A DNA stretch of 63,457 nt from Azospirillum sp. B506. Lineage in GTDB: Bacteria > Pseudomonadota > Alphaproteobacteria > Azospirillales > Azospirillaceae. The notes beneath the pieces were generated by a model. It worked only from the letters and a program-made list of their open reading frames with translations, made no database searches and was not told the origin of the DNA. A program made the position numbers and the translations under genes. This document shows positions 1-63,457 of the stretch, one piece after another; positions within the stretch are counted from its first letter, which is position 1, and each line of letters starts with the position of its first letter. The stretch covers positions 1 through 63,457 of the forward strand of contig NZ_BADK01000023.1 of the NCBI RefSeq assembly GCF_000333595.1. The letters run 5' to 3'.

Positions 1-1481
1 CGCCAGCAAAGACCTACGACGGGCTGGCCTACAGCGGCGGCAACGGCGTCAGCTACAGCGGTTTCGTCAATGGCGAAACGGCGGCGGTGCTCGGCGGAGC
101 GCTGGCCTATGGCGGCACCGCACAGGGCGCGGTGAACGCCGGCACCTACACGCTCACCGCGTCCGGCCTCAACTCCGCCAACTACGCCATCTCCTACGCG
201 CCCGGCGCTCTGACGGTGAACCAGGCGGCGCTGACGGTATTGACGGTGACCGCCAACAACGCCAGCAAGACCTACGACGGGCTGGCCTACAGCGGCGGCA
301 ACGGCGTCAGCTACAGCGGCTTCGTCAATGGCGAGACGGCGGCGGTGCTCGGCGGAGCGCTGGCCTATGGCGGCACCGCACAGGGCGCGGTGAACGCCGG
401 CACATACACGCTCACCGCGTCCGGCCTCAACTCCGCCAACTACGCCATCTCCTATGTGCCGGGCACCCTCACCATCAATCAGGCGGCGCTGGTGGTGACG
501 GCGGGCAACGGCACGAAGACCTACGACGGGTTGGCCTACAGCGGCGGCAACGGCGTCAGCTACAGCGGCTTCGTCAATGGTGAGACGGCGGCGGTGCTCG
601 GCGGGACGCTGGCCTATGGCGGCACCGCACAGGGCGCGGTGAACGCCGGCACCTACACGCTGACCGCGTCCGGCCTCAACTCCGCCAACTACGCCATCTC
701 CTATGTGCCGGGCACCCTCACCATCAATCAGGCGGCGCTGGTGGTGACGGCGGGCAACGGCACGAAGACCTACGACGGGCTGGCCTATAGCGGCGGCAAC
801 GGCGTCAGCTACAGCGGCTTCGTCAATGTCGAGACGGCGGCGGTGCTCGGTGGAACGCTGGCCTATGGCGGTACCGCACAGGGTGCGGTGAACGCCGGCA
901 CCTACACGCTGACCGCGTCCGGCCTCAGCTCCGCCAACTACGCCATCACCTACGCGCCCGGCGCGCTGACGGTGAACCGGGCGGCGTTGACGGTGACCGC
1001 CAACAACGCCAGCAAGACCTACGACGGGTTGGCCTACAGCGGCGGCAACGGCGTCAGTTACAGCGGCTTCGTCAATGGCGAGACGGCGGCGGTGCTCGGC
1101 GGAGCGCTGGCCTATGGCGGCACCGCACAGGGTGCGGTGAATGCCGGCCGCTACACGCTCACCGCGTCCGGTCTCGCCTCCGGCAACTACGCCATCTCCT
1201 ACGCGCCGGGTGCGCTGACGGTGAACAGCGTCGTGAACACCGGAGAGATCACCACACCGGTCGTGCCCGCGTCCGACGCGCCGACGGCAAGCACGCTCAT
1301 CCGCCTCACCCGCGCGGCGAGTGATGGGGACAATCCCGGCGGTGCGACGGTCGGTGACGGGGTGGCCCCCGCCGCCGGCGGGGGCGGGGCGCTTCGTTCC
1401 TTGTCCAACGCTCCGTCGACAGCGGCGCGGCCCGTCCTCGTCGTCGCCCCGAACCCGATCCGGGTTGGGAACGCGCCATGA
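1..1481 (+). CDS. MBG-repeat surface/adhesin protein, C-terminal part
   Basis: The reading frame is open from the left edge (frame starting at base 3), so the gene begins outside the window. The visible part is about 490 residues. It holds five near-identical 83-residue units with the signature KTYDGLAYSGGNGVSY, the pattern of MBG (mostly beta-strand, bacterial immunoglobulin-like) domains in large filamentous haemagglutinin-type exoproteins. The last ~80 residues lack repeats and are rich in Ala, Pro, Gly and Arg. Such proteins are exported and act at the cell surface in adhesion or biofilm formation; that role is inferred from the family. No membrane anchor or autotransporter barrel is visible at this end. 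The stop overlaps the next start (ATGA), suggesting co-expression with the IalB-like gene. Confidence 0.85.
   Translation, partial: PAKTYDGLAYSGGNGVSYSGFVNGETAAVLGGALAYGGTAQGAVNAGTYTLTASGLNSANYAISYAPGALTVNQAALTVLTVTANNASKTYDGLAYSGGNGVSYSGFVNGETAAVLGGALAYGGTAQGAVNAGTYTLTASGLNSANYAISYVPGTLTINQAALVVTAGNGTKTYDGLAYSGGNGVSYSGFVNGETAAVLGGTLAYGGTAQGAVNAGTYTLTASGLNSANYAISYVPGTLTINQAALVVTAGNGTKTYDGLAYSGGNGVSYSGFVNVETAAVLGGTLAYGGTAQGAVNAGTYTLTASGLSSANYAITYAPGALTVNRAALTVTANNASKTYDGLAYSGGNGVSYSGFVNGETAAVLGGALAYGGTAQGAVNAGRYTLTASGLASGNYAISYAPGALTVNSVVNTGEITTPVVPASDAPTASTLIRLTRAASDGDNPGGATVGDGVAPAAGGGGALRSLSNAPSTAARPVLVVAPNPIRVGNAP
9..1262 (+). repeat. 249-bp tandem coding repeats (MBG units)
   Basis: The core AAGACCTACGAC recurs at 9, 267, 516, 765 and 1014. 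The period is exactly 249 bp (83 codons), except for the first interval of 258 bp, which carries three extra codons. Units differ by only a few substitutions at DNA level, so copy number could change by recombination without a frameshift. Confidence 0.9.
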
Positions 1482-2044
1482 CCCGCCCCTGGCATCATCG
1501 TGGTCGGAACGGCGTTCAAGGACTGCGCCGGTGGTGCGGCCTCGCCGTTCCGGCGATCATCGCCGCCGTCGCCGGGCATGCGGCGGCCTCCGGCCTGCCG
1601 GCCGGCTCCAGCACCCTGCGTGAAACCTACGACCGGTGGGAGGTCGCATGCGTCGCCCAGGAGGCGTCGCCCCGGTGTTTCATGATGCAGACCTTGCTCG
1701 ACGGGGAGTCCCGGCAGCGCCTGCTGACCGTCGAGGTTCTGCCGGCTCCCGGCGGCACCGCAAAGGCGACCCTGATCATGCCGTTCGGTCTGGATCTGGC
1801 CAAGGGCGTGACCCTGTCCTATGGGGATGACGCAACGGGGCCGAGCCGGCCGATCACCACCTGCCTGCCGATCGGGTGCATCGTCCCTCTGGCGTTCGAC
1901 GCGGCCACGATCGCCGGCTTGACGAAAGTCGCGACCCTGACGGTCGGCGCAGTCACCATAGACGGCGGCAAGGCGGTTCGGATCCCGGTTCCGCTCAAGG
2001 GCTTTCCGGCCGCCTTCGCCCGGATCTCCGCGATGTCCAACTGA
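1478..2044 (+). CDS. IalB-family (invasion-associated locus B) secreted protein
   Basis: A 188-residue protein with a basic N-terminus and a hydrophobic segment around residues 20-40, consistent with a signal peptide or membrane anchor. The mature part matches the invasion-associated locus B family: a DRWEVACV...CFMMQ start, a central 'LIMPFGLDLAKGV' segment and a CLPIGCIVPL cysteine pair. IalB-like proteins are periplasmic or envelope proteins of unclear biochemistry in alphaproteobacteria, named for erythrocyte invasion in Bartonella. Here the gene overlaps the stop of the MBG-repeat gene by ATGA and may assist export or stability of that protein, which is an inference from position. Confidence 0.8.
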   Translation: MTRPWHHRGRNGVQGLRRWCGLAVPAIIAAVAGHAAASGLPAGSSTLRETYDRWEVACVAQEASPRCFMMQTLLDGESRQRLLTVEVLPAPGGTAKATLIMPFGLDLAKGVTLSYGDDATGPSRPITTCLPIGCIVPLAFDAATIAGLTKVATLTVGAVTIDGGKAVRIPVPLKGFPAAFARISAMSN

Positions 2045-2064
2045 GGGCGCGCCGATGGCGGCAC

Positions 2065-2082
2065 GGCGCGGGCCACCGCGCC
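2065..2082. terminator. GC hairpin between ialB-like gene and kinase
   Basis: A 7-bp perfect stem (GGCGCGG / CCGCGCC) with a 4-base loop lies 20 bp after the ialB-like stop. No T-run follows, so it is at best a weak or processing hairpin. Confidence 0.3.
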
Positions 2083-2173
2083 GACCGCGCAGCCGCGATC
2101 TTTTCCACTGCCGAGGTCGCGGTGATATCCGCTACACAAAGCGTTCCAGCATTAGCCAGGTCGCAACGCACCG

Positions 2174-3688
2174 ATGTTTGACCTCAAGACAATCGTCGCC
2201 GTCCTGTTCTTCAACGCGCTGATGCAATCCGTCGTATGGACGCTGATGTGGTTGTCCTTACGCCGCTTTGCCGCGTTGAAGTTCGTCGCCGGCGGGCTGC
2301 TGCTGGTCGCCATCGGCCTTTTCCTGTTCATGCAGCGGGAAACGCCTCCCGAGCCTTGGCGCGTCATTCTCGACAACCTGCTGATCAAGGCCGGTCTTCT
2401 GATGCTCGCCGACGCGCTGGCACGTTTTCTTGGACAGCCGTGCTATCCCCGGCTCGCGGTGGCGTGGTTCGGTCTCCACGCGGCGATCTGGAGCACCTCG
2501 GTCATTCTCACCCCGAGCGATCTCGGCCCGCGCGTCCTGTCCGCGGTGATCTACACCTCCGTCGTCATGCTCTTCATGTGCGCGACTTTGATGCGCGACC
2601 GCAGCCAGCCGAGGGCGTTGCGCTGGATCACCACAGGCATTCTTGTGGAATACATCGTGGCGATCACCGGCGTGTACATTATGGGGGTCACCCTGCGATC
2701 CGGCGACACGGCCGAGACGGCGGTCCTGACGAACGGCGATGGCTGGTTCTTCCTGCAAGCGAACCTGTTCCTGATGGCCTATTTCGGTTGCATGCTGTTC
2801 ATGGTCAGCAACCGATTGGCCATCGATCTGAGGATGCAGAACCACGCCCTTGCCCAGGAAGTCCAACGGCGCCGCGAGCTGGAGGCGGAACTGTCCGCCA
2901 GCCTGGCGGCCGAGACGGCGCTGCGCAAGGATCAGGAACAGTTCATCCGGATGGTCGGGCATGAATTCCGCACCCCGTTGGCGATCATCAAGCGGGCGAC
3001 GGAGATGACCGGTCTGATGCTGCCCAATCCCCCTGCCGGCGTGACCGAGCGTCTGGGATGGATCGACGACGCGGTCAGCCGGTTGATCACCCTCATCGAC
3101 CGTTTCCTGGTGATCGACAGCCGGGATGGCGGGATGTTGCAGATCGAGGACATCGACGTCAACGCCATGCTGGAGGATGTCGACCGCCATTTCGAGGCAT
3201 TGGGGATGGCCCCACGGCTGCGGGTCGAGCCCTACCCGGGGACGTTGATCTACCGCGGCGATCCCGACATGCTGCTGACTGTGATGATCAATCTCGTGGA
3301 CAACGCGCTCAAATATTCTCCGCCGGACAGCGTCGTCGATGTCCGGGTGTCGATCGTCGACTCCGCCATTCTATTGATGGTGACCGACGCCGGCATCGGA
3401 ATCCCCGAGGAGGAGAAGGGCCGGATCGGCAGCCGTTTCTACCGCGCGTCCAACACCCGCGCGGCGACCGGCACCGGCCTGGGGCTGTACAACAGCCGCC
3501 GGCTGCTGGCCTATCACGACGGGACGCTCACGCTGGCCCGGCGCCAAGGTGTCCCTGGGGGTGTCCCTGGGGGCGACCCCAACGGCGACCGCAGGGACGG
3601 CGGCGGGGGAACGGTCGCCACGGTCAGGCTTCCCCTGCCCGGCCCGAACGCCGCCATGGACAGTGCGCGAAAGGTCGATGTACCATGA
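2174..3688 (+). CDS. Membrane-bound sensor histidine kinase
   Basis: 504 residues. The N-terminal ~220 residues contain about six or seven hydrophobic segments, so this is a polytopic sensor without a large periplasmic loop. A short coiled coil (about 225-255) leads to a HisKA domain with the phospho-acceptor H263 in the motif VGHEFRTPL. The HATPase_c domain follows, with the N box 'NLVDNALKYS', a DAGIGI G1 box and a GTGLGLYNS G2 box. It would autophosphorylate and pass phosphate to the response regulator encoded next, whose ATG overlaps its stop. The C-terminal tail carries a small tandem repeat (GVPGGVPGG). The stimulus is unknown; adjacency suggests control of the upstream adhesin genes. 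Confidence 0.88.
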   Translation: MFDLKTIVAVLFFNALMQSVVWTLMWLSLRRFAALKFVAGGLLLVAIGLFLFMQRETPPEPWRVILDNLLIKAGLLMLADALARFLGQPCYPRLAVAWFGLHAAIWSTSVILTPSDLGPRVLSAVIYTSVVMLFMCATLMRDRSQPRALRWITTGILVEYIVAITGVYIMGVTLRSGDTAETAVLTNGDGWFFLQANLFLMAYFGCMLFMVSNRLAIDLRMQNHALAQEVQRRRELEAELSASLAAETALRKDQEQFIRMVGHEFRTPLAIIKRATEMTGLMLPNPPAGVTERLGWIDDAVSRLITLIDRFLVIDSRDGGMLQIEDIDVNAMLEDVDRHFEALGMAPRLRVEPYPGTLIYRGDPDMLLTVMINLVDNALKYSPPDSVVDVRVSIVDSAILLMVTDAGIGIPEEEKGRIGSRFYRASNTRAATGTGLGLYNSRRLLAYHDGTLTLARRQGVPGGVPGGDPNGDRRDGGGGTVATVRLPLPGPNAAMDSARKVDVP

Positions 3689-4383
3689 GTTGGATTCTGG
3701 TGGTTGAGGATGAGCCGGCGCTGCGCGCCGATCTCGTCACGTATCTCGGCATGCGGGGCTTCACCGCTGAGGGGACGGGGTCGGTCGCCGCCATGGCGGA
3801 GCTGATGGCGACGCGACCGGATCCGGCCGTGGTGATCCTCGACATCGGCCTGCCTGACGGCGACGGGCGGGAAATCGCGCGCCGGCTGCGCGCAGAGCGA
3901 ACCTGCGCGATCATCATGCTGACTGCCCTCAGCGAAGCCGACGAGCGGGTGCGCGGCTATGACAGCGGTGCCGACATCTACATGGTCAAGCACACCTCGT
4001 TGCGTGAGATCGAGGCGGCGATCAACAGCCTGCTCCGCCGTATCCAGGAACCGTCCCACCGGACACAGCCGCTCCCCCCACGGACCTGGGTCCTCCACCG
4101 GCCGAGTTGGAGCCTGATCGCTCCCGATCTCAGCGCAGTGAAGCTGACCGCCACCGAGGTGGCGTTTCTGACCGTGCTGATGAACACCATCAACGAGACC
4201 TGCCTGCGCGACGACCTGGTCCGCGCCATGGCCCGCCGCTACACCACCTTCGACAATCGCCACCTCGACGCGGTGGTCAGCCGCCTGCGCCGCAAGATCG
4301 CCAAATCCACTGATCTTCCCTCGCCAATCAAGGTGATCTATGGCACCGGCTATGCCTTCACCAGCCCTGGACGGATCGACTGA
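3685..4383 (+). CDS. OmpR/PhoB-type response regulator
   Basis: 232 residues, starting at the ATG that overlaps the kinase stop. The receiver domain (1-120) has acidic pocket residues E8 and D9, the phospho-acceptor D53 in VVILDIGLPDGDG, a conserved T in 'LTALSE' and K in 'YMVKH'. The C-terminal winged helix (about 140-230) ends in the usual 'VVSRLRRKIAK...IKVIYGTGYAF' pattern. It is a DNA-binding output partner of the kinase encoded just before it. Targets cannot be read from the sequence. Confidence 0.9.
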   Translation: MSWILVVEDEPALRADLVTYLGMRGFTAEGTGSVAAMAELMATRPDPAVVILDIGLPDGDGREIARRLRAERTCAIIMLTALSEADERVRGYDSGADIYMVKHTSLREIEAAINSLLRRIQEPSHRTQPLPPRTWVLHRPSWSLIAPDLSAVKLTATEVAFLTVLMNTINETCLRDDLVRAMARRYTTFDNRHLDAVVSRLRRKIAKSTDLPSPIKVIYGTGYAFTSPGRID

Positions 4384-4438
4384 TACCGCCGCTCCCTGCG
4401 GATCTTCGCCTCATACACTTTGGCGAGACCGGGACCCG

Positions 4439-4540
4439 GACTCATAACCGGTAGGCGACGGTTGCCGCGATGTGGACGGCGGCCATGAAGTTGGTGACGG
4501 ACCGGTCGTAACGGGTGGCGATGCGCCGGAAATCCTAGAA
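4439..4540 (-). mobile_element. IS5-family transposase 3' remnant
   Basis: The minus strand encodes only the last ~30 residues of an IS5-type transposase (FRRIATRYD..., stop at 4442-4444). The end GACTCATAACC is nearly the same as the terminal inverted repeat of the IS5-type element at 11735. The rest of the element is missing; the Tn3-like terminal repeat begins 13 bp further on. Confidence 0.75.
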
Positions 4541-4552
4541 GTGTCCGAAACT

Positions 4553-4590
4553 GGGGTCCGAGTAGCAGCGGAACAGAAAGTCCGATTCAG
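4553..4590 (+). repeat. Tn3-like terminal inverted repeat, left
   Basis: It begins GGGGTCCGAGTAGCAG, continues into GGAACAGAAAGTCCGATT and matches the complement of 9118-9155 at all but two of the first 35 positions. A GGGG start and length near 38 bp are typical of Tn3-family ends. Confidence 0.85.
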
Positions 4591-5626
4591 GCGTCCTCAT
4601 AGGCCAAGGCTACCGGACTGCGCAGTGGCCGCAGTTTACCCCGAGCCACCGGCTCCGGAAGGGTGAAGGCGTAACGGCCGAGCACGTTGATGTGCTCATG
4701 GGTAAGCGGTGACAGGCGGGCCACATCCTCGTCACGAACATCGAAGCCTTCCATCCGTAATTGGCCGAGCGCAGCATCCATGTAGATCGTGTTCCATAGG
4801 ATGATGGCGTTGACACCAGACCAAGGGCGCCAAGCTGATCCTCCTGGCCTTCCCGGTAGCGCTGTCGCAGTTCGCCCCGCTTGCCGTGAAGGACGACGCG
4901 GGCGAGCTGGTGGCGGCCCTCGCCACGGTTGAGCTGGGTGAGGATGCGGCGGCGGTAGGCTTCGTCGTCGATGTAGGCCAACAGGTAGAGCGTCTTGACG
5001 ATGCGGCCCAGTTCCTCCAGCGCCCGCGCCAGCCGGGTCGGCCGGTCGTTCGTCTGGAGCGTTCGCATCAACCCGCCGGCTTGTACGAGGCCCAGCTTGA
5101 GGGAACCGGCCAAGCGCAGCAGATCATCCCAATGCTCGGCGATGAGGCCCGTCCGCACCTTGTGCGTTACCAGCCAGGCCGTCGCCTGGTCGAACAGGGC
5201 CGTCGGCCGGTCTGTCCCCGTCCAGCACAGCGCGTAGAGCCACCGCTGGAGGCGCCATTGCGCGGCCGGCTCAGCGAACTCGCGATAGCCGTAGGCGTGT
5301 CGGATTTCGGCCGCGTGGTGCCAGCGGGCCTTTCCGCCGCGATAGCGGCCAAGGCATGCCGGGTCGGGGATGCCGATTTGTCGGGCCAGGGTGGCAGCCA
5401 CCTCCGCCGGCACCTCGGTCGGGTCGGCGAGAAAGGTGCCAAGGAAGCGCACCGTGCCGAGTTGCACGGCGAAGCCGAGGCGCATGTGATCCCATCGCCG
5501 GCGCCCGATCATCGCCAGATCGGCGTCGTCGAGATGGAAATGGCGATCGAGCTGTTCCTGGGCCGGGACACCGTTGAAACGGCCGTACCGCCGCTCCTGC
5601 TCGGGCGTCAGGAAGCTGACCGGCAT
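4587..5626 (-). pseudogene. tnpA: Tn3-family transposase, internally deleted and frameshifted
   Basis: The gene starts at 5626 (MPVSFLTPEQ..., the standard DUF4158 N-terminus), 8 bp after the resolvase stop. About 160 residues in, after 'WLVTHKV' near 5155, the frame jumps directly into the C-terminal part of a Tn3 transposase (RTGLIAEHWDDLLR ... YRREGQEDQ-type region). More than half of the usual ~980 residues are gone, including most of the DDE catalytic region. Near 4815 a one-base loss shifts the frame, and the true C-terminus (NAIILWNTIYMDAAL ... LPEPVARG) continues in another frame to 4587. It is non-functional. Confidence 0.85.
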
Positions 5627-5633
5627 TCCGGGA

Positions 5634-6221
5634 TCACCGAGGCGAGCCGGGGCCGGTCCAACCGGCGCGGGCCAACGTGTCGATGAGCGTGCTCCGGGCG
5701 ATACCGAAGGTACGGCAAACCGCCGCTTTGCTCGCGCCGTTATCAAGAGCGGCAACGACCGCGTCCAGTTTTTCAGGTGCAATGGCGAGAGGGCGACCAC
5801 CAATCCGGCGGCGCCGTCGTGCCGATACAAGCTAAGATTGTGCTCGCTCCCGGGTCAAGGCACGCTCATACTGGGCAAGCGCCCCGAAGATATGGAACAG
5901 AAGCTCCCCATGCGGTGTGTTCGTGTCCATGCCCTCCGTCAACGACCGGAACGCGACGTTGCCGTTGCGCAAGCCGGTCACGATGTCGAGCAGGTGGGGC
6001 AGCGTACGGCCGAGACGGTCGAGCTTCCACACCACCAGCGTGTCGCCGGGCTTCAGGAAGGCGAGACATGCTTTGAGGCCGGGGCGGTCATCGCGCGCTC
6101 CCGACGCCTTGTCCTCGAACAGGTGACGTGCATCGATGCCGGCGGCGATCAGGGCATCGCGCTGCAAGGCCGTGCTTTGCCGGTCGCTGTCGGACGAGAC
6201 GCGCATGTAGCCGACCCGCAT
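5634..6221 (-). pseudogene. tnpR: Tn3-type serine resolvase with in-frame amber codon
   Basis: The start MRVGYMRVSSD carries the catalytic serine of the resolvase/invertase family, followed by 'KLDRLGR' and 'NTPHGELLFHIFGALAQYER'. After 129 codons a TAG at 5832-5834 ends translation. The same frame then continues with a linker (RRRIGGRP) and a complete helix-turn-helix (AAVCRTFGIARSTL) to a stop at 5634. Without readthrough the product lacks its DNA-binding domain and should not act at res. It is transcribed away from mgtA, with tnpA immediately downstream. Confidence 0.8.
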
Positions 6222-6290
6222 GTACGGAAAACCGCTCTGCGGCGATTTCCGTGCAGCCTATCATTCCGACGGGGATTGCCGTACAGGAAA
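6221..6290. promoter_or_regulatory. res-like recombination/regulatory site
   Basis: Imperfect inverted half-sites TGTACGGAAA (6221-6230) and TTTCCGTGCA (6246-6255), followed by GCCGTACAGGAAA near 6278-6290, lie between divergent tnpR and mgtA. Position and paired half-sites fit resolvase-binding subsites, which also repress tnpR in Tn3 elements. Not all three subsites can be assigned. Confidence 0.45.
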
Positions 6291-6431
6291 GCGGAGCCGG
6301 TGAGCCGACCAGCGGCGAGGTGGGGAAACCTGTCGGAAAACAGGTGTTTTTCGATGCCTGAGCCACCGTGCCGCCAATCTCTTTAGTCTTGAAGAGCCGG
6401 GCCGATCGTTCGCGTCGTTTCCTCGCCATCG

Positions 6432-9050
6432 GTGGTCGTTTACCATGGCGCATGCCGCACAGCCGAGGGCACGCCAGTGGGCCAGGGCACCATCCGGGAT
6501 GAGATTTGGAACCGGCCGATCTCTGCTGTTCTCGAAAGCCTTGAAACAACCGTCGCCGGGTTGAGCCGGACCGAAGTGGAGGACCGCCGTCGCCAATACG
6601 GCCTCAACCAACCGCTGGCGCACCGTCACCGGCCTTTGTGGCTGCAATTCCTGACCCGTTTCCTCAACCCCCTGGTGCTGATCCTGCTGTTCGCCAGCGG
6701 CCTGTCGGCAGCCACCGGCAACGTCACCAGCTTCGTCATCGTCATCGTTATGGTCGCGCTCAGCGTCACTTTGGACTTTGTCCAGGAGGTGCGAGCCGAG
6801 AATGCCGTGGAGGCGTTGCGCCGCACCGTCGCCGTGCGCGTCCAGGTCCGCCGGGACGGCGTGGAGGTGTCGGAGCCGGTGGATCAGCTGGTCCCTGGCG
6901 ACGTGGTGCGTCTGGCCGCCGGCGATCTGGTTCCAGCCGACTGCCGCCTCATCGAAACGCGCGACCTGTTCGTCAACCAGGCCATGCTGACCGGGGAGCC
7001 CTACCCGGCGGAGAAGCGCGCCGAGGCACCCGCCGCTCCAGCCCAGGATGCCGGCGAGGCGCTCAACACCGTCTTCATGGGCACCTCGGTGATCAGCGGC
7101 AGTGCCATCGCCGTGGTCTGCCGGACCGGCGACGCCACAGCGTTCGGCCAGTTGAGCGGCACCCTGCAGGCGCCCCCGCCGCCCACCGCCTTCGAGCTGG
7201 GCATCCGTCAGTTCGGTTTCCTCATCCTGCGCCTGACGATCTTCCTGGTGCTGTTCGTGCTGGCCGTGAACGTGCTGTTCCACCGGCCCTGGCTGGAGTC
7301 CCTGATGTTCGCCCTGGCCTTGGCGGTCGGGCTGACGCCGGAACTGCTGCCGATGATCGTCACCGTCACGCTGGCGCGCGGGGCGATGCGGCTGGCGCAG
7401 CGCCGGGTCATCGTCAAACGGCTGGCCGCCATGCACAACGTCGGCGCCATGGACGTGCTGTGCACCGACAAGACCGGGACGCTGACCGAAGCGACGATCC
7501 GCATGGTCCGCCACTTGGACTTCCGCGGCAAGGAGAGCGAGCGGGTCTTCCGCCTCGCCTACCTGAACAGCCATTTCGAAAGCGGCATTAAGAGCCCGCT
7601 GGACGAGGCCATCATCGCTTTCCGCACCCTGGATGTGACCGGCTGGCAAAAGATCGACGAGGTGCCCTTCGACTTCGAGCGGCGGCGCGTCTCGGTTCTC
7701 GTCACCGATGGCACCGAGCGGTTGCTGGTGGTCAAGGGGGCGCCGGAAGACGTTCTGCGGCAATCCACCCATTACGAAGGAGAGGGAGGCGTCGAGAAGC
7801 CGCTCGACCCGGCGGCGCGGGCCGCGTTGGATGCCCTGTTCCAGAAGCTGGGAGAGGACGGGTTCCGGGTGCTGGCGATCGCCTCCAAGGCGATGGGACC
7901 GGAGCATACCTCCGCCGCGCTGGGAGACGAAAGCGAGCTGGCCTTCGCCGGCTACGCGGTTTTCCTCGATCCGCCCAAGGCAAGCGCGATGGCGGCGATC
8001 CGCGATCTGACCGGGGCCGGGGTGGCTGTCCGCATCCTGACCGGCGACAACGAGCGGGTGACGCGGCACGTCTGTGCCGAACTCGGCCTGCCCGTCACCG
8101 GCCTGATCACGGGCGACGATCTGCGGGCAATGAGCGAGGAGGCGTTGCGCGCCCGCCTCCCCAAGGTCAACGTGTTCTGCCGGGTGACGCCGGCGCAGAA
8201 GGAACGCGTGCTGCTGGCCTACAAGCGGTCCGGCCGGGTGGTCGGTTTCCTCGGCGACGGGATCAACGACGCCTCGGCCCTCCATGCCGCCGACGTCGGC
8301 ATCTCGGTGGACAGCGCCGCCGACGTTGCCAAGGAAGCCGCCGGCCTGATCCTGCTCGACCACGATCTGTCTGTGGTGCACGAGGCGGTGATGGAGGGGC
8401 GCCGGACGGTGCAGAACGTCACCAAGTACATCCTGATGGGCAGCAGTTCGAATTTCGGCAACATGTTCAGCATGGCGGGAGCCTCGCTGTTCCTGCCCTT
8501 CCTGCCGATGCTGCCGACCCAGGTGCTGCTCAACAACCTGCTGTACGATGCGTCGGAGGCCGGCGTTCCGCTCGACAACGTGGAGGCGGAGGCGTTGGCC
8601 TTGCCGGTACAGTGGGATCTGCAACTGATCCAGCGCTTCATGCTGGTGCTGGGCCCGGTCAGCTCGCTGTTCGATTTCCTGACCTTCTACGCCTTGCTTC
8701 ACCTCTTCAACGCCGATGAGGCGCTCTTTCAGACCGGATGGTTCGTGGAGAGCCTGGCCACCCAGGTGCTGGTCATCTTCGTGATCCGCACCCGCCGCAG
8801 CCCTTGGCTCAGCCGACCCAATGCGATCCTGGCCGGGCTGACGCTGGGAAACGCCACCATCGGCGCGCTGCTGCCGCTGAAGCCGCTGGCATCCTTCTTC
8901 GGCTTCGTGGCGCCGCCGGTATCCTTCTATCTGTTCCTGGTGGCCGCCGTCGTCACCTATCTGGTCCTCGTGGAGATCATCAAGCGGGTGTTCTTCCGCT
9001 ATGTCGCTCCACAGCACGGCGTGCGAGGCCGGGTCTCATTGTGGCATTGA
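6432..9050 (+). CDS. mgtA: Magnesium-translocating P-type ATPase (MgtA/MgtB type)
   Basis: About 872 residues from a GTG at 6432; an in-frame GTG at 6477 is an alternative start. It has the P3B ATPase order: N-terminal cytosolic part, two membrane helices, actuator domain with LTGEPYPAEK, membrane helices with the PEL motif (GLTPELLPM), the phosphorylation loop DKTGTLT with D346, the 'VKGAPEDVL' nucleotide region, LTGDN, GDGINDA and a C-terminal bundle of six helices. It should import Mg2+ at the inner membrane using ATP. No partner such as MgtC is present. It is the only intact passenger of the Tn3-like element, so it may travel as cargo. Confidence 0.92.
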   Translation: MVVYHGACRTAEGTPVGQGTIRDEIWNRPISAVLESLETTVAGLSRTEVEDRRRQYGLNQPLAHRHRPLWLQFLTRFLNPLVLILLFASGLSAATGNVTSFVIVIVMVALSVTLDFVQEVRAENAVEALRRTVAVRVQVRRDGVEVSEPVDQLVPGDVVRLAAGDLVPADCRLIETRDLFVNQAMLTGEPYPAEKRAEAPAAPAQDAGEALNTVFMGTSVISGSAIAVVCRTGDATAFGQLSGTLQAPPPPTAFELGIRQFGFLILRLTIFLVLFVLAVNVLFHRPWLESLMFALALAVGLTPELLPMIVTVTLARGAMRLAQRRVIVKRLAAMHNVGAMDVLCTDKTGTLTEATIRMVRHLDFRGKESERVFRLAYLNSHFESGIKSPLDEAIIAFRTLDVTGWQKIDEVPFDFERRRVSVLVTDGTERLLVVKGAPEDVLRQSTHYEGEGGVEKPLDPAARAALDALFQKLGEDGFRVLAIASKAMGPEHTSAALGDESELAFAGYAVFLDPPKASAMAAIRDLTGAGVAVRILTGDNERVTRHVCAELGLPVTGLITGDDLRAMSEEALRARLPKVNVFCRVTPAQKERVLLAYKRSGRVVGFLGDGINDASALHAADVGISVDSAADVAKEAAGLILLDHDLSVVHEAVMEGRRTVQNVTKYILMGSSSNFGNMFSMAGASLFLPFLPMLPTQVLLNNLLYDASEAGVPLDNVEAEALALPVQWDLQLIQRFMLVLGPVSSLFDFLTFYALLHLFNADEALFQTGWFVESLATQVLVIFVIRTRRSPWLSRPNAILAGLTLGNATIGALLPLKPLASFFGFVAPPVSFYLFLVAAVVTYLVLVEIIKRVFFRYVAPQHGVRGRVSLWH

Positions 9051-9095
9051 TCGCCTCCTGCCCTCTCCGAGGCGCCTTGCAGGCGCCCCCAAAAA

Positions 9096-9950
9096 TCACC
9101 AACCGACGATCGACACTCTCAATCGGACTTTCTGTTCCACTGCTACTCGGAGCCCGACATCGCCGAGCGTCACCTTCGAGCCGTTGGACTCCGCGCGGAG
9201 CACGATGCCGGCGAACTCCTCGGCTGTGGTCAGCTGTCCCTGAACGGTGAGCGGCACCGTCACGGCCTGCCCCGGCAACGCGGGCGACGCCCCGACGCTG
9301 CCGGGGGCGATCTGGACATTCTGCTGGCCGATGGCCGCCATTAGGTCGCCCATCGACAGCCCGCGGGCCATCAGCTTTGCCGGATCGACCCACACGCGCA
9401 TCGCCTGCTCGGAACCGAACAGCTGCACCCGGCCGACGCCGTCGATGCGCCGCAGCTCCTCGACGATGTTGCGCGCCATGTAGTCGCTGAGGGCGGTTTC
9501 GTCGAACCGGCCGTCATCGGATTTCAACCCGACGATCATCAGGAAGCTCGACGACGACGATTCAACGGTCAGGCCGTTCTGGCGCACCACCTGCGGCAGC
9601 CGCGGCTCGATGGACTTGAGCTTGTTCTGCACATCGACCTGGGCCATGTCCGGCGCGGTGCCGGGCTTGAAGGTGGCGGTGACGGTGGCCGATCCGGAGG
9701 CGTCGGACACCGATTCGAAATAGAGCAGGTTCTTGACGCTCGACAGTTCGCGTTCGATCAGGCTGATCACGCCGTCGTTCATCGTCTGCGGCGTGGCCCC
9801 GGGGTAGGTTGCCAGAATGCTGACGGTTGGCGGCGCCACCGAGGGGTAGCGGGCGATCGGCAGCTGTGGAATGGCGATCACGCCGAACAGGATGATGAAC
9901 AGGGCGATGACCCAGGCGAACACCGGGCGCCGGATAAAGAATTGGGGCAT
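9096..9950 (-). pseudogene. RND efflux pump inner-membrane subunit, truncated by transposon
   Basis: It starts MPQFFIRRPVFAWVIAL with the first transmembrane helix of HAE1-type (AcrB/MexB) pumps and continues normally through the periplasmic porter region to 'SKVTLGDVG' (about 265 of the usual ~1040 residues). At 9155 the sequence becomes the Tn3-like terminal repeat, and the last 18 codons to the stop at 9096 are transposon sequence. All but the first membrane helix and the proton-relay residues are missing, so it cannot pump. The 3' part is not found elsewhere in the window. Confidence 0.9.
9118..9155 (-). repeat. Tn3-like terminal inverted repeat, right
   Basis: Read on the minus strand from 9155 it begins GGGCTCCGAGTAGCAG, then T and GGAACAGAAAGTCCGATT. 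It is the inverted partner of 4553-4590, with two mismatches over 35 bp, and directly interrupts the RND coding sequence. Confidence 0.85.
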
Positions 9951-9970
9951 GTTGGAATCGTCCTGTTCGC

Positions 9971-11128
9971 TCAGCGCATGGTGGTGGCGGTTTGTTTGGA
10001 AACCGGCCAGTCACGCGCGGCCACCGGAACGCCCTCGGACAGACGGTCCATGCCCTCGACCACGATCTTCTGCCCGGCTTCGAGGCCGGCGCCGACGCGG
10101 TAGCGGCGGTCCACCAGTTCGCCGAGTTCCACCGGCTTGAGCGAGGCCTGATCGTTCCCGTCGAGCGTCCACACCTGCGGCTGGCCGCCGACGCGCACCA
10201 CCGCCTGCTGGGGAAGGGTCAGGGCATCGGCGTAGCTCGTGCGCGGCACCCGCGCGCGAACGAACATGCCCGGAAGCAGATCGCGCTGCGGGTTGTCGAC
10301 AAGGATGCGGAGCAGCACGTCGCCCGTGCCGGGATCGACGGAGATGCCCGAGAACAGCACGCGCCCGGTCGCGTCGTACGGTTTGCCGTCGTCGCGCAGA
10401 ATGGCGACCGGCAGGCCGTCCCCGGACTCTGCTTGCCGCAGGGCCAGGGCCTTGCGCAGGGAAGCGAGCGAGGACGCCGGCTGGCGGACATCCACATAGA
10501 CCTGATCGATCTCCTGGACGCGCGCCATCGGATTGCCGTCGCTGCCGCCGACCAGCGCCCCCTCGGTCACCAGCGCCTGATCGACGCGCCCCGGGATCGG
10601 CGCCTCCACCGTGGCGAATTTCAGGTCGAGTGTGCGGCGGGCCAGGGTGGCGCGGGCCTGTGCCACGTCGGCCACGGCCTGATCCTGCTGGAACACCGCA
10701 TCGTCGTAGACCTGCCGGCTGACGGCATCGGACTTCAGCAGCGGCTGCAGCCTCGCCACCTGCACCCTGGCGCGCTCCAGCCCCACCGTTGCCCGCTGCA
10801 GGGCGGCGGCGGCAATGTCCACCTCGGCCTTGAACGGCGCCGGGTCGATCTGGAACAGCGGCTGGCCGGCACGCACCTCGCTGCCTTGCTCGAAGCTTCG
10901 GTGCAGCACGATGCCGCTGACCTGCGGCCGTACCTCGGCAACCCGCAACGCGGTGACACGGCCCGGCAGATCGTCAGTCAGTTCCAGTCGGGAGGGCGCA
11001 AGGGTGAGAACGGAAACCTGCGGGGCCGGGGGGATCACTACCGGTTCGGACCGCTCGCACCCCGCCATCAGCATCACGGCCACCAACGCACAGGCGCCGC
11101 CGTGGCAGCGCAACTGGTCGATCCTCAT
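9971..11128 (-). CDS. RND efflux periplasmic adaptor (AcrA/MexA family) lipoprotein
   Basis: 385 residues. The N-terminal signal ends in the lipobox LMAGC (C24), so it is anchored to the inner membrane by lipid. Then come a barrel-sandwich/lipoyl half (PQVSGIV...GQPLFQIDP), a helical hairpin (about 105-165), the second lipoyl half, a beta-barrel domain (about 215-300) and a membrane-proximal domain ('GLEAGQKIVVEGMDRLSEG'). It would bridge an RND pump to an outer-membrane channel. It is the first gene of an operon with the pump gene 20 bp downstream, now truncated, so here it is probably an orphan adaptor. Confidence 0.9.
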   Translation of the reverse strand: MRIDQLRCHGGACALVAVMLMAGCERSEPVVIPPAPQVSVLTLAPSRLELTDDLPGRVTALRVAEVRPQVSGIVLHRSFEQGSEVRAGQPLFQIDPAPFKAEVDIAAAALQRATVGLERARVQVARLQPLLKSDAVSRQVYDDAVFQQDQAVADVAQARATLARRTLDLKFATVEAPIPGRVDQALVTEGALVGGSDGNPMARVQEIDQVYVDVRQPASSLASLRKALALRQAESGDGLPVAILRDDGKPYDATGRVLFSGISVDPGTGDVLLRILVDNPQRDLLPGMFVRARVPRTSYADALTLPQQAVVRVGGQPQVWTLDGNDQASLKPVELGELVDRRYRVGAGLEAGQKIVVEGMDRLSEGVPVAARDWPVSKQTATTMR

Positions 11129-11525
11129 TCTCTTTCCTTCAGACGCCGGCCGGTCTCAACAAGCACGCGGACAAACTGAAGGCAGCAGATTGCGTTTCGG
11201 TCGAGGGAGTGTGGAGATTCGATGGAGATTGAAAATCATAGCGAACTGCCGCGAAGCCGATGGTGCCCGCCTCCGCCCGACCTCCCAGGCCATTACGGCG
11301 GCTTCCTTCCATCCTTTTCCCGCCGTACCCGCGCCACCTGCCTGTTTACCCTGCTCGCCATCCTGCTGCTGGACACCGGCCAGCTCGACCCCAGCCCATC
11401 ATCGCCGTCCTCGATGCCGCAGCTCCGCTGGCGGCCTGCCGGCGCTGACCGCGCGCGGCTCCGGAGTAAATGGGGCGCGACCATGCTATGGTTGCCGCCC
11501 ATGCTCCCGACAATCGGAGACTGCC
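11129..11525. other. Intergenic, divergent promoter region
   Basis: 397 bp between the adaptor gene (leftward) and a small rightward gene. It must hold both promoters. No convincing ORF or clear palindrome was seen. Confidence 0.5.
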
Positions 11526-11735
11526 ATGCCAACTCCCCCCTCTAAGCGGCTGACCGTCGACGATATTCTCGCACTCGATATGCGCCCACCAGACGAGTGG
11601 TTTGCCGAGGTGACCGAACCGCTGGTCGAGGAGTTCGCCCGAGATCCCGACACCCTGCGCCGCGCAGTGAGCGCCGTGCGCGAGGTCTTCCACTTCCACG
11701 AACGGCTATACCACTACTGGAGGGTTAGGCCGTAG
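11526..11735 (+). pseudogene. Small unknown gene, 3' end cut by IS5 insertion
   Basis: The start ATG at 11526 follows an 'ATCGGAGACTGCC' ribosome-binding region. The visible product is 69 acidic residues (TVDDILALDMRPPDEWF...). The last codon TAG is formed at the IS boundary. Removing the IS and one TA copy restores a frame that runs on for 22 codons to a stop at 14071-14073, giving ~90 residues. I do not recognise the family. Confidence 0.45.
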
Positions 11736-12399
11736 ACTCATAATCCCTGGCACCATAGCCTGACGGCGACGAGCTTCACTGCCGCCAGGAAATTTTCGGG
11801 TCGTTTGTCGTATCGGGTGGCGATACCTCTGAACTGCTTGATCTTGTTGAAGAACCTTTCGACAAGGTTCCGCTGACGATAGAGCCAGGACGAGAAGACG
11901 AAGCTGCCCTTGCGGTTGGTTTTGGGCGGAATGTTAGCCCAAGCCTTCCGCTCGGTGGCTTTGGCGCGGATGGCATTGCTGTCATAGCCTTTGTCGGCCA
12001 ACAGGATGGCCCCCTCGCCAAGATCCTCCGTCAGGGCGTCGGCTTCGGTGCAGTCGGCAACCTGCCCGGCAGTCAGGCGCAGACGGACGGGGCGGCCTTC
12101 CGCATCGACGAGCGCGTGGATTTTGCTGGTGAGGCCCCCACGGGAACGTCCCATGCCGCCATCGTCTCCAGCCCCCTTTTTCCCGTGGCCGCGTGCTGGT
12201 GCACGCGAACACAGCTGCTGTCGATCATCACGATGTCGCCGTCGTAGGCTGCCGATACCGCTTCCAGAAGCCGATCCCAGACCCCGGCCTTCCGCCATCG
12301 CACGAACCGGTTGTAACAGGTCGTCGAAGGACCATACCGTTCCGGTATCTCCGCCCAGGGCGATCCGGTGCGGAACCGCCACAGAATACCATTCAGAAC

Positions 12400-12407
12400 C
12401 CGGCGAT
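12400..12407. repeat. IS256 target duplication, left copy
   Basis: CCGGCGAT here is repeated at 13840-13847 on the other side of the IS256 element. Eight bases is the expected duplication for the family. Confidence 0.85.
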
Positions 12408-13839
12408 GGTCGTGCCCCACGAGGTGGTGTAGGAGCTGTGGGGAACCGGCCCGCCGCAGCGCCCCCTGAGCTGGCGTAGGCGGGCCGGTTGTCCACAGCG
12501 GGGCGGTCATCGTGGTTCTTCGGTAGAGTCTGGTCACCACACCTCAACCCGATCGAAGGGTGACCACGATGACCGACGAGATGATGGCGCTTCGCGCGCT
12601 GCTGGAGAAGCGTCCTGACGCCGACGTGCTGCGCGAGATGATCGGCTTCGCAGCCGAGCGGCTGATGGAGCTGGAGGTGCAGGGCCTGACCGGCGCTGCC
12701 CACGGCGAGCGCTCCGCCGAGCGGCTGGTCCAGCGCAACGGCTACCGGGAGCGCGACTGGGAAACCCGCGCCGGCACCGTCGAACTGCGCATCCCCAAGC
12801 TGCGCAAGGGCAGCTACTTCCCCGGTTTCCTGGAGCCACGCCGGATGGCCGAGAAGGCGCTGACCGCCGTGATCCAGGAAGCCTACATCCACGGCATTTC
12901 GACACGCTCGGTGGATGATCTGGTCAAGGCGCTCGGCATGGGCGGCATCTCCAAGAGCCAGGTCAGCCGGCTGTGCGAAGAGATCGACGAGCGGGTGAAG
13001 ACCTTCCTGGAGCGTCCCATCGAAGGCGATTGGCCCTACCTGTGGATCGACGCCACTTACGTGAAAGTCCGCCAGAACGGGCGCATCGTCTCGGTCGCCG
13101 TGACCATCGCGGTGGCCGTGAACACCGACGGACGGCGCGAGGTGCTGGGCATGGACATCGGCGCCTCGGAGGCCGAGACCTTCTGGATCGAGTTCCTGCG
13201 CAAGCTGAAGCGTCGCGGGCTGGCCGGGGTGAAGCTGGTCATCTCTGACGCCCACGAAGGCATCAAGTCGGCGGTATCCAAGGTGTTCCGCGCCACATGG
13301 CAGCGCTGCCGGGTGCATTTCATGCGAAACGCCCTGGCGCACGCCGGTCGGAGCGGCCGGCGTGTGGTGTCGGCCTTCATCGCCACCGCGTTCGCCCAGG
13401 ATGACGCTGGCGCTGCCAAGGCGCAGTGGCGTCAGGTCGCCGATCAGGTCCGCCCCAAGCTGCCCAAGCTGGCCGCCCTGCTCGACGAGGCTGAGGAGGA
13501 CGTGCTGGCTTTCATGACCTTTCCCAAGGAGCACCGCGCCAAGATCCACAGCACGAACCCGCTGGAGCGGCTAAACGGCGAGATCAAGAGGCGCACCGAG
13601 GTCATCGGCATCTTTCCCAATGAGGCGGCGATCACCCGCCTGATCGGTGCCATCCTGCTCGAACAGAACGATGAATGGGCGGTTCAGCGGGCGCGCTACA
13701 TGACTCTGGAAACCATCGCTCCGCTGCGCGATGATCTCGCCCTCACGTTGCCCGCTGCGGCCGCGTGACCGTCCCGGCCAGACCTGCCGGAGACCACATG
13801 AGCGCCCCGCGATCCTACACCACGCCTCGGGACACGATC
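12408..13839 (+). mobile_element. Complete IS256-family insertion sequence, 1432 bp
   Basis: Imperfect 27-bp terminal inverted repeats at 12408-12434 and 13813-13839 share GTGGTGTAGGA at their inner ends. An 8-bp direct duplication (CCGGCGAT) flanks them. The element carries one intact transposase and is inserted into the IS5 transposase gene. An exact duplication and intact ORF suggest a recent insertion. Confidence 0.88.
12560..13768 (+). CDS. IS256-family (Mutator-type) transposase
   Basis: 402 residues from a GTG at 12560; the ATG at 12569 is three codons later. It has an N-terminal DNA-binding part, then the Mutator DDE core: D164 in WIDATY, D230 in VISDAHEG and a glutamate in [13 protein letters not shown] (E336 or E341). 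The motif 'CRVHFMRN' (C/H motif) between the last two is typical. Full-length and without frameshifts, so probably active. It catalyses transposition of the surrounding element. Confidence 0.93.
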
Positions 13840-13847
13840 CCGGCGAT
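13840..13847. repeat. IS256 target duplication, right copy
   Basis: CCGGCGAT, identical to 12400-12407. Confidence 0.85.
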
Positions 13848-14000
13848 CATCCACACGCCGCACACCGCGCGGCTTGTTCGGCAGTAGCGGCGATAGGATC
13901 GACCATTCCTGGTCCGTGAGTTCGTAGCGGCGGCACGTCATCAAGGGCTCCTTCGGGAAACCCTTGAATCACGACACCACTCTCTAGGCCAAGACGATTT

Positions 14001-14324
14001 ATGAGTTTACCGCCTAGAGACCGCGCGCGCATCCACAACAGCGACAGCGAAAAAGCCTTCTTCGGGCATCTGAAGAAACAATCGGACGCCTTCGGCGCCT
14101 TGGAACCGGCCGCCAATGCCACCAAGCACCATGCTCTCAGGAAAGCGGAGCCGCTCCCGCAGGGCATCCGGCTAACCATCATCCCCGCGCCAGCTTTCGA
14201 TTGTGGCATTATAACCGCCACCGAGATCCACAGGACCATTGGCGACGGCGGCCCGGACACCCTGGCCACCATCCAAGAGGCTATGTCGATCTACCGCACA
14301 TACCTTGGGACGCCCGGCTCGTAA
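14001..14324 (+). CDS. Unknown ORF with IS-supplied start codon
   Basis: 107 residues, unrecognised. The ATG lies inside the IS5 terminal repeat; without the IS this frame meets a TAG immediately upstream and has no good start nearby. It may be a fragment of an older gene or fortuitous. The C-terminal half (ATEIHRTIGDGGPDTLATIQEAMSIYRTYL, split here: ATEIHRTIGDGG / PDTLATIQEAMS) looks protein-like. Confidence 0.3.
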   Translation: MSLPPRDRARIHNSDSEKAFFGHLKKQSDAFGALEPAANATKHHALRKAEPLPQGIRLTIIPAPAFDCGIITATEIHRTIGDGGPDTLATIQEAMSIYRTYLGTPGS

Positions 14325-14791
14325 AGCAGGCTCTGGGATATATGGAAAATGCGCCCGCACAACCGAAAGCGAGGGGGGCCCCCACTCTTGGAACGGCCCC
14401 GCTGCTGCGATACCGCGCGCGGAAATGGGCGGATCGGGGTCTTGCCGCCGCAAAGGCAACGCCCCAGATGATATTTGCATCATAACGGGTACCGTCCGGC
14501 TTAACGGACACCGCCCCAAGACCAGAGTACTGGTATGTAACGCCGGGTGTGTCTGCCGCCCGGACTGTTGCCCGACCGAGGCAACAGGGATAGCTAACCT
14601 TTGACCTGGAGATCGGTTTAGTCTCAAAGAGTTATCCGTTCCTCAGTGTTCTTGAGCGCAGACCCAGGAACAAGGGACTTCATCGTAGCCGACTGCTGCT
14701 CGGCCGCGGATGAGGTTCGCTTGTCCTTTGTCAGGCACTTGCCCCCTCATCGCGGCCACTCAACCGCTGACCTATCCTGAAGGGGCATTGA
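14325..14791. other. Intergenic, no supported gene
   Basis: About 460 bp with short, poorly coding frames only. The segment CTCGTAAAGCAG at 14318-14329 recurs at 19072-19083. Nothing else stands out. Confidence 0.4.
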
Positions 14792-14992
14792 ATGACCACC
14801 TATGTTATCGTCTTGGAAACCGGTGGGACTCTGCTGCTGCTGTCGCTGATCACCGCCCTGGCGGTCATCTGGCTCGGCGGGCGGGAGCCGACACCGATGC
14901 ACATCCACGCGGTTCGTCTGCTGCTGAACACCTATCGGGCCGGCACCGTCGGCATCCTGATGCTGCTCGGCACCGTCGCCGCCATCGGCTGA
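14792..14992 (+). CDS. Small two-helix membrane protein, unknown
   Basis: 66 residues starting at an ATG preceded by GAAGGGGCATTGA, a good ribosome-binding site. Two hydrophobic stretches (about 3-27 and 50-66) are joined by a short loop with histidines (PMHIHAVR). No family recognised. A hypothetical inner-membrane protein. Confidence 0.5.
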   Translation: MTTYVIVLETGGTLLLLSLITALAVIWLGGREPTPMHIHAVRLLLNTYRAGTVGILMLLGTVAAIG

Positions 14993-15151
14993 AGCCCAAA
15001 CGCTGTCGACCGACCAAGCGGCCCAGCTCAATGATGCTGCGCGTCCAGATCCCGGAGCGCCGCGCGTACCCACCGGACCCAATCCCGCCGCTCCGGTGAG
15101 AACCGCACCTCCAAGTGCGCGGTGATGATTTCGGCCGTCAGGTCCGCACCG

Positions 15152-15206
15152 GCAAAGGGAGTAAACGGCGCCCCACGCGCGGGAGGGGGCCGTTTACTCC
15201 CTTTGC
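15152..15206. repeat. Perfect 18-bp inverted repeat (strong hairpin)
   Basis: Arms GCAAAGGGAGTAAACGGC (15152-15169) and its exact complement at 15189-15206 are separated by 19 bases that can extend the stem (GCCCC / GGGGC). It lies 60 bp before the start of the small gene at 15266. It could be a terminator for upstream transcripts, a leader structure or an operator. Confidence 0.8.
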
Positions 15207-15265
15207 GCCGGCCGGCGACGCTCCCCATGTCGAAGGAAGGCGACGACCCGACAGAGGACACCCCC

Positions 15266-15619
15266 ATGAAACAACCCATCCACAATCCCCGCGGGCCGGC
15301 TGGCAATCCGCCCTACATGATCGACCTGGAGGCGAAAACCGTCAGCCACCCCGGCAGCACCAACGTGGACAAACTCCACGCCACCTACAGCGGCACCCCT
15401 GAAAACCCCGGCGACATCACCGTCCGGCCGCACCCCCGCCCCACGCCCAGGCTGGCATCGGCGGCGGAAATGGCCAAGGCCCACTCCGCCGCCGATGCCG
15501 AACACGACAAGGCCCGCGCCCGCGAGCTGCTCGCCCTCTGGGATGAGCAGGACCGTGCCCGCGTCCAGAAGATCGCCGAGCAGTACCTCAAGACACGTCC
15601 CCTGCCGCCGCGCCCTTGA
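15266..15619 (+). CDS. Hypothetical 117-residue protein
   Basis: The start ATG at 15266 was chosen because AGAGGACAC lies just upstream and the sequence becomes protein-like there (MKQPIHNPRGPAGNPPYMID). The N-terminal half is Pro/Asn-rich and probably extended. The C-terminal ~50 residues (SAAEMAKAHSAADAEHDKAR...) should form a charged helix or coiled coil. No family recognised. Confidence 0.5.
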   Translation: MKQPIHNPRGPAGNPPYMIDLEAKTVSHPGSTNVDKLHATYSGTPENPGDITVRPHPRPTPRLASAAEMAKAHSAADAEHDKARARELLALWDEQDRARVQKIAEQYLKTRPLPPRP

Positions 15620-15679
15620 AGGCCGAAGGCGCGCCCCCCCGGGCAGCAGGGGCAGGGTCCACATGGCAAGGGCGTTCGG

Positions 15680-16183
15680 TCAGGCGGCCTGGGGGCGGCG
15701 GGGGCGCAGGAAGGCGGCGAGCGGCAGGGGGTCGCGGTCGATGGCGCGGGCGGCGATCACCAGGGGCCGCGGCACCGGGCTGGCGCCGGTGCGGTAGTTG
15801 CTCCAGGTGTTGACATGGACGGCGAAGAGGTCGGCCGCCTCGATGTTGGAGAGGCGGTGGCGGTCCTGCCACGCCACCAGCTCGGCGGCGCCGAAGGCGG
15901 CCTGCTGGTCGGCGAGCAGCTCCAGATGGACGCTGTCGATGGACAGGTCCTCGCTGCCGGCCCACTGGACGGTGTCGCCGTCTTCGCCGATTTCGGGCTT
16001 GGCGAAGATGCCGGGGATGCGCAGGGCCTCGATGTCGTGCAGGGCGATCCAGCCGGCGAGATCGACGGTTACCCCGCCGCCGCCGACCCACTCGACGGTG
16101 AGGAGGGTGCCGGGTCCGGCTTCGACGTGGGCGATCTCCGGGACGGGGCGGGGATCGATGCCGGTGACGAACGCTTCGCTCAT
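15680..16183 (-). CDS. DUF2442-like N-domain fused to XRE-like helix-turn-helix; putative antitoxin/regulator
   Basis: 167 residues. Residues ~15-75 (VPEIAHVEAGPGTLLTVEW ... ALHDIEALRIPGIFA) resemble DUF2442, a small fold often encoded beside DUF4160. The C-terminal part (RLSNIEAADLFAVHVNTWSN, then YRTGASPVPRPL) looks like a helix-turn-helix that could bind DNA. It lies 13 bp after the DUF4160-like gene, in the same operon, so the pair resembles a self-regulated toxin-antitoxin-like module. That function is inferred from arrangement; no activity is established by the sequence. Confidence 0.6.
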   Translation of the reverse strand: MSEAFVTGIDPRPVPEIAHVEAGPGTLLTVEWVGGGGVTVDLAGWIALHDIEALRIPGIFAKPEIGEDGDTVQWAGSEDLSIDSVHLELLADQQAAFGAAELVAWQDRHRLSNIEAADLFAVHVNTWSNYRTGASPVPRPLVIAARAIDRDPLPLAAFLRPRRPQAA

Positions 16184-16196
16184 GGGGGGCCTCCTT

Positions 16197-16439
16197 TCAG
16201 ACCGTGGGGTAGAGGGGGTTGCACTTGTTCCACTCGGCGACCAGGGCGGCGCGGTTGGCGATGGCCCAGGCCTGGACCTGGGGCCACAGGTCGGACGGCA
16301 CCTTGCCGCGGAGGATGGTGACGGGGTCGATGGCGATCATGGCGCGGACGCCGGCGCCCTTCAGGTGGAAGTGCGCCGGGTTGTGGTCCCGGGTCTGGAC
16401 CCCCACCCACACCTTCCCGAAGTTCGTCAGCTTGCCCAT
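16197..16439 (-). CDS. DUF4160-like small protein
   Basis: 80 residues. The start MGKLTNFGKVWVGVQ at 16439 was chosen because GGGGGGAAGGA precedes it; a longer frame reaches 16517 but would run over the operator palindrome. The motif TRDHNPAHFHLKGAG is the hallmark of DUF4160 (usually RDHGPPHVHV). The C-terminus (LWPQVQAWAIANRAALVAEWN) matches the family's helical end. DUF4160/DUF2442 pairs are commonly encoded together and have been proposed as toxin-antitoxin-like. The biochemical role is unknown. Confidence 0.65.
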   Translation of the reverse strand: MGKLTNFGKVWVGVQTRDHNPAHFHLKGAGVRAMIAIDPVTILRGKVPSDLWPQVQAWAIANRAALVAEWNKCNPLYPTV

Positions 16440-16471
16440 TCCTTCCCCCCGTCTTGATGCCTTCAGCTTAC

Positions 16472-16501
16472 CCAAATTTTGTGTTTCTATAAACACAAAA
16501 T
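16472..16501. promoter_or_regulatory. 30-bp perfect palindrome, operator of the DUF4160/DUF2442 pair
   Basis: Arms AAATTTTGTGTTT and AAACACAAAATTT (13 bp each) flank CTAT. It lies 33-62 bp upstream of the DUF4160-like start and is AT-rich in a GC-rich setting, as expected of a promoter/operator. The HTH protein of the same operon is the likely ligand (inference). Confidence 0.7.
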
Positions 16502-16517
16502 TTGTGATGTCGTGCAA

Positions 16518-17044
16518 AAAGATGGCGGCTTCACGCGGGGCGCGCGGCTTTCCGCCGTCCTGGTCGGGTCCGGTTTTCGAGCCGGCGGCGGGGAGTGCGA
16601 TTCAACCGGGGGAACGCCGGGGACGGAAGCGGCCGAAGGGGATGATCGGTCCGTTGGCAAGGATACCGCCGTTGCGACCGATGTTGGCGTTGGCAACGTT
16701 GCCGCCGGTGTTGTCGGTAGCGGACGAAGTTAATCCAGCGGTTCAACGCGATGTTGTGCAGGGATGTAAACAGAACAAAACATTTCGACGATGATGTTGT
16801 AGGCGTATTCCTATTCCTATTCCTATTCTAATCCGAAGCCCCTTTGTGGGACATCCGGGCAACGCCGGTTAATGACTGGTCAAAGCCCCGGCATCGTCTT
16901 GCCTAATGGCTCACTTTTTTATTGCCGCGGGAGAGGTCGGGAGGCGATGCTTTCTTCACCACCGAATGGTCGGTGGGAGGGCCGCGGGGGACGGTTTGGA
17001 CGCCACGCCCCCGCGCCCGCTCGAACTGCCAACTGGAGCTACCG
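16518..17044. other. Intergenic with microsatellite; no supported gene
   Basis: About 530 bp without a convincing gene. It contains a TTCCTA hexamer repeated nearly four times (about 16806-16830) and a GATTCAACCGGGGG segment (16599-16612) that recurs at 17929-17942. Confidence 0.45.
16806..16830 (+). repeat. TTCCTA hexanucleotide microsatellite
   Basis: ATTCC TATTCC TATTCC TATTC: just under four copies of a 6-bp unit in non-coding DNA. No gene starts close downstream. Confidence 0.7.
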
Positions 17045-17164
17045 ATGAACACGACGTCGAAAGTCTACCGCCGCCTGATCCGCCACCGTCGCCGCCTGAC
17101 CTGGTTTGCCCAGGGCCTGCGGTTCGTCGGGTCGGTGATCATCTTCATCCGCAGCGTGACCTGA
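17045..17164 (+). CDS. Possible 39-residue basic hydrophobic peptide
   Basis: ATG preceded by AACTGGAGCTACCG. The product is Arg-rich in its first half (YRRLIRHRRR) with one hydrophobic helix (LRFVGSVIIFI). It could be a small membrane peptide. Only the ribosome-binding site and composition support it. Confidence 0.35.
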   Translation: MNTTSKVYRRLIRHRRRLTWFAQGLRFVGSVIIFIRSVT

Positions 17165-17271
17165 CCGGCTGGCCACCGCCGGCCGGGTGTTCCAGACCCG
17201 GCCGGCGGTAGCGGTCAGTATGCGGTGCCGGGTGGCTTCCCGCAAGGGACCCCCCGGTTACATGTCCACCG

Positions 17272-17784
17272 TCAGGGATAGAGCGCCGCACTGTTCAGGA
17301 TCTGCATGATCCACGGCGGCGGGTTTGCGTTCTTAGACGCGTAACCGACCCGATCTGACGAGCGCAGGACGGTGCCGCCGTCGGGCACCAGGGTGGGAAT
17401 GAACGCTTCGACCATCTTTCGGGCGGCTGCGTCAGCGTGGGCGTAGGAAACGAACTCCGACAGTGTCACGGTGATCGGCAGCGTACCGCCGCCGCTCCAG
17501 GTGAAGACGGTTTGCCAGCCGTCTTCTGTTTGGCTGGCGACGGTGGTGTCGAACGGGCGGCGGAGGGCCTCGGCCAGTTGGCGACCGATGGCCCAGCGGG
17601 CGAAGGTCAGCAACATTGGCACATGGTCTTCGGCGCCGAGGCCGGGCCAAGTGAATGGACGCTCTTCGACAGCTATGGGACCGGTGACACCGACGACGGC
17701 AGTGGCCGTGTGGTCTTCGATGCGGATGGCACCGCGCGGTCGCGTCATGGTCACGCGGCTGGTGACGGTGGGGTTTTCGGTCAC
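17272..17784 (-). CDS. Hypothetical 170-residue protein
   Basis: Sound coding pattern from ATG 17784 to TGA. No family recognised. The sequence is mixed alpha/beta in appearance, with 'HVPMLLTFARWAIGRQLAEALR' split as HVPMLLTFARW / AIGRQLAEALR forming an apparent helix, and a C-terminal Pro-rich segment. No signal peptide or membrane helix. It stands alone on its strand. Confidence 0.5.
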   Translation of the reverse strand: MTENPTVTSRVTMTRPRGAIRIEDHTATAVVGVTGPIAVEERPFTWPGLGAEDHVPMLLTFARWAIGRQLAEALRRPFDTTVASQTEDGWQTVFTWSGGGTLPITVTLSEFVSYAHADAAARKMVEAFIPTLVPDGGTVLRSSDRVGYASKNANPPPWIMQILNSAALYP

Positions 17785-18204
17785 GGGGGAGGCCTTTCTG
17801 CAATTTCAGCGGAAAGGGTGGAAAGCTAATCAGCCTTGAACAAGAGGGTGCGACGGAGTTTCGCGTTCCGCGGGTGGTTTTCGGCCGCGGCCGGCGGGTC
17901 CGCTTCGACCCCTCCGGCGGAGCGGGCGGATTCAACCGGGGGGCGCCGGGATTTCGGCCCTGTCCTACCACATCTTGATTCCGCCCCGCCCGGGCGCTTT
18001 CGCATAACTTCCACCCCCGCGCGAAGGGGCGTCAAATCAGTGGGTTACGCCCCTACAACCCGGCCGCGGAGGGACGTTATGACAAACCCGCCCGTACAAC
18101 CGCGCACAGCCGGCCTCGCGCGCGCGAGGGGGGCACGCAACGCCGAACAGCGATGATGGAACATCGGGATTTGCAACCGCGCTGGACAGGCGCGACCGGC
18201 GACC
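17785..18204. other. Intergenic with dispersed short repeats
   Basis: 420 bp. GGACGTTATGACAA at 18072-18085 recurs at 19089-19102, each followed by a CCG-rich stretch. CAACCGCGC motifs occur near 18097, 18177 and 19033. GATTCAACCGGGGG lies at 17929. These may be REP-like or operator sequences; no gene is supported. Confidence 0.4.
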
Positions 18205-18942
18205 TCACAGGCAGACGCTGTCGTAGCCGCCGCGCAATGCCCGGCGCACCGTCGTCAGCAACGTGCCGGCGCTCTTCTCAAAATGGTCGATCACATAGAC
18301 CACACGGTCCTCGTAGTACGGGTAGCGTCCCCATAAACGGTAATGTGTCTCGTGCAGTTCCTGCAGATCGGCGAGAACGGCACTGTCCAGACCCAGCTTC
18401 CGGTCCTGCGCCTCGTCCAGAAGCGCGCCAAGGTCATGACCAAAGCATTTCGTGAGAACCTTATCGTCGATACCGCGCGCGCCCAGGAATGCCTTCAGCG
18501 CCAACTCGATCATGTGGGTGAGGAGGAAGTGCGACGGCCACCATGACATTGGATGCTTCTCCATCGTCTTAAAGGCGTCGAAGAAGGCATCCGCCATCCT
18601 GAGACGGTCGTCGGACATCATGGAGGAGGGCACCACCGCCTGCACGCTGGCACCGCTGTTCCGAACCACCAGGCACTCGGCATTGATATTTCTCACGGTA
18701 TCCATTGCTTGATCTCTTATGTCTTCCTCCCGCTTCAAGTCGGTCTGCAGTTTCTTGATTTCGGCTTGTATGGCGGCCAACCGGGCCTTATCGGCTGGGC
18801 ACTGCTTCTTCTCCGCTTTCAGCTCGCGAAGCCGGATCTCGATCGCCGCCCACTCCCGACGCGAGTCACTGACCATCGCCAGTACCTGCCGACGCTCCTT
18901 CCGCAGTTTATCAAGGTGCTCGAACTCTTCCCGTGTCATCAT
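18205..18942 (-). CDS. Coiled-coil protein with HEPN-like C-terminal domain
   Basis: 245 residues. The first ~95 are strongly charged and heptad-like (LDKLRKERRQVLAMVSDSRR and following), an extended coiled coil. The C-terminal half reads like a HEPN domain: 'SHFLLTHMIELALKAFLGARG' (split SHFLLTHMIEL / ALKAFLGARG) followed by CFGHDLGALLDEAQ, the usual 'HDL' element. The RNase motif RxxxxH of toxic HEPN proteins is not obvious, so enzymatic activity is uncertain. HEPN proteins are common in defence and stress systems. It is monocistronic in an accessory region. Assignment is by pattern only. Confidence 0.55.
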   Translation of the reverse strand: MMTREEFEHLDKLRKERRQVLAMVSDSRREWAAIEIRLRELKAEKKQCPADKARLAAIQAEIKKLQTDLKREEDIRDQAMDTVRNINAECLVVRNSGASVQAVVPSSMMSDDRLRMADAFFDAFKTMEKHPMSWWPSHFLLTHMIELALKAFLGARGIDDKVLTKCFGHDLGALLDEAQDRKLGLDSAVLADLQELHETHYRLWGRYPYYEDRVVYVIDHFEKSAGTLLTTVRRALRGGYDSVCL

Positions 18943-19247
18943 GCCCCCGCATGGTCCGCAACCATCACGGTGCCCATACTATCCGACACGCGGGGCGGCG
19001 CACAGTAAGGGCGGTTGCACAAGGCCACTTCTGCAACCGCGCACACGGGCGCGCCAGGACGGAACCTTCGTCTCGTAAAGCAGAGTCCGGACGTTATGAC
19101 AAGCCGGCCCTGCGGGATGTAGGAGCACAGGGTCTCACCGTGTTCCGATATCCCAGACGAATCTTACTTTGGTGTCGTGACCCCAGATTCCAACGACAAC
19201 GGATCCCTGACAGAGTTGAAGCGTCGGTATTCAGGTCTTTGCGAATC
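18943..19247. other. Intergenic, no supported gene
   Basis: About 300 bp containing the second copies of CTCGTAAAGCAG (19072) and GGACGTTATGACAA (19089). It would include the promoter of the leftward HEPN-like gene. Confidence 0.4.
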
Positions 19248-19919
19248 CTACCGTCTCAGGAACGCGAGCACCAACACGGCAGCTGCTCCCCAGAACACGC
19301 ACTTGAGCACGGCCCGCACAAAACGCTCACGGCGTAGTGTCTCCTGGTACTTTCTGTAGCGATCCTGGAACTCGTAGATGAGCTCGCCGCACTCCTTTTC
19401 ATTTTGCTCCACGCGCTTCAGGTCGGTCGTCACCATTGGCTCCATAACGACGGCCGGAATCCCTTGGTATCCATGTACGGTGTATCGGTAGTTGCCGCTG
19501 CTCGCAGTGCCCTTCACGTAGCGGGCGCCGAGCACGGCAGTGGCACCCAGACTATGTGCCAAGTCGGCAAGCGCAGCCCGGGCTTCGTCGGGAGATTCCT
19601 TCCCGCTAACCCCAACAGCATCCGCTTCAACCAGCACCCTACCCCTCTTCAGGCTGGTCTCTTTGAGGAACAGAAAGCGGTCAGGACGAACCCAGTAAAG
19701 TGCTTGGTCGCGCGCCACACGTACTTGGCGGGCCTCCACGCCTTTCGGCGTCGGAACCGGATCAAAAGTGACCAGCGCCCCTTCGACGATCCGCTCTGGA
19801 TCAACGCGTTCTGCGAAGCCGTTGACATGGAAAAAATAGCTTTTTCCATCGGAACCGTCGATGAAGCCAAACCGCTTCACAGCCACGAACGACCGTATGG
19901 TCCCTTCTAATTGAGCCAT
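19248..19919 (-). CDS. Cold-shock-domain protein with C-terminal membrane anchor
   Basis: 223 residues. The start MAQLEGTIRSF at 19919 was chosen for the GGAGGGACAAG ribosome-binding site and because it begins a cold-shock fold. That fold has RNP1-like 'RFGFID' and RNP2-like 'YFFHVNGF' (residues ~5-70), which normally bind single-stranded nucleic acid. Residues ~115-170 (LADLAHSLGATAVLGARYV ... GIPAVV) resemble a YbjQ/heavy-metal-binding-like fold. The last ~25 residues form a single transmembrane helix preceded by a basic helix. A membrane-tethered CSD protein is unusual; function unknown. Confidence 0.65.
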   Translation of the reverse strand: MAQLEGTIRSFVAVKRFGFIDGSDGKSYFFHVNGFAERVDPERIVEGALVTFDPVPTPKGVEARQVRVARDQALYWVRPDRFLFLKETSLKRGRVLVEADAVGVSGKESPDEARAALADLAHSLGATAVLGARYVKGTASSGNYRYTVHGYQGIPAVVMEPMVTTDLKRVEQNEKECGELIYEFQDRYRKYQETLRRERFVRAVLKCVFWGAAAVLVLAFLRR

Positions 19920-20081
19920 CTTGTCCCTCCGTCCGACGGATATGCTACATCTTCGGGTAGCGCAAGATGAGCATGCGCTCCAGACTTCCACTGTACGAAG
20001 CATTGATCTCCATCAGCGGGGGAATGCTCTGTGCCGGAACACCACGTCATGGGACACGACCCCAACCAGAAGATGCAGGAA

Positions 20082-21464
20082 TTACCCTTTCCCTTTCCCT
20101 CGCCGCACCCGAGCCACCGCGCCTCGTGTTGCCCGTAGGCGCTCGGTGTAACGGGCCGGCATCACCGGCGACGTCCACCGCCCCGCCTGCATTAGTCCGG
20201 GCAGATCGACGCCGGCGGCCAGCAGGTCCTGAGCGGCGCCGACGCGCAGGGAATGCCCGCTGAAGCCGACGGCGAGTGGGTTCGCTTCGCCAGTACGCCG
20301 TTCCACCACGCGGCGCACCGCCGCCGGGCTCATCCGTTCGCCGACGCCACTGCGCGACAGGTGGCAGAACAGAAAAGCCCCGCCCCGGGTGTTCGGCCCC
20401 TCCCCGTCCGCGTCGGCCGGCCACCGCGGCGCCACCGCGCGCCAGGCAGCGAGCGCTGCCACGGTTTCAGCGGACAGCCAAGCCTCGGCACCTTGCCCTT
20501 CTTGGTCGGTTTTGGAGCGGCGGATGCGGATGGTCGCCTCTCCCGGCTGCGCATCCGGGTTTAGGGCAAGATCGACCGGGTGGAGATCCTCCCAACGTAG
20601 CGCCACCAGCTCGTTGGCGCGTGCCAGGGTGTCGCGGCCGACCAGCAGCAGCGCGCGGTCGCGGAGGTCGATGGGCTTCAGCGGTTTCGGCCGGTCGGGC
20701 TGGGCCGGATCGAGCCGATCGAGGATGGGGGCCAGCACGGCGTCGGTCAGGGCGGCCGCCTGTCGCCGCTCGGAGCCCACCTCGCGCGCATGCCCGCGCC
20801 GTTCCAGCGTCACGCTCCAGTGCCGGCAGGGGTCGGTGTGGCCGGCGGCGCGGTGGATCAGGCTGATCGACGCAAGATAGCGCGCGATGGTCGCCGGCTT
20901 GCGGGCCTTGCCGATCGTCTGGATGTACCGCCGCACCGTCTCCGGCTCGGCCGGCAGCCAGGACAGCCCCTGCTGTCCGCACCAGCCAGCAAACAGCCGA
21001 ACGTCGGCCTCGGTGGCGCGCAGGGTCGCCTTGGCATAGCCGCGCTGGGCAACGTCCATGAAGCCGCGCAGCGCGGCCATGGCGGCATCGGTGAGGGTGG
21101 TCGCGGGCACCGGCACGGCCATGGCCGACCGGGCGCACGGATTGGCGAAGCCGCCGGCGGCATGCCACCAGGCGAGCGAGCTGCGGTAGCGGCGTACGGT
21201 GCTGTCCTTGCGGCCGGCGGCGCGGGCGGCGGTAAGAAATGCCTGTACCGTACCCGGCGACGCCGGCAGCGCACCCAAACCGGCTTGGGCGCACCAGCGC
21301 ACGAAGGTCCGCCCGTCACCGAGCAGCGCCCGCCGGGTTGCCACGGCCATAGGCCCGGTGATGGCGACGCGCAGGCTCTCCACGATCTCGGGACTCAGCG
21401 AGGGCAGGAAAGCGAAGGGAATAGCCACTGCGGTAGCGGATGGAAGAGTGGTGGTTTTCGCCAT
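20082..21464 (-). CDS. Tyrosine recombinase/integrase with two N-terminal SAM-like domains
   Basis: 460 residues from ATG 21464 (MAKTTTLPSATAV), only 2 bp after the KAP-ATPase stop, so translation is coupled. Two core-binding segments (about 25-110 and 130-215) precede the catalytic domain. Visible active-site residues are R282 (ARANELVAL), K318 (SKTD), H404 and R407 (GHSLRVG), W430 and the nucleophile Y439 (ARYTE). The protein should cut and rejoin specific DNA sites. It is not beside a tRNA or recognisable att site. Being second in an operon with a KAP ATPase suggests a dedicated partner rather than a simple integrase. Confidence 0.85.
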   Translation of the reverse strand: MAKTTTLPSATAVAIPFAFLPSLSPEIVESLRVAITGPMAVATRRALLGDGRTFVRWCAQAGLGALPASPGTVQAFLTAARAAGRKDSTVRRYRSSLAWWHAAGGFANPCARSAMAVPVPATTLTDAAMAALRGFMDVAQRGYAKATLRATEADVRLFAGWCGQQGLSWLPAEPETVRRYIQTIGKARKPATIARYLASISLIHRAAGHTDPCRHWSVTLERRGHAREVGSERRQAAALTDAVLAPILDRLDPAQPDRPKPLKPIDLRDRALLLVGRDTLARANELVALRWEDLHPVDLALNPDAQPGEATIRIRRSKTDQEGQGAEAWLSAETVAALAAWRAVAPRWPADADGEGPNTRGGAFLFCHLSRSGVGERMSPAAVRRVVERRTGEANPLAVGFSGHSLRVGAAQDLLAAGVDLPGLMQAGRWTSPVMPARYTERLRATRGAVARVRRGKGKG

Positions 21465-21466
21465 CG

Positions 21467-23605
21467 TCAGAACCGCCGGCAGTTCAAGGCCGACCATCGG
21501 GCGTTCCCGGCTCGACCAGCCCACGCAGGATCGGCGTCCGCAACCGCCGCTAGACGCTCTTGCAGCAGAGCAGCATCCAAGAAGGTGTTGACGTGTGCGA
21601 ACCCCATCATGCCATAGCCGAACAGCAGGAGCGTGACGGTGCGGAGCGCGCCATCGTCGACGCGAACACGCTCTGTCAGACCGGCACGACAATCTTCGCT
21701 CCACTGGTCCAGGTTGTGCGTCAAGAACAAGGGCTCGGGGGTATAAACGGCTGACAGCAGGGTCCCAGCTTTCCAGTGGGCCAGCACGACCTTGGCCAAC
21801 TCGCCGGCTAGATGCTTGACAGTCTCAGGCGACAGCCACGCGTCGTTGATGTCTTGCTGCTTGTCCCCGAACAGGCCGAGCGCAGAACCTTGATGGCGCA
21901 GCACCGTCGCTACGGCGTCGAGATGGCCGTCTGCCAGCAGTGTGGTCAGCACGCGTGCTCCGAGTTCGATGGGCACGCCGCACCGTTTCACCGCCTGATG
22001 CAGAAGCTCAATGAACCAGAGACAGCGCGCATGGCATTCGCCGCTGTGCTCCGGCGTGGCGGCATCGATGTCTCGGGAAATGCGACCGAGAATCCGAAGG
22101 GTCCGCTCGGGGGCGGGGTCCGCGATTTCCCGGTAGACATCCTGCAGCCGGTCAAGGAAGGGGCCGAGGGTCTGTTCGGCGGAGCGTGCCTGAAGCTGTA
22201 TCAGCATGCTGCCCTCGTCGCCGGCCAGGAAGCGTGTGATTTCATGGCGGGATACGGCACCGGGCAGCAGGCCGAGGCGCAGCACCGTCATCAGTGTGCG
22301 ATGCCGGCCCAGACTGTCGGCGATGTCCGGGAGGGGCGCCGCGCCAGTCGTGCGCAACCGTGGAAACAGAAGCGCCAGCAGGTGGGCCAGCGGCGTTTCG
22401 GCTTCGACGCCCAAATCGGCCAGCCGCCGGTCTGGACCGGCCCGCTCCTGTTCGGAGAAGGCGACCCAATCTATGTCCGCCTCCCGGTCAACCGGAGCAT
22501 CACGCACCACTAGGCGCGGCTTGCGGCGGATCGCCTCGACAACGGCCGGAGCCTTGGCCAGCAGAATGCAATAGCCCAGCAGGTCCAGCCAATCGACTTC
22601 ACCGACGACCATCGGCGCCAGCACGGCGTACATGCCGCACACCCGTCGGCTGTCGCGCGGCGTGGTCAGCAGGCCATCGGTGGCGATTGCGAGCAGACGC
22701 GTCCAGCGCGGATCGGAGCGCCAGCCATCCGGGCGAACACCGGACGGCACCGCAGCCTCGAACTCCGTCGTGAAGAGGCCCTGCGTCTCGGACCTTACGG
22801 CGACGGGCAGGGGAATCTCCAACTGGACGATCTTCTCCAGATAGGCAGCCCCGCGCTCCGAATTTTTGTCGCCAAGGGCCTCGATCACCCGGCTCCGGTC
22901 GTAGGCAAGCAGGTAGGAAATGCCCGGAAAGTCGGCGACGGCACGCACGAGCTGGGCGACGGCACGGACCTCGGCGTCCTCGACCCGGTCGAGTTCGTCG
23001 ATCAGGACGACAATCGGCACGTCGACGCCGGTCAGCATGTCGGCCAGTTCCCGATGCTGCGCCGCCAGGGACCGGTCGCGGGTCAGCAAAGTCTCGGCCA
23101 CCCTGACAGCCCCTGCCGCGGCCATGCCGACGCCGGGCACCACGCTGAACAGGCCGGCGGCCGGCGCGAGATCCTTGGCATAGCCGGCCAGCTTGGCGCC
23201 CAGGTCGCGCAGCATATCGCCATGCCGGCCGTTGGCGGTGCCCACCATGGTGATCGTCGCCAGCAGCTCGGCAAAGAATTGGGTGATCACGTCGTCGCGG
23301 CCCGACACCAGCCAGGGATCGAAGCGCACCACCACCGCAGCCGGATGCTGCCGTTCGATCTCCGCCTGCAGCAGGTTGAGCAGAGACGACTTGCCGCTGC
23401 CCCAGGGACCAGTGAGGCCGACCACGACACCGCTGGCTCGGCCATCCGAGGTGACCAGGGCGCGGGCGAGGCGGGCGACGAAGCCGTCGCGCCCGAGGCG
23501 GTCGTCGGCGGGAGACTTAATCGGGCGGTCGGGGCGGTGGTTCACAGCGGCCTCGGGCGGGAAAACGACGCCGTCCAAGCTAGCCGAGCCAATCGCGGCG
23601 GGCAA
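21467..23605 (-). CDS. KAP-family P-loop NTPase
   Basis: About 712 residues from TTG 23605; a GTG at 23545 giving MNHRPDRPIKSP is an equally good start. Walker A GPWGSGKS (66-73), FDPWLVSG, and Walker B 'VVLIDELDR' (about 199-207) define a KAP ATPase. A hydrophobic insertion at ~148-170 (PAAGLFSVVPGVGMAAAGAV) sits between them, as in KAP proteins whose P-loop domain is split by membrane segments. The ~350-residue C-terminal part is helical and unrecognised. KAP NTPases are linked to membrane-associated or defence roles. The gene is first of a two-gene operon with a tyrosine recombinase. Confidence 0.8.
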   Translation of the reverse strand: MPAAIGSASLDGVVFPPEAAVNHRPDRPIKSPADDRLGRDGFVARLARALVTSDGRASGVVVGLTGPWGSGKSSLLNLLQAEIERQHPAAVVVRFDPWLVSGRDDVITQFFAELLATITMVGTANGRHGDMLRDLGAKLAGYAKDLAPAAGLFSVVPGVGMAAAGAVRVAETLLTRDRSLAAQHRELADMLTGVDVPIVVLIDELDRVEDAEVRAVAQLVRAVADFPGISYLLAYDRSRVIEALGDKNSERGAAYLEKIVQLEIPLPVAVRSETQGLFTTEFEAAVPSGVRPDGWRSDPRWTRLLAIATDGLLTTPRDSRRVCGMYAVLAPMVVGEVDWLDLLGYCILLAKAPAVVEAIRRKPRLVVRDAPVDREADIDWVAFSEQERAGPDRRLADLGVEAETPLAHLLALLFPRLRTTGAAPLPDIADSLGRHRTLMTVLRLGLLPGAVSRHEITRFLAGDEGSMLIQLQARSAEQTLGPFLDRLQDVYREIADPAPERTLRILGRISRDIDAATPEHSGECHARCLWFIELLHQAVKRCGVPIELGARVLTTLLADGHLDAVATVLRHQGSALGLFGDKQQDINDAWLSPETVKHLAGELAKVVLAHWKAGTLLSAVYTPEPLFLTHNLDQWSEDCRAGLTERVRVDDGALRTVTLLLFGYGMMGFAHVNTFLDAALLQERLAAVADADPAWAGRAGNARWSALNCRRF

Positions 23606-23614
23606 GGCAATATA

Positions 23615-23650
23615 ATAACGCCCTGATAACTGTCATTATCATGGCGTTAT
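23615..23650. promoter_or_regulatory. 36-bp interrupted palindrome between divergent KAP operon and DUF1612-like gene
   Basis: Arms ATAACGCCCTGATAA (23615-23629) and TTATCATGGCGTTAT (23636-23650) pair at 14 of 15 positions around CTGTCA. It lies 10 bp upstream of the KAP start and 93 bp before the rightward gene. This fits an operator, or a recombinase core site with 6-bp spacer. Confidence 0.75.
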
Positions 23651-23742
23651 CAAAGGCCGGTTTTTCCTACCCTTCGATGTCGGTGCAGTTAGCAACAATC
23701 ACTGCAATCGGCTATCCTGGCGCGGCTTTTCCTGGAACCGCG

Positions 23743-24975
23743 ATGACCGTCCTCTCCTGTCTCCCCGCCCTGCTCGCCGCCGAACGCGCGCTCGGCCGCC
23801 TCGACCAGGCCCTCGCCGACCCGGCGCGGCGCCGGCGCCTCGCCGCCGATGCCGCCCGCCGCTCGGCCGCCGCGGTGATCCGCCTCGACGGCCACCGGCT
23901 CGACGCCCACGACTTCCAGCGCGCCCTCGCCGCGCCGGAGCACGCCCGGGGCGAGGCCGCCCGCGCCGCCCTGCTGGTGCCGCTGTTCGCCCAGCTGCCG
24001 GCCGGTCTGACCGCCGCCCTGCCGCTGGAGCGTGCCCCCATCCGGTCCGCGGCAACCCCGGCCAGGGAGGAGGAGTCGGGGGACGTCGTGGCCGCGGTGC
24101 GCGCCTCGATCGCCGCCCTGGAGGCGATCGACCTCGGGAGCGGCGAAGAGCCGGAGGACGTGGAAGGCAATGTGGCCGTCCCGCCGCCGCCGCTGCTGAC
24201 GCCCTGGACCCGGCCCTGGCTGGACGAGTTGCACCGGCGCTGGAGTGTTGCCCAGGGCGGCCGTCCGGTCGGCCTCGGTGAGGCCCGCGCCGCCGAGGCC
24301 GGTCCGGCGCTGGAGGCGGTGGCGGAGGCCCTGGCGGCTGCGCCCGGCCTGCTCGGCGCTGCGGCGGCGATCCGCGCCCTGGCGCTGCGGCCCGATCCGG
24401 GAGCGCCGGAGCGCCGCGGTCCGGACGACGATGCCGAGAGCGCCGCCTTACGAGCCGCCGTCGCGGCGGAACGGCCGCCGACCTCCTGGTGGAATGTGGT
24501 GGTCTGGCTCGCCGCCCCCGACTTGGTCCGGGGGGCCTGCCACCTGCATCATGCGTGGCCACCGCTGACGACGGCCCTCCCCCGGGAAGTCACCGGCTAC
24601 CGCCTCGCCCTGGCCGGGACCGAGGCTGCTTGGACGCGCTGGGTCCTCGACAGCATTCCCGAGCTGGTGGCGCATGAGCTGGAGCGATTGCGGCACCTTG
24701 ATCTGGTCCAAGAACACTGGGAGGCGCGGCTGGCCGCCACGCCGCGACGCAGCAGCTCGCGCCTGCCCGACGTGCTCGACTGGCTGCACGACCGTCCGGC
24801 CTTCACCATCAGCCGGGTGGCGGGCGAGCTGAAGGGGCGGTGCGGTCTGTCGCTGCGCGGGGTGCATCTGCTGGTGGAGCAACTCGCCAAGGCCGGCGTG
24901 GTGCGCGACATCGCCGACCGCGGCGGCGAGCGGCTCTGGGCCTGCGATCTCAGCTTCCTGCCGCCCGGCCGCTGA
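23743..24975 (+). CDS. RHE_PE00001/DUF1612-like protein with winged-helix C-terminus
   Basis: 410 residues from ATG 23743 (MTVLSCLPALLAAERALGRL, preceded by CTGGAACCGCG). A longer frame to 23641 would start inside the palindrome. The opening, with 'ERALGRLDQAL' and 'IRLDGHRLDAHDF', resembles the DUF1612 family found on rhizobial plasmids. The end (RPAFTISRVAGELKGRCG ... LRGVHLLVEQLAKAGVVRDI) looks like a winged helix-turn-helix. It is Ala/Arg-rich and very GC-rich. It may regulate the divergent KAP/recombinase operon through the palindrome between them (inference). Confidence 0.6.
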   Translation: MTVLSCLPALLAAERALGRLDQALADPARRRRLAADAARRSAAAVIRLDGHRLDAHDFQRALAAPEHARGEAARAALLVPLFAQLPAGLTAALPLERAPIRSAATPAREEESGDVVAAVRASIAALEAIDLGSGEEPEDVEGNVAVPPPPLLTPWTRPWLDELHRRWSVAQGGRPVGLGEARAAEAGPALEAVAEALAAAPGLLGAAAAIRALALRPDPGAPERRGPDDDAESAALRAAVAAERPPTSWWNVVVWLAAPDLVRGACHLHHAWPPLTTALPREVTGYRLALAGTEAAWTRWVLDSIPELVAHELERLRHLDLVQEHWEARLAATPRRSSSRLPDVLDWLHDRPAFTISRVAGELKGRCGLSLRGVHLLVEQLAKAGVVRDIADRGGERLWACDLSFLPPGR

Positions 24976-24988
24976 GCGGCTGGGCCTC

Positions 24989-25417
24989 TCATCCAACAGG
25001 CCGTGGCGCATGTGGATCGGCAGAGCGTGACGCGGGGCCATGAGGAAGTCGACGCTGTTGCGATGGCCGCATGGCCTCCTCCATGGACGGCCGGCAGCGG
25101 GCCGGCAGCAGAACCGTCGTGTCGAGAGCATCCAGCGATCCTCCCGCCAGGAGCCGTACAAGGAGGGTGCGGGGGGACCTTGTCGCCGGCGCCACCAACA
25201 CCTCATGGGCGGCGGCCAAGGAGGTGTCCACCGCGTGCAATCGCTGACGAAGAGTCCAGGCTGCGCCGTTCGGTTTGCCGCCCAAAGCCCGGAACGCGGT
25301 CAGCGCATGCTCGATCGGTTCCGACCGGTCGATGTCTTCGGCCAGAACTGTCAGATCCTGGAGCAGCTGTTGGCCCGCTATGGCCGGATCGCGGGGGTGG
25401 CGGATAGAAAGGTGCAT
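24989..25417 (-). CDS. Doubtful hypothetical ORF
   Basis: 142 residues from ATG 25417 (MHLSIRHPRDPAIAGQQLLQ). The central part (LAEDIDRSEPIEHALTAFRAL, 21 residues shown here only as LAEDIDRSEPIEH / ALTAFRAL) is plausibly helical, but the C-terminal 30 residues look like non-coding translation. No family recognised. Otherwise the 24976-25565 interval holds nothing I can support. Confidence 0.3.
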   Translation of the reverse strand: MHLSIRHPRDPAIAGQQLLQDLTVLAEDIDRSEPIEHALTAFRALGGKPNGAAWTLRQRLHAVDTSLAAAHEVLVAPATRSPRTLLVRLLAGGSLDALDTTVLLPARCRPSMEEAMRPSQQRRLPHGPASRSADPHAPRPVG

Positions 25418-25565
25418 GTCCCGTCGGATGCGGGAGACGCCAGCCGGTTTGAAGCCCTGCCCACATGGGGAGGCCGTTCGGGCTGCGAATTGTCCTGGCT
25501 TGCCTCGCTGCGGCGGATTAAGGATGCGCATTGGGTGTGCATAACGGCATTGGACCACCAGATTT

Positions 25566-27248
25566 ATGGCGACGACCGGCGACGTTCTGCGTCTCGCAGC
25601 GGATCACCATGGCGCCGGGCGCCTGGAGGAGGCGATGGCGCTGTATCGTCTCCTCCTGCGGGCCGATCCTGTGAACGCCGATGGGTGGCGCTTGCTGGGC
25701 AAGGCCGTAGCGAAGGCCGGCGACCGCAGGACCGGACTGGCCTGCCTCCGGCGCCTCATCGCCTTATGTCCAGCCGACGCCACCGCCTTTGCAGAGTATG
25801 CGGCCCTGCTGGTGGACCAGGGCGAGGAGGCCGGCGCGGTTGCGGTCTATGGGGTGGCGCTGCGTTGCGACCCGCTGATGGCCCAGGTGGCATTCCAGCA
25901 CGGGATGCTTTTGTACCGGCAAGGTGCTTTGAAGCAGGCCGAGGTGGCATTCCGCACGGTTGCCTTGCTGGTGCCCGATCTGGCGATGGCCCACATCAAT
26001 CGCGGAGCCGTCCTGCACGCCCAGGGAGCCCAGGAGGCCGCCGAACGGTCTTTGGCGCACGGACGCCGCCTGGCCCCGGAGACGGTGGAAGCCGCGCTCA
26101 ACAGCGCGCTGGTGGCGATGGCGCAGGGGCGGCTGCCCGATGTGGAGCGGCATGGCGGCAGGGTGATCGTCCTGGCCCCCGACTCGGTCCAAGGCTATGC
26201 GCTCGTTGCCAATGCGCGGGTGCATCGGGGCAGGCCGCAGAATGGGATCGCCCTGTATGACCGGGCGCTGCATATGGAGCCGGACAATACCGGTTTGCGG
26301 GTCAACCGGGGGGTTGCCCGGCTTCTGCTGGGAGAGATGGCCGGCGGATGGGACGATCTGGCGGCCCACTGGCAGAGCACGGCGCCGCCGGGAGGGGGGG
26401 AGGACGGCCCGCCGCGCTGGTCGGGGGCTGCCATAGCGGCCGGCCGGTTGCTGGTGGTGGGGCAACCGGGGGTGGGGGATGAGATCCTGTTCGCCAGCCT
26501 GATCCCGGAACTGGCCGAGACCGGCATTGCCTGCCGTCTTGCCTGCGACCCCCGTCTCGTCCCCCTGTTGCGGCGCTCTTTGCCTGGAACGGAGGTGGTG
26601 GCGAGAGCGGACGGCCCATCCGCCCTGGCGGCGCCCGGCTCGGGAGCGGACAGCGTGGCGCAAGTCCGGGCAAGCGATTTGCCGCGCTATCTGCGGCGCA
26701 GGCCGGAGGATTTCGCCCGTCAGCGGCCTTATCTGGCCGCCGATCGCCACAAGGTCGCGGCCTTGCGCGCCCGCCACGGCGATGCCCGGCTGTGCATCGG
26801 CATCTCCTGGCGCTCGGTTGCCAGTGAAGCCCGTTCGCTTGGCCTGGAACAGCTTGCGGCGGCTCTCGCTCCGGGGCTGGCGGCGGCTGGAGGACGCCTC
26901 ATCAACCTGCAATATGGTGCCGACGACCGGGAGCGGTGCCTCGCCGGCCTTTTCCATGAGCCGGACATCGATCCGTCCGGCGACCTCGATGGCTTTGCGG
27001 CCCTGGTTGCGGCGATGGATCTGGTCATCACCATCGACAACACCACCGCCCATATCGCCGGCGGGCTGGGCGTTCCGGGGTGGGTGCTGTTGCCGTTCAT
27101 GCCGGCATGGTTCTGGGGGCTGAGGGGGCCGGCAACCCCCTGGTACCCGAGCTTGCGCCTGTTCCGTCAGGCCATTCCCGGCGATTGGAGCGGCGTGTTG
27201 GCCGAGGTTGCCGAGGCGCTGCGGCCCATCGGCGGGACGCGGCAGTAA
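25566..27248 (+). CDS. TPR protein with GT9-like (heptosyltransferase-type) glycosyltransferase domain
   Basis: 560 residues. Residues 1-270 are about seven TPR units (AADHHGAGRLEEAMALYRLL, RADPVNADGWRLLGKAVAKA and so on). The C-terminal ~250 residues carry the glycosyltransferase-like fold seen in many TPR proteins: 'VGQPGVGDEILFASLIPELA', 'IGISWRS' and 'VAAMDLVITIDNTTAHIAGGLG', a segment close to GT9 heptosyltransferases. It ends in the shared 'TPWYPSLRLFRQAIPGDW'. It probably transfers sugar to a surface polysaccharide or protein in the cytoplasm. Donor and acceptor are unknown. Confidence 0.75.
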   Translation: MATTGDVLRLAADHHGAGRLEEAMALYRLLLRADPVNADGWRLLGKAVAKAGDRRTGLACLRRLIALCPADATAFAEYAALLVDQGEEAGAVAVYGVALRCDPLMAQVAFQHGMLLYRQGALKQAEVAFRTVALLVPDLAMAHINRGAVLHAQGAQEAAERSLAHGRRLAPETVEAALNSALVAMAQGRLPDVERHGGRVIVLAPDSVQGYALVANARVHRGRPQNGIALYDRALHMEPDNTGLRVNRGVARLLLGEMAGGWDDLAAHWQSTAPPGGGEDGPPRWSGAAIAAGRLLVVGQPGVGDEILFASLIPELAETGIACRLACDPRLVPLLRRSLPGTEVVARADGPSALAAPGSGADSVAQVRASDLPRYLRRRPEDFARQRPYLAADRHKVAALRARHGDARLCIGISWRSVASEARSLGLEQLAAALAPGLAAAGGRLINLQYGADDRERCLAGLFHEPDIDPSGDLDGFAALVAAMDLVITIDNTTAHIAGGLGVPGWVLLPFMPAWFWGLRGPATPWYPSLRLFRQAIPGDWSGVLAEVAEALRPIGGTRQ

Positions 27249-27269
27249 AACGGGGAGACCGTACGTCCC

Positions 27270-27304
27270 GCCCCCATGGCGATGAGCAGCGCATGGGGGC
27301 TTTT
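27270..27304 (+). terminator. Rho-independent terminator
   Basis: Stem GCCCCCATG (27270-27278) with CATGGGGGC (27292-27300) followed directly by TTTT. It ends the rightward TPR-glycosyltransferase transcript just before the convergent gene. Confidence 0.8.
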
Positions 27305-27327
27305 GGGAACCGGGCCGGTGCTTGCCC

Positions 27328-28764
27328 TCAGGTCCGCAGCGCCACCACCTGACGCAGGGCCTGTTCGGCGGCTGCGAACACGCTGTCCCAGTCGCCCGGC
27401 GTGGTCTGGCGGAAAAGACGCATCGACGGGTACCAGGGGGTTGTCTCACCCTTGCCGTCGCCATAGACCCAGTAGGGCATGAACTGCAGAAGGTTCCACA
27501 CCGGGCGGCCCAGCGAGCCGGCCAGATGCGCCACCGAACTGTCGGTCATGATCACCAGATCGAGCCGTTCCAGCACCGCCGCGGTATCGGCGAAGTCGTT
27601 GAAATGCGGCCCCAGCGGCGTGATCAGGGTCGAGGTGCCGAGCGTCGCCAGCTCCGCCTCCGGCGGACCCTTCTGGATGCTGTAGAGCCGCACCTTCGGC
27701 ACGTTGAGGAAGCGCAGGAAACGGCTGAGCGTCGTGGCGCGGCGCGCGTTGTCCTTGAAGGTGACACGGCCGGACCAGATGATGCCGACCTTGATCGTCC
27801 CGTCCGGGCCGGGGACCAGCCGGGCGGCCTTCTCGCGCGCTTCGGCTGGAACGGTCAGGCGGGCGGGCGGCGGCACCGTGTCGATGGTCGTGCCCAGACG
27901 GTGCGGCAGGCTCATCAGCGGGCAATGGACGTCGTAGGCCGGATAAGGGGTGCCGGCGCGCACGAAGCCGTCGATGCCCTCCAGCCCGGACAGCAGGCGC
28001 TGCAGTTCCGGATGGCATTCCAGCAGGACCCGGCCGCCGCGCGCCTTGACCATCGGCGCATAGCGCGCGGTCAGCAGCACGTCGCCGAACCCCTGTTCGG
28101 TGGTCAGCAGGATGGTCTTGCCGTTCAGCGCCCCGCCATCCCACATCGTGCCGCCCGCGACGCGGTTCTGGTAATTGGGCAGCGACAGGCGGGAATCGTA
28201 GTCGCGGAAACCCTCGGCATAGCGGCCGACCTGCAGCAACGTCAGGGCACGGTCCCACAGCAGCCCCGGGTCGTTGGGCCGGGCGTGCAGGGCGACGTCC
28301 AGGATCTCCAGCGCACGGTTGAAGCGGCAGCCGTGCCGCAGCGCCACCACCAGGTTGGACAGCAGGTTGGCGCTGCCCCCCGACAGCACCACCGCATGCT
28401 CCTGTGCGGCAATGGCCTCGTCATAGTGCTCCACATCGCCCAGCACGTTGCCGAGATTGGTCCAGGCGCCGACATGGCGCCGGTCGATCTCCAGCGCGCG
28501 CCGCTGGCAGGCGATCGCCGCCTCCGGCTTACCGGCCTGGCGCAGCAGGGCCCCCAGCGCGCTCCAGACGTTGGGATCCAGTGGCTTCTGCTCCAGCATG
28601 GCTTCCAGCATCTCGATGCTGAGGCCATGGGAGCCCTGGCTGGCGGCCGGGGGCGGAGCTGGTGCTGGGGCCGGTGCCGACGATACCGGATGGGGCGAGG
28701 CCTGAAGAGGCAAGGCCACCTGAGGGGGCGGCGCCGGAACGGCCTGGGTAATGTTTGCCTTCAT
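27328..28764 (-). CDS. TPR protein with GT9-like glycosyltransferase domain
   Basis: 478 residues from ATG 28764 (MKANITQAVPAPPPQ). A Pro/Ala-rich leader (~1-40) is followed by TPR units (about 45-200; PNVWSALGALLRQAGKPEAA, HVGAWTNLGNVLGDVEHYDE). A C-terminal transferase domain follows with 'TEQGFGDVLLTARYAPMVKA', 'VGIIWSGRVTFKDN' and DLVIMTDSSVAHLAGSLG, ending 'TTPWYPSMRLFRQTTPGDWD'. It shares its architecture with the genes at 25566 and 36917, indicating gene-family expansion. It lies downstream of the RHH gene on the same strand. Confidence 0.75.
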   Translation of the reverse strand: MKANITQAVPAPPPQVALPLQASPHPVSSAPAPAPAPPPAASQGSHGLSIEMLEAMLEQKPLDPNVWSALGALLRQAGKPEAAIACQRRALEIDRRHVGAWTNLGNVLGDVEHYDEAIAAQEHAVVLSGGSANLLSNLVVALRHGCRFNRALEILDVALHARPNDPGLLWDRALTLLQVGRYAEGFRDYDSRLSLPNYQNRVAGGTMWDGGALNGKTILLTTEQGFGDVLLTARYAPMVKARGGRVLLECHPELQRLLSGLEGIDGFVRAGTPYPAYDVHCPLMSLPHRLGTTIDTVPPPARLTVPAEAREKAARLVPGPDGTIKVGIIWSGRVTFKDNARRATTLSRFLRFLNVPKVRLYSIQKGPPEAELATLGTSTLITPLGPHFNDFADTAAVLERLDLVIMTDSSVAHLAGSLGRPVWNLLQFMPYWVYGDGKGETTPWYPSMRLFRQTTPGDWDSVFAAAEQALRQVVALRT

Positions 28765-28911
28765 CTCTCGTCGTCGCTGGTGGTCTGCAATCGGTTGGAG
28801 CAGGAGCAGAGCGCGGGTAGGGCATAGACGGCTACTCATGGAGAGTCAAACCGTCCCTTCGGCTGCACTTGAGTGCTTCTTGGGGCCGCCCGGGACTCAA
28901 AAGCGGGAGGC

Positions 28912-29346
28912 TCAGCGCCGCCGCAGATCCTGGAGGTCGATGTCGTCGATCCGGAAGCCGGCCTGTCGCAGCGCCTTCAGCACGATCACCTTCTGGGCGG
29001 TGCCTTCGCGTGCGGCGGCCTGCCGCAACTCCTCCACCAGGTAATCCGGCAGCATCGCCTGCCACGGCCGGGTCGGCGCCGGGCGGACGATGGCGGTCGC
29101 CGGTGCCGGCTGTGGCTGCGGAGCGGGCTGGAACGTGGGTTGGTGGACTGCGGCATGGGAGATGCCTGGTTGGGGCGGCGCAGGCGGCTCCGTTTCGGTC
29201 GGCAGGAAGCCCTTGCTCAATCCATATTGGCGGATCGGATCGACGTCATCCGTGCCCAGCCCGCCGATCCCGATCCCGCCCAGCGGAGGACGGGCCGGCT
29301 TGGCGACGGCTTTCAAAGGAGGCTTGGCGTGGCTGTCGGTCGACAT
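28912..29346 (-). CDS. Pro/Gln-rich protein with C-terminal ribbon-helix-helix-like domain (ParB/VirC2-like)
   Basis: 144 residues from ATG 29346 (MSTDSHAKPPLK). The first ~95 residues are low-complexity and Pro/Gln-rich (PTFQPAPQPQPAP). The last ~45 (MLPDYLVEELRQAAAREG, then TAQKVIVLKALRQAGFRI) match a ribbon-helix-helix: a beta strand and two helices. Small ParA systems of type Ib, and VirC1/VirC2, pair a short ParA with an RHH DNA-binding partner. A short ParA lies 1.9 kb away on the same strand, and TCATGA repeats lie directly upstream of this start. Partner assignment is an inference. Confidence 0.55.
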   Translation of the reverse strand: MSTDSHAKPPLKAVAKPARPPLGGIGIGGLGTDDVDPIRQYGLSKGFLPTETEPPAPPQPGISHAAVHQPTFQPAPQPQPAPATAIVRPAPTRPWQAMLPDYLVEELRQAAAREGTAQKVIVLKALRQAGFRIDDIDLQDLRRR

Positions 29347-29393
29347 GGAGACTCCGGTCGGGACGTTGCCGGCATGGGGGCCGGCCGGATAAG

Positions 29394-29412
29394 CCATGAA
29401 GCAATATCATGA
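29394..29412 (+). repeat. 19-bp direct repeat, copy 1
   Basis: CCATGAAGCAATATCATGA, identical to 29527-29545 and 48 bp upstream of the RHH-protein start. It contains a TCATGA core. Confidence 0.85.
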
Positions 29413-30351
29413 CTTGCCGTCCTGTCTTTGCGACATCTGGCGGGGGTAGGCGGCAACATGGCGGAAAGCCGGCGGGCGTGGCGTGGGAAACACAGGGGGG
29501 AAGACCGGGGAAATCGTGAGATAATACCATGAAGCAATATCATGAAATAAAGGTTATGGGATCGGCAGAGCCGGGGGAAGCCGGTTGCCGTCCTATGATG
29601 CGGTCGAGCGGACGTCTTGACTTGCGCTCGACCGTAAAGGCCGCGACTGCTTTCCCGCAGACCCATGCCTGGGAAAGAAAGCAACCCGGCGGTCTCGTCC
29701 ACCGACTGAGGGCGGGCGTAAAGCCTGATGATAGGAGAGATCATTTCATGGCATGAAGTCATGGCATATAAATAAATATAAAATCATGATATGATAAATG
29801 GGGACTGATTCGCGGATGGCGCTTTCGCCCTTCCGTCTTGACCGAACTGGAAGGCGTTCGTCCCTTCCGGTTTTCCAACTTTGGGGACGCGACGTAAGGG
29901 GCGATAGGTGGGGAAGAGCATCGTCCAGTCTTTCCAAGCTTCAAGTCGGAAGCCATCCGTTCCTCACATGACATGGAATCATGATTAATGTTGATAAAGA
30001 CATGTCATATTTTATTGGGTCCGTGCACGTCGAGGAACAGGCAGGCCGGCGCCACTTACGGTCGGAATGGTCCGGATGACCGGCTCACGCAATCCGGCTG
30101 CCGTCTCCCTGGCCCGATTACGCAGCCACTTATGGTTCTGCTGTGTCGGACATGCGCAAATGATTGCAGCATGAACATTGCTGGAGAGGGTGGACGGGTA
30201 TTTTGACGATGCACAGGCGGGGGATGAGTTCGGGATCAGGCGCTCATGGCGATGACGGACTCCACGCGACCACCGGCTCGATGCTGCTGCGTTCACCTGA
30301 GAAGGGGCAACCTGGGACAATTGGCACGAGACGGTGCTCGATGCGGTATAT
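29413..30351. other. AT-rich non-coding region
   Basis: About 940 bp lacking a supported gene. It includes TCATGA sites, the second 19-bp repeat, and an AT-rich core at 29741-29800 (TCATTTCATGGCATGAAG and AAATCATGATATGATAAA). 29985-30020 is also AT-rich. The composition suits an origin or partition site. Confidence 0.5.
29527..29545 (+). repeat. 19-bp direct repeat, copy 2
   Basis: CCATGAAGCAATATCATGA, identical to 29394-29412, 133 bp away. Confidence 0.85.
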
Positions 30352-31005
30352 TTAGGGTTTTCTCAATAGCACTTGAATTTCTGGAATGCCGCCGATCAGA
30401 AAGCAAAGTAACAAATCCGTGATTCTGTGTGATTTATTCAGTATCCTGTCAATGATTTCCGAAAATAATCTTCTCCTTTTATTAAATTTATCGATGCTTC
30501 CAGAATAAGCTCCAATGCTTATCAGTTCCATCATCGGGAGATATGGGTTTTTTCCATGGGTTAAGCTATAAAATGCATTGAGACCATAAAGAGTGTGATG
30601 CTCCCATCCGGTTCCCTGAATGCTGCTTTGGTGTGGGACACGAATGAAAAGCAACCCTTCACGTTTCAAGCTTCTAAAGATGGAGTTAATCACGCGATCG
30701 CGATCTTGAGCATACAGATGCTCAATCACATGACTGGCGTAGATAAAGTCAAACTCCTCATCTTTGAACGGCCATTCATGGACAAAATCGCATACGATGG
30801 TCTGTGAAGTGGTGTGGTCAAAATCAACGGTAACGATTTGGTCATTGGCGCGCCCCTCGAATGGGTTTTCGCCTGCCCCGACATCCAATATACGCAGGGG
30901 CTGTTCAGGAAAAATTTCAATCAACTCGTCATGCGTCCACGACCTCTTATACAAAGGGATTCTGTAACATTCGGGCGTCCGAACGGATTGGAGTCGGAAA
31001 CTCAT
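30352..31005 (-). CDS. Class I SAM-dependent methyltransferase, low GC
   Basis: 217 residues from ATG 31005, preceded by AAGGGGAAATC. Motif I is ILDVGAGENPF, motif II-like 'IVTVDFDH', then 'FDFIYASHVIEHL' and 'LFIRVPH', the usual order of Methyltransf_11-type enzymes. The substrate is unknown; location in a glycan island suggests sugar methylation. Base composition is clearly more AT-rich than all neighbours, so it looks transferred. A TCATGA motif (31002-31007) overlaps the start codon, which may place it under the same DNA-binding protein. Confidence 0.75.
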   Translation of the reverse strand: MSFRLQSVRTPECYRIPLYKRSWTHDELIEIFPEQPLRILDVGAGENPFEGRANDQIVTVDFDHTTSQTIVCDFVHEWPFKDEEFDFIYASHVIEHLYAQDRDRVINSIFRSLKREGLLFIRVPHQSSIQGTGWEHHTLYGLNAFYSLTHGKNPYLPMMELISIGAYSGSIDKFNKRRRLFSEIIDRILNKSHRITDLLLCFLIGGIPEIQVLLRKP

Positions 31006-31163
31006 GATTTCCCCTTGCAGCACTGTCGCCAATACCGTGTTTGTATCCGACATGGGATTGGCATACCCAGGCTTTTGATGCCGGATTGGAAAAGTCGCAA
31101 TGGGCAAAAGCCATGGGCCGATGCCCTGAGCGTTGCGATCAGGACGATCATCCGGCGCGACAC

Positions 31164-31226
31164 AATATCATGAAATCATGATAAAAAATCTTTCTAAAAA
31201 ATCATGATTAAATATCATGAAATCAT
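31164..31226. repeat. Four-TCATGA array 3' of parA
   Basis: AATATCATGAAATCAT occurs at 31164-31179 and again at 31211-31226, with two further TCATGA cores (31176, 31202) and an A/T-rich spacer between them. It lies immediately after the parA stop. Confidence 0.8.
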
Positions 31227-31231
31227 TTTCC

Positions 31232-31909
31232 TCATCTTCGCGGGATCAGCGGATTGGCCGGGGAGGAGTCCAGAAAGGCGACGAACTCGTCGGTCAGGGC
31301 GCGGACGTTCTTGTCGGCGTTGCTGTCGGGATTGACTTCGCCCGGGCCGTGGCCGGTGTAGGTCATCTCCTTCAGCAGAGAGCGCTCGATCAGTTCGGTG
31401 CGGAAGGCCGGGACGCCATGTTCGTCCAGCAGGCTGCGGGCGTGGCGGTCGACGCGGGATTCGATGGCGGCCTGGGTGCGGACGATCACCACGCTTGAGG
31501 CCGGGGTGTGTTTCAGCACGCCGACGGAATCCGCCACCACCTTGAAGGTGCGCACCGTCTCCTTCACGTCCATGAAGGACTGCTGGGTCGGGATCAGCAC
31601 CCCGTCGCTGACCGAGAAGGCGTAGAGCATGGTCAGGTTGCCGAAACCGGCAAGGTCGATCAGCGTGTAGTCGAAGCTCGGTGCATTCTCCTGCACCGTC
31701 TGGCGGACGTTCGATTCCGTGATCTCATCCAGCACCCGCACCCCGGCATCGTTGCGCCGCCGCGCCCATTCAGCCAGATGCCGGTTGGGGTCGCAGTCGA
31801 GCAGAAGCACGCTCGCCTCGCGCCGGCGCAGTTCGGAGGTGAGCGCCATGACCAGACTGGTCTTGCCGACGCCGCCCTTGGTGGAGGCGAAACTGATGAT
31901 CCGAGCCAT
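31232..31909 (-). CDS. parA: Small ParA-family partition ATPase (VirC1-like)
   Basis: 225 residues. A deviant Walker A at the N-terminus (ASTKGGVGKTSL, with both signature lysines), 'LLLDCDPN' (A'), and 'YTLIDLAGFG' (B) define the ParA/MinD superfamily. It lacks an N-terminal HTH, so it is of the short Ib or VirC1 class. Such ATPases move plasmids or relaxosomes on the nucleoid together with a small DNA-binding partner. The best partner candidate here is the RHH protein at 28912-29346; TCATGA motifs flank the gene on both sides. A MinD-like role in surface-machine positioning is also possible. Confidence 0.75.
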   Translation of the reverse strand: MARIISFASTKGGVGKTSLVMALTSELRRREASVLLLDCDPNRHLAEWARRRNDAGVRVLDEITESNVRQTVQENAPSFDYTLIDLAGFGNLTMLYAFSVSDGVLIPTQQSFMDVKETVRTFKVVADSVGVLKHTPASSVVIVRTQAAIESRVDRHARSLLDEHGVPAFRTELIERSLLKEMTYTGHGPGEVNPDSNADKNVRALTDEFVAFLDSSPANPLIPRR

Positions 31910-32249
31910 GCGGTGGTTCCCGGTTGCGGAGAATGGAATGCGGGCTGACCCGAGCGGGAGCTTCGCGGATTTACACGCAAGATCAGGAAAGATGGAAGTG
32001 GTTTCACGTCATGAAGAAGAAGAATGAAATCATGACATTGAAATAGGGTATGATACCGTGGCTCGTGAATGGAGAGGCCGGGGCGGCGATGCCTCCGTCT
32101 CCCGGCACTTGTCAGCCCGGGCGTCGCCATGGCATAGCCACCCGGTCCAGCCGGCGGCAAGCGGTGCCATGTCCGAACCGGCCGCCGCCTCTCCGTGAAT
32201 TCCTTATCAATTCATCCCGTTCATCTATCCCGTCGCCAGGACCCGCCGC
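31910..32249. other. Divergent intergenic region of parA and GT17 gene
   Basis: 340 bp. Two TCATGA motifs at 32009 and 32030 lie about 100-120 bp upstream of parA, probably in or near its promoter. No ORF is supported. Confidence 0.5.
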
Positions 32250-34166
32250 ATGACAGACCCCAGCTTCCTCCAGGCCCGGACCGATGCCGATGCGGGGCGA
32301 CCCTGGCACGCCATGGAAGGGGTGTGGCGCGTTCTCCAGCGGGATCGGACGCATGCTGGTGCGGTCGCCCTGTCGCAGGCGCTGCTGAACGACCTCGTCA
32401 CGAAGGGAAACGAAGCCTACAAAGCGGGTCGGCTCGATGTGGCGGTCTGGTGTTTCGCCCTTCTCGCGGAGTATGGCGCGCCGCGCGATCCCCTTCGCGC
32501 CAACCGTGACGCCATGATTTCGATGATCCTTCAGCGTGCCATGGAGGATGCGAATGCCGGGCGGACCGGCGACGCCAGGCGCGCCTGCCGGCTGCTGCTG
32601 GTCCTCGATCCGGCAATCGACCAGGCACATCTGCTCGTCGGGCAACTCGAACGCGGCGGCGACGGGGCGGTGGCGGCCATGTCGATCGCCCGGGGCCTTC
32701 TGCTCGCCCCGGGGGCGCCCCATGCCGACCAGTTGCGCGACACCGCCCTGCCGGCTGGCGTCCGCGCCCTTGCCGAGTGGTTGGACCGCGACCGGCCGAC
32801 GGCTCCGCTTCTGGGGGCGCTCGACCGGCTGTGCCCGCCCGGTCAGGCGGAGGCCCTGGCCCGTTGCCGTGGGATGACCCTTCAGGCGGAGGCGTGGCAG
32901 GGCGCCGGCCGGACCGAGGCGCGCCGGCAAGCGGCGGCTGCCGCGATGCATTGGCTGGGGGGGCTGCGGCAGGAGCGGCAGCGCTACCGTGAAGCCTTGG
33001 AGGCCCACAGCCAGGGCTTCGAGCTGTGGAACAGCCCGCTCGGGCTGGAGCGCAAGGCGCAGGCGCAGCAGTATCTCGTGATCGAGAGTCTGCTGGAGAG
33101 CCTGAAGAACTTCGCCCATGCCTATGTCTACGACATGGACGGGCAGGCTGCGGCCCGTACCTCCTTCGACAGCCTGTCGGCGACGATGGAGCGCCTGCTG
33201 GAGGCGCCCGGCATCGACCATTGGACCCGCACGCAGCGCTGGACCACCCTGCTCGGTCTGCGCTCCCTCGTCGGCTATGCGGCCGCACTCGGGCGCAACC
33301 CGTCTCTCCCGCTGTCCGGCAACCCTTTCGCCGAAGGGGCGGCGACCTCCGGTCCGGCGGCGCCGGCATCCCGGCGGGTCTTCGACTGCTGCACCTTCTT
33401 CAACGAAGCCGAGATCCTGGAGCTCCGGCTGGCCGAGCTGTACGACGTGGTCGAACGCTTCGTGGTGGTGGAGGCGACCCACACCCATTCCGGCGAGCCC
33501 AAGGCGCTGACCTTCGGCGACCATCACGAGCGGTTCCGCCCCTATATGGACAAGATCCGCTACGTGGTGGTGGACGAGCTTGTCGGCACCTTCTCCTGGC
33601 AGCGGGAAGCCTACCAGCGCGACGCCATCCTGCGCGGGCTGGACGGCTGCCGCGACGACGACATGGTCATCGTTTCCGACGTCGACGAGATCCTGCGGCG
33701 CGAGGTGGTGGAGCGGCTGCGCGGCGGCGGGCCGGCCTTCGACACCGTCTTCACCGCTGAACTCGACCTGTTCTTCTACCGGCTGAATTACCGCTTCGCC
33801 CGCAACTGGCGGGCTGCCGGTGCCGCCCCCTTCCGCTTCGTCCGGCAGACCGGCCCCAATGCCGTGCGTTACCTCGCCAAACAGGACATCGGCCATCTCA
33901 TCCGCGACGCCGGCTGGCACTTCAGCTGGATGGGCGATCTGAAGCGCTTCGCCGCCAAGCTGAACGCCTATGCCCACCAGGAGCATGCGCAGTCCTTCGG
34001 TGCGGGCAACATGGCCGGCGTCGCCAGCTTCCTCGATGGTGGCGGTGCCCTGCCGGAGGGAGCGCCCGGCGCCCGCGGCGAGTACGAGGTCGTGGCCGTC
34101 GACCGCCATCCCCGGCTGGTGCGCGACAATCTCGACCGCTTCCGGACGATGGGCTGGCTCCGCTGA
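32250..34166 (+). CDS. GT17-like glycosyltransferase with long helical N-terminal part
   Basis: 638 residues. The N-terminal ~370 residues are helical, TPR-like repeats of low regularity. From about 373 the sequence matches family 17 beta-1,4-N-acetylglucosaminyltransferase-like proteins: 'DCCTFFNEAEILELRLAEL', 'FVVVEATHTHSGEPK', 'DDDMVIVSDVDEI' (DxD-like, metal/nucleotide-sugar binding), 'RDAGWHFSWMGD'. It likely adds a sugar in surface-glycan or glycoprotein synthesis. The ATG follows a weak AGGACCCG site. It is transcribed divergently from parA. Confidence 0.75.
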   Translation: MTDPSFLQARTDADAGRPWHAMEGVWRVLQRDRTHAGAVALSQALLNDLVTKGNEAYKAGRLDVAVWCFALLAEYGAPRDPLRANRDAMISMILQRAMEDANAGRTGDARRACRLLLVLDPAIDQAHLLVGQLERGGDGAVAAMSIARGLLLAPGAPHADQLRDTALPAGVRALAEWLDRDRPTAPLLGALDRLCPPGQAEALARCRGMTLQAEAWQGAGRTEARRQAAAAAMHWLGGLRQERQRYREALEAHSQGFELWNSPLGLERKAQAQQYLVIESLLESLKNFAHAYVYDMDGQAAARTSFDSLSATMERLLEAPGIDHWTRTQRWTTLLGLRSLVGYAAALGRNPSLPLSGNPFAEGAATSGPAAPASRRVFDCCTFFNEAEILELRLAELYDVVERFVVVEATHTHSGEPKALTFGDHHERFRPYMDKIRYVVVDELVGTFSWQREAYQRDAILRGLDGCRDDDMVIVSDVDEILRREVVERLRGGGPAFDTVFTAELDLFFYRLNYRFARNWRAAGAAPFRFVRQTGPNAVRYLAKQDIGHLIRDAGWHFSWMGDLKRFAAKLNAYAHQEHAQSFGAGNMAGVASFLDGGGALPEGAPGARGEYEVVAVDRHPRLVRDNLDRFRTMGWLR

Positions 34167-34185
34167 GGCCGGCTCCGGCCCGTCC

Positions 34186-35616
34186 TCATCCCCTCCGCTG
34201 CACGTCGGCGGTGGTGCCGGCCCGGCGCTTCAGCCGGTGCATCGCGTGCTGGCCGCCGCCGGTGGCGCGGACCGAATAGAAATAGGCGCTGTCGTCGGTC
34301 CAATAGCGGCCTTCGCCATCGACCATCACCGTGCTGCTGTGGATATCGGCCGGATAGACCGTCAGGCGCGGCGCCGCCTCCGTCGTGAAGCCGGCCAGAT
34401 GCACGGCGGCGAGCGCCGCCTGGTCGAGAAACCAGACCGGCAGGCCTCGATCCAGGTGATGGCGGATGTAGCGCCGGGTCAGGTCTAGGAAACGCAGCGC
34501 CCCCATGGTCGGCCGGATGTGCAGCACGTCGGCGTAGAGCAGGCTCCAGATGTCCAGCCGCTTCAATGCGTGGCTCATCATCCCCAGGTCCGAATGGGCG
34601 GAGGCCGCCAGCAGCGGGGTCAGGTCACGGATCGCCATCAGGTCGACGTCCAGCATCAGCACCGGCCGTTTCCAGCGGGCCAGCAGGTCGGGCAGCACCA
34701 GGAAGCGGCTGCAGGCGTAATAGGTCTTGGCATTGTCGCCCAGCGGCGTCAGGTCGATGGTCTCGCGCAGGACGATGAAGCGGCCGGCGCCATGGGCGGC
34801 GGACAGCGACGCCACCGTCGCCTCCGTCTCCGCATCGGGATTGATCAGGTGCAGGGCGATGGCGCAGTCCAGGCCGCTGTCCTCGACGATGGACCGCACC
34901 ATGGTCGGCAGGAACTTGCGGGCGTAGACCGCGTCGCAGGATGCGTAGACCACCAGCGGCCGCCCGGCGCTTTCCGTCCCCTCGGCAAGGGTGGCGCGGA
35001 TGCCGGCGGGTGCCGGCCCCTCGCGCAGCCAGGTCAGGAAGGCGGGGGCGGTGCGGGTGACGGCATCGCGCCCGCCATGGCGCTCCGCCGCCTGGAGGAA
35101 CAGGGCGTCGGCCTCCTCCAGCCGGTTTTGTTCGGCGCACAGGCAGGCCAGCCGGCTGAGCGTGAAGGAGACCTCCGGAAACCGCTCCAGTGCCTGGCGA
35201 TAGGCGCGCTCGGCGCGCAGAGCCTGCCCGTCGCGGCGCAATGCATTGCCCAGCGCCACCAGCCCGACACAGTCGTCGCGGCCCTGGAAGCGGGCGACAT
35301 CCCCGGCCTCGCCCAGATGGGTCAACAGCTGCCACAGGTTGGACCGGCGGGTCGGATCGGCGGGCGTCAGCCGCCAGGAGGCGAGCGCATGGCCGGCCGC
35401 CTCCGCCATGTCCTGCCCCACCAGCAGCCGGGCGAGCGCATCATGGGCCGCCGCTTCGGCTCCGGCACCCTCCGCCCCACGGTTCGGCGGCCGGTTCAGC
35501 ACCCGGCGGTACAGCGCCGTCGCGGCGTCGTGCCTGCCCGCGTGCTCGGCCTCGCGTGCGGCGTCCAGATCGCTTTGGAGGTCTGCGGGTGCGGCGGGGG
35601 ACGGGATGGGGGACAT
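34186..35616 (-). CDS. TPR protein with GT-A-type glycosyltransferase domain
   Basis: 476 residues. Residues ~15-205 are TPR units (AAREAEHAGRHDAATALYRR; GLVALGNALRRDGQALRAER). From ~218 there is a nucleotide-diphospho-sugar transferase-like domain: 'VVYASCDAVYARKFLPTMV', 'CAIALHLINPD', 'VLMLDVDLMAIRDL' with a DxD, and 'VWFLDQAALAAVH', reminiscent of GT8-like folds. The gene ends 20 bp from the convergent GT17 gene. Acceptor unknown. Confidence 0.65.
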   Translation of the reverse strand: MSPIPSPAAPADLQSDLDAAREAEHAGRHDAATALYRRVLNRPPNRGAEGAGAEAAAHDALARLLVGQDMAEAAGHALASWRLTPADPTRRSNLWQLLTHLGEAGDVARFQGRDDCVGLVALGNALRRDGQALRAERAYRQALERFPEVSFTLSRLACLCAEQNRLEEADALFLQAAERHGGRDAVTRTAPAFLTWLREGPAPAGIRATLAEGTESAGRPLVVYASCDAVYARKFLPTMVRSIVEDSGLDCAIALHLINPDAETEATVASLSAAHGAGRFIVLRETIDLTPLGDNAKTYYACSRFLVLPDLLARWKRPVLMLDVDLMAIRDLTPLLAASAHSDLGMMSHALKRLDIWSLLYADVLHIRPTMGALRFLDLTRRYIRHHLDRGLPVWFLDQAALAAVHLAGFTTEAAPRLTVYPADIHSSTVMVDGEGRYWTDDSAYFYSVRATGGGQHAMHRLKRRAGTTADVQRRG

Positions 35617-35839
35617 GACGAACGGCCTCGCAGGCTGGGGCGGGTTTCATCCCATGACACCCCGCCGGCTGACAAGCCGCCGGTATGGACGGCTCCCTCC
35701 TCGAGTCGCGGCCCGCGGGTCCCGACCTGTCCATTCCGGCGCGATGCCGCCGGGAAGCCGGGGGGTGGCCGGGACCGGGAAAACGTATCCACCGCCGTCC
35801 TGCGGAAATATAAAGGCGTCGCCAAGCAAAAACGCGGCC

Positions 35840-35955
35840 GCCTGGGAGAAGGCGCTTGAACCGCTCGTAAAATGTCATCAAATGTTTGTATGGACCCGGG
35901 AAAGGGTTCCAGCCGAAACTGTGCCACGCCGGTCGCTCCGGCGTGGCACTTTTAT
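35840..35955 (+). ncRNA. Candidate small RNA ending at an orphan terminator
   Basis: The terminator has a 12-bp perfect stem (GTGCCACGCCGG / CCGGCGTGGCAC, 35921-35949), a 5-base loop and TTTTAT. The nearest upstream rightward gene ends 1.7 kb earlier and a leftward gene intervenes. An AT-richer stretch at about 35857-35890 (TTGAAC, then GTAAAATGTCATC) could hold its promoter. The 5' end is a guess. Confidence 0.4.
35921..35955 (+). terminator. Strong rho-independent terminator
   Basis: Perfect 12-bp GC-rich stem with loop TCGCT followed by TTTTAT on the plus strand; the minus-strand side has no T-run after the stem. Confidence 0.85.
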
Positions 35956-36093
35956 ATTCGCACGTCCGAATGCGGCGATCCATCCGGCGATCCATCCCGA
36001 CGGTCCTCCGCAAACCCGGCGGGCGCCCAAGGGGGCGCTTGAGTGGGAGCCTGCCGGCAGGCGGGGCGAGAGACTGGGGGGAGCTGCGGAACG

Positions 36094-36900
36094 GTGAGCA
36101 TCGCTGACGGCCTCAAGATCGCCTTCGACGTCCATCTGTCCGGCGATCTGGAGCGGGCGGAGGACTTCTATCGCGCCATCCTGCGTGCCAGCCCGGGCCA
36201 CCCGATGGCGGCGACGCTGCTGGGGCTGATCCGGTCCCAGCGGACGATGGTCCGCCAAAGCAAGCACAAGACGCTGGCTCTGCTGCGCGGCCGGGGCTTC
36301 CGCCCCGCCACCGTGGTCGATGTCGGGGCCCAGACCGGCACCCCGCCGCTCTACGAGGTCTTCCCCGATGCCCGCCATGTGCTGATCGAACCGGTGGCGG
36401 AGAACGAGCCGGCGCTGCAACGGCTGTGCGCGGATCTGCACAATGCCGAATACCACATTGCCGCCGTCGCGCGGCAGGGCGGCACCAGCCGGCTGGCGGT
36501 GTCCGACGACCGGCTCTATTCCTCCGTCGTTCCGGCGGACCATCGGATCGAGCCGGGCCATGCGCTGCGCAGCCTGCGCGAGGTGCCGGCCGTCTCGCTC
36601 GACGGGCTGTGCGCCGAGCGCGGCTATGCCCGTCCCCTGCTGGTCAAGATCGATGTCGATGGCCTGGAACTGGAGGTGCTGGCCGGCGCCGCCACGCTGA
36701 TGGAGCCGGGCAACGTCTTCGTGATCGAGGCAACGGTGGCGGGGGAGGAGGCGCGGCTGGCCCGCATCATCGACGCGATGGCTCCGTACGGCTTCCGCGT
36801 CTGGGATATTGTCGATCCCCTCTACCGCCCCGAGGACGAGCGGATGTGGCAGGTCGATCTGGTGATGGTCCATCGCGACGGGCCCTACGCCGCGCTCTGA
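36094..36900 (+). CDS. FkbM-family methyltransferase with short TPR-like N-terminus
   Basis: 268 residues from GTG 36094; a longer in-frame ATG at 36043 is possible but its extra residues look non-coding. An N-terminal helical pair (LKIAFDVHLSGDLERAEDFY) resembles a TPR. The SAM-binding core has 'VVDVGAQTGTPPLYEVFPDA', 'VLIEPVAEN' and 'LVKIDVDGLELEVLAGA', the typical FkbM motif set. FkbM enzymes O-methylate sugars or small molecules. Located among glycosyltransferases, it probably methylates a surface glycan. Confidence 0.8.
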   Translation: MSIADGLKIAFDVHLSGDLERAEDFYRAILRASPGHPMAATLLGLIRSQRTMVRQSKHKTLALLRGRGFRPATVVDVGAQTGTPPLYEVFPDARHVLIEPVAENEPALQRLCADLHNAEYHIAAVARQGGTSRLAVSDDRLYSSVVPADHRIEPGHALRSLREVPAVSLDGLCAERGYARPLLVKIDVDGLELEVLAGAATLMEPGNVFVIEATVAGEEARLARIIDAMAPYGFRVWDIVDPLYRPEDERMWQVDLVMVHRDGPYAAL

Positions 36901-36916
36901 ACCCTGCCAAGGCTCC

Positions 36917-38563
36917 CTATCCGGCGGCGCGTTTGCGGAGCGCGCGTTCGAGGCTGTCGAGGGTGTCGTCCCAGTGCTGTGGCCTGGACTGCCGGAAGAG
37001 GCGCATGGTCGGGTACCAGGGGCTGTCGTCTCGGTCGAGCATCCATCGCCAGTCTGGGGCGAAGGGGACGAGGACCCAGACCGGCACGCCGAGCGCGCCG
37101 GCGAGATGGGCGACGGATGTGTCGACGCAGACCACCAGATCGAGGTTTGCCATGATGGCGGCTGTGTCGGCGAAATCCTTGATTTCCGGGGACAGGTTCA
37201 GCAGCGGGAAGCCGCCGGGCGGGTTTTCCGCCTGGCCTTCGGTCGGCCCCTTCTGGATGGAGACCAGGGTGACGCCGGGGATCGCGGCCAGCCGGGCGAA
37301 GGGGGCCAGCCCGATGGAGCGGTTCCGGTCGTTGCCGTGGGTGGGCGATCCGGCCCAGACGATGCCCACCTTCAGTCCGCCCCCGCCCCCGCCCCCGGCC
37401 CCGCCCCCGGCCCCGCCTTGTGCCGGAGCCGTCAGCCGCTCGCCCCAGTGCGCCACCAGTTCCGGCTCCGCCGACAGGTAGGGAACACGGGACGGCACGG
37501 TCTCCAGCCGGGTGCCGAACAGCGCCGGCAGGCTCATCACCGGGATCTGGACGTCGAAGTCGGGCAGCGGCTCACCGGTCGGCGCCAGGGTGACGCCGGA
37601 CAGGCCGCGCAGCGCCGGCAGCAACGGACGCTGGCATTCGAAGATGACCGGCTGTCCGTCGGCCATCTGCGACAGCAGCGGCAGGTAGCGCACGAACTGC
37701 AGCACGTCGCCGAATCCCTGTTCCCAATAGACCAGCAGCCGCCGTCCCCGCAGCGGCGATCCGTCCCAGCGCGGCTTGGTGAAGCTGCGCTGCGGCGAGG
37801 GCAGCTGACCATGCTTCCAGCGCCATTCGTAGCCCTGCCAGCCCCTGACGAAATCTCCCAGCAGAAGCCGGAGCAGGGAGTCGTTCCAGTGGGCGCCGGC
37901 GAAATCCGGAACCAGCCTCGTGGCCCGGCGGAATGCCAGCAACGCCTGCCAGAAGATGGCCCTGTCCTTCAGCGTGGAGCCCAGATTGCTGTAGGCCCCG
38001 CTGTGCTGCGGGTTCAGCGCGATCGCCCGGCGGAAGCAGCGCGTGGCCTCTTCCAGCCGCCGGTCGTTGCGCAGCATGGCGCCGAGGTTGTTGGCGTATT
38101 CGGCCTCCATCGGGTCGAGTTCCACCGCGCGGGCGAAGGCCCTGCACGCCTCGTCCGGGCGTTTCAGCCCATCCAGAAGAAGGCCCAGCTCGTTGAGCAC
38201 CGCGGGATCGTCGGGCCTGAGCTTCGCCGAGATCCGGTAGATCCGGGCAGCATCGGCGCGCCGGTCGAGCCGGGTCAGCAGCGATGCCAGATTGTTCCAG
38301 CTATTCAGCGACCCTGGCACCAGCGCCAATGCCCGCCGCAGCAGGGCGACCGCCGCCTCGTTCCGGCCGGCCGCGGCATGCAGAAGCCCCAGGTTGTTGA
38401 TCGCGGGCGCGAAGTACGGATCATGGGCGGCGATCTGTGCATACAGCCGCCCGGCCTCTTCGGAAAGGCCGGCTTTCTGGAGGCCGACCGCCGTCGTGAA
38501 GGCTTGTTCGATGTTCATGGAGGCCGCGGCGCTTCGGGTGGGGGACGGCGGGATCAGTAGCAT
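36917..38563 (-). CDS. TPR protein with GT9-like glycosyltransferase domain
   Basis: 548 residues from ATG 38563, preceded by CAGGAGCGGCC; ATG 38518 (MNIEQAFTTAVGLQ) is the alternative. About six TPR units (residues ~20-235; APAINNLGLLHAAAGRNEAA, AEYANNLGAMLRNDRRLEEA) precede the transferase domain: 'YWEQGFGDVLQFVRYLPLL', 'VGIVWAGSPTHGND' and DLVVCVDTSVAHLAGALG, ending 'SPWYPTMRLFRQSRPQHWDD'. A Gly-rich run encoded by a GC hexamer repeat lies just before 'LKVGIVWAG'. Closely related in design to the genes at 25566 and 27328. Confidence 0.75.
   Translation of the reverse strand: MLLIPPSPTRSAAASMNIEQAFTTAVGLQKAGLSEEAGRLYAQIAAHDPYFAPAINNLGLLHAAAGRNEAAVALLRRALALVPGSLNSWNNLASLLTRLDRRADAARIYRISAKLRPDDPAVLNELGLLLDGLKRPDEACRAFARAVELDPMEAEYANNLGAMLRNDRRLEEATRCFRRAIALNPQHSGAYSNLGSTLKDRAIFWQALLAFRRATRLVPDFAGAHWNDSLLRLLLGDFVRGWQGYEWRWKHGQLPSPQRSFTKPRWDGSPLRGRRLLVYWEQGFGDVLQFVRYLPLLSQMADGQPVIFECQRPLLPALRGLSGVTLAPTGEPLPDFDVQIPVMSLPALFGTRLETVPSRVPYLSAEPELVAHWGERLTAPAQGGAGGGAGGGGGGGLKVGIVWAGSPTHGNDRNRSIGLAPFARLAAIPGVTLVSIQKGPTEGQAENPPGGFPLLNLSPEIKDFADTAAIMANLDLVVCVDTSVAHLAGALGVPVWVLVPFAPDWRWMLDRDDSPWYPTMRLFRQSRPQHWDDTLDSLERALRKRAAG
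37377..37417 (-). repeat. GC-rich hexanucleotide-like repeat in coding DNA
   Basis: On the plus strand, CCGCCC and CCGGCC units alternate through 37377-37417; the coding strand has at least six runs of four or five G, encoding Ala/Gly. Six-base steps keep frame, and the G runs could form quadruplex DNA. Confidence 0.75.
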
Positions 38564-38956
38564 GAAGATGGCCGCTCCTGCAAAGCACGGCCCCTGGGAA
38601 CGGCCCTTGGGAACGGTCCCTGCGATTTTCCCCGTGAACCGTTTCCTTCCGCGTGATGTCTGTTGCATCGCCCTCCCCGCCTCCGCATCAATGGCGCTCG
38701 TCGAACGGGGAGCGTGGCGGGCGGCATGGCGCGGTTTCTGCTGGAATGCCACGCCGGACGGTGCCAGCCCTGCTGCCGGAAGCGATTGTGTCCGCCACGC
38801 CCGATCTCCCATTTATCGACGCATCCCGCGGGAGGATCGCGCAATGCGCGCAACTGGGCCAGCCGCCCGGACGGGGTAGCGATTTCACGTCACGCCGGCA
38901 TGCCGTTCTGACAGACTGGCTGTGAAGCCGCCCCGCCGGACAGGATCCTCGCCGCG
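38564..38956. other. Intergenic, no supported gene
   Basis: About 390 bp upstream of the TPR-glycosyltransferase. The only pattern is a short direct repeat CCTGGGAACGG / CTTGGGAACGG near 38593-38617. Confidence 0.4.
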
Positions 38957-39895
38957 TCAGCTGGCGGCGGTGGACGGGGGATGAAGGCCGGCCCGGCACG
39001 GGACCGATGCCAGCATGTCACGGAACCACCGTTGCGCCGGATGGACATCGTTGCGGCGATGCCAGGACAGCGCGAAGAGGATCCGCGGGAGGTCGAGCGG
39101 AGCCGGCATGATGCAAAGCCGCTCCTCATATCCCGATGCGGCGACCACGCCTTCCATCAGGGTCGCGATCAGATCGGTTTGCGCCACGAGCGCGGGGGCG
39201 GCGTACAGCTGCGGCAGCGTCAAGGCCAGCCGGCGCTTCAAGCCCTGCTTGGCAAGGGCCGCATCGACCACCCCGTAGCTCTCGTTCTCCGGCGACACCA
39301 GAAGGTGGGGCAGCTCCAGGAAGCCCTGGAGTTTCAGCGGCGGATGCACGGTCGGATGGCCCTTGCGGACGACGCAGACGAAATGCTCCTCGAACAGGGG
39401 CCGGCTGAGAATGCGGCCTGTTGCCGACGGCGGCACCCCGATCGTCAGATCGACCTCGCCAGCATCCAGCATGCCGATGGCATCGTCCCGTGCGATGAAA
39501 TTGCGGATGCGCAGGGTGATGCCCGGCGCCTGTTCGCGCAGCACCTCCAGCAGGGCCGGCAGCAGCGCAAAGGTCGGGTGGTCCGACAGACCCAGGGTGA
39601 AGCTGGCGGTGGAGGTCGACGGGTCGAAGCTCTGCGTAAATTCCAGGGCGCGTTGGAGTCCGGTCAGCGCCTGGGCGATGGGGTGCGCGAGATCGAGGGC
39701 GAGCGGCGTCGGCTGCAGCCCCTTCGGCCCGCGGACGAACAGCTCGTCTTTCAGCAGCCCACGCAGGCGCGCGAGCGCGGCACTCATCGCCGGCTGGGTC
39801 CGGCCGATGCGGGCGCCGGCCCGTGTCACGCTGCGTTCGGCCATCAGGGCGTCGAAGGCGACGAGCAGGTTCAGGTCGATGCCATACAAATCCAT
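38957..39895 (-). CDS. LysR-family transcriptional regulator
   Basis: 312 residues. N-terminal winged helix-turn-helix (DLNLLVAFDALMAERSVTRA, then GARIGRTQPAMSAALARLR), followed by the LysR substrate-binding fold (about 95-300). It is divergent from the SnoaL-like gene at 39989, the usual arrangement of a LysR regulator and its target. The inducer is unknown. The regulator probably also represses itself from the shared intergenic region. Confidence 0.88.
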   Translation of the reverse strand: MDLYGIDLNLLVAFDALMAERSVTRAGARIGRTQPAMSAALARLRGLLKDELFVRGPKGLQPTPLALDLAHPIAQALTGLQRALEFTQSFDPSTSTASFTLGLSDHPTFALLPALLEVLREQAPGITLRIRNFIARDDAIGMLDAGEVDLTIGVPPSATGRILSRPLFEEHFVCVVRKGHPTVHPPLKLQGFLELPHLLVSPENESYGVVDAALAKQGLKRRLALTLPQLYAAPALVAQTDLIATLMEGVVAASGYEERLCIMPAPLDLPRILFALSWHRRNDVHPAQRWFRDMLASVPCRAGLHPPSTAAS

Positions 39896-39914
39896 GCCAT
39901 GGATGTTTCCACAT

Positions 39915-39927
39915 ATCGATGATCGAT
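39915..39927. promoter_or_regulatory. Possible LysR operator
   Basis: ATCGATGATCGAT, two ATCGAT palindromes one base apart, in the 93-bp gap between the divergent lysR and SnoaL-like genes. Confidence 0.4.
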
Positions 39928-39988
39928 TTCAAGCATGCACAGTCCTCGGGTAGCGTCCCCTCATCGCACCGACAACGGGAGAAACCCC

Positions 39989-40444
39989 ATGGCACCGCAG
40001 GACGAGACACTGACCGAAACCGGGCTGACGCCGCAGGATCGCCGCGCCATCGACATGCTCTATCGTTCCTTCAATGAAGGTAATCCGGACCTCCTCGACG
40101 AGGCGGTGACCGAAGACTGGCAGGACATTCCCCTCAATCCCGGCCAGCAACCGGGGCGCGAGGGGATGAAGCCGTTGATCCGCGCCTTCCGGGCGGCGTT
40201 TCCGGATACGAAGATCGAGGTTCTGGACATCATCGGCGCACCCGGACGGGCCGCGGTGCGCGCGGTGATAACCGGGACCCACAGCGGGGAGTGGTTCGGG
40301 ATCGCTCCGACCGGCCGGTCCTTCCGGGTGGCGATCCATGAGTTCCACCGCATCGCCGACGGCAAGCTGACCCACACCTGGCATCTGGAAGACTGGTTCG
40401 GCTGGATGAACCAGATCGGAGCCCGCCCCGTCCTGGCGGAGTAG
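39989..40444 (+). CDS. SnoaL-like polyketide cyclase / ester cyclase family protein
   Basis: 151 residues from ATG 39989, preceded by CGGGAGAAACCCC. The pattern 'IDMLYRSFNEGNPDLLDEAV', 'GREGMKPLIRAFRAAFPD', 'GTHSGEWFGIAPTGRSF' and 'IHEFHRIADGKLTHTWHLED' is typical of SnoaL-like proteins of the NTF2-like fold. The family contains cyclases, hydrolases and proteins of unknown activity. The substrate cannot be inferred. Probably controlled by the divergent LysR. Confidence 0.8.
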   Translation: MAPQDETLTETGLTPQDRRAIDMLYRSFNEGNPDLLDEAVTEDWQDIPLNPGQQPGREGMKPLIRAFRAAFPDTKIEVLDIIGAPGRAAVRAVITGTHSGEWFGIAPTGRSFRVAIHEFHRIADGKLTHTWHLEDWFGWMNQIGARPVLAE

Positions 40445-40459
40445 GCCAGCCGGTAAAAA

Positions 40460-40500
40460 CGGTGCGCCGGGAGGCCCGGACCTCCCGGCGCACCGCCTTT
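40460..40500. terminator. Bidirectional terminator hairpin
   Basis: A 15-bp perfect stem (CGGTGCGCCGGGAGG / CCTCCCGGCGCACCG) with 6-base loop, followed by CCTTT on the plus side and preceded by AAAAA, giving a T-run for the minus strand. It separates two convergent genes. Confidence 0.85.
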
Positions 40501-40535
40501 CTCAGAACGGCTGCGGAACCGCCTTGCCCCGCCCG

Positions 40536-41261
40536 TCAACTCCGTGCGACGGGGCGGACGGTGATCTCGTTGACCCCGACCTCCCGCGGCTGTTCGATGG
40601 CGAACAGGACAGCCCGTCCGATCGCCTCCGGTTCGATTGCATTGCGGCGGTACTCCACCATCGCCCGGGCCGCCGTTTCGTCGGTGATGGTGTCGGCGAG
40701 TTCGGAGCGCGTCACGCCGGGATAGATGCAGGTCGTGCGGATCGTCTCGCTTTCCTGGCGCAACCCATCGGTGATGGCCCGCACCGCGAATTTGGTGGCG
40801 CTGTAGACGGCGGAGGTCGGCACCACCTCGAAGCTGCCGACCGAACCGATGTTGACGACGTGGCCGCTTCCCTGCGCGTCCATCACCGGCAGGACGGCCG
40901 CGATGCCATGGAGGACGCCGCGGATGTTGACGTCGATCATGCGGTCCCATTCCTCCACCTTGAGGGAGGCGAGCGGCGACAGCGGCATCACGCCGGCATT
41001 GTTGACGAGGACGTCGATGCGGCCGAAGCGCTCCCTGGCCTCGGCGACGAAGCCGTCCATGCTGGAACGGTCGGTGACGTCGAGGGCGCGGGCGGCGGCC
41101 ATCCCGCCCTGCGCCTGGATTTCCCCGACGAGCGCGTCGAGCCGGCCAGTCCGCCGCGCCCCCAGCATCAGGGTGGCGCCGGCCTGGGCGAGGACGCGCG
41201 CGGTGGCTTCGCCGATGCCGCTGGAGGCACCGGTGATGAGAACGACCTTGTCGATGGTCAT
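40536..41261 (-). CDS. Short-chain dehydrogenase/reductase (SDR)
   Basis: 241 residues from ATG 41261, preceded by CCAGGAGATTGCC. Nucleotide-binding TGASSGIGEATA at residues ~9-20, 'NNAGVMPLSPL' and the catalytic YSATK (Tyr/Lys) with a preceding serine ('VNIGSVGSFEVVPTSAVYSATK', shown as parts) mark a classical SDR. It should oxidise or reduce an alcohol/ketone using NAD(P). The substrate is unknown. It is divergent from the LysR gene at 41411, its probable regulator. Confidence 0.88.
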   Translation of the reverse strand: MTIDKVVLITGASSGIGEATARVLAQAGATLMLGARRTGRLDALVGEIQAQGGMAAARALDVTDRSSMDGFVAEARERFGRIDVLVNNAGVMPLSPLASLKVEEWDRMIDVNIRGVLHGIAAVLPVMDAQGSGHVVNIGSVGSFEVVPTSAVYSATKFAVRAITDGLRQESETIRTTCIYPGVTRSELADTITDETAARAMVEYRRNAIEPEAIGRAVLFAIEQPREVGVNEITVRPVARS

Positions 41262-41392
41262 GGCAATCTCCTGGCTTTTTGCGTGCTGAAACGTTCGGCC
41301 GGCGGCGGTCACTGCGCCCTGTGCCAGCCGTCCATGCCCACAAGGTGGCATCCGACCGCTGTCGAGAAAACTTGCCAAGAACTGGACGATGC

Positions 41393-41409
41393 GGTTAGTT
41401 CTGCTAACC
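41393..41409. promoter_or_regulatory. Palindromic operator next to LysR start
   Basis: GGTTAG TTCTG CTAACC, an inverted repeat ending one base before the ATG of the LysR gene and about 130 bp upstream of the SDR. Its position suits autorepression plus control of the SDR. Confidence 0.6.
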
Positions 41410-41410
41410 A

Positions 41411-42343
41411 ATGCAGATCGACCTGAACCTGTTGACGCTGTTCACCGCGGTGGCGGAGACCGGCAATTTCCGCGCGGCGGCGGATCGCCTTGGGGTGACG
41501 CGCTCGGCCGTCAGCCAGGGCGTGCAGCGGCTGGAGGCCGCACTCGGCCAGGCGCTGTTCCTGCGCACCACCCGCAGCGTGCGCCTGACCGAAGCGGGCG
41601 AGCGCTTTCTGGCGCAGGTCTCCGCCCCCTTGGCCGAGATCGCGGACGCCATCGACACGGCGTCCGGTTCGGCGGCGGAACCACGCGGCCTGCTGCGGAT
41701 CGCCGCCACCTCCATTGCCGAGCGGTTCCTGTCGGGGCCGCTGATCGCCTCCTTCAGCGAGGCCCATCCCGGCATCGCCCTCGACGTGACGGTAACGGAT
41801 CTGGAATTCGACATCGTCGCCGCCGGATTCGATGCGGGCGTGCGGTTGGGCGAAGTGATCGAGCGCGACATGATCGCCGTGCCGCTGACCGGCGACCAGC
41901 GGCAGATCGCGGTGGCGACGCCCGGCTATCTGGCCCGTCACGGCACGCCGGGACACCCGCGCGACCTCGTCCGCCACCGCTGCATCGGCTGGCGGCCGCA
42001 ACCGGACACGGCCCCCTATCGCTGGGAGTTCGAGAAGGACGGGCACTCCTTCGACGTGTCGGTGGAGCCGCAGATCACCACCAACGACATGCTGCTGATG
42101 CTCCGCACGGCGCTCGCCGGGGCCGGCATCACCTTCGGCATCGAGGAGACCTTCCAACCCTATCTGGAGCGCGGCGAACTCGTTACGATACTCGACGACT
42201 GGCTACCGCCCTTCGCCGGCTTCTTCCTGTATTTCCCGAGCCGGCGCACGGTGACGCCGAAGCTCCGCGCCCTGATCGACCATGTGCGGCGTTATCGCGA
42301 AGGTGCGAAATCCGGAGAAGCATCCCCTCCCCCCTCGACATAG
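41411..42343 (+). CDS. LysR-family transcriptional regulator
   Basis: 310 residues. DNA-binding helices 'FRAAADRLGVTRSAVSQGVQ' and the RLEAALGQALFLRTTRSVRL region lie in the first 65 residues; the effector-binding fold (about 90-290) follows with LRIAATSIAERFLSG. It resembles the subgroup of LysR regulators that sit divergently beside SDR or quinone-reductase genes. The ATG is leader-short: the palindromic operator ends one base before it. Confidence 0.88.
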   Translation: MQIDLNLLTLFTAVAETGNFRAAADRLGVTRSAVSQGVQRLEAALGQALFLRTTRSVRLTEAGERFLAQVSAPLAEIADAIDTASGSAAEPRGLLRIAATSIAERFLSGPLIASFSEAHPGIALDVTVTDLEFDIVAAGFDAGVRLGEVIERDMIAVPLTGDQRQIAVATPGYLARHGTPGHPRDLVRHRCIGWRPQPDTAPYRWEFEKDGHSFDVSVEPQITTNDMLLMLRTALAGAGITFGIEETFQPYLERGELVTILDDWLPPFAGFFLYFPSRRTVTPKLRALIDHVRRYREGAKSGEASPPPST

Positions 42344-42621
42344 GCCGCGGGTTCGTCGTCGGTCCCCTGCGGAAAGACTGCCTTCAAATAATCGAGAAAG
42401 GTGGAGACGCGCATTGAGCAGCCGCCTGAAGATCGATGCTTCCTACTTCCGTTGAAATGTTCGGGTGGCGCAGAAGACCGGGACTGTCTTGCCCGATCTG
42501 CTCCCATCGTCGAACTCTGCAATGGAACCTGGGCCGGCGTTCCGCCACCGTGCCTGCCGGCAAATTGACAAAAATTGCCATACCTCCTAGATTGGGATCT
42601 TATCAAAGTCAGGAGCAACGC
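42344..42621. other. Intergenic with parD promoter
   Basis: About 280 bp; the 3' part holds the parDE promoter and a near-palindrome GGCAAATT...AAATTGCC at 42559-42579. Confidence 0.5.
42565..42593 (+). promoter_or_regulatory. Sigma-70 type promoter and operator of parDE
   Basis: TTGACA (42565-42570), 17-bp spacer, TAGATT (42588-42593), 28 bp before the parD ATG. The overlapping near-palindrome GGCAAATT/AAATTGCC is a plausible ParD-binding site, giving autorepression as in other parDE operons. Confidence 0.65.
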
Positions 42622-42876
42622 ATGGCGACGATGAATGTCAGTCTTCCGTCGGAGATGGTCGACTTCGTCGAGCGTGAAGTGGCGACGGGTGGTTATTCGT
42701 CGTCCAGCGAGGTGGTGCGAGAAGCGTTGCGCCTCCTCCAGCGGGACCGCGCACAGGAGCAGGAGAAGACTGCCATCCTGCGGCGGGAGGTCGCCGCTGG
42801 CCTGTCGGCAGCGGCGCAAGGCGACTTCTCGTCCCGGTCAGCCCTGGACATCGCCGAGCAGGTTGCTCGCGAATGA
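42622..42876 (+). CDS. parD: ParD-type antitoxin (ribbon-helix-helix)
   Basis: 84 residues from ATG 42622, with CAGGAGCAACGC upstream. The N-terminus MATMNVSLPSEMVDFVE and following 'YSSSSEVVREALRLLQ' is a classic RHH of the CopG/ParD family; the acidic, flexible C-terminus wraps the toxin. The stop overlaps the toxin start by ATGA. It should neutralise the ParE-like toxin and repress the operon. Confidence 0.88.
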   Translation: MATMNVSLPSEMVDFVEREVATGGYSSSSEVVREALRLLQRDRAQEQEKTAILRREVAAGLSAAAQGDFSSRSALDIAEQVARE

Positions 42877-43235
42877 GCCATATCCTCACCGGTCCGGCCG
42901 AGCGTGACATCGTGGATATCCTGCGCACGACAAGGACCCGGTTTGGAACTTCGCAGCTGCGCCTCTATGCAACGCTGATCGACAAGGCGATCCAGATGGT
43001 TGCCGAAAATCCGGACCGACCGGGGATGCTGTCGCGTCCGGAACTCGGCCCCGACGTTCGTCTGTTCCATCTGGAACTGGCGGCCGGCAGGCGCGGTGCC
43101 GCTGCGCATTGCCTCTACTACACGACGGGTCTGCTGCCGGACGGAACGGTGGGCACGATCATCCTGCGTGTCCTCCATGAAGGCATGGAACCGCGCCGCA
43201 AGGTCGCCAGGTCATTGACCGGTCATGCCACCTAG
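42873..43235 (+). CDS. parE: ParE/RelE-family toxin
   Basis: 120 residues, overlapping parD by 4 bp. The core pattern of the ParE/RelE superfamily is present: AERDIVDILRTTRTRFG, 'RLYATLIDKAIQMVAENPDR' and 'AAHCLYYTTG'. ParE toxins poison DNA gyrase; RelE toxins cleave mRNA on the ribosome. The sequence fits ParE better because its antitoxin is ParD-like. The protein is slightly longer than the usual ~95-100 residues. Likely to stabilise the replicon. Confidence 0.85.
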   Translation: MSHILTGPAERDIVDILRTTRTRFGTSQLRLYATLIDKAIQMVAENPDRPGMLSRPELGPDVRLFHLELAAGRRGAAAHCLYYTTGLLPDGTVGTIILRVLHEGMEPRRKVARSLTGHAT

Positions 43236-43361
43236 GCGCTCCTTGCTATTCGTGGTGTTCATGCATTGCCATGGATTGCTGGTGCGGACAGCCGAGGATT
43301 GCTTCACACTGCTCTGCCGGCATCGGCATGGCAGCCGGATAGAGCAGGAGATGTGCGCGGG

Positions 43362-44024
43362 ATGGACGGCATGTTGCAGGACCGGTGGGACGCGGTCATT
43401 TTCGATTTCGACGGCGTTCTGTGCGATTCCAACCCTTTGAAGGGCGAAACCTTCGCCACGCTCTATGCCGACGAGGGTCCGGCGGTGCAGGAGGCCATCC
43501 GCACCTATCACCGTGGCAACGGTGGAATGCCGCGGCGCGAGAAGCTGGCGCGGTTCGAACGCGACGTGCTCGGCCGTACATTGGACGAGGAGCGGCTGGA
43601 CCGGCTGGTCGACGGGTTCGCCGCGGCGGTGGAGGAGGCGGTGATCGCCTGCACCGAAATCCCCGGCGCATCGGAATTCCTCGCCGCGCATGCCGGCCGT
43701 CTTTCCCTGTTCATCATCTCCGCAACGCCGCACGAGGAAATGCTGCGCATCGTCGCGCGGCGGGGGATGGCCGGCCGCTTCGTGTCCGTCCACGGCAGCC
43801 CGCCGGGCAAGGCAGAGACGGCGGCCATGCTGCTGGCCCGCCACGGCCTGCGGCCCGACCGCGTGGCGTTCGTCGGCGATGCGGTTCAGGATTACGCGGC
43901 GGCGACGGCGCTCAACCTCCCCTTCGTCGGGGTACGGGATACCGATGGCGGCCATCCCTTCCCCGACGGAACGCCGACCATCGCCACGTTGCATGAGCTA
44001 CCCGCCGCGCTCGCCGCGCTTTGA
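43362..44024 (+). CDS. HAD-superfamily phosphatase
   Basis: 220 residues from ATG 43362, with AGCAGGAG about 12 bp upstream. Motif I is IFDFDGVLCDS (the nucleophile Asp near residue 14), motif II 'LFIISATP', motif III K in 'PPGKAETAA', motif IV 'VAFVGDAVQDYAAA'. A helical cap lies between motifs I and II. It is a phosphoglycolate-phosphatase/beta-phosphoglucomutase-like phosphatase of unknown substrate. Confidence 0.85.
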   Translation: MDGMLQDRWDAVIFDFDGVLCDSNPLKGETFATLYADEGPAVQEAIRTYHRGNGGMPRREKLARFERDVLGRTLDEERLDRLVDGFAAAVEEAVIACTEIPGASEFLAAHAGRLSLFIISATPHEEMLRIVARRGMAGRFVSVHGSPPGKAETAAMLLARHGLRPDRVAFVGDAVQDYAAATALNLPFVGVRDTDGGHPFPDGTPTIATLHELPAALAAL

Positions 44025-44048
44025 CCTCACTCCTCGGTCACGCCGCCA

Positions 44049-45485
44049 TCAATCATACTGCGTCGGCCGGTGGCCGCGCGGTGCCGCGAAGGGCGAGATC
44101 GAGCGGTGCAGGAACCATCCATCGCCGGCCTTGCCGGTCTGCACACCCTTGTCGATGATGACGGTGCCGCGCAGCAGGACGGTTTCGGGCCAGCCGGTCA
44201 CCTCCATCCCCTCATAGGGCGTGTAATCGGCCCCGTGATGCATCAGATCCTGGGTGATCGTCACCTTGCGGTCGGGATCCCACAGCACGAGGTCGGCATC
44301 CGCCCCGATGGAGATGCTGCCCTTGCGCGGGGCCAGCCCATACATGCGGGCGTGGTTGGTGGATGTGAGGGCGACGAACTCCTGCAACGAGATCCGACCC
44401 TTCCCCACCCCTTCCGAGAACAGGATCGGCAAGCGGACCTCGACGCCGGGGATACCGTTGGGAACCCATTTGAAGGCCGTCCGCTCGCCCTGTTTCTTCT
44501 TGCCGGCGGGGCTGTCGAAGCGGAAGGGGCAATGGTCGGAGGAGAAGACCGAGAACAGTCCCGATTGCAGGCCGGTCCAGCAGGCGTCCTGGCTCTCCTT
44601 GTCGCGCGGCGGCGGGCTGCAGACGTATTTGGCGCCTTCCATGTTCAGGCCCTTCAGGTCGTCCGCCGTCAGGGTCAGATACTGGGTGCAGGTTTCGGCA
44701 TAGACCTTCAGGCCACGGCTCTGCGCCCAGCGGATCTGTTCGATGGCGTCGGCGGACGAGACGTGGACGATCATGATCGGCACGTCGACGATCTCGGCGA
44801 AGGAGATGGCGCGGTGGGTCGCCTCCCGCTCCACCGGAATCGGGCGCGATTCGGCGTGGTAATAGGGATCGGTGCGGCCGGCGCGTTCCAGCCGCTCGGT
44901 CAGGAACTTGATGGCGTCATAGCCTTCGGCATGGACCATCACCAGCGCCTTCTCGCGCCGGGCCACGTCGAACACCTCCAGAAGCTCGCGGTCGTTCAGC
45001 TTCAGGTCGTCATAGGTCATGAAGACCTTGAACGAGGTGTAGCCGTCCTGCACCAGCGCCGGCAGCTCCTGGCCCAGCACCTGCTCGGTGGGGTCGGAAA
45101 TGATGAGGTGGAAGGAATAGTCGGTCAGGCATTGGCCGTCCGCCCGCTCGTGATAGCTCTGCACCGCGGCGCGCAGCGACTTGCCCTTGGGCTGCAGGGC
45201 GAAGGGGATGACCGTCGTGTTGCCGCCGAAGGCCGCGGACAGCGTGCCGCTGCGGAAATCGTCGGCCATGATCGTGCCGTCGTCGCCATCCTGCGCGATG
45301 TGGACGTGGCTGTCGATGCCGCCCGGCATCACCAGCTTGCCGGCGGCGTCGAGGACCGGCCCCGTCGCGGTCAGCCGTTCGGCCAAGGCCACGATGCGGC
45401 CGTCCTTGATGCCGATGTCGCAACGGCTGACATCCGCAGCCGTGACCACCGTGCCGTTGCGCACCACCAGATCGAATTCAGCCAT
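44049..45485 (-). CDS. Dihydropyrimidinase / D-hydantoinase
   Basis: 478 residues, full length. Binuclear-metal amidohydrolase with H60 and H62 in DSHVHIAQ, the carbamylated lysine K153 in TSFKVFMTY, later metal histidines in 'VMVHAEGYD' and 'MIVHVSS', and the aspartate in FSSDHCPF. It hydrolyses the cyclic amide of dihydropyrimidines or hydantoins. It is the last gene of a leftward cluster with aminotransferase, ureidoglycolate lyase and ABC transporter genes, suggesting that a ring or ureide nitrogen compound is imported and opened. Confidence 0.9.
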   Translation of the reverse strand: MAEFDLVVRNGTVVTAADVSRCDIGIKDGRIVALAERLTATGPVLDAAGKLVMPGGIDSHVHIAQDGDDGTIMADDFRSGTLSAAFGGNTTVIPFALQPKGKSLRAAVQSYHERADGQCLTDYSFHLIISDPTEQVLGQELPALVQDGYTSFKVFMTYDDLKLNDRELLEVFDVARREKALVMVHAEGYDAIKFLTERLERAGRTDPYYHAESRPIPVEREATHRAISFAEIVDVPIMIVHVSSADAIEQIRWAQSRGLKVYAETCTQYLTLTADDLKGLNMEGAKYVCSPPPRDKESQDACWTGLQSGLFSVFSSDHCPFRFDSPAGKKKQGERTAFKWVPNGIPGVEVRLPILFSEGVGKGRISLQEFVALTSTNHARMYGLAPRKGSISIGADADLVLWDPDRKVTITQDLMHHGADYTPYEGMEVTGWPETVLLRGTVIIDKGVQTGKAGDGWFLHRSISPFAAPRGHRPTQYD

Positions 45486-45541
45486 GTGCCTTATCCCGTT
45501 CCAGATGTGATCGGTCGGTCATCCCTCGGTCCTTCCGGCGC

Positions 45542-46795
45542 TCACTGCCCAACCGGCATGACGCGGCCGAGCGCCTCGACGAGGCGGTCGACCTCGTCGA
45601 GCTTGTTGTAGTGGACCAGCGACACGCGGATCACGCCGTTGACCGCGGCCAGCCCCAGCGTCTCGATCAGGCGCTTGGCGTAAAAATCGCCGAAGCGGAT
45701 GCCGATCATCGACGCATCGACCGCACCCACCACCTCGTCGGAGCGGCGCCCATCCACCACGAAGCTGATGGTCGGCACCCGCAGGGTGCGGTCGGCAGCG
45801 GAATGGCCGATGATCGTCACGTCGTTGCGTCCGCGCAGATAGGAGAGCAGCCGTTCGGCAAGCGCCTCCTCATGGGCGGCGATGACGTCGAAGGCAGCCT
45901 CGATCCTGGCCCGGCGCGATCCGGTGGCACCGCAGCGCTCCCCCAGCTCCGCGAGATAATCGACGATGCCGGTGCAGCCGACGGCGAGTTCGTAATTCAC
46001 ATTGCCGGGCTGGAGCTTGTAGGGGATCACCGAGCGGTCGATGAAGTAATGGTTCAGGCTGGGCAGCGCAGCCAGAAGCTCGTGCTTGCCGTAGAGAACG
46101 GCGAAATGCGGCCCATAGACCTTGTAGAAGCTGAAGACATAGTAATCGACATCCCAGCCGGCGACGTCGACCGCCCGGTGCGGGGCATAGGCGACGGCAT
46201 CGACCAGCAGCCTGGCACCATGCCGGTGGACCAGCCGGGCGATGTCCGCAACCGGGTTGATGGTGCCGAGGATGTTGGAGGCATGGGTGACGCAGACCAG
46301 CCGCGTGCGTCCATTCAGCAGGGACTCCAGATCGTCCAGCGATAGCTCCAGGCTGTCGGGGCGGACCGTCCAGGTGCGGATGACGGCGCCCTTCTCCTCC
46401 AGCTTGCGCCAGGGGCCGATATTGGCCTCGTGATCACAGTTGGTGACGACGATCTCGTCGCCGGGCCGGATCTGCTCGGCCATCGCCGCCGACAAGGTGT
46501 AGAGCAGGGCCGTCGTGCTTCCCCCCATGACCAGCTCGTCCGGCCGGGCGGCGCCGATCAGCTCGGCGATGTCGGCATGGGCGTCGGCGACACGCGCGCC
46601 GGACTTGCGCGACACGGCGTAGCTGGCGCCAAGCTGCACGTTGCTGGTCAGCAGGTAATCCCGGATGCGGTCGGCGACACGCGCCAGCGTCTGGGAACCC
46701 CCGGCATTGTCCATGAAGGTCCAGTCGCCGGCGAGCGCCGGGAACTGGGCGCGGACAAAGGACAGATCGAGCGGGGAAGTCGTCACGTTCGACAC
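45542..46795 (-). CDS. Cysteine desulfurase-like class V aminotransferase (VC1184-type)
   Basis: 417 residues from GTG 46795, with GAAGGAACC upstream. The pattern VRAQFPALAGDWTFMDNAGG and SNVQLGASYAVS is that of the VC1184 subgroup of class V PLP enzymes. The PLP lysine is K225 in 'FSFYKVYGPH', and the PLP-binding aspartate is in 'LLVDAVAYAPHR'. Despite the family name, this subgroup's activity is not established. Sitting between a hydantoinase and a ureidoglycolate lyase, it may act on an amino or ureido intermediate rather than on cysteine (inference). Confidence 0.82.
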   Translation of the reverse strand: MSNVTTSPLDLSFVRAQFPALAGDWTFMDNAGGSQTLARVADRIRDYLLTSNVQLGASYAVSRKSGARVADAHADIAELIGAARPDELVMGGSTTALLYTLSAAMAEQIRPGDEIVVTNCDHEANIGPWRKLEEKGAVIRTWTVRPDSLELSLDDLESLLNGRTRLVCVTHASNILGTINPVADIARLVHRHGARLLVDAVAYAPHRAVDVAGWDVDYYVFSFYKVYGPHFAVLYGKHELLAALPSLNHYFIDRSVIPYKLQPGNVNYELAVGCTGIVDYLAELGERCGATGSRRARIEAAFDVIAAHEEALAERLLSYLRGRNDVTIIGHSAADRTLRVPTISFVVDGRRSDEVVGAVDASMIGIRFGDFYAKRLIETLGLAAVNGVIRVSLVHYNKLDEVDRLVEALGRVMPVGQ

Positions 46796-46812
46796 GGGTT
46801 CGGTTCCTTCGG

Positions 46813-47340
46813 TCAGGTCGCCGCATTCTGGTCGGCGACCAGCAGCGGCACGGACAGGGAGGCGACGCGGCAGTCGGCGTCGGGATCGGGGGCGCGCCAC
46901 ATCATCATGGCGAAGTCGGCGGTCTCGTCGAGAGCCACAAGCGGACAGTGCCAGACCCCTCCCGCATAGGTGATCGCCTGATCGGGGCCGGCGATGAAGG
47001 CGCGGGCGGTCCGGGGATCCGGCACGCCATCGGCATCGGCCAGGGCGGCCACCACCAGGAAGCGCCCGCCGGTCATCGGCACGAAGGTCTGGCTGCTGAG
47101 CGGATGCTGCTCCATCGCTGTCACCGCGAAGGGCAACTGCGACGGTACGATGCGGTAGAGCGCCAGCACCGGCGGCAGCGGCTCGCCGGCGTACCCCAGC
47201 CCATGCTCGGCATCGTAGCGGATGCCACGCCCGTCATTGACCAGCGACGACCTGCCGACGCCGGCGGCGAGCACGGTGCCGAACGGGGCGAAGGCTTCGC
47301 CGGTCAGCGGCACCGGCGGGATGATGCGGGGGGCGCTCAA
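46813..47340 (-). CDS. allA: Ureidoglycolate lyase family protein
   Basis: 175 residues. AllA-type cupin pattern: '[13 protein letters not shown]', a substrate-binding segment '[18 protein letters not shown]' and '[15 protein letters not shown]'. The family converts ureidoglycolate to glyoxylate and urea, the last step of allantoin use. It overlaps the ABC ATPase gene by 4 bp upstream. No other allantoin genes (allB, allC) are next to it, so a different ureido substrate remains possible. Confidence 0.82.
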
Positions 47341-48125
47341 TGGTTCAGGACCGCTTGCAGGAAGGCGCGGGCACGCTCCTCCTTCGGCGCGGAAAAGAAG
47401 GTCTCCGGCTCGGCCTCCTCGACGATCTGGCCGCGCTCCATGAAGATCACGCGGTCGGCCACGCGGCGGGCGAACCCCATCTCGTGGGTGACGACCAGCA
47501 TGGTCACGCCGGTGCGGGCCAGCGACTGCATGACGTCGAGCACCTCGCCGACCATCTCCGGGTCGAGGGCCGAGGTCGGCTCGTCGAACAGCAGGATTTT
47601 CGGTTCCATCGCCAGCGCGCGGGCGATGGCGACGCGCTGCTGTTGGCCGCCCGACAACTGGCCGGGGAACTTGCCGGCCTGTTCGGCGATGCCGACACGG
47701 TTCAGCAGGTCCATCGCCCGGTCTTCCGCGGCCTTCGGCGCCAGCTTGCGCACCCGGATCGGCGCCAGCGCGACGTTGCGCAGCACGGTCATGTGGGGAA
47801 ACAGGTTGAAGCTCTGGAACACCATTCCGACCTCGCTGCGGACGGCCGCCAGGTTGGGACCGGGCTGGACGGCGACATCGTCGACCCGCACGGTCCCGGA
47901 ATCGTAGGTCTCCAGCAGGTTGATGCAGCGGATCAGGGTCGATTTGCCCGAACCCGACGGGCCGAGCAGCACGACCACCTCGCCTTCCGCGACATCGAGG
48001 TCGATGCCGGACAGGGCGCAGAAGCTGCCATACATCTTGCGCAGACCGCGGATGGAGATGATCGGCCGGGCGGCGGACGGTGCCGCGATGCCACGGCCCC
48101 CTGCTTGCACATCGTCGATCTGCAT
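47337..48125 (-). CDS. Polar amino acid-type ABC transporter ATPase
   Basis: 262 residues from ATG 48125, one base after the permease stop. Walker A GPSGSGKS (about 55-62), Q-loop '[16 protein letters not shown]', signature LSGGQQQR, Walker [15 protein letters not shown], switch histidine in 'VVTHEMGFA'. Sequence class is GlnQ/HisP (amino-acid importers). It powers uptake with the permease and binding protein encoded just upstream. Confidence 0.92.
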
Positions 48126-48126
48126 G

Positions 48127-48798
48127 TCAGCGGCGCTCCCTGGCAAAGTGTTTCTCAAGCGTGCCGACGGCGCGGACCATCGGCAGGAGCAGGAGGATAT
48201 AGAGCGCGGCGGCACCGATCAGAGGCGTCGGATTTGCCGCCAGCGCCTGGGCCTGGGTGGCCTGCTTCAGCAGGTCCGGCATCGCCACGACGGAGGCGAG
48301 CGCGGTGTCCTTCATCACGTTGATGCAGTTGCTGGTCATCGGTGGAACGACGATGCGGACGGCCTGGGGCAGCACGATGTCCCCCATCATGCTCCAATAG
48401 GACAGGCCCAGCGCCTGGCTGGCCTCGAACTGGCCGCGGGGGATCGCCTGGATGCCGGCCCGCAGGATTTCCGCGCTGTAGGCGGCGCTGACCAGCGACA
48501 GGGCGGTGGTGGCGGATGCAAAAGGGGAAAGCCGGATGCCGACGAACGGCAAGGCGTAATAGACGATCACAAGAAGCACCAAGATGGGAATGGCGCGGAA
48601 CAGGTCGATATACAGCACCCACAATCCGCTCAGAGCCGGCGGACCGTAAAGCCGCAGCAGGGCCAGGATCAGGCCGCCGATCAGGCCGAGCACGATGCTG
48701 ATAATCCCCAGCGACAACGTCGTCCCCAGCCCCATCAACAGGAGCGGCAACGAATCCCACAGGACCCTTCCATTGAAGAAGGTGTCGATCAAATCCAT
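48127..48798 (-). CDS. Polar amino acid-type ABC transporter permease
   Basis: 223 residues from ATG 48798 ([14 protein letters not shown]); longer in-frame starts add non-coding-looking residues. Five or so transmembrane helices and the cytoplasmic EAA loop '[24 protein letters not shown]' (shown as one family motif in parts: [14 protein letters not shown] / [10 protein letters not shown]) identify a His/Glu/Gln-type permease. Only one permease gene is present, so it would function as a homodimer. Confidence 0.9.
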
Positions 48799-48914
48799 GA
48801 GAGAATGTCCAGGCATGGGGTCCAGGCATGGGCCGGGCACGCGCAACTCAGGCGCCGTGTGCCCGGCCATGGGATCCGATGACGGGGGTCCGATGGCGGG
48901 AAGACGGTCCGCGC

Positions 48915-49715
48915 TCAGGACTTCTTCGGGATGTCGAGAATCTTGACGGTGCTGCCGTCGGCGTCGGGCTTCACACCGAACCACTTCTCGTGCAGGGCGG
49001 CCAGCGTTCCGTCCTTCTTCATCGCGGTGATCTGCTCGTTGACGGTGGGCAGCAGCGGGCTGTCCTTGGCGAACATCACGGAATAACGCTCGCCGGTCGG
49101 GATGCGCTGGATGACTTTGAACTGCGGCTTGTCCTTGGTGTAGTAGAGCAGAGCCGGAATGTCGCTGATGTAGCCGTCCAGACGCCCGGCCCCGAGGTCG
49201 AGCATCGCCGGCTGCAGCCCCTCATAGCGGCGGACATCGCCGAAGCTGTATTTGGCCTGGTTCTGGTTCACCCACATGTCGCCGGTGGAGCCGGTGTCGA
49301 CTCCCACGGACTTTCCCTTCAAATCCTCGACGGTCTTCAGCGGGGTGTTCGCCCGCACGGTCAGCGACTGGTCGCTGTCATAATAGGGCTGGGCGAAGGA
49401 GACCGAGTCCAGACGCTTGTCGGTGATGGTGATCGACGAGATCGCCATGGCGATCCGGCCCGACTGGACAGCGGAGAACAGGCCGTTGAAGGGGATGTTG
49501 ACGATCTCCACGGTCTTGCCCAAGCGCTTGGCCGCCTCGTTGACCACATCGATCTCGAACCCGACGAAGGTGCCGGAAGCGTCCTGGAACTCCCAGGGGA
49601 CGTTGCCGATGTTGGCGCCGACGGCGAGGTCGGCGGCGCGGGCCGGTGCGACGCCGCCCCAGACGGTGGCGGTCGCCGCCGCGAGGAGAGCGAGTTTGAG
49701 AATCTGTCTGCGCAT
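48915..49715 (-). CDS. Extracellular solute-binding protein, family 3
   Basis: 266 residues from ATG 49715, with GCAGGAACAGCC upstream. Signal peptide (MRRQILKLALLAAATATVW then cleavage near APARAAD). The family 3 pattern is clear: 'FVGFEIDVVNEAAKRLGK', 'NGLFSAVQSGRIAMAISSIT' and 'KSVGVDTGSTGD'. This periplasmic receptor would deliver the substrate, probably an amino acid or ureido compound, to the permease. Confidence 0.92.
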   Translation of the reverse strand: MRRQILKLALLAAATATVWGGVAPARAADLAVGANIGNVPWEFQDASGTFVGFEIDVVNEAAKRLGKTVEIVNIPFNGLFSAVQSGRIAMAISSITITDKRLDSVSFAQPYYDSDQSLTVRANTPLKTVEDLKGKSVGVDTGSTGDMWVNQNQAKYSFGDVRRYEGLQPAMLDLGAGRLDGYISDIPALLYYTKDKPQFKVIQRIPTGERYSVMFAKDSPLLPTVNEQITAMKKDGTLAALHEKWFGVKPDADGSTVKILDIPKKS

Positions 49716-49790
49716 GGCTGTTCCTGCGTCTCCCTGCATGGATGGAAGAGTGCCTGACGCGAATCCCTGAGTGCCGGTGCTGTTGTTTTT

Positions 49791-49845
49791 GGTCTGATAG
49801 GCCATACCGGTCTGACCAGTTGGATTGCACCCCCTTTCTGGTCTA
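49791..49845. promoter_or_regulatory. Putative FadR/GntR operators
   Basis: GGTCTGACC (49809-49817) is a palindrome of the GGT-N3-ACC type bound by FadR-subfamily regulators. GGTCTGAT (49791) and GGTCTATT (49840) are nearby half-sites. All lie between the divergent binding-protein and fadR-type genes. Confidence 0.5.
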
Positions 49846-49904
49846 TTGTCAAGGCGTCGCGTGGGGCACCCCCGGCATGGCAAGGACAGACAGGAATCGG
49901 CAGG

Positions 49905-50642
49905 ATGCGTGGACGGCTGTTGGTGCCACAGGCGGCGGTCGAGAAGATCCGCCAGATCATCGACGAACAGGGGTTGCGTCCGGGCGACCAGCTTCCGCCC
50001 CAGCGCGAACTTGCAGAGAGGCTGAGCATCAGCCGCGCTTCGTTGCGTGAGGCGCTGTCGGCACTGGAAACCCTCGGGCTGATCAGGATCGAGGTGGGGC
50101 GCGGCGTCTATCTCACCGATGGGAAGCCGCCGGACCCGGTCGCCGCCTGGCGGTTCGCCGACCTCTATTCACCACGCGAAGTCTATGAGGCACGGTTGGC
50201 GCTGGAGCCGCAGGCCGCCCAACTGGCCGCCATCACCCTGCCCGACGCCGCGCTCGAAACGCTTGCCGGCACGCTCGTCCGGATGCGCAGCGCCTTCCAG
50301 GCGCATGACTTCGCCCAGGCCGGGGTGGAGGACAGCATGTTCCACCGCCTGATCGTCGAGGGATGCGGCAACCGCATGGTCCTGGACCTGTTCCGCACGG
50401 TCGATGCGGTGGTTGCGGAAATCCAGACGCTCCCCTTCGCCCAGGAGGACCGGGTTTGGGAAACGCTGGAGGAACATGAACGGATTCTCGTGGCCTTGCA
50501 GAGCCGCGACGGCGGCCGCGCCGCCCAGGCGATGTTCGACCACATCAGCGGTGCCGCGGGCCGGCTCGGCATTCTGTTGGGTGGCGGAAGCGGTTCGGCA
50601 TCCGCTGGTCGTCAGATGCCGGTGGAAGTGCCAAGCGGATGA
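49905..50642 (+). CDS. FadR-subfamily GntR transcriptional regulator
   Basis: 245 residues. The N-terminal wHTH (IIDEQGLRPGDQLPPQREL, 'SISRASLREALSALETLG') is followed by an all-helical FCD domain with metal-ligand type residues (D...H in 'EDSMFHRLIVEG', H in 'EEHERILVALQ'). It is divergent from the ABC/hydantoinase cluster and most likely represses it until a catabolic intermediate binds. Confidence 0.88.
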   Translation: MRGRLLVPQAAVEKIRQIIDEQGLRPGDQLPPQRELAERLSISRASLREALSALETLGLIRIEVGRGVYLTDGKPPDPVAAWRFADLYSPREVYEARLALEPQAAQLAAITLPDAALETLAGTLVRMRSAFQAHDFAQAGVEDSMFHRLIVEGCGNRMVLDLFRTVDAVVAEIQTLPFAQEDRVWETLEEHERILVALQSRDGGRAAQAMFDHISGAAGRLGILLGGGSGSASAGRQMPVEVPSG

Positions 50643-50667
50643 GCCGGGCGCACCCCCACCGCGTGAC

Positions 50668-51558
50668 CTAATTGAGCAGACGGTTCGACCGCAGACTGGC
50701 AACCGCCAGATCGACGAAGGCCCGCACCTTCGCCGGCGCATGGCGCCCCTCGGGATAGAGGATGTGGATCGGCAATGGCGGCTCTTCATGGTCGCCGAGC
50801 ACGATCCGCAATGTTCCCTCAACCAGCGCCGGGCCGATCTGGTAATGGAGAACCCGCGTCAGGCCCCAGCCGTCCTTGGCCGTGGCGATCACCGCTTCGT
50901 TGGTGTTGCATTGAAGGATGGGATCGACGGTCACCCGCTGATCCCCGGCGAACCGCCATTCCGGCGATGCCCAGGCGCTGGTCGAAGCGGCGATCCGATG
51001 ATTCTTCAGGTCGGCGGGCGTCAGCGGAACGCCGTGACGCTCAAAATAGGACGGCGAGCCGCAGATCACCCGCCGGACCGAGCCGACCTTGATCGCCGTG
51101 AAGCCCGAATCCGGCAGATGACCGATCCGCACCGCAACATCGATGCCTTCCTCGATGATGTTGACGGGCCGGTCGATGAAGAAGGTCCGGACGCGCATCG
51201 CCGGATAGGTGTTCAAGAATCCGGTCACGATCGGCAACACATACATCTGCCCGAACAGCGCGGAGGCGGTGACCGCGAGCGTGCCGGTGGGGTTGGCATA
51301 GGAACCGCCGGCCGCCGCTTCCGCCTCGGTGATGTCCGCGAGAATTCTACGGCAGTCTTCGAAGTAACGGGTCCCCGCTTCGGTCAGCTTGACCGACCGG
51401 GTTGTGCGGACGAACAGCCTGGCGCCGATCACATCCTCAAGGGAGGCCACGGCGCGAGTCACCGCGGGCGCGCTCAGATGCATGAGGCGGGCGGCTTCGG
51501 CAAAGCTCCCGGTCTCCGCCACCTTCGCGAAAATCCGCATTGCCTGCCAACGATCCAT
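50668..51558 (-). CDS. LysR-family transcriptional regulator
   Basis: 296 residues from ATG 51558 (MDRWQAMRIFAKVAETGSFA). HTH 'EAARLMHLSAPAVTRAVASL', then a substrate-binding domain of the CrgA/DsdC-like subgroup ('GTLAVTASALFGQMYVLPIV', 'DVAVRIGHLPDSG'). It probably regulates the oxidoreductase and GST genes further along the same strand or the adjacent DUF1348 pseudogene. Confidence 0.87.
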   Translation of the reverse strand: MDRWQAMRIFAKVAETGSFAEAARLMHLSAPAVTRAVASLEDVIGARLFVRTTRSVKLTEAGTRYFEDCRRILADITEAEAAAGGSYANPTGTLAVTASALFGQMYVLPIVTGFLNTYPAMRVRTFFIDRPVNIIEEGIDVAVRIGHLPDSGFTAIKVGSVRRVICGSPSYFERHGVPLTPADLKNHRIAASTSAWASPEWRFAGDQRVTVDPILQCNTNEAVIATAKDGWGLTRVLHYQIGPALVEGTLRIVLGDHEEPPLPIHILYPEGRHAPAKVRAFVDLAVASLRSNRLLN

Positions 51559-51610
51559 TCCCCGCCCCTTCCCCGCGTTCAATGATGCAGGGATTTTAGA
51601 CTCCTCGTCA

Positions 51611-52074
51611 TCAAAATCCGAAATGGCTGAGACCGGGATGATCGTCCGGCCGGCGGCCGAGCGGCCAATGGAACCTGCGGTCCGCCTCGGCGATTGGGTG
51701 CTCGCTGATGCTGGCGTGCCGGGCGCGCATCAGCCCATCCTCGGCGAATTCCCAGTTCTCATTGCCTTAGGCGCGGTACCATTGGTCGCTGTCGTCGCGA
51801 TATTCATAGGCATAGCGCACCGCGATTCGGTTCCCCGCAAAGGCCCAGAGTTCCTTGATCAGCCGGTGCTCCAATTCCTTGTTCCACTTGCGGGTGAGGA
51901 AGGCTTGAGCCTCGGCCCGGCCGGTCACGAATTCGGCCCGGTTGCGCCAGCGGCTGTCCTCGGTCTAGGCGAGAGCGACCTTCGCCGGATCTCGGCTGTT
52001 CCAGCCATCTTCGGCAAGCCGGACCTTCTCGATGGCGGCTTCTTCGGTGAAGGGGGGAGGGGCGGACGGGACAT
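51611..52074 (-). pseudogene. DUF1348 (SnoaL/NTF2-like) protein, inactivated
   Basis: From ATG 52074, with AAGGAGCTGCC upstream, the sequence reads MSRPPLPP and then requires one extra base in a C6 tract (52052-52057) to continue as [21 protein letters not shown]. Two further in-frame stops follow: TAG at 51965-51967 in '[13 protein letters not shown]' and TAA at 51767-51769 in 'QWYRA-Y-GNENWEF', each in place of an expected tyrosine. The rest ([17 protein letters not shown] ... [17 protein letters not shown]) is well conserved. Three lesions in good overall sequence indicate a recent pseudogene. Confidence 0.82.
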
Positions 52075-52122
52075 GGCAGCTCCTTGAAGCGGAAAGGGTG
52101 AGACGGGAAAAGAGGGGAGGCG

Positions 52123-54192
52123 TCAGAGGGCGAGCTGGATGCGGTTTTCCTCATCCGGCCCGGCCTCCGCCGGGACGGCGCTGCAGATCAGCACCTCGTC
52201 GTCGGCGACATGGACGCCCGGTTCCCGGATATAGGTCACGGCGCCCTTGAGCAGCTTGGTCCGGCAGGTGCCGCAGGTGCCTTCGCGGCAACTGTACTCG
52301 GGATTCAGGCCGCGCGCCTCCGCCAGTTCCAGCAAGGTGCCGGACGCCGGTGTCCAGCGATCCTCCTTCATGGAGGTCATGAAGGCCACGGGCACCGGTT
52401 CGGTGGACGGCGGCGGGCGAATGGCGGCGGGGGCGGAACCGGCATCAACCGTGCGCTTCAACGACGACGGCCCGAAGGCTTCGGCATGGATCCGCCCGTC
52501 GGCGATGTTGCGGCCACGCAACCCGTCATAGAGCGCCTGCGTGAAGGCGGGCGGGCCGCACAGGTAGAAGTCGTAATCGTCGAACGGCAGGAAGCGGGTC
52601 AGCAGGGCCATGTCGATGCGGCCGGCCGCATCGTAATCGACACCCTCCGCCGCCGCGCTGGGATCGCTGAGAACCCGGATCCAGCGGACCTTCCCGTGCG
52701 CGGCGTCCACCAGATCGGCAATCTCGCGCTCGAAGGGACGGTCGGACTTGGAACGTGCGGCCTGGATCAGGATCGTCGGCCGCATCCGCTGCTTGCGCAG
52801 CCCCTCGTAGACGATGTGGCGCAGCATCGCCAGCAGCGGCGTGATCCCGATCCCGCCGGCCAGCAGGACCGCCGGCCTTGTTTCGTGCGGGTCGATGATG
52901 AAACCGCCGTCGGGAGCACGCGCTTCGATGAGGTCGCCGGCGTGGATGCTGTCATGGAGGTGACGCGAGACCAGCCCGTCCCGCTTGACGCTGATGCGGT
53001 AGAGACCGTCCGACGGCGCGGTGGACAGCGTATAGGTGCGGGTGATGGGCTTGTCCGTGCCGGGGACGGTCACACGGATCGGCAGATGCTGACCGGCGGC
53101 ATGGGGAAGCAGGCCCGCCCCATCGGCCGGCTGCAGGTGAAAGGAGCGGATCTCCGGCGTCTCGTCGGTGATCTTCGTCACGCGGTAGGGCCTCCAGCGC
53201 GTGGCGAGGTCGGCCGCCTGCAGGCGGCTTGCCGCCTCCGCCCAATCCCCGGTCATCAGCGAGCTGGGGGACCAGCCCTCCTTGCGGAACGACCAGCGCA
53301 GGGCCAGCGCCCCAGCCCGGCGCAGGATGCGGCGCGGCCGGAACGTCCACAGCCGCTCCGCCCCCTGGAACGCGGCGATCTCTGGCGAGTCCAGGAGCAC
53401 CTCGGCATCACCGGTCATCTGCAGCAGGCCGCCGCTTTCGTAATCGATGAAGACCAGACCCGCCTTGCCGTTCAGGACGATATTCCCGAGGGTCGAGAAA
53501 AAGAGGTTGCCGTTGAAGTCCGGCACCGTCAGCGTGCCATCCGCGGCGACGCGGACGAATCCAGCCTTGCCGCCGCGATGGGACACGTCGACCTGCCGGC
53601 GCTCCGCCCGGTCGGCATAGGTGGCGACGAAGAAGGCATCGGCCGCCCCGATCATGGCGCGTGCCGCCGGATCGAGCGCGGGCAGGTCCTCCACCACGCC
53701 GGTGAACGGATCCGCCGGATCCCGCGCATAGTCCAGATCGCGCAGCTGGATGTAGCGCGGGCAATTGCCGAAGCTCTGGTCGACATCGACCTGGAAACCG
53801 GCCTCAGTGGCGGTGACCACGCCATTCATGCGGTTGCGGCGCCGGGTATGCATCTCGATCCCCAGCAAACCGATGGGGTCGCCGTCCCGCATGCCCCCGC
53901 CCGCCGGATCGCCGGGCGCGGCCTGGGCGGCGATGTCGAGCCTCGTCGGCGTCGGCGACGACAGGAAACCCGGCTTGCCGACCAGCAACGTGGCCCACGG
54001 GTCGCCCGCGGGGTCGACGCTGCCCAGAACGATGAAGGGAAGCTGGGCATAGAAGTCGCGATGCTGGTCGGGCATGTGATCGCGGATCACCCGCTCGCCG
54101 ACCGCTTCCATCCGTTCGGCCACCCCCAGCTTCCGCTGGATGAACACCTCACCCTCGTGCCAGGTCGGCAGCGTCTTCAGTGTCGCGGTCAT
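52123..54192 (-). CDS. PNPOx-like / FAD-NAD(P)H reductase / [2Fe-2S] ferredoxin fusion
   Basis: 689 residues. Residues ~40-290 have a split-barrel flavin-binding fold like pyridoxamine-phosphate oxidases ('[20 protein letters not shown]'; '[20 protein letters not shown]'). About 335-570 is a ferredoxin-NADP reductase-type module with the FAD motif RTYTLS and NAD-binding [12 protein letters not shown]. The C-terminal ~90 residues are a plant-type ferredoxin with CREGTCGTC and a fourth cysteine in 'LICSAVP'. Electrons should flow from NAD(P)H to FAD to the iron-sulfur cluster. The terminal acceptor is unknown. It is next to a GST and downstream of a LysR gene, suggesting xenobiotic or oxidative-stress metabolism. 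Confidence 0.85.
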
Positions 54193-54238
54193 CGTCAGTG
54201 TCCTATGCTGGGGGTCGCAGGCAGGATGGGACTTCGGA

Positions 54239-54847
54239 TCAGGCCGTCAGCCCGGCCGGCGTCTGCGCGAAGGGAACGAAGCCCGGCAGCTCCTCGACGC
54301 GGCGGAGGAAACCCCTGACCGCCGGATAGCCGGAGAGATCGACGTTGCCTTCCGGTGCGCGGGCGACATAGCTGTAGATCGCGACATCCGCGATGGTCGG
54401 ACGGTCGCCGACCAGCCAGTCCTGTCCGCTCAACCGGCTTTCGAGCCGGCCCAGGAGGGTGTGCGCCCGGGCGATGACCTCGTCGGCGTTGAACTTCGCC
54501 CCGAACACGGTGATGAGCCGGGCCGCCGCCGGGCCGTAGGCGACCTCTCCGGCAGCCACGGAAAGCCAGCGCTGAACCGCCGCCGCACCGCTCGGGTCTT
54601 CCGGCAGCCAGTCGCCACCCCCCGCCTTCTTGGCGAGATAGACCAGGATCGCGTTCGAGTCGGCGATGACGACGCCGTCGTCGAGGACCGGCACCTGACC
54701 GAAGGGGTTGAGCTTCAGGAAGTCCGGGCTCTTGTGCTCGCCCGCCATCAGGTCGACCTCGACCAGTTCATGGGGCAGACCGAGCAGCGAGACGAACAGA
54801 CGCGCACGGTGCGCATGGCCCGACAGGGGATGATGATAGAGCTTCAT
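54239..54847 (-). CDS. Glutathione S-transferase
   Basis: 202 residues from ATG 54847, preceded by GGAGTTGGAC. The thioredoxin-like N-domain ([18 protein letters not shown]; '[12 protein letters not shown]'; '[12 protein letters not shown]') and the all-helical C-domain ('[19 protein letters not shown]') are complete. It conjugates or reduces electrophiles with glutathione. It is immediately upstream of the PNPOx/reductase fusion on the same strand and probably co-transcribed with it. Confidence 0.9.
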
Positions 54848-55046
54848 GTCCAACTCCGGTGATCCATCCAACGGGGTCATTCCCGTTGCGCATCACCAGA
54901 CTGAGCCATCCTCTTCCTGACGGGAATGACCGGGCTTGGCAGTTCATCATTGCATAGGATGAAATAATCCGCCGACTTCCGGCCGATCATGGCGGGCAAC
55001 GGAAGCAGAGCTTAGCGCGAAGCGACTCGGTACCGGAAAAGCAATT

Positions 55047-55083
55047 CAGCCGCCATCCCAAAGAGCAGAGATGACGGCTGAGA
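55047..55083 (-). terminator. Terminator of the small secreted-protein gene
   Basis: On the minus strand CAGCCGTCATC pairs with GATGGCGGCTG, then AATTGCTTTT follows. It lies 23 bp after the stop at 55106. Confidence 0.65.
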
Positions 55084-55105
55084 GAAAATCACGTTTGTCA
55101 ATCAA

Positions 55106-55465
55106 TCACTTGCGGGCACATTTTTTCAGATCGTCTTCGCTGATCGAGAATGCATAGGCTTCCGTTCCCGACAGGCTGACATTGCGCAAGACGCAGGTGC
55201 GGCCCTTCTTGTCCTTCATGCTGACATCCCATGTGCCGGGCTTCACGTCGCTGAGTTTCAGCCGTTCGTCGGCCTCGACCGTCTTGTCCTTGTCGTTCAG
55301 CGTCTGATTCTTGCCCCATTTGTTCGTGCCGGGTTCGGCCAGCTTCAACTCCGTGATGGTTTCGCTGGTCAGGTTCCAGAACTTCAACGTCTGGGCTGTC
55401 TGGGCATGGGCGGCCGTGGTCAGCGATCCTGCGCAAAGGCAGAGAATAAGGCCGTATCTCTTCAT
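55106..55465 (-). CDS. Small secreted protein of unknown function
   Basis: 119 residues from ATG 55465, with AAGGGGGAAACACC upstream. A clear signal peptide (MKRYGLILCLCAGSLTTAAHA) precedes ~98 residues, cut after AHA. The mature part begins TLKFWNLTSETITELKLAEPG, shown in parts TLKFWNLTSE / TITELKLAEPG, and carries two cysteines (CVLRN and KKCARK) that could form a disulfide. The small beta-rich pattern resembles proteins described only as hypothetical periplasmic proteins. No family role is known to me. Confidence 0.65.
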   Translation of the reverse strand: MKRYGLILCLCAGSLTTAAHAQTAQTLKFWNLTSETITELKLAEPGTNKWGKNQTLNDKDKTVEADERLKLSDVKPGTWDVSMKDKKGRTCVLRNVSLSGTEAYAFSISEDDLKKCARK

Positions 55466-55651
55466 GGTGTTTCCCCCTTGGATTATGCCGGCACCCCAGT
55501 GTGGCCATGGCTCAGGGGAAGCGAAATTGGACATTGGAATTAGTTGGCCACGCGAACAGGTGCCGTCGGGGTGCAGCGGCGCGGATGTGGCCCTCGGCAA
55601 AGCTGCAACGTGAAGTCCGTGCCCCGCATAATTGATGCGATGCAGCACCGC
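55466..55651. other. Divergent intergenic region
   Basis: About 190 bp shared by the leftward secreted-protein gene and the ribose operon; the rbs operator lies at its right end. Confidence 0.4.
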
Positions 55652-55671
55652 AAACGTTTGCGCAAACGTTT
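55652..55671. promoter_or_regulatory. LacI/RbsR-type operator of the ribose operon
   Basis: AAACGTTTGCGCAAACGTTT is a perfect 20-bp palindrome with a central CG, the hallmark of LacI-family sites. It lies 48 bp upstream of rbsD. The LacI-type regulator encoded inside the operon is the probable ligand. Confidence 0.82.
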
Positions 55672-55719
55672 CGATGGCGCTAGGGTCCGGCCGTCCCGCC
55701 CAGTTGGAGCCGCTTTGCC

Positions 55720-56139
55720 ATGAAACGGATTGGCCTTCTCAATGCCCCGCTCAGCCACGCGATTGCGTCTCTGGGCCATACGCAGGCGTTGGTCATCGCC
55801 GATGCGGGACTGCCGATTCCGGCCGGGCCGGAGCGCATCGACCTCGCGGTGACGCCGGGCCTGCCCTCCTTCCTCCAGATTCTCGACGCGGTGGCGGAGG
55901 AGATGATGGTGGAGCGCGTGGTGATCGCGCGCGAGATGGTGACGGCGAACCCGTCGCTGCGCGCCCAGCTGTCGGTGCGCCTGGACCGCATGGCGGCGGA
56001 GCAGGGCCGGCCCATCGCGCTGGACGAAGTGCCTCATGAGGAGTTCAAGCGGCTGACCGCATCCTCCGCCGCGGTGGTGCGCACGGGCGAGTGCAGCCCC
56101 TACGCCAACATCCTTCTCTATTCCGGCGTAACCTTCTGA
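55720..56139 (+). CDS. rbsD: D-ribose pyranase
   Basis: 139 residues with the RbsD/FucU pattern: NAPLSHAIASLGHTQALVIADAGLPIP (shown in parts NAPLSHAIASLGH / TQALVIADAGLPIP) containing the catalytic H20, and the C-terminal RTGECSPYANILLYSGV. It interconverts beta-pyranose and furanose ribose so that transported sugar can be phosphorylated. It is the first gene of the rbs operon. Confidence 0.95.
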   Translation: MKRIGLLNAPLSHAIASLGHTQALVIADAGLPIPAGPERIDLAVTPGLPSFLQILDAVAEEMMVERVVIAREMVTANPSLRAQLSVRLDRMAAEQGRPIALDEVPHEEFKRLTASSAAVVRTGECSPYANILLYSGVTF

Positions 56140-56153
56140 CCGGGGAGAGCGCG

Positions 56154-57650
56154 ATGGATCCCCAGTCCGGATTCCTGCTCGACCTCAAGGGGGTCGGCAA
56201 GGGCTTCAACGGCGTGACCGTGCTCGACGGGGTGGATTTCCGCCTGCGTGGCGGCGAGATCATGGCCCTGATCGGCGAGAATGGCGCCGGCAAATCGACG
56301 TTGATGCGGATCATCACCGGCATCGTCCAGCCCGATTCCGCCAGTGCGATGATGTTCCGCGGGCAATCGGTGAGGTTCACCGCTCCGCGACAGGCGATCG
56401 ACGCCGGCATCGCGATGATCCACCAGGAACTGAACCTGCTGCCCCATCTGTCGGTGGCCGACAACATCTGGCTGGGACGGGAGCCACGCAACCGGCTGGG
56501 CCTGATCGACCGCGGCCGCATGCGGCGCGAGGCCAAGGCCCTGCTGGAGCGGCTGCGCCAGACCATCGACCCCGACCGCGCGGTCGGAAGCCTCAGCGTC
56601 GGCCAGCAGCAGATGGTGGAGATCGCCCGCGCGCTGTCGCTGAACGCCGAACTCATCATCATGGACGAGCCGACCGACGCCCTGACCGACGTCGAGACCG
56701 CCGTCCTGTTCGAGGTGATCCGCGCCCTGAAGGCGGACGGCAAGGGGATCGTCTACATCTCGCACCGGCTGGGCGAGATCTTCGCGCTGTGCGACAGCGT
56801 CACCGTGCTGCGCGACGGCCACATGGTCCATCGCGGCGCCGTCGCCGATCTCGACGAGGCGGCGCTGATCCGCCACATGGTCGGCCGCTCCATCACCGAC
56901 CAGTATCCCTACCTGCCCTGCCCCGCCGGGCCGGAGCGGCTGGCTGTCGAAGGCGTCAGCGCCGATGGCGTGACGGATGTCAGCTTCACCGCCGCGGGTG
57001 GCGAGATCCTTGGGTTTGCCGGGCTGATGGGTGCCGGCCGGACCGAACTGGGCAAGGCGATCTTCGGCGCCAGCCGTCTGCGTGCCGGCAGCGTCCGCGT
57101 CGATGGGACGGAGGTGCGGCTGCGCCATCCCCGCGACGGCGTGGCCGCCGGCATCGCCTATGTGCCGGAGGACCGCAAGGCCGAAGGGCTGATCCAGGGC
57201 CATTCGATCCGCACCAACATGTCGCTGGCCGCGCTGAAGCAGCTTTGCGGTCCGGCCGGCGTCGTCCGCCAGACCGACGAGCGGACGGCGGTCGACCGCT
57301 TCATGGCCGCCTTCGCCGTCAAGGCACATGGCATCGGGGCGGAGGTGCGGACCCTGTCCGGCGGCAACCAGCAGAAGATCTCGCTGGCCAAGGCGCTGAT
57401 GCTGTCGCCCAAGGTGGTGATCCTGGACGAGCCGACGCGCGGCGTCGATGTCGGCGCCCGCCGGGAGATCTACGGCCTCATCAACGACCTGAAGGCCAAG
57501 GGCCTGTGCATCCTGCTGATGTCTTCTGACATGCCGGAGCTGCTGGGCCTGTCCGACCGCATCCTCGTCATGGCGGGCGGGCGGATCACCGGCCGCTTCG
57601 CCCGCGACGAGGCGACCCAGGAAAAGATCATGGCCTGCGCCATCGCTTGA
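56154..57650 (+). CDS. rbsA: Ribose ABC transporter ATP-binding protein
   Basis: 498 residues from ATG 56154 (ribosome-binding GGGGAGAGCG), 14 bp after rbsD. Two ABC domains: the first with Walker A GENGAGKS (41-48), signature LSVGQQQ and 'LIIMDEPTDALT'; the second with the degenerate P-loop GLMGAGRTELGK and an intact signature LSGGNQQK with 'VVILDEPTRGVDVG'. This is the standard architecture of sugar ABC ATPases of the RbsA/XylG type. Confidence 0.95.
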   Translation: MDPQSGFLLDLKGVGKGFNGVTVLDGVDFRLRGGEIMALIGENGAGKSTLMRIITGIVQPDSASAMMFRGQSVRFTAPRQAIDAGIAMIHQELNLLPHLSVADNIWLGREPRNRLGLIDRGRMRREAKALLERLRQTIDPDRAVGSLSVGQQQMVEIARALSLNAELIIMDEPTDALTDVETAVLFEVIRALKADGKGIVYISHRLGEIFALCDSVTVLRDGHMVHRGAVADLDEAALIRHMVGRSITDQYPYLPCPAGPERLAVEGVSADGVTDVSFTAAGGEILGFAGLMGAGRTELGKAIFGASRLRAGSVRVDGTEVRLRHPRDGVAAGIAYVPEDRKAEGLIQGHSIRTNMSLAALKQLCGPAGVVRQTDERTAVDRFMAAFAVKAHGIGAEVRTLSGGNQQKISLAKALMLSPKVVILDEPTRGVDVGARREIYGLINDLKAKGLCILLMSSDMPELLGLSDRILVMAGGRITGRFARDEATQEKIMACAIA

Positions 57651-57671
57651 CGGCCAGGAAGAGAGACGACG

Positions 57672-58612
57672 ATGACCACGCTGATACGCTTCCTGTCCCG
57701 CAACAAGCCGCTGGTCGGCCTGGTCGTGCTGATGGCGGCCGTCGCCGTCCTCAGCCCCAGCTTCATGACCGTCGACAATCTGCTGAACATCCTGCGGCAG
57801 ACCTCGATCAACGCGGTGATCGCGGTGGGCATGACCTACGTCATCCTGTCCGGCGGCATCGACCTGTCGGTCGGCTCGGTGCTGGCCTTTTGCGGCGCCG
57901 TCTGCGCCTGGCTGGTGGCCGGCGACCTGTCGATCTGGCTGGCGATCCCCCTCACCCTGCTGCTGGGTGCCGGGCTGGGCGCCGTCAACGGCGTCGTCAT
58001 CGGCACCGGTGGGGTGCAGCCCTTCGTCGCCACGCTGGTCGCCATGACCATGCTGCGCGGCGCCACCCTGGTCTTCACCGACGGACGGCCGATCACCACC
58101 GGGACCGGCGCAGCGGCCGATGCGTTCTGGAGCGTCGGCGGCGGCTATCTGCTCGGCATTCCGGTGCCGGTGGTGGTGGCGGCGGTGGTCTTCGCCATCT
58201 GCGGCCTGATCCTGACCCGCACCCGCTTCGGCCGCTACACCTATGCGGTCGGCGGCAACGAGGTGGTGGCACGGCTGTCCGGCATCCGCGTCAATCTTGA
58301 GAAGACGACGATCTATGCCCTGTCGGGCCTGCTGGCTGCGCTGGCCGGCGTCATCCTGACGGCGCGGTTGAAAGTGCGCAGCCGACCGCCGGCGCCGGGT
58401 ACGAGCTGGACGCCATCGCCGCCGTCGTGGTCGGCGGCACCAGCCTGTCCGGCGGCAAGGGCACCCTGTTCGGCACGCTGGTCGGCGCCCTCATCATCGG
58501 CGTGCTGAACAACGCGCTGAACCTGATGGACGTCTCCTCCTATTACCAGATGATCGCCAAAGGCGCGGTCATCCTGCTCGCGGTGCTCGCCGACAGCCGC
58601 AAGTCGCCGTGA
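57672..58612 (+). pseudogene. rbsC: Ribose ABC transporter permease, frameshifted
   Basis: The N-terminal ~233 residues are normal RbsC: 'NLLNILRQTSINAVIAVGMT', 'ILSGGIDLSVGSVLAF' and 'RFGRYTYAVGGNEVVARLSGI'. At 58371-58373 one base is missing relative to the family (CGG TTG AA-AGT GCG CAG). The -1 phase then gives a false tail to a stop at 58508, while the true C-terminus ([20 protein letters not shown] ... [14 protein letters not shown]) continues in the other frame to 58612. Either a real inactivating mutation or an assembly error. If real, ribose import by this system is lost. Confidence 0.88.
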
Positions 58613-58697
58613 GGCGGCCGTTTCACCAGATCGGCATCTCCGGTCCAATTGCCTGCTCCAGTCACGCCAACAAGAATGATGAGGAAGGAATCCAACC

Positions 58698-59579
58698 ATG
58701 CGTAAGCTTCTGACCGTGGCCACCGTCGCCGCCTCCGCCCTGCTCGCCTCCGCCAACGCCCAGGCGGCCGACACCATCGCCCTGGTCGTCTCCACCCTCA
58801 ACAACCCCTTCTTCGTCACGCTGAAGAACGGGGCGGAGACCAAGGCCAAGGCGCTGGGCTACAATCTGCTGGTCCTCGATTCCCAGAACGACCCGGCCAA
58901 GGAACTGGCCAATGTCGAGGACGTGGTGAACAAGAAGGTCAAGCTGCTGCTGGTCAACCCGACCGATTCCGACGCCGTGCGTTCGGCGGTCCGTTCGGCC
59001 AACCGCGCCAAGATTCCGGTGGTGACGCTCGACCGTTCGGCCAATGGCGGCGAAGTCGCCTCCCACATCGCCTCCGACAACGTCGCCGGCGGCCGGATGG
59101 CCGGCCAGCTGGTGGTCGACATGCTGAAGGGCCAGGGTGCCGTGGTCGAACTGCAGGGCCTGCCGGGCGCCTCGGCCGCCCGCGACCGCGGCAAGGGCTT
59201 CCATGATGTGGTGGACAAGGCCAGCGGCCTGAAGGTGGTGGCGAGCCAGCCGGCCGACTTCGACCGTACCAAGGCGCTGAACGTGATGGAGAACATCCTC
59301 CAGGCCCAGCAGAAGATCGACGTGGTCTTCGCCCACAATGACGAGATGGCGCTGGGCGCCGCCAAGGCGATCCAGGCTTCGGGCCGCAAGATCCCGGTCG
59401 TCGGCTTCGACGGCACCGACGAGGGTGTGGCGGCGGTCAATGCCGGCGCCCTGGCGGCGACGGTCGCCCAGCAGGCCGGCCTGATCGGCGAGAAGGGTGT
59501 CGAGACCGCCGACAAGGTGCTGAAGGGCGAGAAGGTCCCGGCCTTCACCCCGGTCGAGTTGAAGATGGTGACGAAGTAA
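58698..59579 (+). CDS. rbsB: Ribose ABC transporter substrate-binding protein
   Basis: 293 residues with a cleavable signal peptide (cut near 'NAQAAD'). The mature sequence has the RbsB pattern: '[20 protein letters not shown]', '[11 protein letters not shown]', '[11 protein letters not shown]', '[16 protein letters not shown]' and '[10 protein letters not shown]'. It is the periplasmic ribose receptor for RbsAC. A strong hairpin follows the stop and may stabilise its message, because binding proteins are needed in excess. Confidence 0.94.
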
Positions 59580-59588
59580 GGCACAGCC

Positions 59589-59631
59589 CGTCCCTGCCGG
59601 CGCGACCGAGAAGGGGGCGCCGGCAGGGACG
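59589..59631 (+). terminator. Intercistronic hairpin after rbsB
   Basis: A perfect 15-bp stem (CGTCCCTGCCGGCGC / GCGCCGGCAGGGACG) with a 13-base loop starts 9 bp after the rbsB stop. No T-run follows, so partial termination or 3'-end protection of the rbsDACB message is more likely than full termination. Confidence 0.75.
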
Positions 59632-59656
59632 GATCGTGTTAGGGGGGAGCGGCGGC

Positions 59657-60685
59657 ATGGTGACGATCAGGGATGTGGCCCGCGAGGCCGGCGTGTCGAT
59701 GAGCACCGTCTCCCACGTCATCAACGCCACCCGCTTCGTGGCGCCGGAAACCGAACAGCTGGTTCGCGCCGTCATCGACCGGCTGGGCTACACGCCGAAC
59801 GGCATCGCACGCGCGCTGAAGGGCAACCGCACCCGCACGCTCGGGATGATCGTCACGGCGAGTTCCAACCCCTTCTTCGCCCATGTGATCCATGGGCTGG
59901 AGACGGTCAGTTCCGACCGCGGCTACAGCCTGATCCTGTGCAACACCGACGACGAGCCGGACAAGCAGCTACGCGCGTTCGAGGCGCTGCACAACCGCCG
60001 GATCGACGGGCTTGCGGTGATGACCAGCAACGCCGATCCCGGCTTCCTCGACGACGTGCAGGGCCGCGCCAAAGACCTGCCGCTGCTGCTGCTCGACACC
60101 GATCCGCGGCCCGGCGCCTGTGCGGTGACCGACGATTCGGTGTTGGGCGGGCGGCTCGCGGCCCGGCTGCTGGCCGGGCGCGGCTTCCGCCGCATCGCCT
60201 GCATAACCGGTCCGGGACGCCACCCACGCTCCCGCGCCCGGCTGGCCGGCTTCGTCCAGGAGCTGGGAGACGCCGGCCTGAGACTGGAGCCCGCCCTGCT
60301 GCGCGAGGCCGACCTGACCATTGCCGGCGGCTATGCCGCCGCCGCGGATCTGCTCGATGTGTCGGATCGGGTGCCGGAGCGGCCTGAGGCGATCTTCGCC
60401 TTCAACGACCTGATGGCGGCCGGCGTCCTGCGCGCTGCCGCCGAGCGCGGACTGGCCGTTCCGGACCGGCTGTCGGTGCTGGGCTATGACGACATCGAAC
60501 TGGCCGCCTATCTCACCCCGCCGCTCTCCACCATCCGCCAATCGGCGGGCCTGCTGGGCGCCCGTGCGGCGGAATTGCTGATCGACCATCTGGAAGACGG
60601 CCGGGCCCTGCCCGACCTGTTGTCCCTGCCGCCCGACCTCGTGCTCCGCGCCTCGGTCGGCTGGCCCTGCGCGAGGCTTTCATGA
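59657..60685 (+). CDS. rbsR: LacI-family repressor of the ribose operon
   Basis: 342 residues from ATG 59657. N-terminal LacI HTH (MVTIRDVAREAGVSMSTVSH) with hinge 'YTPNGIARALKGNRT', followed by a periplasmic-binding-protein-like effector domain ('LGMIVTASSNPFFAHVIHGL'; 'IFAFNDLMAAGVL'; 'SVLGYDDIELAAYLTPPL'). It probably binds the palindrome at 55652-55671 and releases it when ribose or ribose-5-phosphate is bound. It overlaps rbsK by 4 bp. Confidence 0.92.
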   Translation: MVTIRDVAREAGVSMSTVSHVINATRFVAPETEQLVRAVIDRLGYTPNGIARALKGNRTRTLGMIVTASSNPFFAHVIHGLETVSSDRGYSLILCNTDDEPDKQLRAFEALHNRRIDGLAVMTSNADPGFLDDVQGRAKDLPLLLLDTDPRPGACAVTDDSVLGGRLAARLLAGRGFRRIACITGPGRHPRSRARLAGFVQELGDAGLRLEPALLREADLTIAGGYAAAADLLDVSDRVPERPEAIFAFNDLMAAGVLRAAAERGLAVPDRLSVLGYDDIELAAYLTPPLSTIRQSAGLLGARAAELLIDHLEDGRALPDLLSLPPDLVLRASVGWPCARLS

Positions 60686-61608
60686 CTTCCAATCGCCCCA
60701 TCGTCGTCTTCGGCAGCGTCAACATCGACGTCTGCGCCTATTCCGACCGGCTTCCGCGTCCCGGCGAAACCGTGCACGGCACCGGCTATGCCATGGGGCT
60801 GGGCGGCAAGGGCGCCAACCAGGCCGCCGCTGCCGCCCGCCTGGGCGGAACGGTCGAGATGGTCGGCCGCACCGGCGGCGATGCCTTCGGCGAGATGGCA
60901 CGCAGCCGGCTGGCCGGCTTCGGCGTGCGGACCGGCCATCTGTCGAACGATCCGGCCCACCCCACCGGCATCGCGGTGATCGGTGTCGAAGGCTCCGGCG
61001 AGAACTGCATCACGGTGATCGGCGGCGCCAACATGGCGGTCGGCGAGCAGGACGTGGCGCAGGCCGCCCCGCTGTTCGGCAGCGCCGCCGTGCTGCTGCT
61101 TCAGCTTGAAATCCCGCTCGCCGCCGGGCTGGCCGCCGCCTCCGCGGTGCGCGCGGGCGGCGGGCGCATCATCCTGGATCCGGCGCCGGCCCCGCATGGC
61201 GGGTTTGCCGCCGACGTCTTCCGCGCCGTCGATGCCATGACGCCGAACGAGACCGAGACCGAGGCCCTGGTCGGGCTGCGGCCGACGACGCCGGACGAGG
61301 CCGCCGTCGCCGCGGAGCGGCTGGCGGAGCGCGGTCTGTCCATCGCCATCGTCAAGCTGGGCGCCAAGGGCGTCTTCTACCGGGGCCTGGGCCAGCAGGG
61401 CTTCATTCCGCCCTTCCCGGTGACGGCCATCGATACGGTGGCGGCGGGGGACTGCTTCAACGGCGGGCTGGCCTTCGCGCTGGCGCGGGGCGACGATCTG
61501 GCTGCGGCGGTCCGCTTCGCCGCCGCCTGCGGTGCGCTCGCCACCACCCGCGCCGGTGCCGCGGACTCGGCCGCGACGCTGGCGGAGGTGACGGCGCTGC
61601 TGGGGTGA
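60682..61608 (+). CDS. rbsK: Ribokinase
   Basis: 308 residues. PfkB-family motifs: GLGGKGANQA (about 39-48), 'MTPNETET', and the catalytic loop DTVAAGDCFNGG with base D257. It phosphorylates ribose to ribose-5-phosphate. Last gene of the rbsDACBRK operon, overlapping rbsR by ATGA. Confidence 0.94.
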   Translation: MTSNRPIVVFGSVNIDVCAYSDRLPRPGETVHGTGYAMGLGGKGANQAAAAARLGGTVEMVGRTGGDAFGEMARSRLAGFGVRTGHLSNDPAHPTGIAVIGVEGSGENCITVIGGANMAVGEQDVAQAAPLFGSAAVLLLQLEIPLAAGLAAASAVRAGGGRIILDPAPAPHGGFAADVFRAVDAMTPNETETEALVGLRPTTPDEAAVAAERLAERGLSIAIVKLGAKGVFYRGLGQQGFIPPFPVTAIDTVAAGDCFNGGLAFALARGDDLAAAVRFAAACGALATTRAGAADSAATLAEVTALLG

Positions 61609-61621
61609 CCTCCTTCCGCCG

Positions 61622-63361
61622 TCAGGTGGCGTCCTGGTGCAGGGCCCCGTTCGCGGGGTCCGAACCGGGATCGTTCCGCCGCAGCTTGTGCAGGCTGGCG
61701 TCGATCGACCGCTCGTAACTGACCAGTGGCGGCTTGAGTCCCTGGCTGAACAATGCCTGGCGGATGGCATGGCTGGTCCCCGTCAGGATCACTTTCACGC
61801 CGCGCCGGGCCGCCTTGTGCGCCAGCCCCTCGATGGTGTTGGCCGCCGTCGAATCGAGGAACGGAACGGCCTGGAAATCGACGATCAGCACCCGATGGGT
61901 GTCGGAGATGCGGTCGAGCACCGACCCGATGGACGCCGCCGCCCCGAAGAAGAACACGCCGGAGATCCGATAGATGACGATGTCGGGATCGGCGGCATTC
62001 TGATCGTACGGCTTGCGGGCGACCAGGGCGCCATCGGCGCTGTCCTCCGCCACGAAGGGCGTCTGGCTCTCGATGGCGGTGACCGTCGACATGCGATGGA
62101 TGAACAGCACCGATCCCAGCGCGAAGCCGATGACGATGGCCTCGGTCAGGCCGGTGAAGATGGTCAGCAGGAAGGTCGTCAGCAACACCGCGGCGTCCCC
62201 GCGCGAAGCGCGCAGAAGCGATGCGATGGCCGGCTTTTCGATCATGTTCCAGGACACGACGGCCAGAACGCCGGCAAGGCTGGCGAGCGGGATGTAGCTG
62301 GCCAGCGGTGCGGCGACCAGGATGAAGACCAGCAGGAAGACGGCGTGCAGCATGCCGGCGACCGGTCCGTGGGCACCGGCGCGCACGTTGGTCGCCGTGC
62401 GGGCGATGGTGCCGGTCACGCAGATGCCGCCGAACAGGGACGATGCGACGTTGGCGACGCCCTGCCCGACCAGCTCGCAGTTGGACCGGTGGCGGCGTCC
62501 GGTCATGCCGTCGGCGACCACCGCAGACAGCAGCGATTCGATGGAGCCGAGCAGCGCGAACGAGACCGCACTCGGCAGGACCGCCTGAACCTTCTCCAGG
62601 GTGATCGCCGGCAGGGCCGGCATCGGCAGGCCCGAGGGAATGCCGCCGAACTTGGTGCCGATGGTCTCGACGGTCAGGCCGAAGGCGGCGGTCACCACGG
62701 CGCTGCCGGCCACCGCGATCAGCATGCCCGGCCAGTGCGGCCGCACCGCCTTCAGGCCGACGATGATGCCAATCGACGCAAAGGCCAGAGCGACCGAGGC
62801 CGGATCCGCCGTCGGCAGGGCCGACCACAGCACCGGCAGCTTTTCAAGGAGCGGCCCCGGTTCCGCCCCGGCCAGGGTCAGGCCGAGCAGATCCTTGATC
62901 TGGCTGGCGAAGATGATAACGGCAATGCCGGCGGTGAAGCCGACCGTCACCGGGTAGGGCATGAACTTGATGTAGGTGCCCAGTTGGAGAAGGCCGATGG
63001 CCGCCAGGATCAGGCCGGACAGCAGGGTGGCGAGGATCAGACCATCCATGCCGTGGGCCTGCACGGTGGCGGCGACCAGCACGATGAAGGCGCCGGCCGG
63101 GCCGCCGATCTGGAACCGGCTGCCGCCAAGGGCGGAGACGAAGAAGCCGCCGAAGATCGCGGTGTAGAGCCCCTGTGCCGGCGATGCGCCGGAGGCGATG
63201 GCGATGGCCATCGACAGCGGCAGCGCGACGATGGCCACGGTCAGTCCGGCGACGGCATCGGCGCGGAGGTTGGCCAGTCCATAGCCCTCGCGCAGAATCG
63301 TAACGAGTTTGGGCGTGAACAGCTCGGCAAAGCTGAGTTGGTGGGAAGTCGGTGCTGTCAT
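61622..63361 (-). CDS. SulP-family anion transporter
   Basis: 579 residues from ATG 63361; an in-frame ATG at 63385 would add eight residues. Some 11-12 hydrophobic helices contain SulP motifs: 'DAVAGLTVAIVALPLSMAIA' near the start, 'GLYTAIFGGFFVSALGGS' and 'IGGPAGAFIV'. The C-terminal STAS domain (about 425-545) has 'VDFQAVPFLDSTAANTIEG', the usual phospho-acceptor-like DST. It probably imports sulfate, bicarbonate or a dicarboxylate; the substrate cannot be told from sequence. It is convergent with rbsK, 13 bp apart. Confidence 0.9.
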   Translation of the reverse strand: MTAPTSHQLSFAELFTPKLVTILREGYGLANLRADAVAGLTVAIVALPLSMAIAIASGASPAQGLYTAIFGGFFVSALGGSRFQIGGPAGAFIVLVAATVQAHGMDGLILATLLSGLILAAIGLLQLGTYIKFMPYPVTVGFTAGIAVIIFASQIKDLLGLTLAGAEPGPLLEKLPVLWSALPTADPASVALAFASIGIIVGLKAVRPHWPGMLIAVAGSAVVTAAFGLTVETIGTKFGGIPSGLPMPALPAITLEKVQAVLPSAVSFALLGSIESLLSAVVADGMTGRRHRSNCELVGQGVANVASSLFGGICVTGTIARTATNVRAGAHGPVAGMLHAVFLLVFILVAAPLASYIPLASLAGVLAVVSWNMIEKPAIASLLRASRGDAAVLLTTFLLTIFTGLTEAIVIGFALGSVLFIHRMSTVTAIESQTPFVAEDSADGALVARKPYDQNAADPDIVIYRISGVFFFGAAASIGSVLDRISDTHRVLIVDFQAVPFLDSTAANTIEGLAHKAARRGVKVILTGTSHAIRQALFSQGLKPPLVSYERSIDASLHKLRRNDPGSDPANGALHQDAT

Positions 63362-63457
63362 CTGTCCGGCGGCCTTCTGGATCAAGGCGGCGGGATCGTC
63401 GGCATCAGGTCGGCGGTCGCCGTCGCGCGGTCGATGGTGTAAGGGCGGGGTTTCGGG

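Follow-up and report, generated by a model that had tools for sequence, protein, structure and literature searches.

The closest described relatives of the locus reported here are the type Ib plasmid partition systems, whose ParA proteins are given as 192-308 amino acids long and devoid of an N-terminal DNA-binding domain, and whose ribbon-helix-helix (RHH) partners are small, at 46-131 amino acids (PMC3235114). The type Ib delta/omega system of pSM19035 uses a parS made of 7-bp WATCACW heptads, with parA and the RHH gene transcribed apart and several site clusters overlapping promoters (PMC9499535; PMC5016525); in ParF/ParG/parH of TP228, the partner carries a flexible N-terminal tail and the centromere, which lies upstream of the operon, has its repeats parted by AT-rich DNA (PMC5016525). 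PMC3235114 further describes parCAB of Myxococcus pMF1, in which a type Ib ParA goes with ParB-binding iterons that surround the par genes and are also spread along the plasmid, and names ParA/ParB of Agrobacterium pTAR as a type Ib representative.

We propose, with a probability of roughly 85%, that a locus in Azospirillum sp. B506 is a type Ib-like par module of a low-copy, RepA-type plasmid of ~0.3 Mb, and that its array of TCATGA sites is the putative centromere/operator set. The system would then belong to a known class of plasmid partition systems; it is the layout of the binding sites that is unusual. The ‘window’ analysed is a 63,457-nucleotide stretch of contig NZ_BADK01000023.1, part of a 7.24-Mb draft genome, and the relevant features are as follows.

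28912-29346, minus strand: RHH-like putative centromere-binding partner, 144 amino acids from an MSTD start
29394-29425: site cluster immediately 5' of the RHH gene's MSTD start; CCATGA, TCATGA and TCCTGT in 13-bp steps
29514-29545: TCGTGA, CCATGA and TCATGA in 13-bp steps; contains the second copy of a 19-bp repeat
29784-29797: TCATGA followed at +8 by a degenerate copy
29966-30010: phased cluster centred on the TCATGA at 29979, with copies at -13, -8, +13, +21 and +26
30352-31107, minus strand: ORF of a class I SAM methyltransferase, lying between the par genes, 44.7% GC, Pfam Methyltransf_23
31168-31228: main cluster, downstream of parA; TCATGA at 31168, 31176, 31202 and 31215, TCATTT at 31223
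31232-31909, minus strand: parA, encoding a 225-amino-acid Walker ATPase (KGGVGKT) that lacks an N-terminal DNA-binding domain
31983-32035: cluster upstream of parA; TCATGA at 32009 and, 21 bp further on, at 32030, accompanied by degenerate copies (31983, 32004 and 32022)

Like pSM19035, the locus combines a small ParA with a probable RHH partner transcribed apart from it and with several site clusters; unlike it, the sites have a 6-bp palindromic core in 8/13-bp steps rather than contiguous, non-palindromic 7-bp repeats, and the genes are parted by a spacer of up to about 3.5 kb that is populated by other genes. The predicted tail of the partner and the AT-rich DNA between repeats recall TP228, as does ParF itself, one of the two best PDB sequence matches of ParA; here, however, the genes stand apart and sites flank parA on both sides. 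The pMF1 system shares the type Ib ParA and the spread of sites, but differs in possessing parC as a third gene and in its iteron, which is AGATGTCT-like, whilst pTAR is alike in being an alphaproteobacterial plasmid system. Among the literature matches listed for TCATGA, partition and plasmid, judged by title and opening of the abstract, no partition site appeared.

All eleven exact TCATGA sites that a preliminary description had counted in 29394-32035 are where it placed them (29407, 29540, 29784, 29979, 31002, 31168, 31176, 31202, 31215, 32009 and 32030), whereas in 2000 dinucleotide shuffles of the region the count averages 1.33 and never exceeds 7; the four-copy cluster 3' of parA, the two copies upstream of it and the 19-bp direct repeats that precede the RHH gene (exact, at 29394-29412 and 29527-29545) were likewise found as described. 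Its remarks on the motif's surroundings need correcting: the AT-rich context said to be shared is absent from some copies, the background is ~2 per 10 kb over the whole window (shuffle mean 12.7 per 63 kb) rather than well under one to about one, and the window holds 10 further copies outside the region, not just the four or so isolated examples given. The site at 31002 sits within the methyltransferase ORF and has no phased neighbour. Across the draft genome, the longer pattern AWATCATGAWW matches 7 times in this region, at 6 distinct sites, and 4 times elsewhere; its reversed-pattern control gives 0. Successive steps in the main cluster, from 31168 to 31223, are 8, 26, 13 and 8 bp. The cores at 32009 and 32030, which lie at -126 and -105 relative to parA, recur at these distances, give or take 1 bp, in 16 of the 18 loci whose ParA is at least 94% identical (duplicate records included), and a TCATGA directly 5' of the RHH gene is also present in L044-L047. 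Promoter and terminator scans returned no excess over shuffles.

ParA carries its Walker motif near residue 10 and, in both its size and its lack of an N-terminal DNA-binding domain, is as described for type Ib. It scores 121 bits over residues 4-208 against the partition model NF041546 (ParA_partition), under the curated cut-off of 180; its best PDB sequence matches are 5u1g ParA and 4dzz ParF. The partner probably has an RHH fold, to judge from weak sequence matches: Pfam RHH_5 reaches it at E 0.18, and a combined profile (A2) searched against the PDB has the antitoxin EndoAI, an RHH protein, on top at E 0.063. Omega was absent from the PDB profile matches, the first profile (A1) found nothing relevant in the PDB, and an AlphaFold2 model built with 12 relatives was poor (mean pLDDT 58.8), its 14 Foldseek matches all having E 4.6 or worse and including no RHH protein. 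The C-terminal 50 amino acids are almost invariant in 13 sequences and overall length varies (115 amino acids in TSA2s); the ORF here is open to an ATG at 29397, which would give 161 amino acids, and the MSTD start is present in most relatives.

The two genes travel together. ParA (at least 77% identity) occurs in 21 of 45 genomes of the genus, at 77-99% in the 20 besides our own, and the RHH protein (E<=4.4e-28) in exactly the same 21. Both genes were present in 26 of the 27 loci examined (duplicate records included), always on the same strand (26/26), so that the linkage of parA and a parB gene in one module expected of type Ib is seen, as is a short-repeat array near the par genes; in the 27th locus, from G016, ParA is on a different contig. 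The genes are about 0.12-0.26 kb apart in a divergent clade and 0.8-3.5 kb apart in the close clade.

Six complete plasmids of 262-352 kb carry the pair, together with a RepA of 99.7-100% amino-acid identity. At least 94% RepA identity is found in 22 genomes, 20 of which have the focal pair (the other two, at 95-96%, are without it), and where the best RepA is 85-91% identical (20 genomes) the pair occurs in G023 only. A search for ParB_N (PF02195) found none on five of the six plasmids, where the only other AAA_31 matches were in two ORFs, of 779 and 814 aa; the sixth, in TSA2s, carries an additional ParA and ParB close to a second RepA (51%), this ParB being ~12 kb from the focal ParA and beside another one. 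On none of the six does ParB_N adjoin the focal ParA in the manner of repABC or HTH parABS loci, and in our own genome the ParB_N matches lie on other contigs.

Over 21 loci, hexamers with at least 25 occurrences were ranked around the ParA-RHH pair (of the 26 loci with both genes, duplicates L055, L057, L058, L068 and L069 were left out). TCATGA has the top z-score against dinucleotide shuffles, with 164 copies observed, a shuffle mean of 10.7 and a maximum of 21, and is present in all 21; by fold over flanking DNA it ranks fourth (14-fold), after the AT-rich ATGAAA, AATCAT and AAATCA. Spacing is quantised: of 1096 slots lying 8, 13, 21 or 26 bp from exact sites, 335 hold copies, compared with 284 of 6576 for the remaining offsets, adjoining exact sites entering from both ends, and the chosen offsets exceed the others in every one of the 18 loci counted (L046 and L067 being left out besides). 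These offsets were picked after a first look at the spacing distribution in 20 loci (L060, with site positions identical to those of L046, was also out). Loci of the divergent clade have only 2-5 exact sites. Taken by themselves, the divergent loci B510, TSA2s, L064, L065 and L066 score 37 of 128, compared with 32 of 768, a figure that is not a held-out test because all five were in the offset-choosing set. Nor is the par region cleanly set apart in a scan of the whole B510 plasmid: of nine TCATGA sites with at least two phased partners, four fall within 230-239 kb and five elsewhere, far from the pair, and the control hexamer TGATCA, which has 4 of 6 letters in common with TCATGA, scored at 8 of 90.

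Synthesising these observations, we suggest how the module might work. The partner would be a dimer with a C-terminal RHH domain and a long, flexible N-terminal tail, and would bind palindromic TCATGA together with degenerate neighbours 8 and 13 bp apart, before the RHH gene, before parA and downstream of parA. Such binding may both build the partition complex and repress the two genes, with the tail reaching nucleoid-bound ParA ATPase and provoking ATP hydrolysis, such that plasmid copies separate ahead of division, as in delta/omega and ParF/ParG; site binding, the RHH fold, repression, ATPase stimulation and plasmid stability are thus what we infer. More tentatively, and with somewhat less than even odds, the arrays may represent a distinct centromere architecture, in which RHH dimers sit on palindromic TCATGA in 8/13-bp steps, in clusters spread over up to ~5 kb, and the module has been opened by swappable glycan and insertion genes whilst keeping its linkage. 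Since 8 and 13 bp are 10.5 bp minus and plus 2.5 bp, each site would be turned by about -86 or +86 degrees relative to its neighbour, and one step of each kind (8+13 = 21 bp) leads back to the same face of the DNA. If true, the segrosome geometry would be unlike that of contiguous 7- or 8-bp arrays, and the quantised spacing poses a structural question as to how RHH partition complexes assemble on non-contiguous palindromes. That the spacer is filled with genes suggests that opening a par module need not break it up, and the proposal offers a segregation system and a code of binding sites, both open to testing, for a class of Azospirillum plasmids with surface-glycan genes.

Distant ParA-RHH paralogues occur on our own C975 and at nine other loci on other Azospirillum contigs. 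They resemble the focal pair in a related ParA (30-36%), in the RHH C-terminus, in having the RHH gene after parA and in an array before parA; they differ in that the two genes are close together and that the repeats, within 130 bp of parA, are 8-bp periodic and of another sequence (all 10 loci show a lag-8 signal upstream of parA). In 3 of the 10, the count for all loci, RepA lies no more than ~0.4 kb from the pair; the close RepA scan covered four, three picked since RepA was already known to be near.

The sites might instead be operators only, the RHH protein repressing parA, its own gene and glycan genes, and ParA having a role other than partition. Sites do stand before both genes, extra ones occur elsewhere on plasmids, some in the neighbourhood of glycan genes (B510, TSA2s), and type Ib RHH proteins also act as repressors (PMC5016525). 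We consider this improbable all the same: the largest cluster is downstream of parA, ParA best fits a partition family, five of six plasmids yielded no ParB_N, and RepA adjoins three of the ten paralogous pairs.

Very unlikely, in our view, is a replication origin with iterons, although the repeats are short, phased and set in AT-rich DNA and, in one divergent relative (G029), a RepA gene (49%) directly adjoins the pair. On the six complete plasmids the distance from parA to RepA comes to 24-118 kb (from coordinates), and in our own draft RepA is on another contig, C654; seven stretches of 3.5-4.5 kb around RepA hold one or two TCATGA each, and the array tracks the ParA-RHH pair. The preliminary description had offered ‘partition or replication’: the first half is favoured by the partition-model score, the joint travel of RHH gene and array and the lack of ParB_N on five of six plasmids, and the second, with RepA elsewhere, is not supported for this stretch.

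We give equally little credence to a VirC1/VirC2-like accessory locus for DNA transfer (overdrive-type), the logic of which had also been invoked. Within Pfam, ParA does match VirC1 best, at 58 bits, but this is below the 121 bits of NF041546, and against the NCBIfam VirC1 equivalog ParA scores 58.1 bits for a cut-off of 313, short of equivalog level; four of the six host plasmids type as non-mobilizable and two as mobilizable. A search for literature joining VirC1, VirC2, ribbon-helix-helix and overdrive found none. The idea that an AT-rich hexamer clusters by chance in intergenic DNA of low GC (non-coding parts here are 40-60% GC against 67% for the island) is contradicted by the shuffles, which reach at most 7 in the region and 21 over the 21 loci, and by the quantised spacing, and can be set aside.

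Returning to the par module, its splitting by a foreign methyltransferase, described as non-standard, holds for this strain; at the corresponding place in the six plasmids no methyltransferase is annotated, and what stands there on annotated plasmids is an IS630 transposase, TPR genes, hypothetical genes or no gene at all. The spacer is variable, and its methyltransferase is particular to this strain. The TPR-glycosyltransferase surroundings, also thought non-standard, are indeed present, but are usual for the pair, because such genes flank it on annotated plasmids too. Finally, the contig is probably mis-joined at 38743/38744; a move of the island to another replicon was considered and dropped in favour of this assembly mis-join, and contig C957 continues the plasmid.

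We propose, with good support from the comparison of related loci, that the two genes listed here and the TCATGA sites around them form a type Ib-like partition locus, differing in its core motif, in the spacing of its sites and in the spacer between its genes.

31232-31909, minus strand: parA, assigned with the NF041546 partition ATPase model
28912-29346, minus strand: gene for the ribbon-helix-helix (RHH)-like partner, taken from the MSTD start that most relatives share

The dense TCATGA cluster that the preliminary description placed at 29394-32035 is borne out, as all 11 sites are exact, whereas 2000 dinucleotide-preserving shuffles of the same stretch average 1.33 and never exceed 7; its estimate of the background was too low (shuffles give about 2 per 10 kb), and the copies elsewhere in the window, of which there are 10 further, were under-counted. 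When the draft genome (1142 contigs, 7.24 Mb) was scanned, the extended pattern AWATCATGAWW gave 7 matches at 6 sites in the array versus 4 elsewhere, and its reversed form, used as a control, gave none. Around the pair in related loci, 164 copies of TCATGA are observed versus a shuffle mean of 10.7 (maximum 21), with the motif found in 21 of 21 loci; of the hexamers that occur at least 25 times, it stands out most from dinucleotide shuffles by z-score, and it ranks fourth by fold over flanking DNA (14-fold), after ATGAAA, AATCAT and AAATCA. Two sites, at about -126 and -105 from parA, recur in 16 of 18 ‘close-clade’ loci (ParA at least 94% identical; duplicates counted), and a site lies immediately before the RHH gene in the window and in loci L044-L047. 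Across 131 unique sites, the core is preceded by C in 1% and followed by G in 2%.

The spacing is quantised. At distances of 8, 13, 21 and 26 bp from exact sites in 18 loci, 335 of 1096 slots contain a copy with at least 4 of the 6 core letters, versus 284 of 6576 at the remaining distances from 7 to 34 bp; for the window, the corresponding counts are 24 of 88 and 24 of 528. The offsets were chosen after the spacing data had been seen and neighbours were counted from both ends, such that the figures serve as a description rather than a test. The excess is seen in each of the 18 loci. The 8- and 13-bp steps equal 10.5 -/+ 2.5 bp and sum to two helical turns, from which we infer that adjacent protein dimers would be offset around the helix by roughly a quarter turn, in either direction. 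Ten loci with paralogous pairs (L083-L092: contig C975 of the same genome and nine others) carry, 30-130 bp upstream of parA, a simpler version of this array with an 8-bp period: mean self-identity reaches 0.40 for lags of both 8 and 16, and 0.36 for a lag of 24, versus 0.22-0.28 at other lags from 4 to 23, and at lag 8 it reaches at least 0.34 in all ten.

ParA scores 121 bits against NCBIfam NF041546 (model cut-off 180) and 58 bits against the VirC1 model, and in the PDB it is closest in sequence to 5u1g (ParA) and 4dzz (ParF). Its partner has a conserved N-terminal block around IRQYGLSKGFLPTE, a variable, proline-rich middle and, in an alignment of relatives, an almost invariant C-terminal 50 residues. 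This C-terminus can be aligned with that of distant paralogues, where it reads by eye as a putative strand-helix-helix. We regard the partner as a probable RHH protein, and only probable, because the match to Pfam RHH_5 is weak (E 0.18), a joint profile of partner and paralogues finds the antitoxin EndoAI as its top PDB match at a non-significant E of 0.063, the AlphaFold2 model is poor, and Foldseek returned no usable matches from it.

The two genes form one module. Of 45 Azospirillum genomes, 21 encode ParA at 77% identity or more, and these 21, with no others, also encode the partner (E<=4.4e-28). The pair's close relatives come from Azospirillum at 13 of 13 genome loci and in all six plasmid records with ParA at 80% or more (RHH gene likewise 6 of 6). 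Among 27 loci (duplicate records counted), 26 contain both genes, always on a shared strand; the 27th is that of G016, where ParA lies on a different contig. They are separated by about 0.12-0.26 kb in the divergent clade (ParA 77-87%) and by 0.8-3.5 kb in the close clade. On annotated plasmids, the spacer contains an IS630 transposase gene, genes for TPR and hypothetical proteins, or no annotated gene, and in the window a methyltransferase gene of 44.7% GC; since this content varies, the methyltransferase is an occupant of the spacer and not a component of the system. Azospirillum sp. TSH64 has this par locus twice, on a 7.5-Mb and on a 143-kb contig (L116/L117), probably through assembly duplication.

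The pair is carried by six complete plasmids of 262-352 kb (B510, 4B, TSH100, TSA2s, A. oryzae and A. ramasamyi), all of replicon type rep_cluster_1806 and all encoding the same initiator.

L070:733-1677 and L076-L082: RepA, 314 aa, near-identical protein between species

RepA on these six is 99.7-100% identical in amino acids and 92-97% in nucleotides; the protein is this constant between species although the nucleotides differ by 3-8% and ParA by up to 17% at the protein level, which indicates strong purifying selection on the initiator. As RepA lies 24-118 kb from parA on the six plasmids, and on contig C654 in the B506 genome, the suggestion of a replication locus in this stretch is not upheld. 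The partition reading has fared better, and draws support from the NF041546 score, from the shared set of 21 genomes and from five of the six plasmids, on which no ParB_N was found and the only other AAA_31 matches are ORFs of 779 and 814 aa. The sixth, TSA2s p2 (L048), has a second RepA (51%) near a further ParA and a ParB_N gene at 154-159 kb of the record, and looks like a cointegrate, i.e. with a fused second replicon.

Of the 22 genomes that have RepA at 94% identity or more, 20 also carry the focal pair; the exceptions, G011 and G026 (RepA 95-96%), have a paralogous ParA-RHH pair instead, which in G011 shares a contig with RepA (G011:C6 75053-88957), and it looks as though partition modules have been swapped on one plasmid backbone. 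The focal pair is tied to one branch of this RepA plasmid rather than to all of it, since G023 alone has it among 20 further genomes whose best RepA is 85-91% identical. In G029, a RepA gene (49%) directly adjoins the focal pair, and at 3 of the 10 paralogous loci no more than about 0.4 kb separates RepA from the pair. This setting fits a plasmid’s own partition module and is consistent with module replacement. A 32.5-kb IMG/VR contig (L126) is probably a plasmid fragment under a virus label, because its encoded ParA is 99% identical to the focal one.

In the most likely working model, the RHH partner would bind the TCATGA clusters to build a partition complex, and would also repress parA and its own gene, with its tail stimulating the ParA ATPase such that plasmid copies would be moved apart across the nucleoid. 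Published accounts offer two parallels: in pSM19035 the two genes are driven by separate promoters, both overlapped by a parS (PMC5016525; PMC9499535), and in pMF1 the sites are dispersed (PMC3235114). The focal system differs in having a palindromic core, 8/13 spacing and a gene-filled spacer. Since full ATPase activation in pSM19035 needs at least four contiguous heptads (PMC9499535), a dispersed palindromic array would be informative if functional.

Positions 23623-38743 of the window match TSH100 p1 (G030:C7) and A. lipoferum Sp59b (G020:C16), and from 38744 onward the match is mostly to a different, 912-kb contig of TSH100. Contig C957 of the same genome is identical over 1-326 to 38418-38743 and then continues into an intact plasmid glycosyltransferase gene; inspection by eye of 140 bp around the junction showed neither a repeat nor an insertion sequence. 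The simplest reading is a probable assembly mis-join at 38743/38744, with the 0.3-Mb plasmid on its left; a real duplication is a possible alternative. The mis-join does not affect the par locus, but this contig should not be used for claims about a glycan island past 38.7 kb. On the left, where the plasmid DNA shared with those contigs has its edge, 20082-23605 holds an integrase-like and a 712-aa NTPase-like ORF and, further left, 12560-13768 a transposase-like ORF; these, named by sequence reading, are probable mobile insertions.
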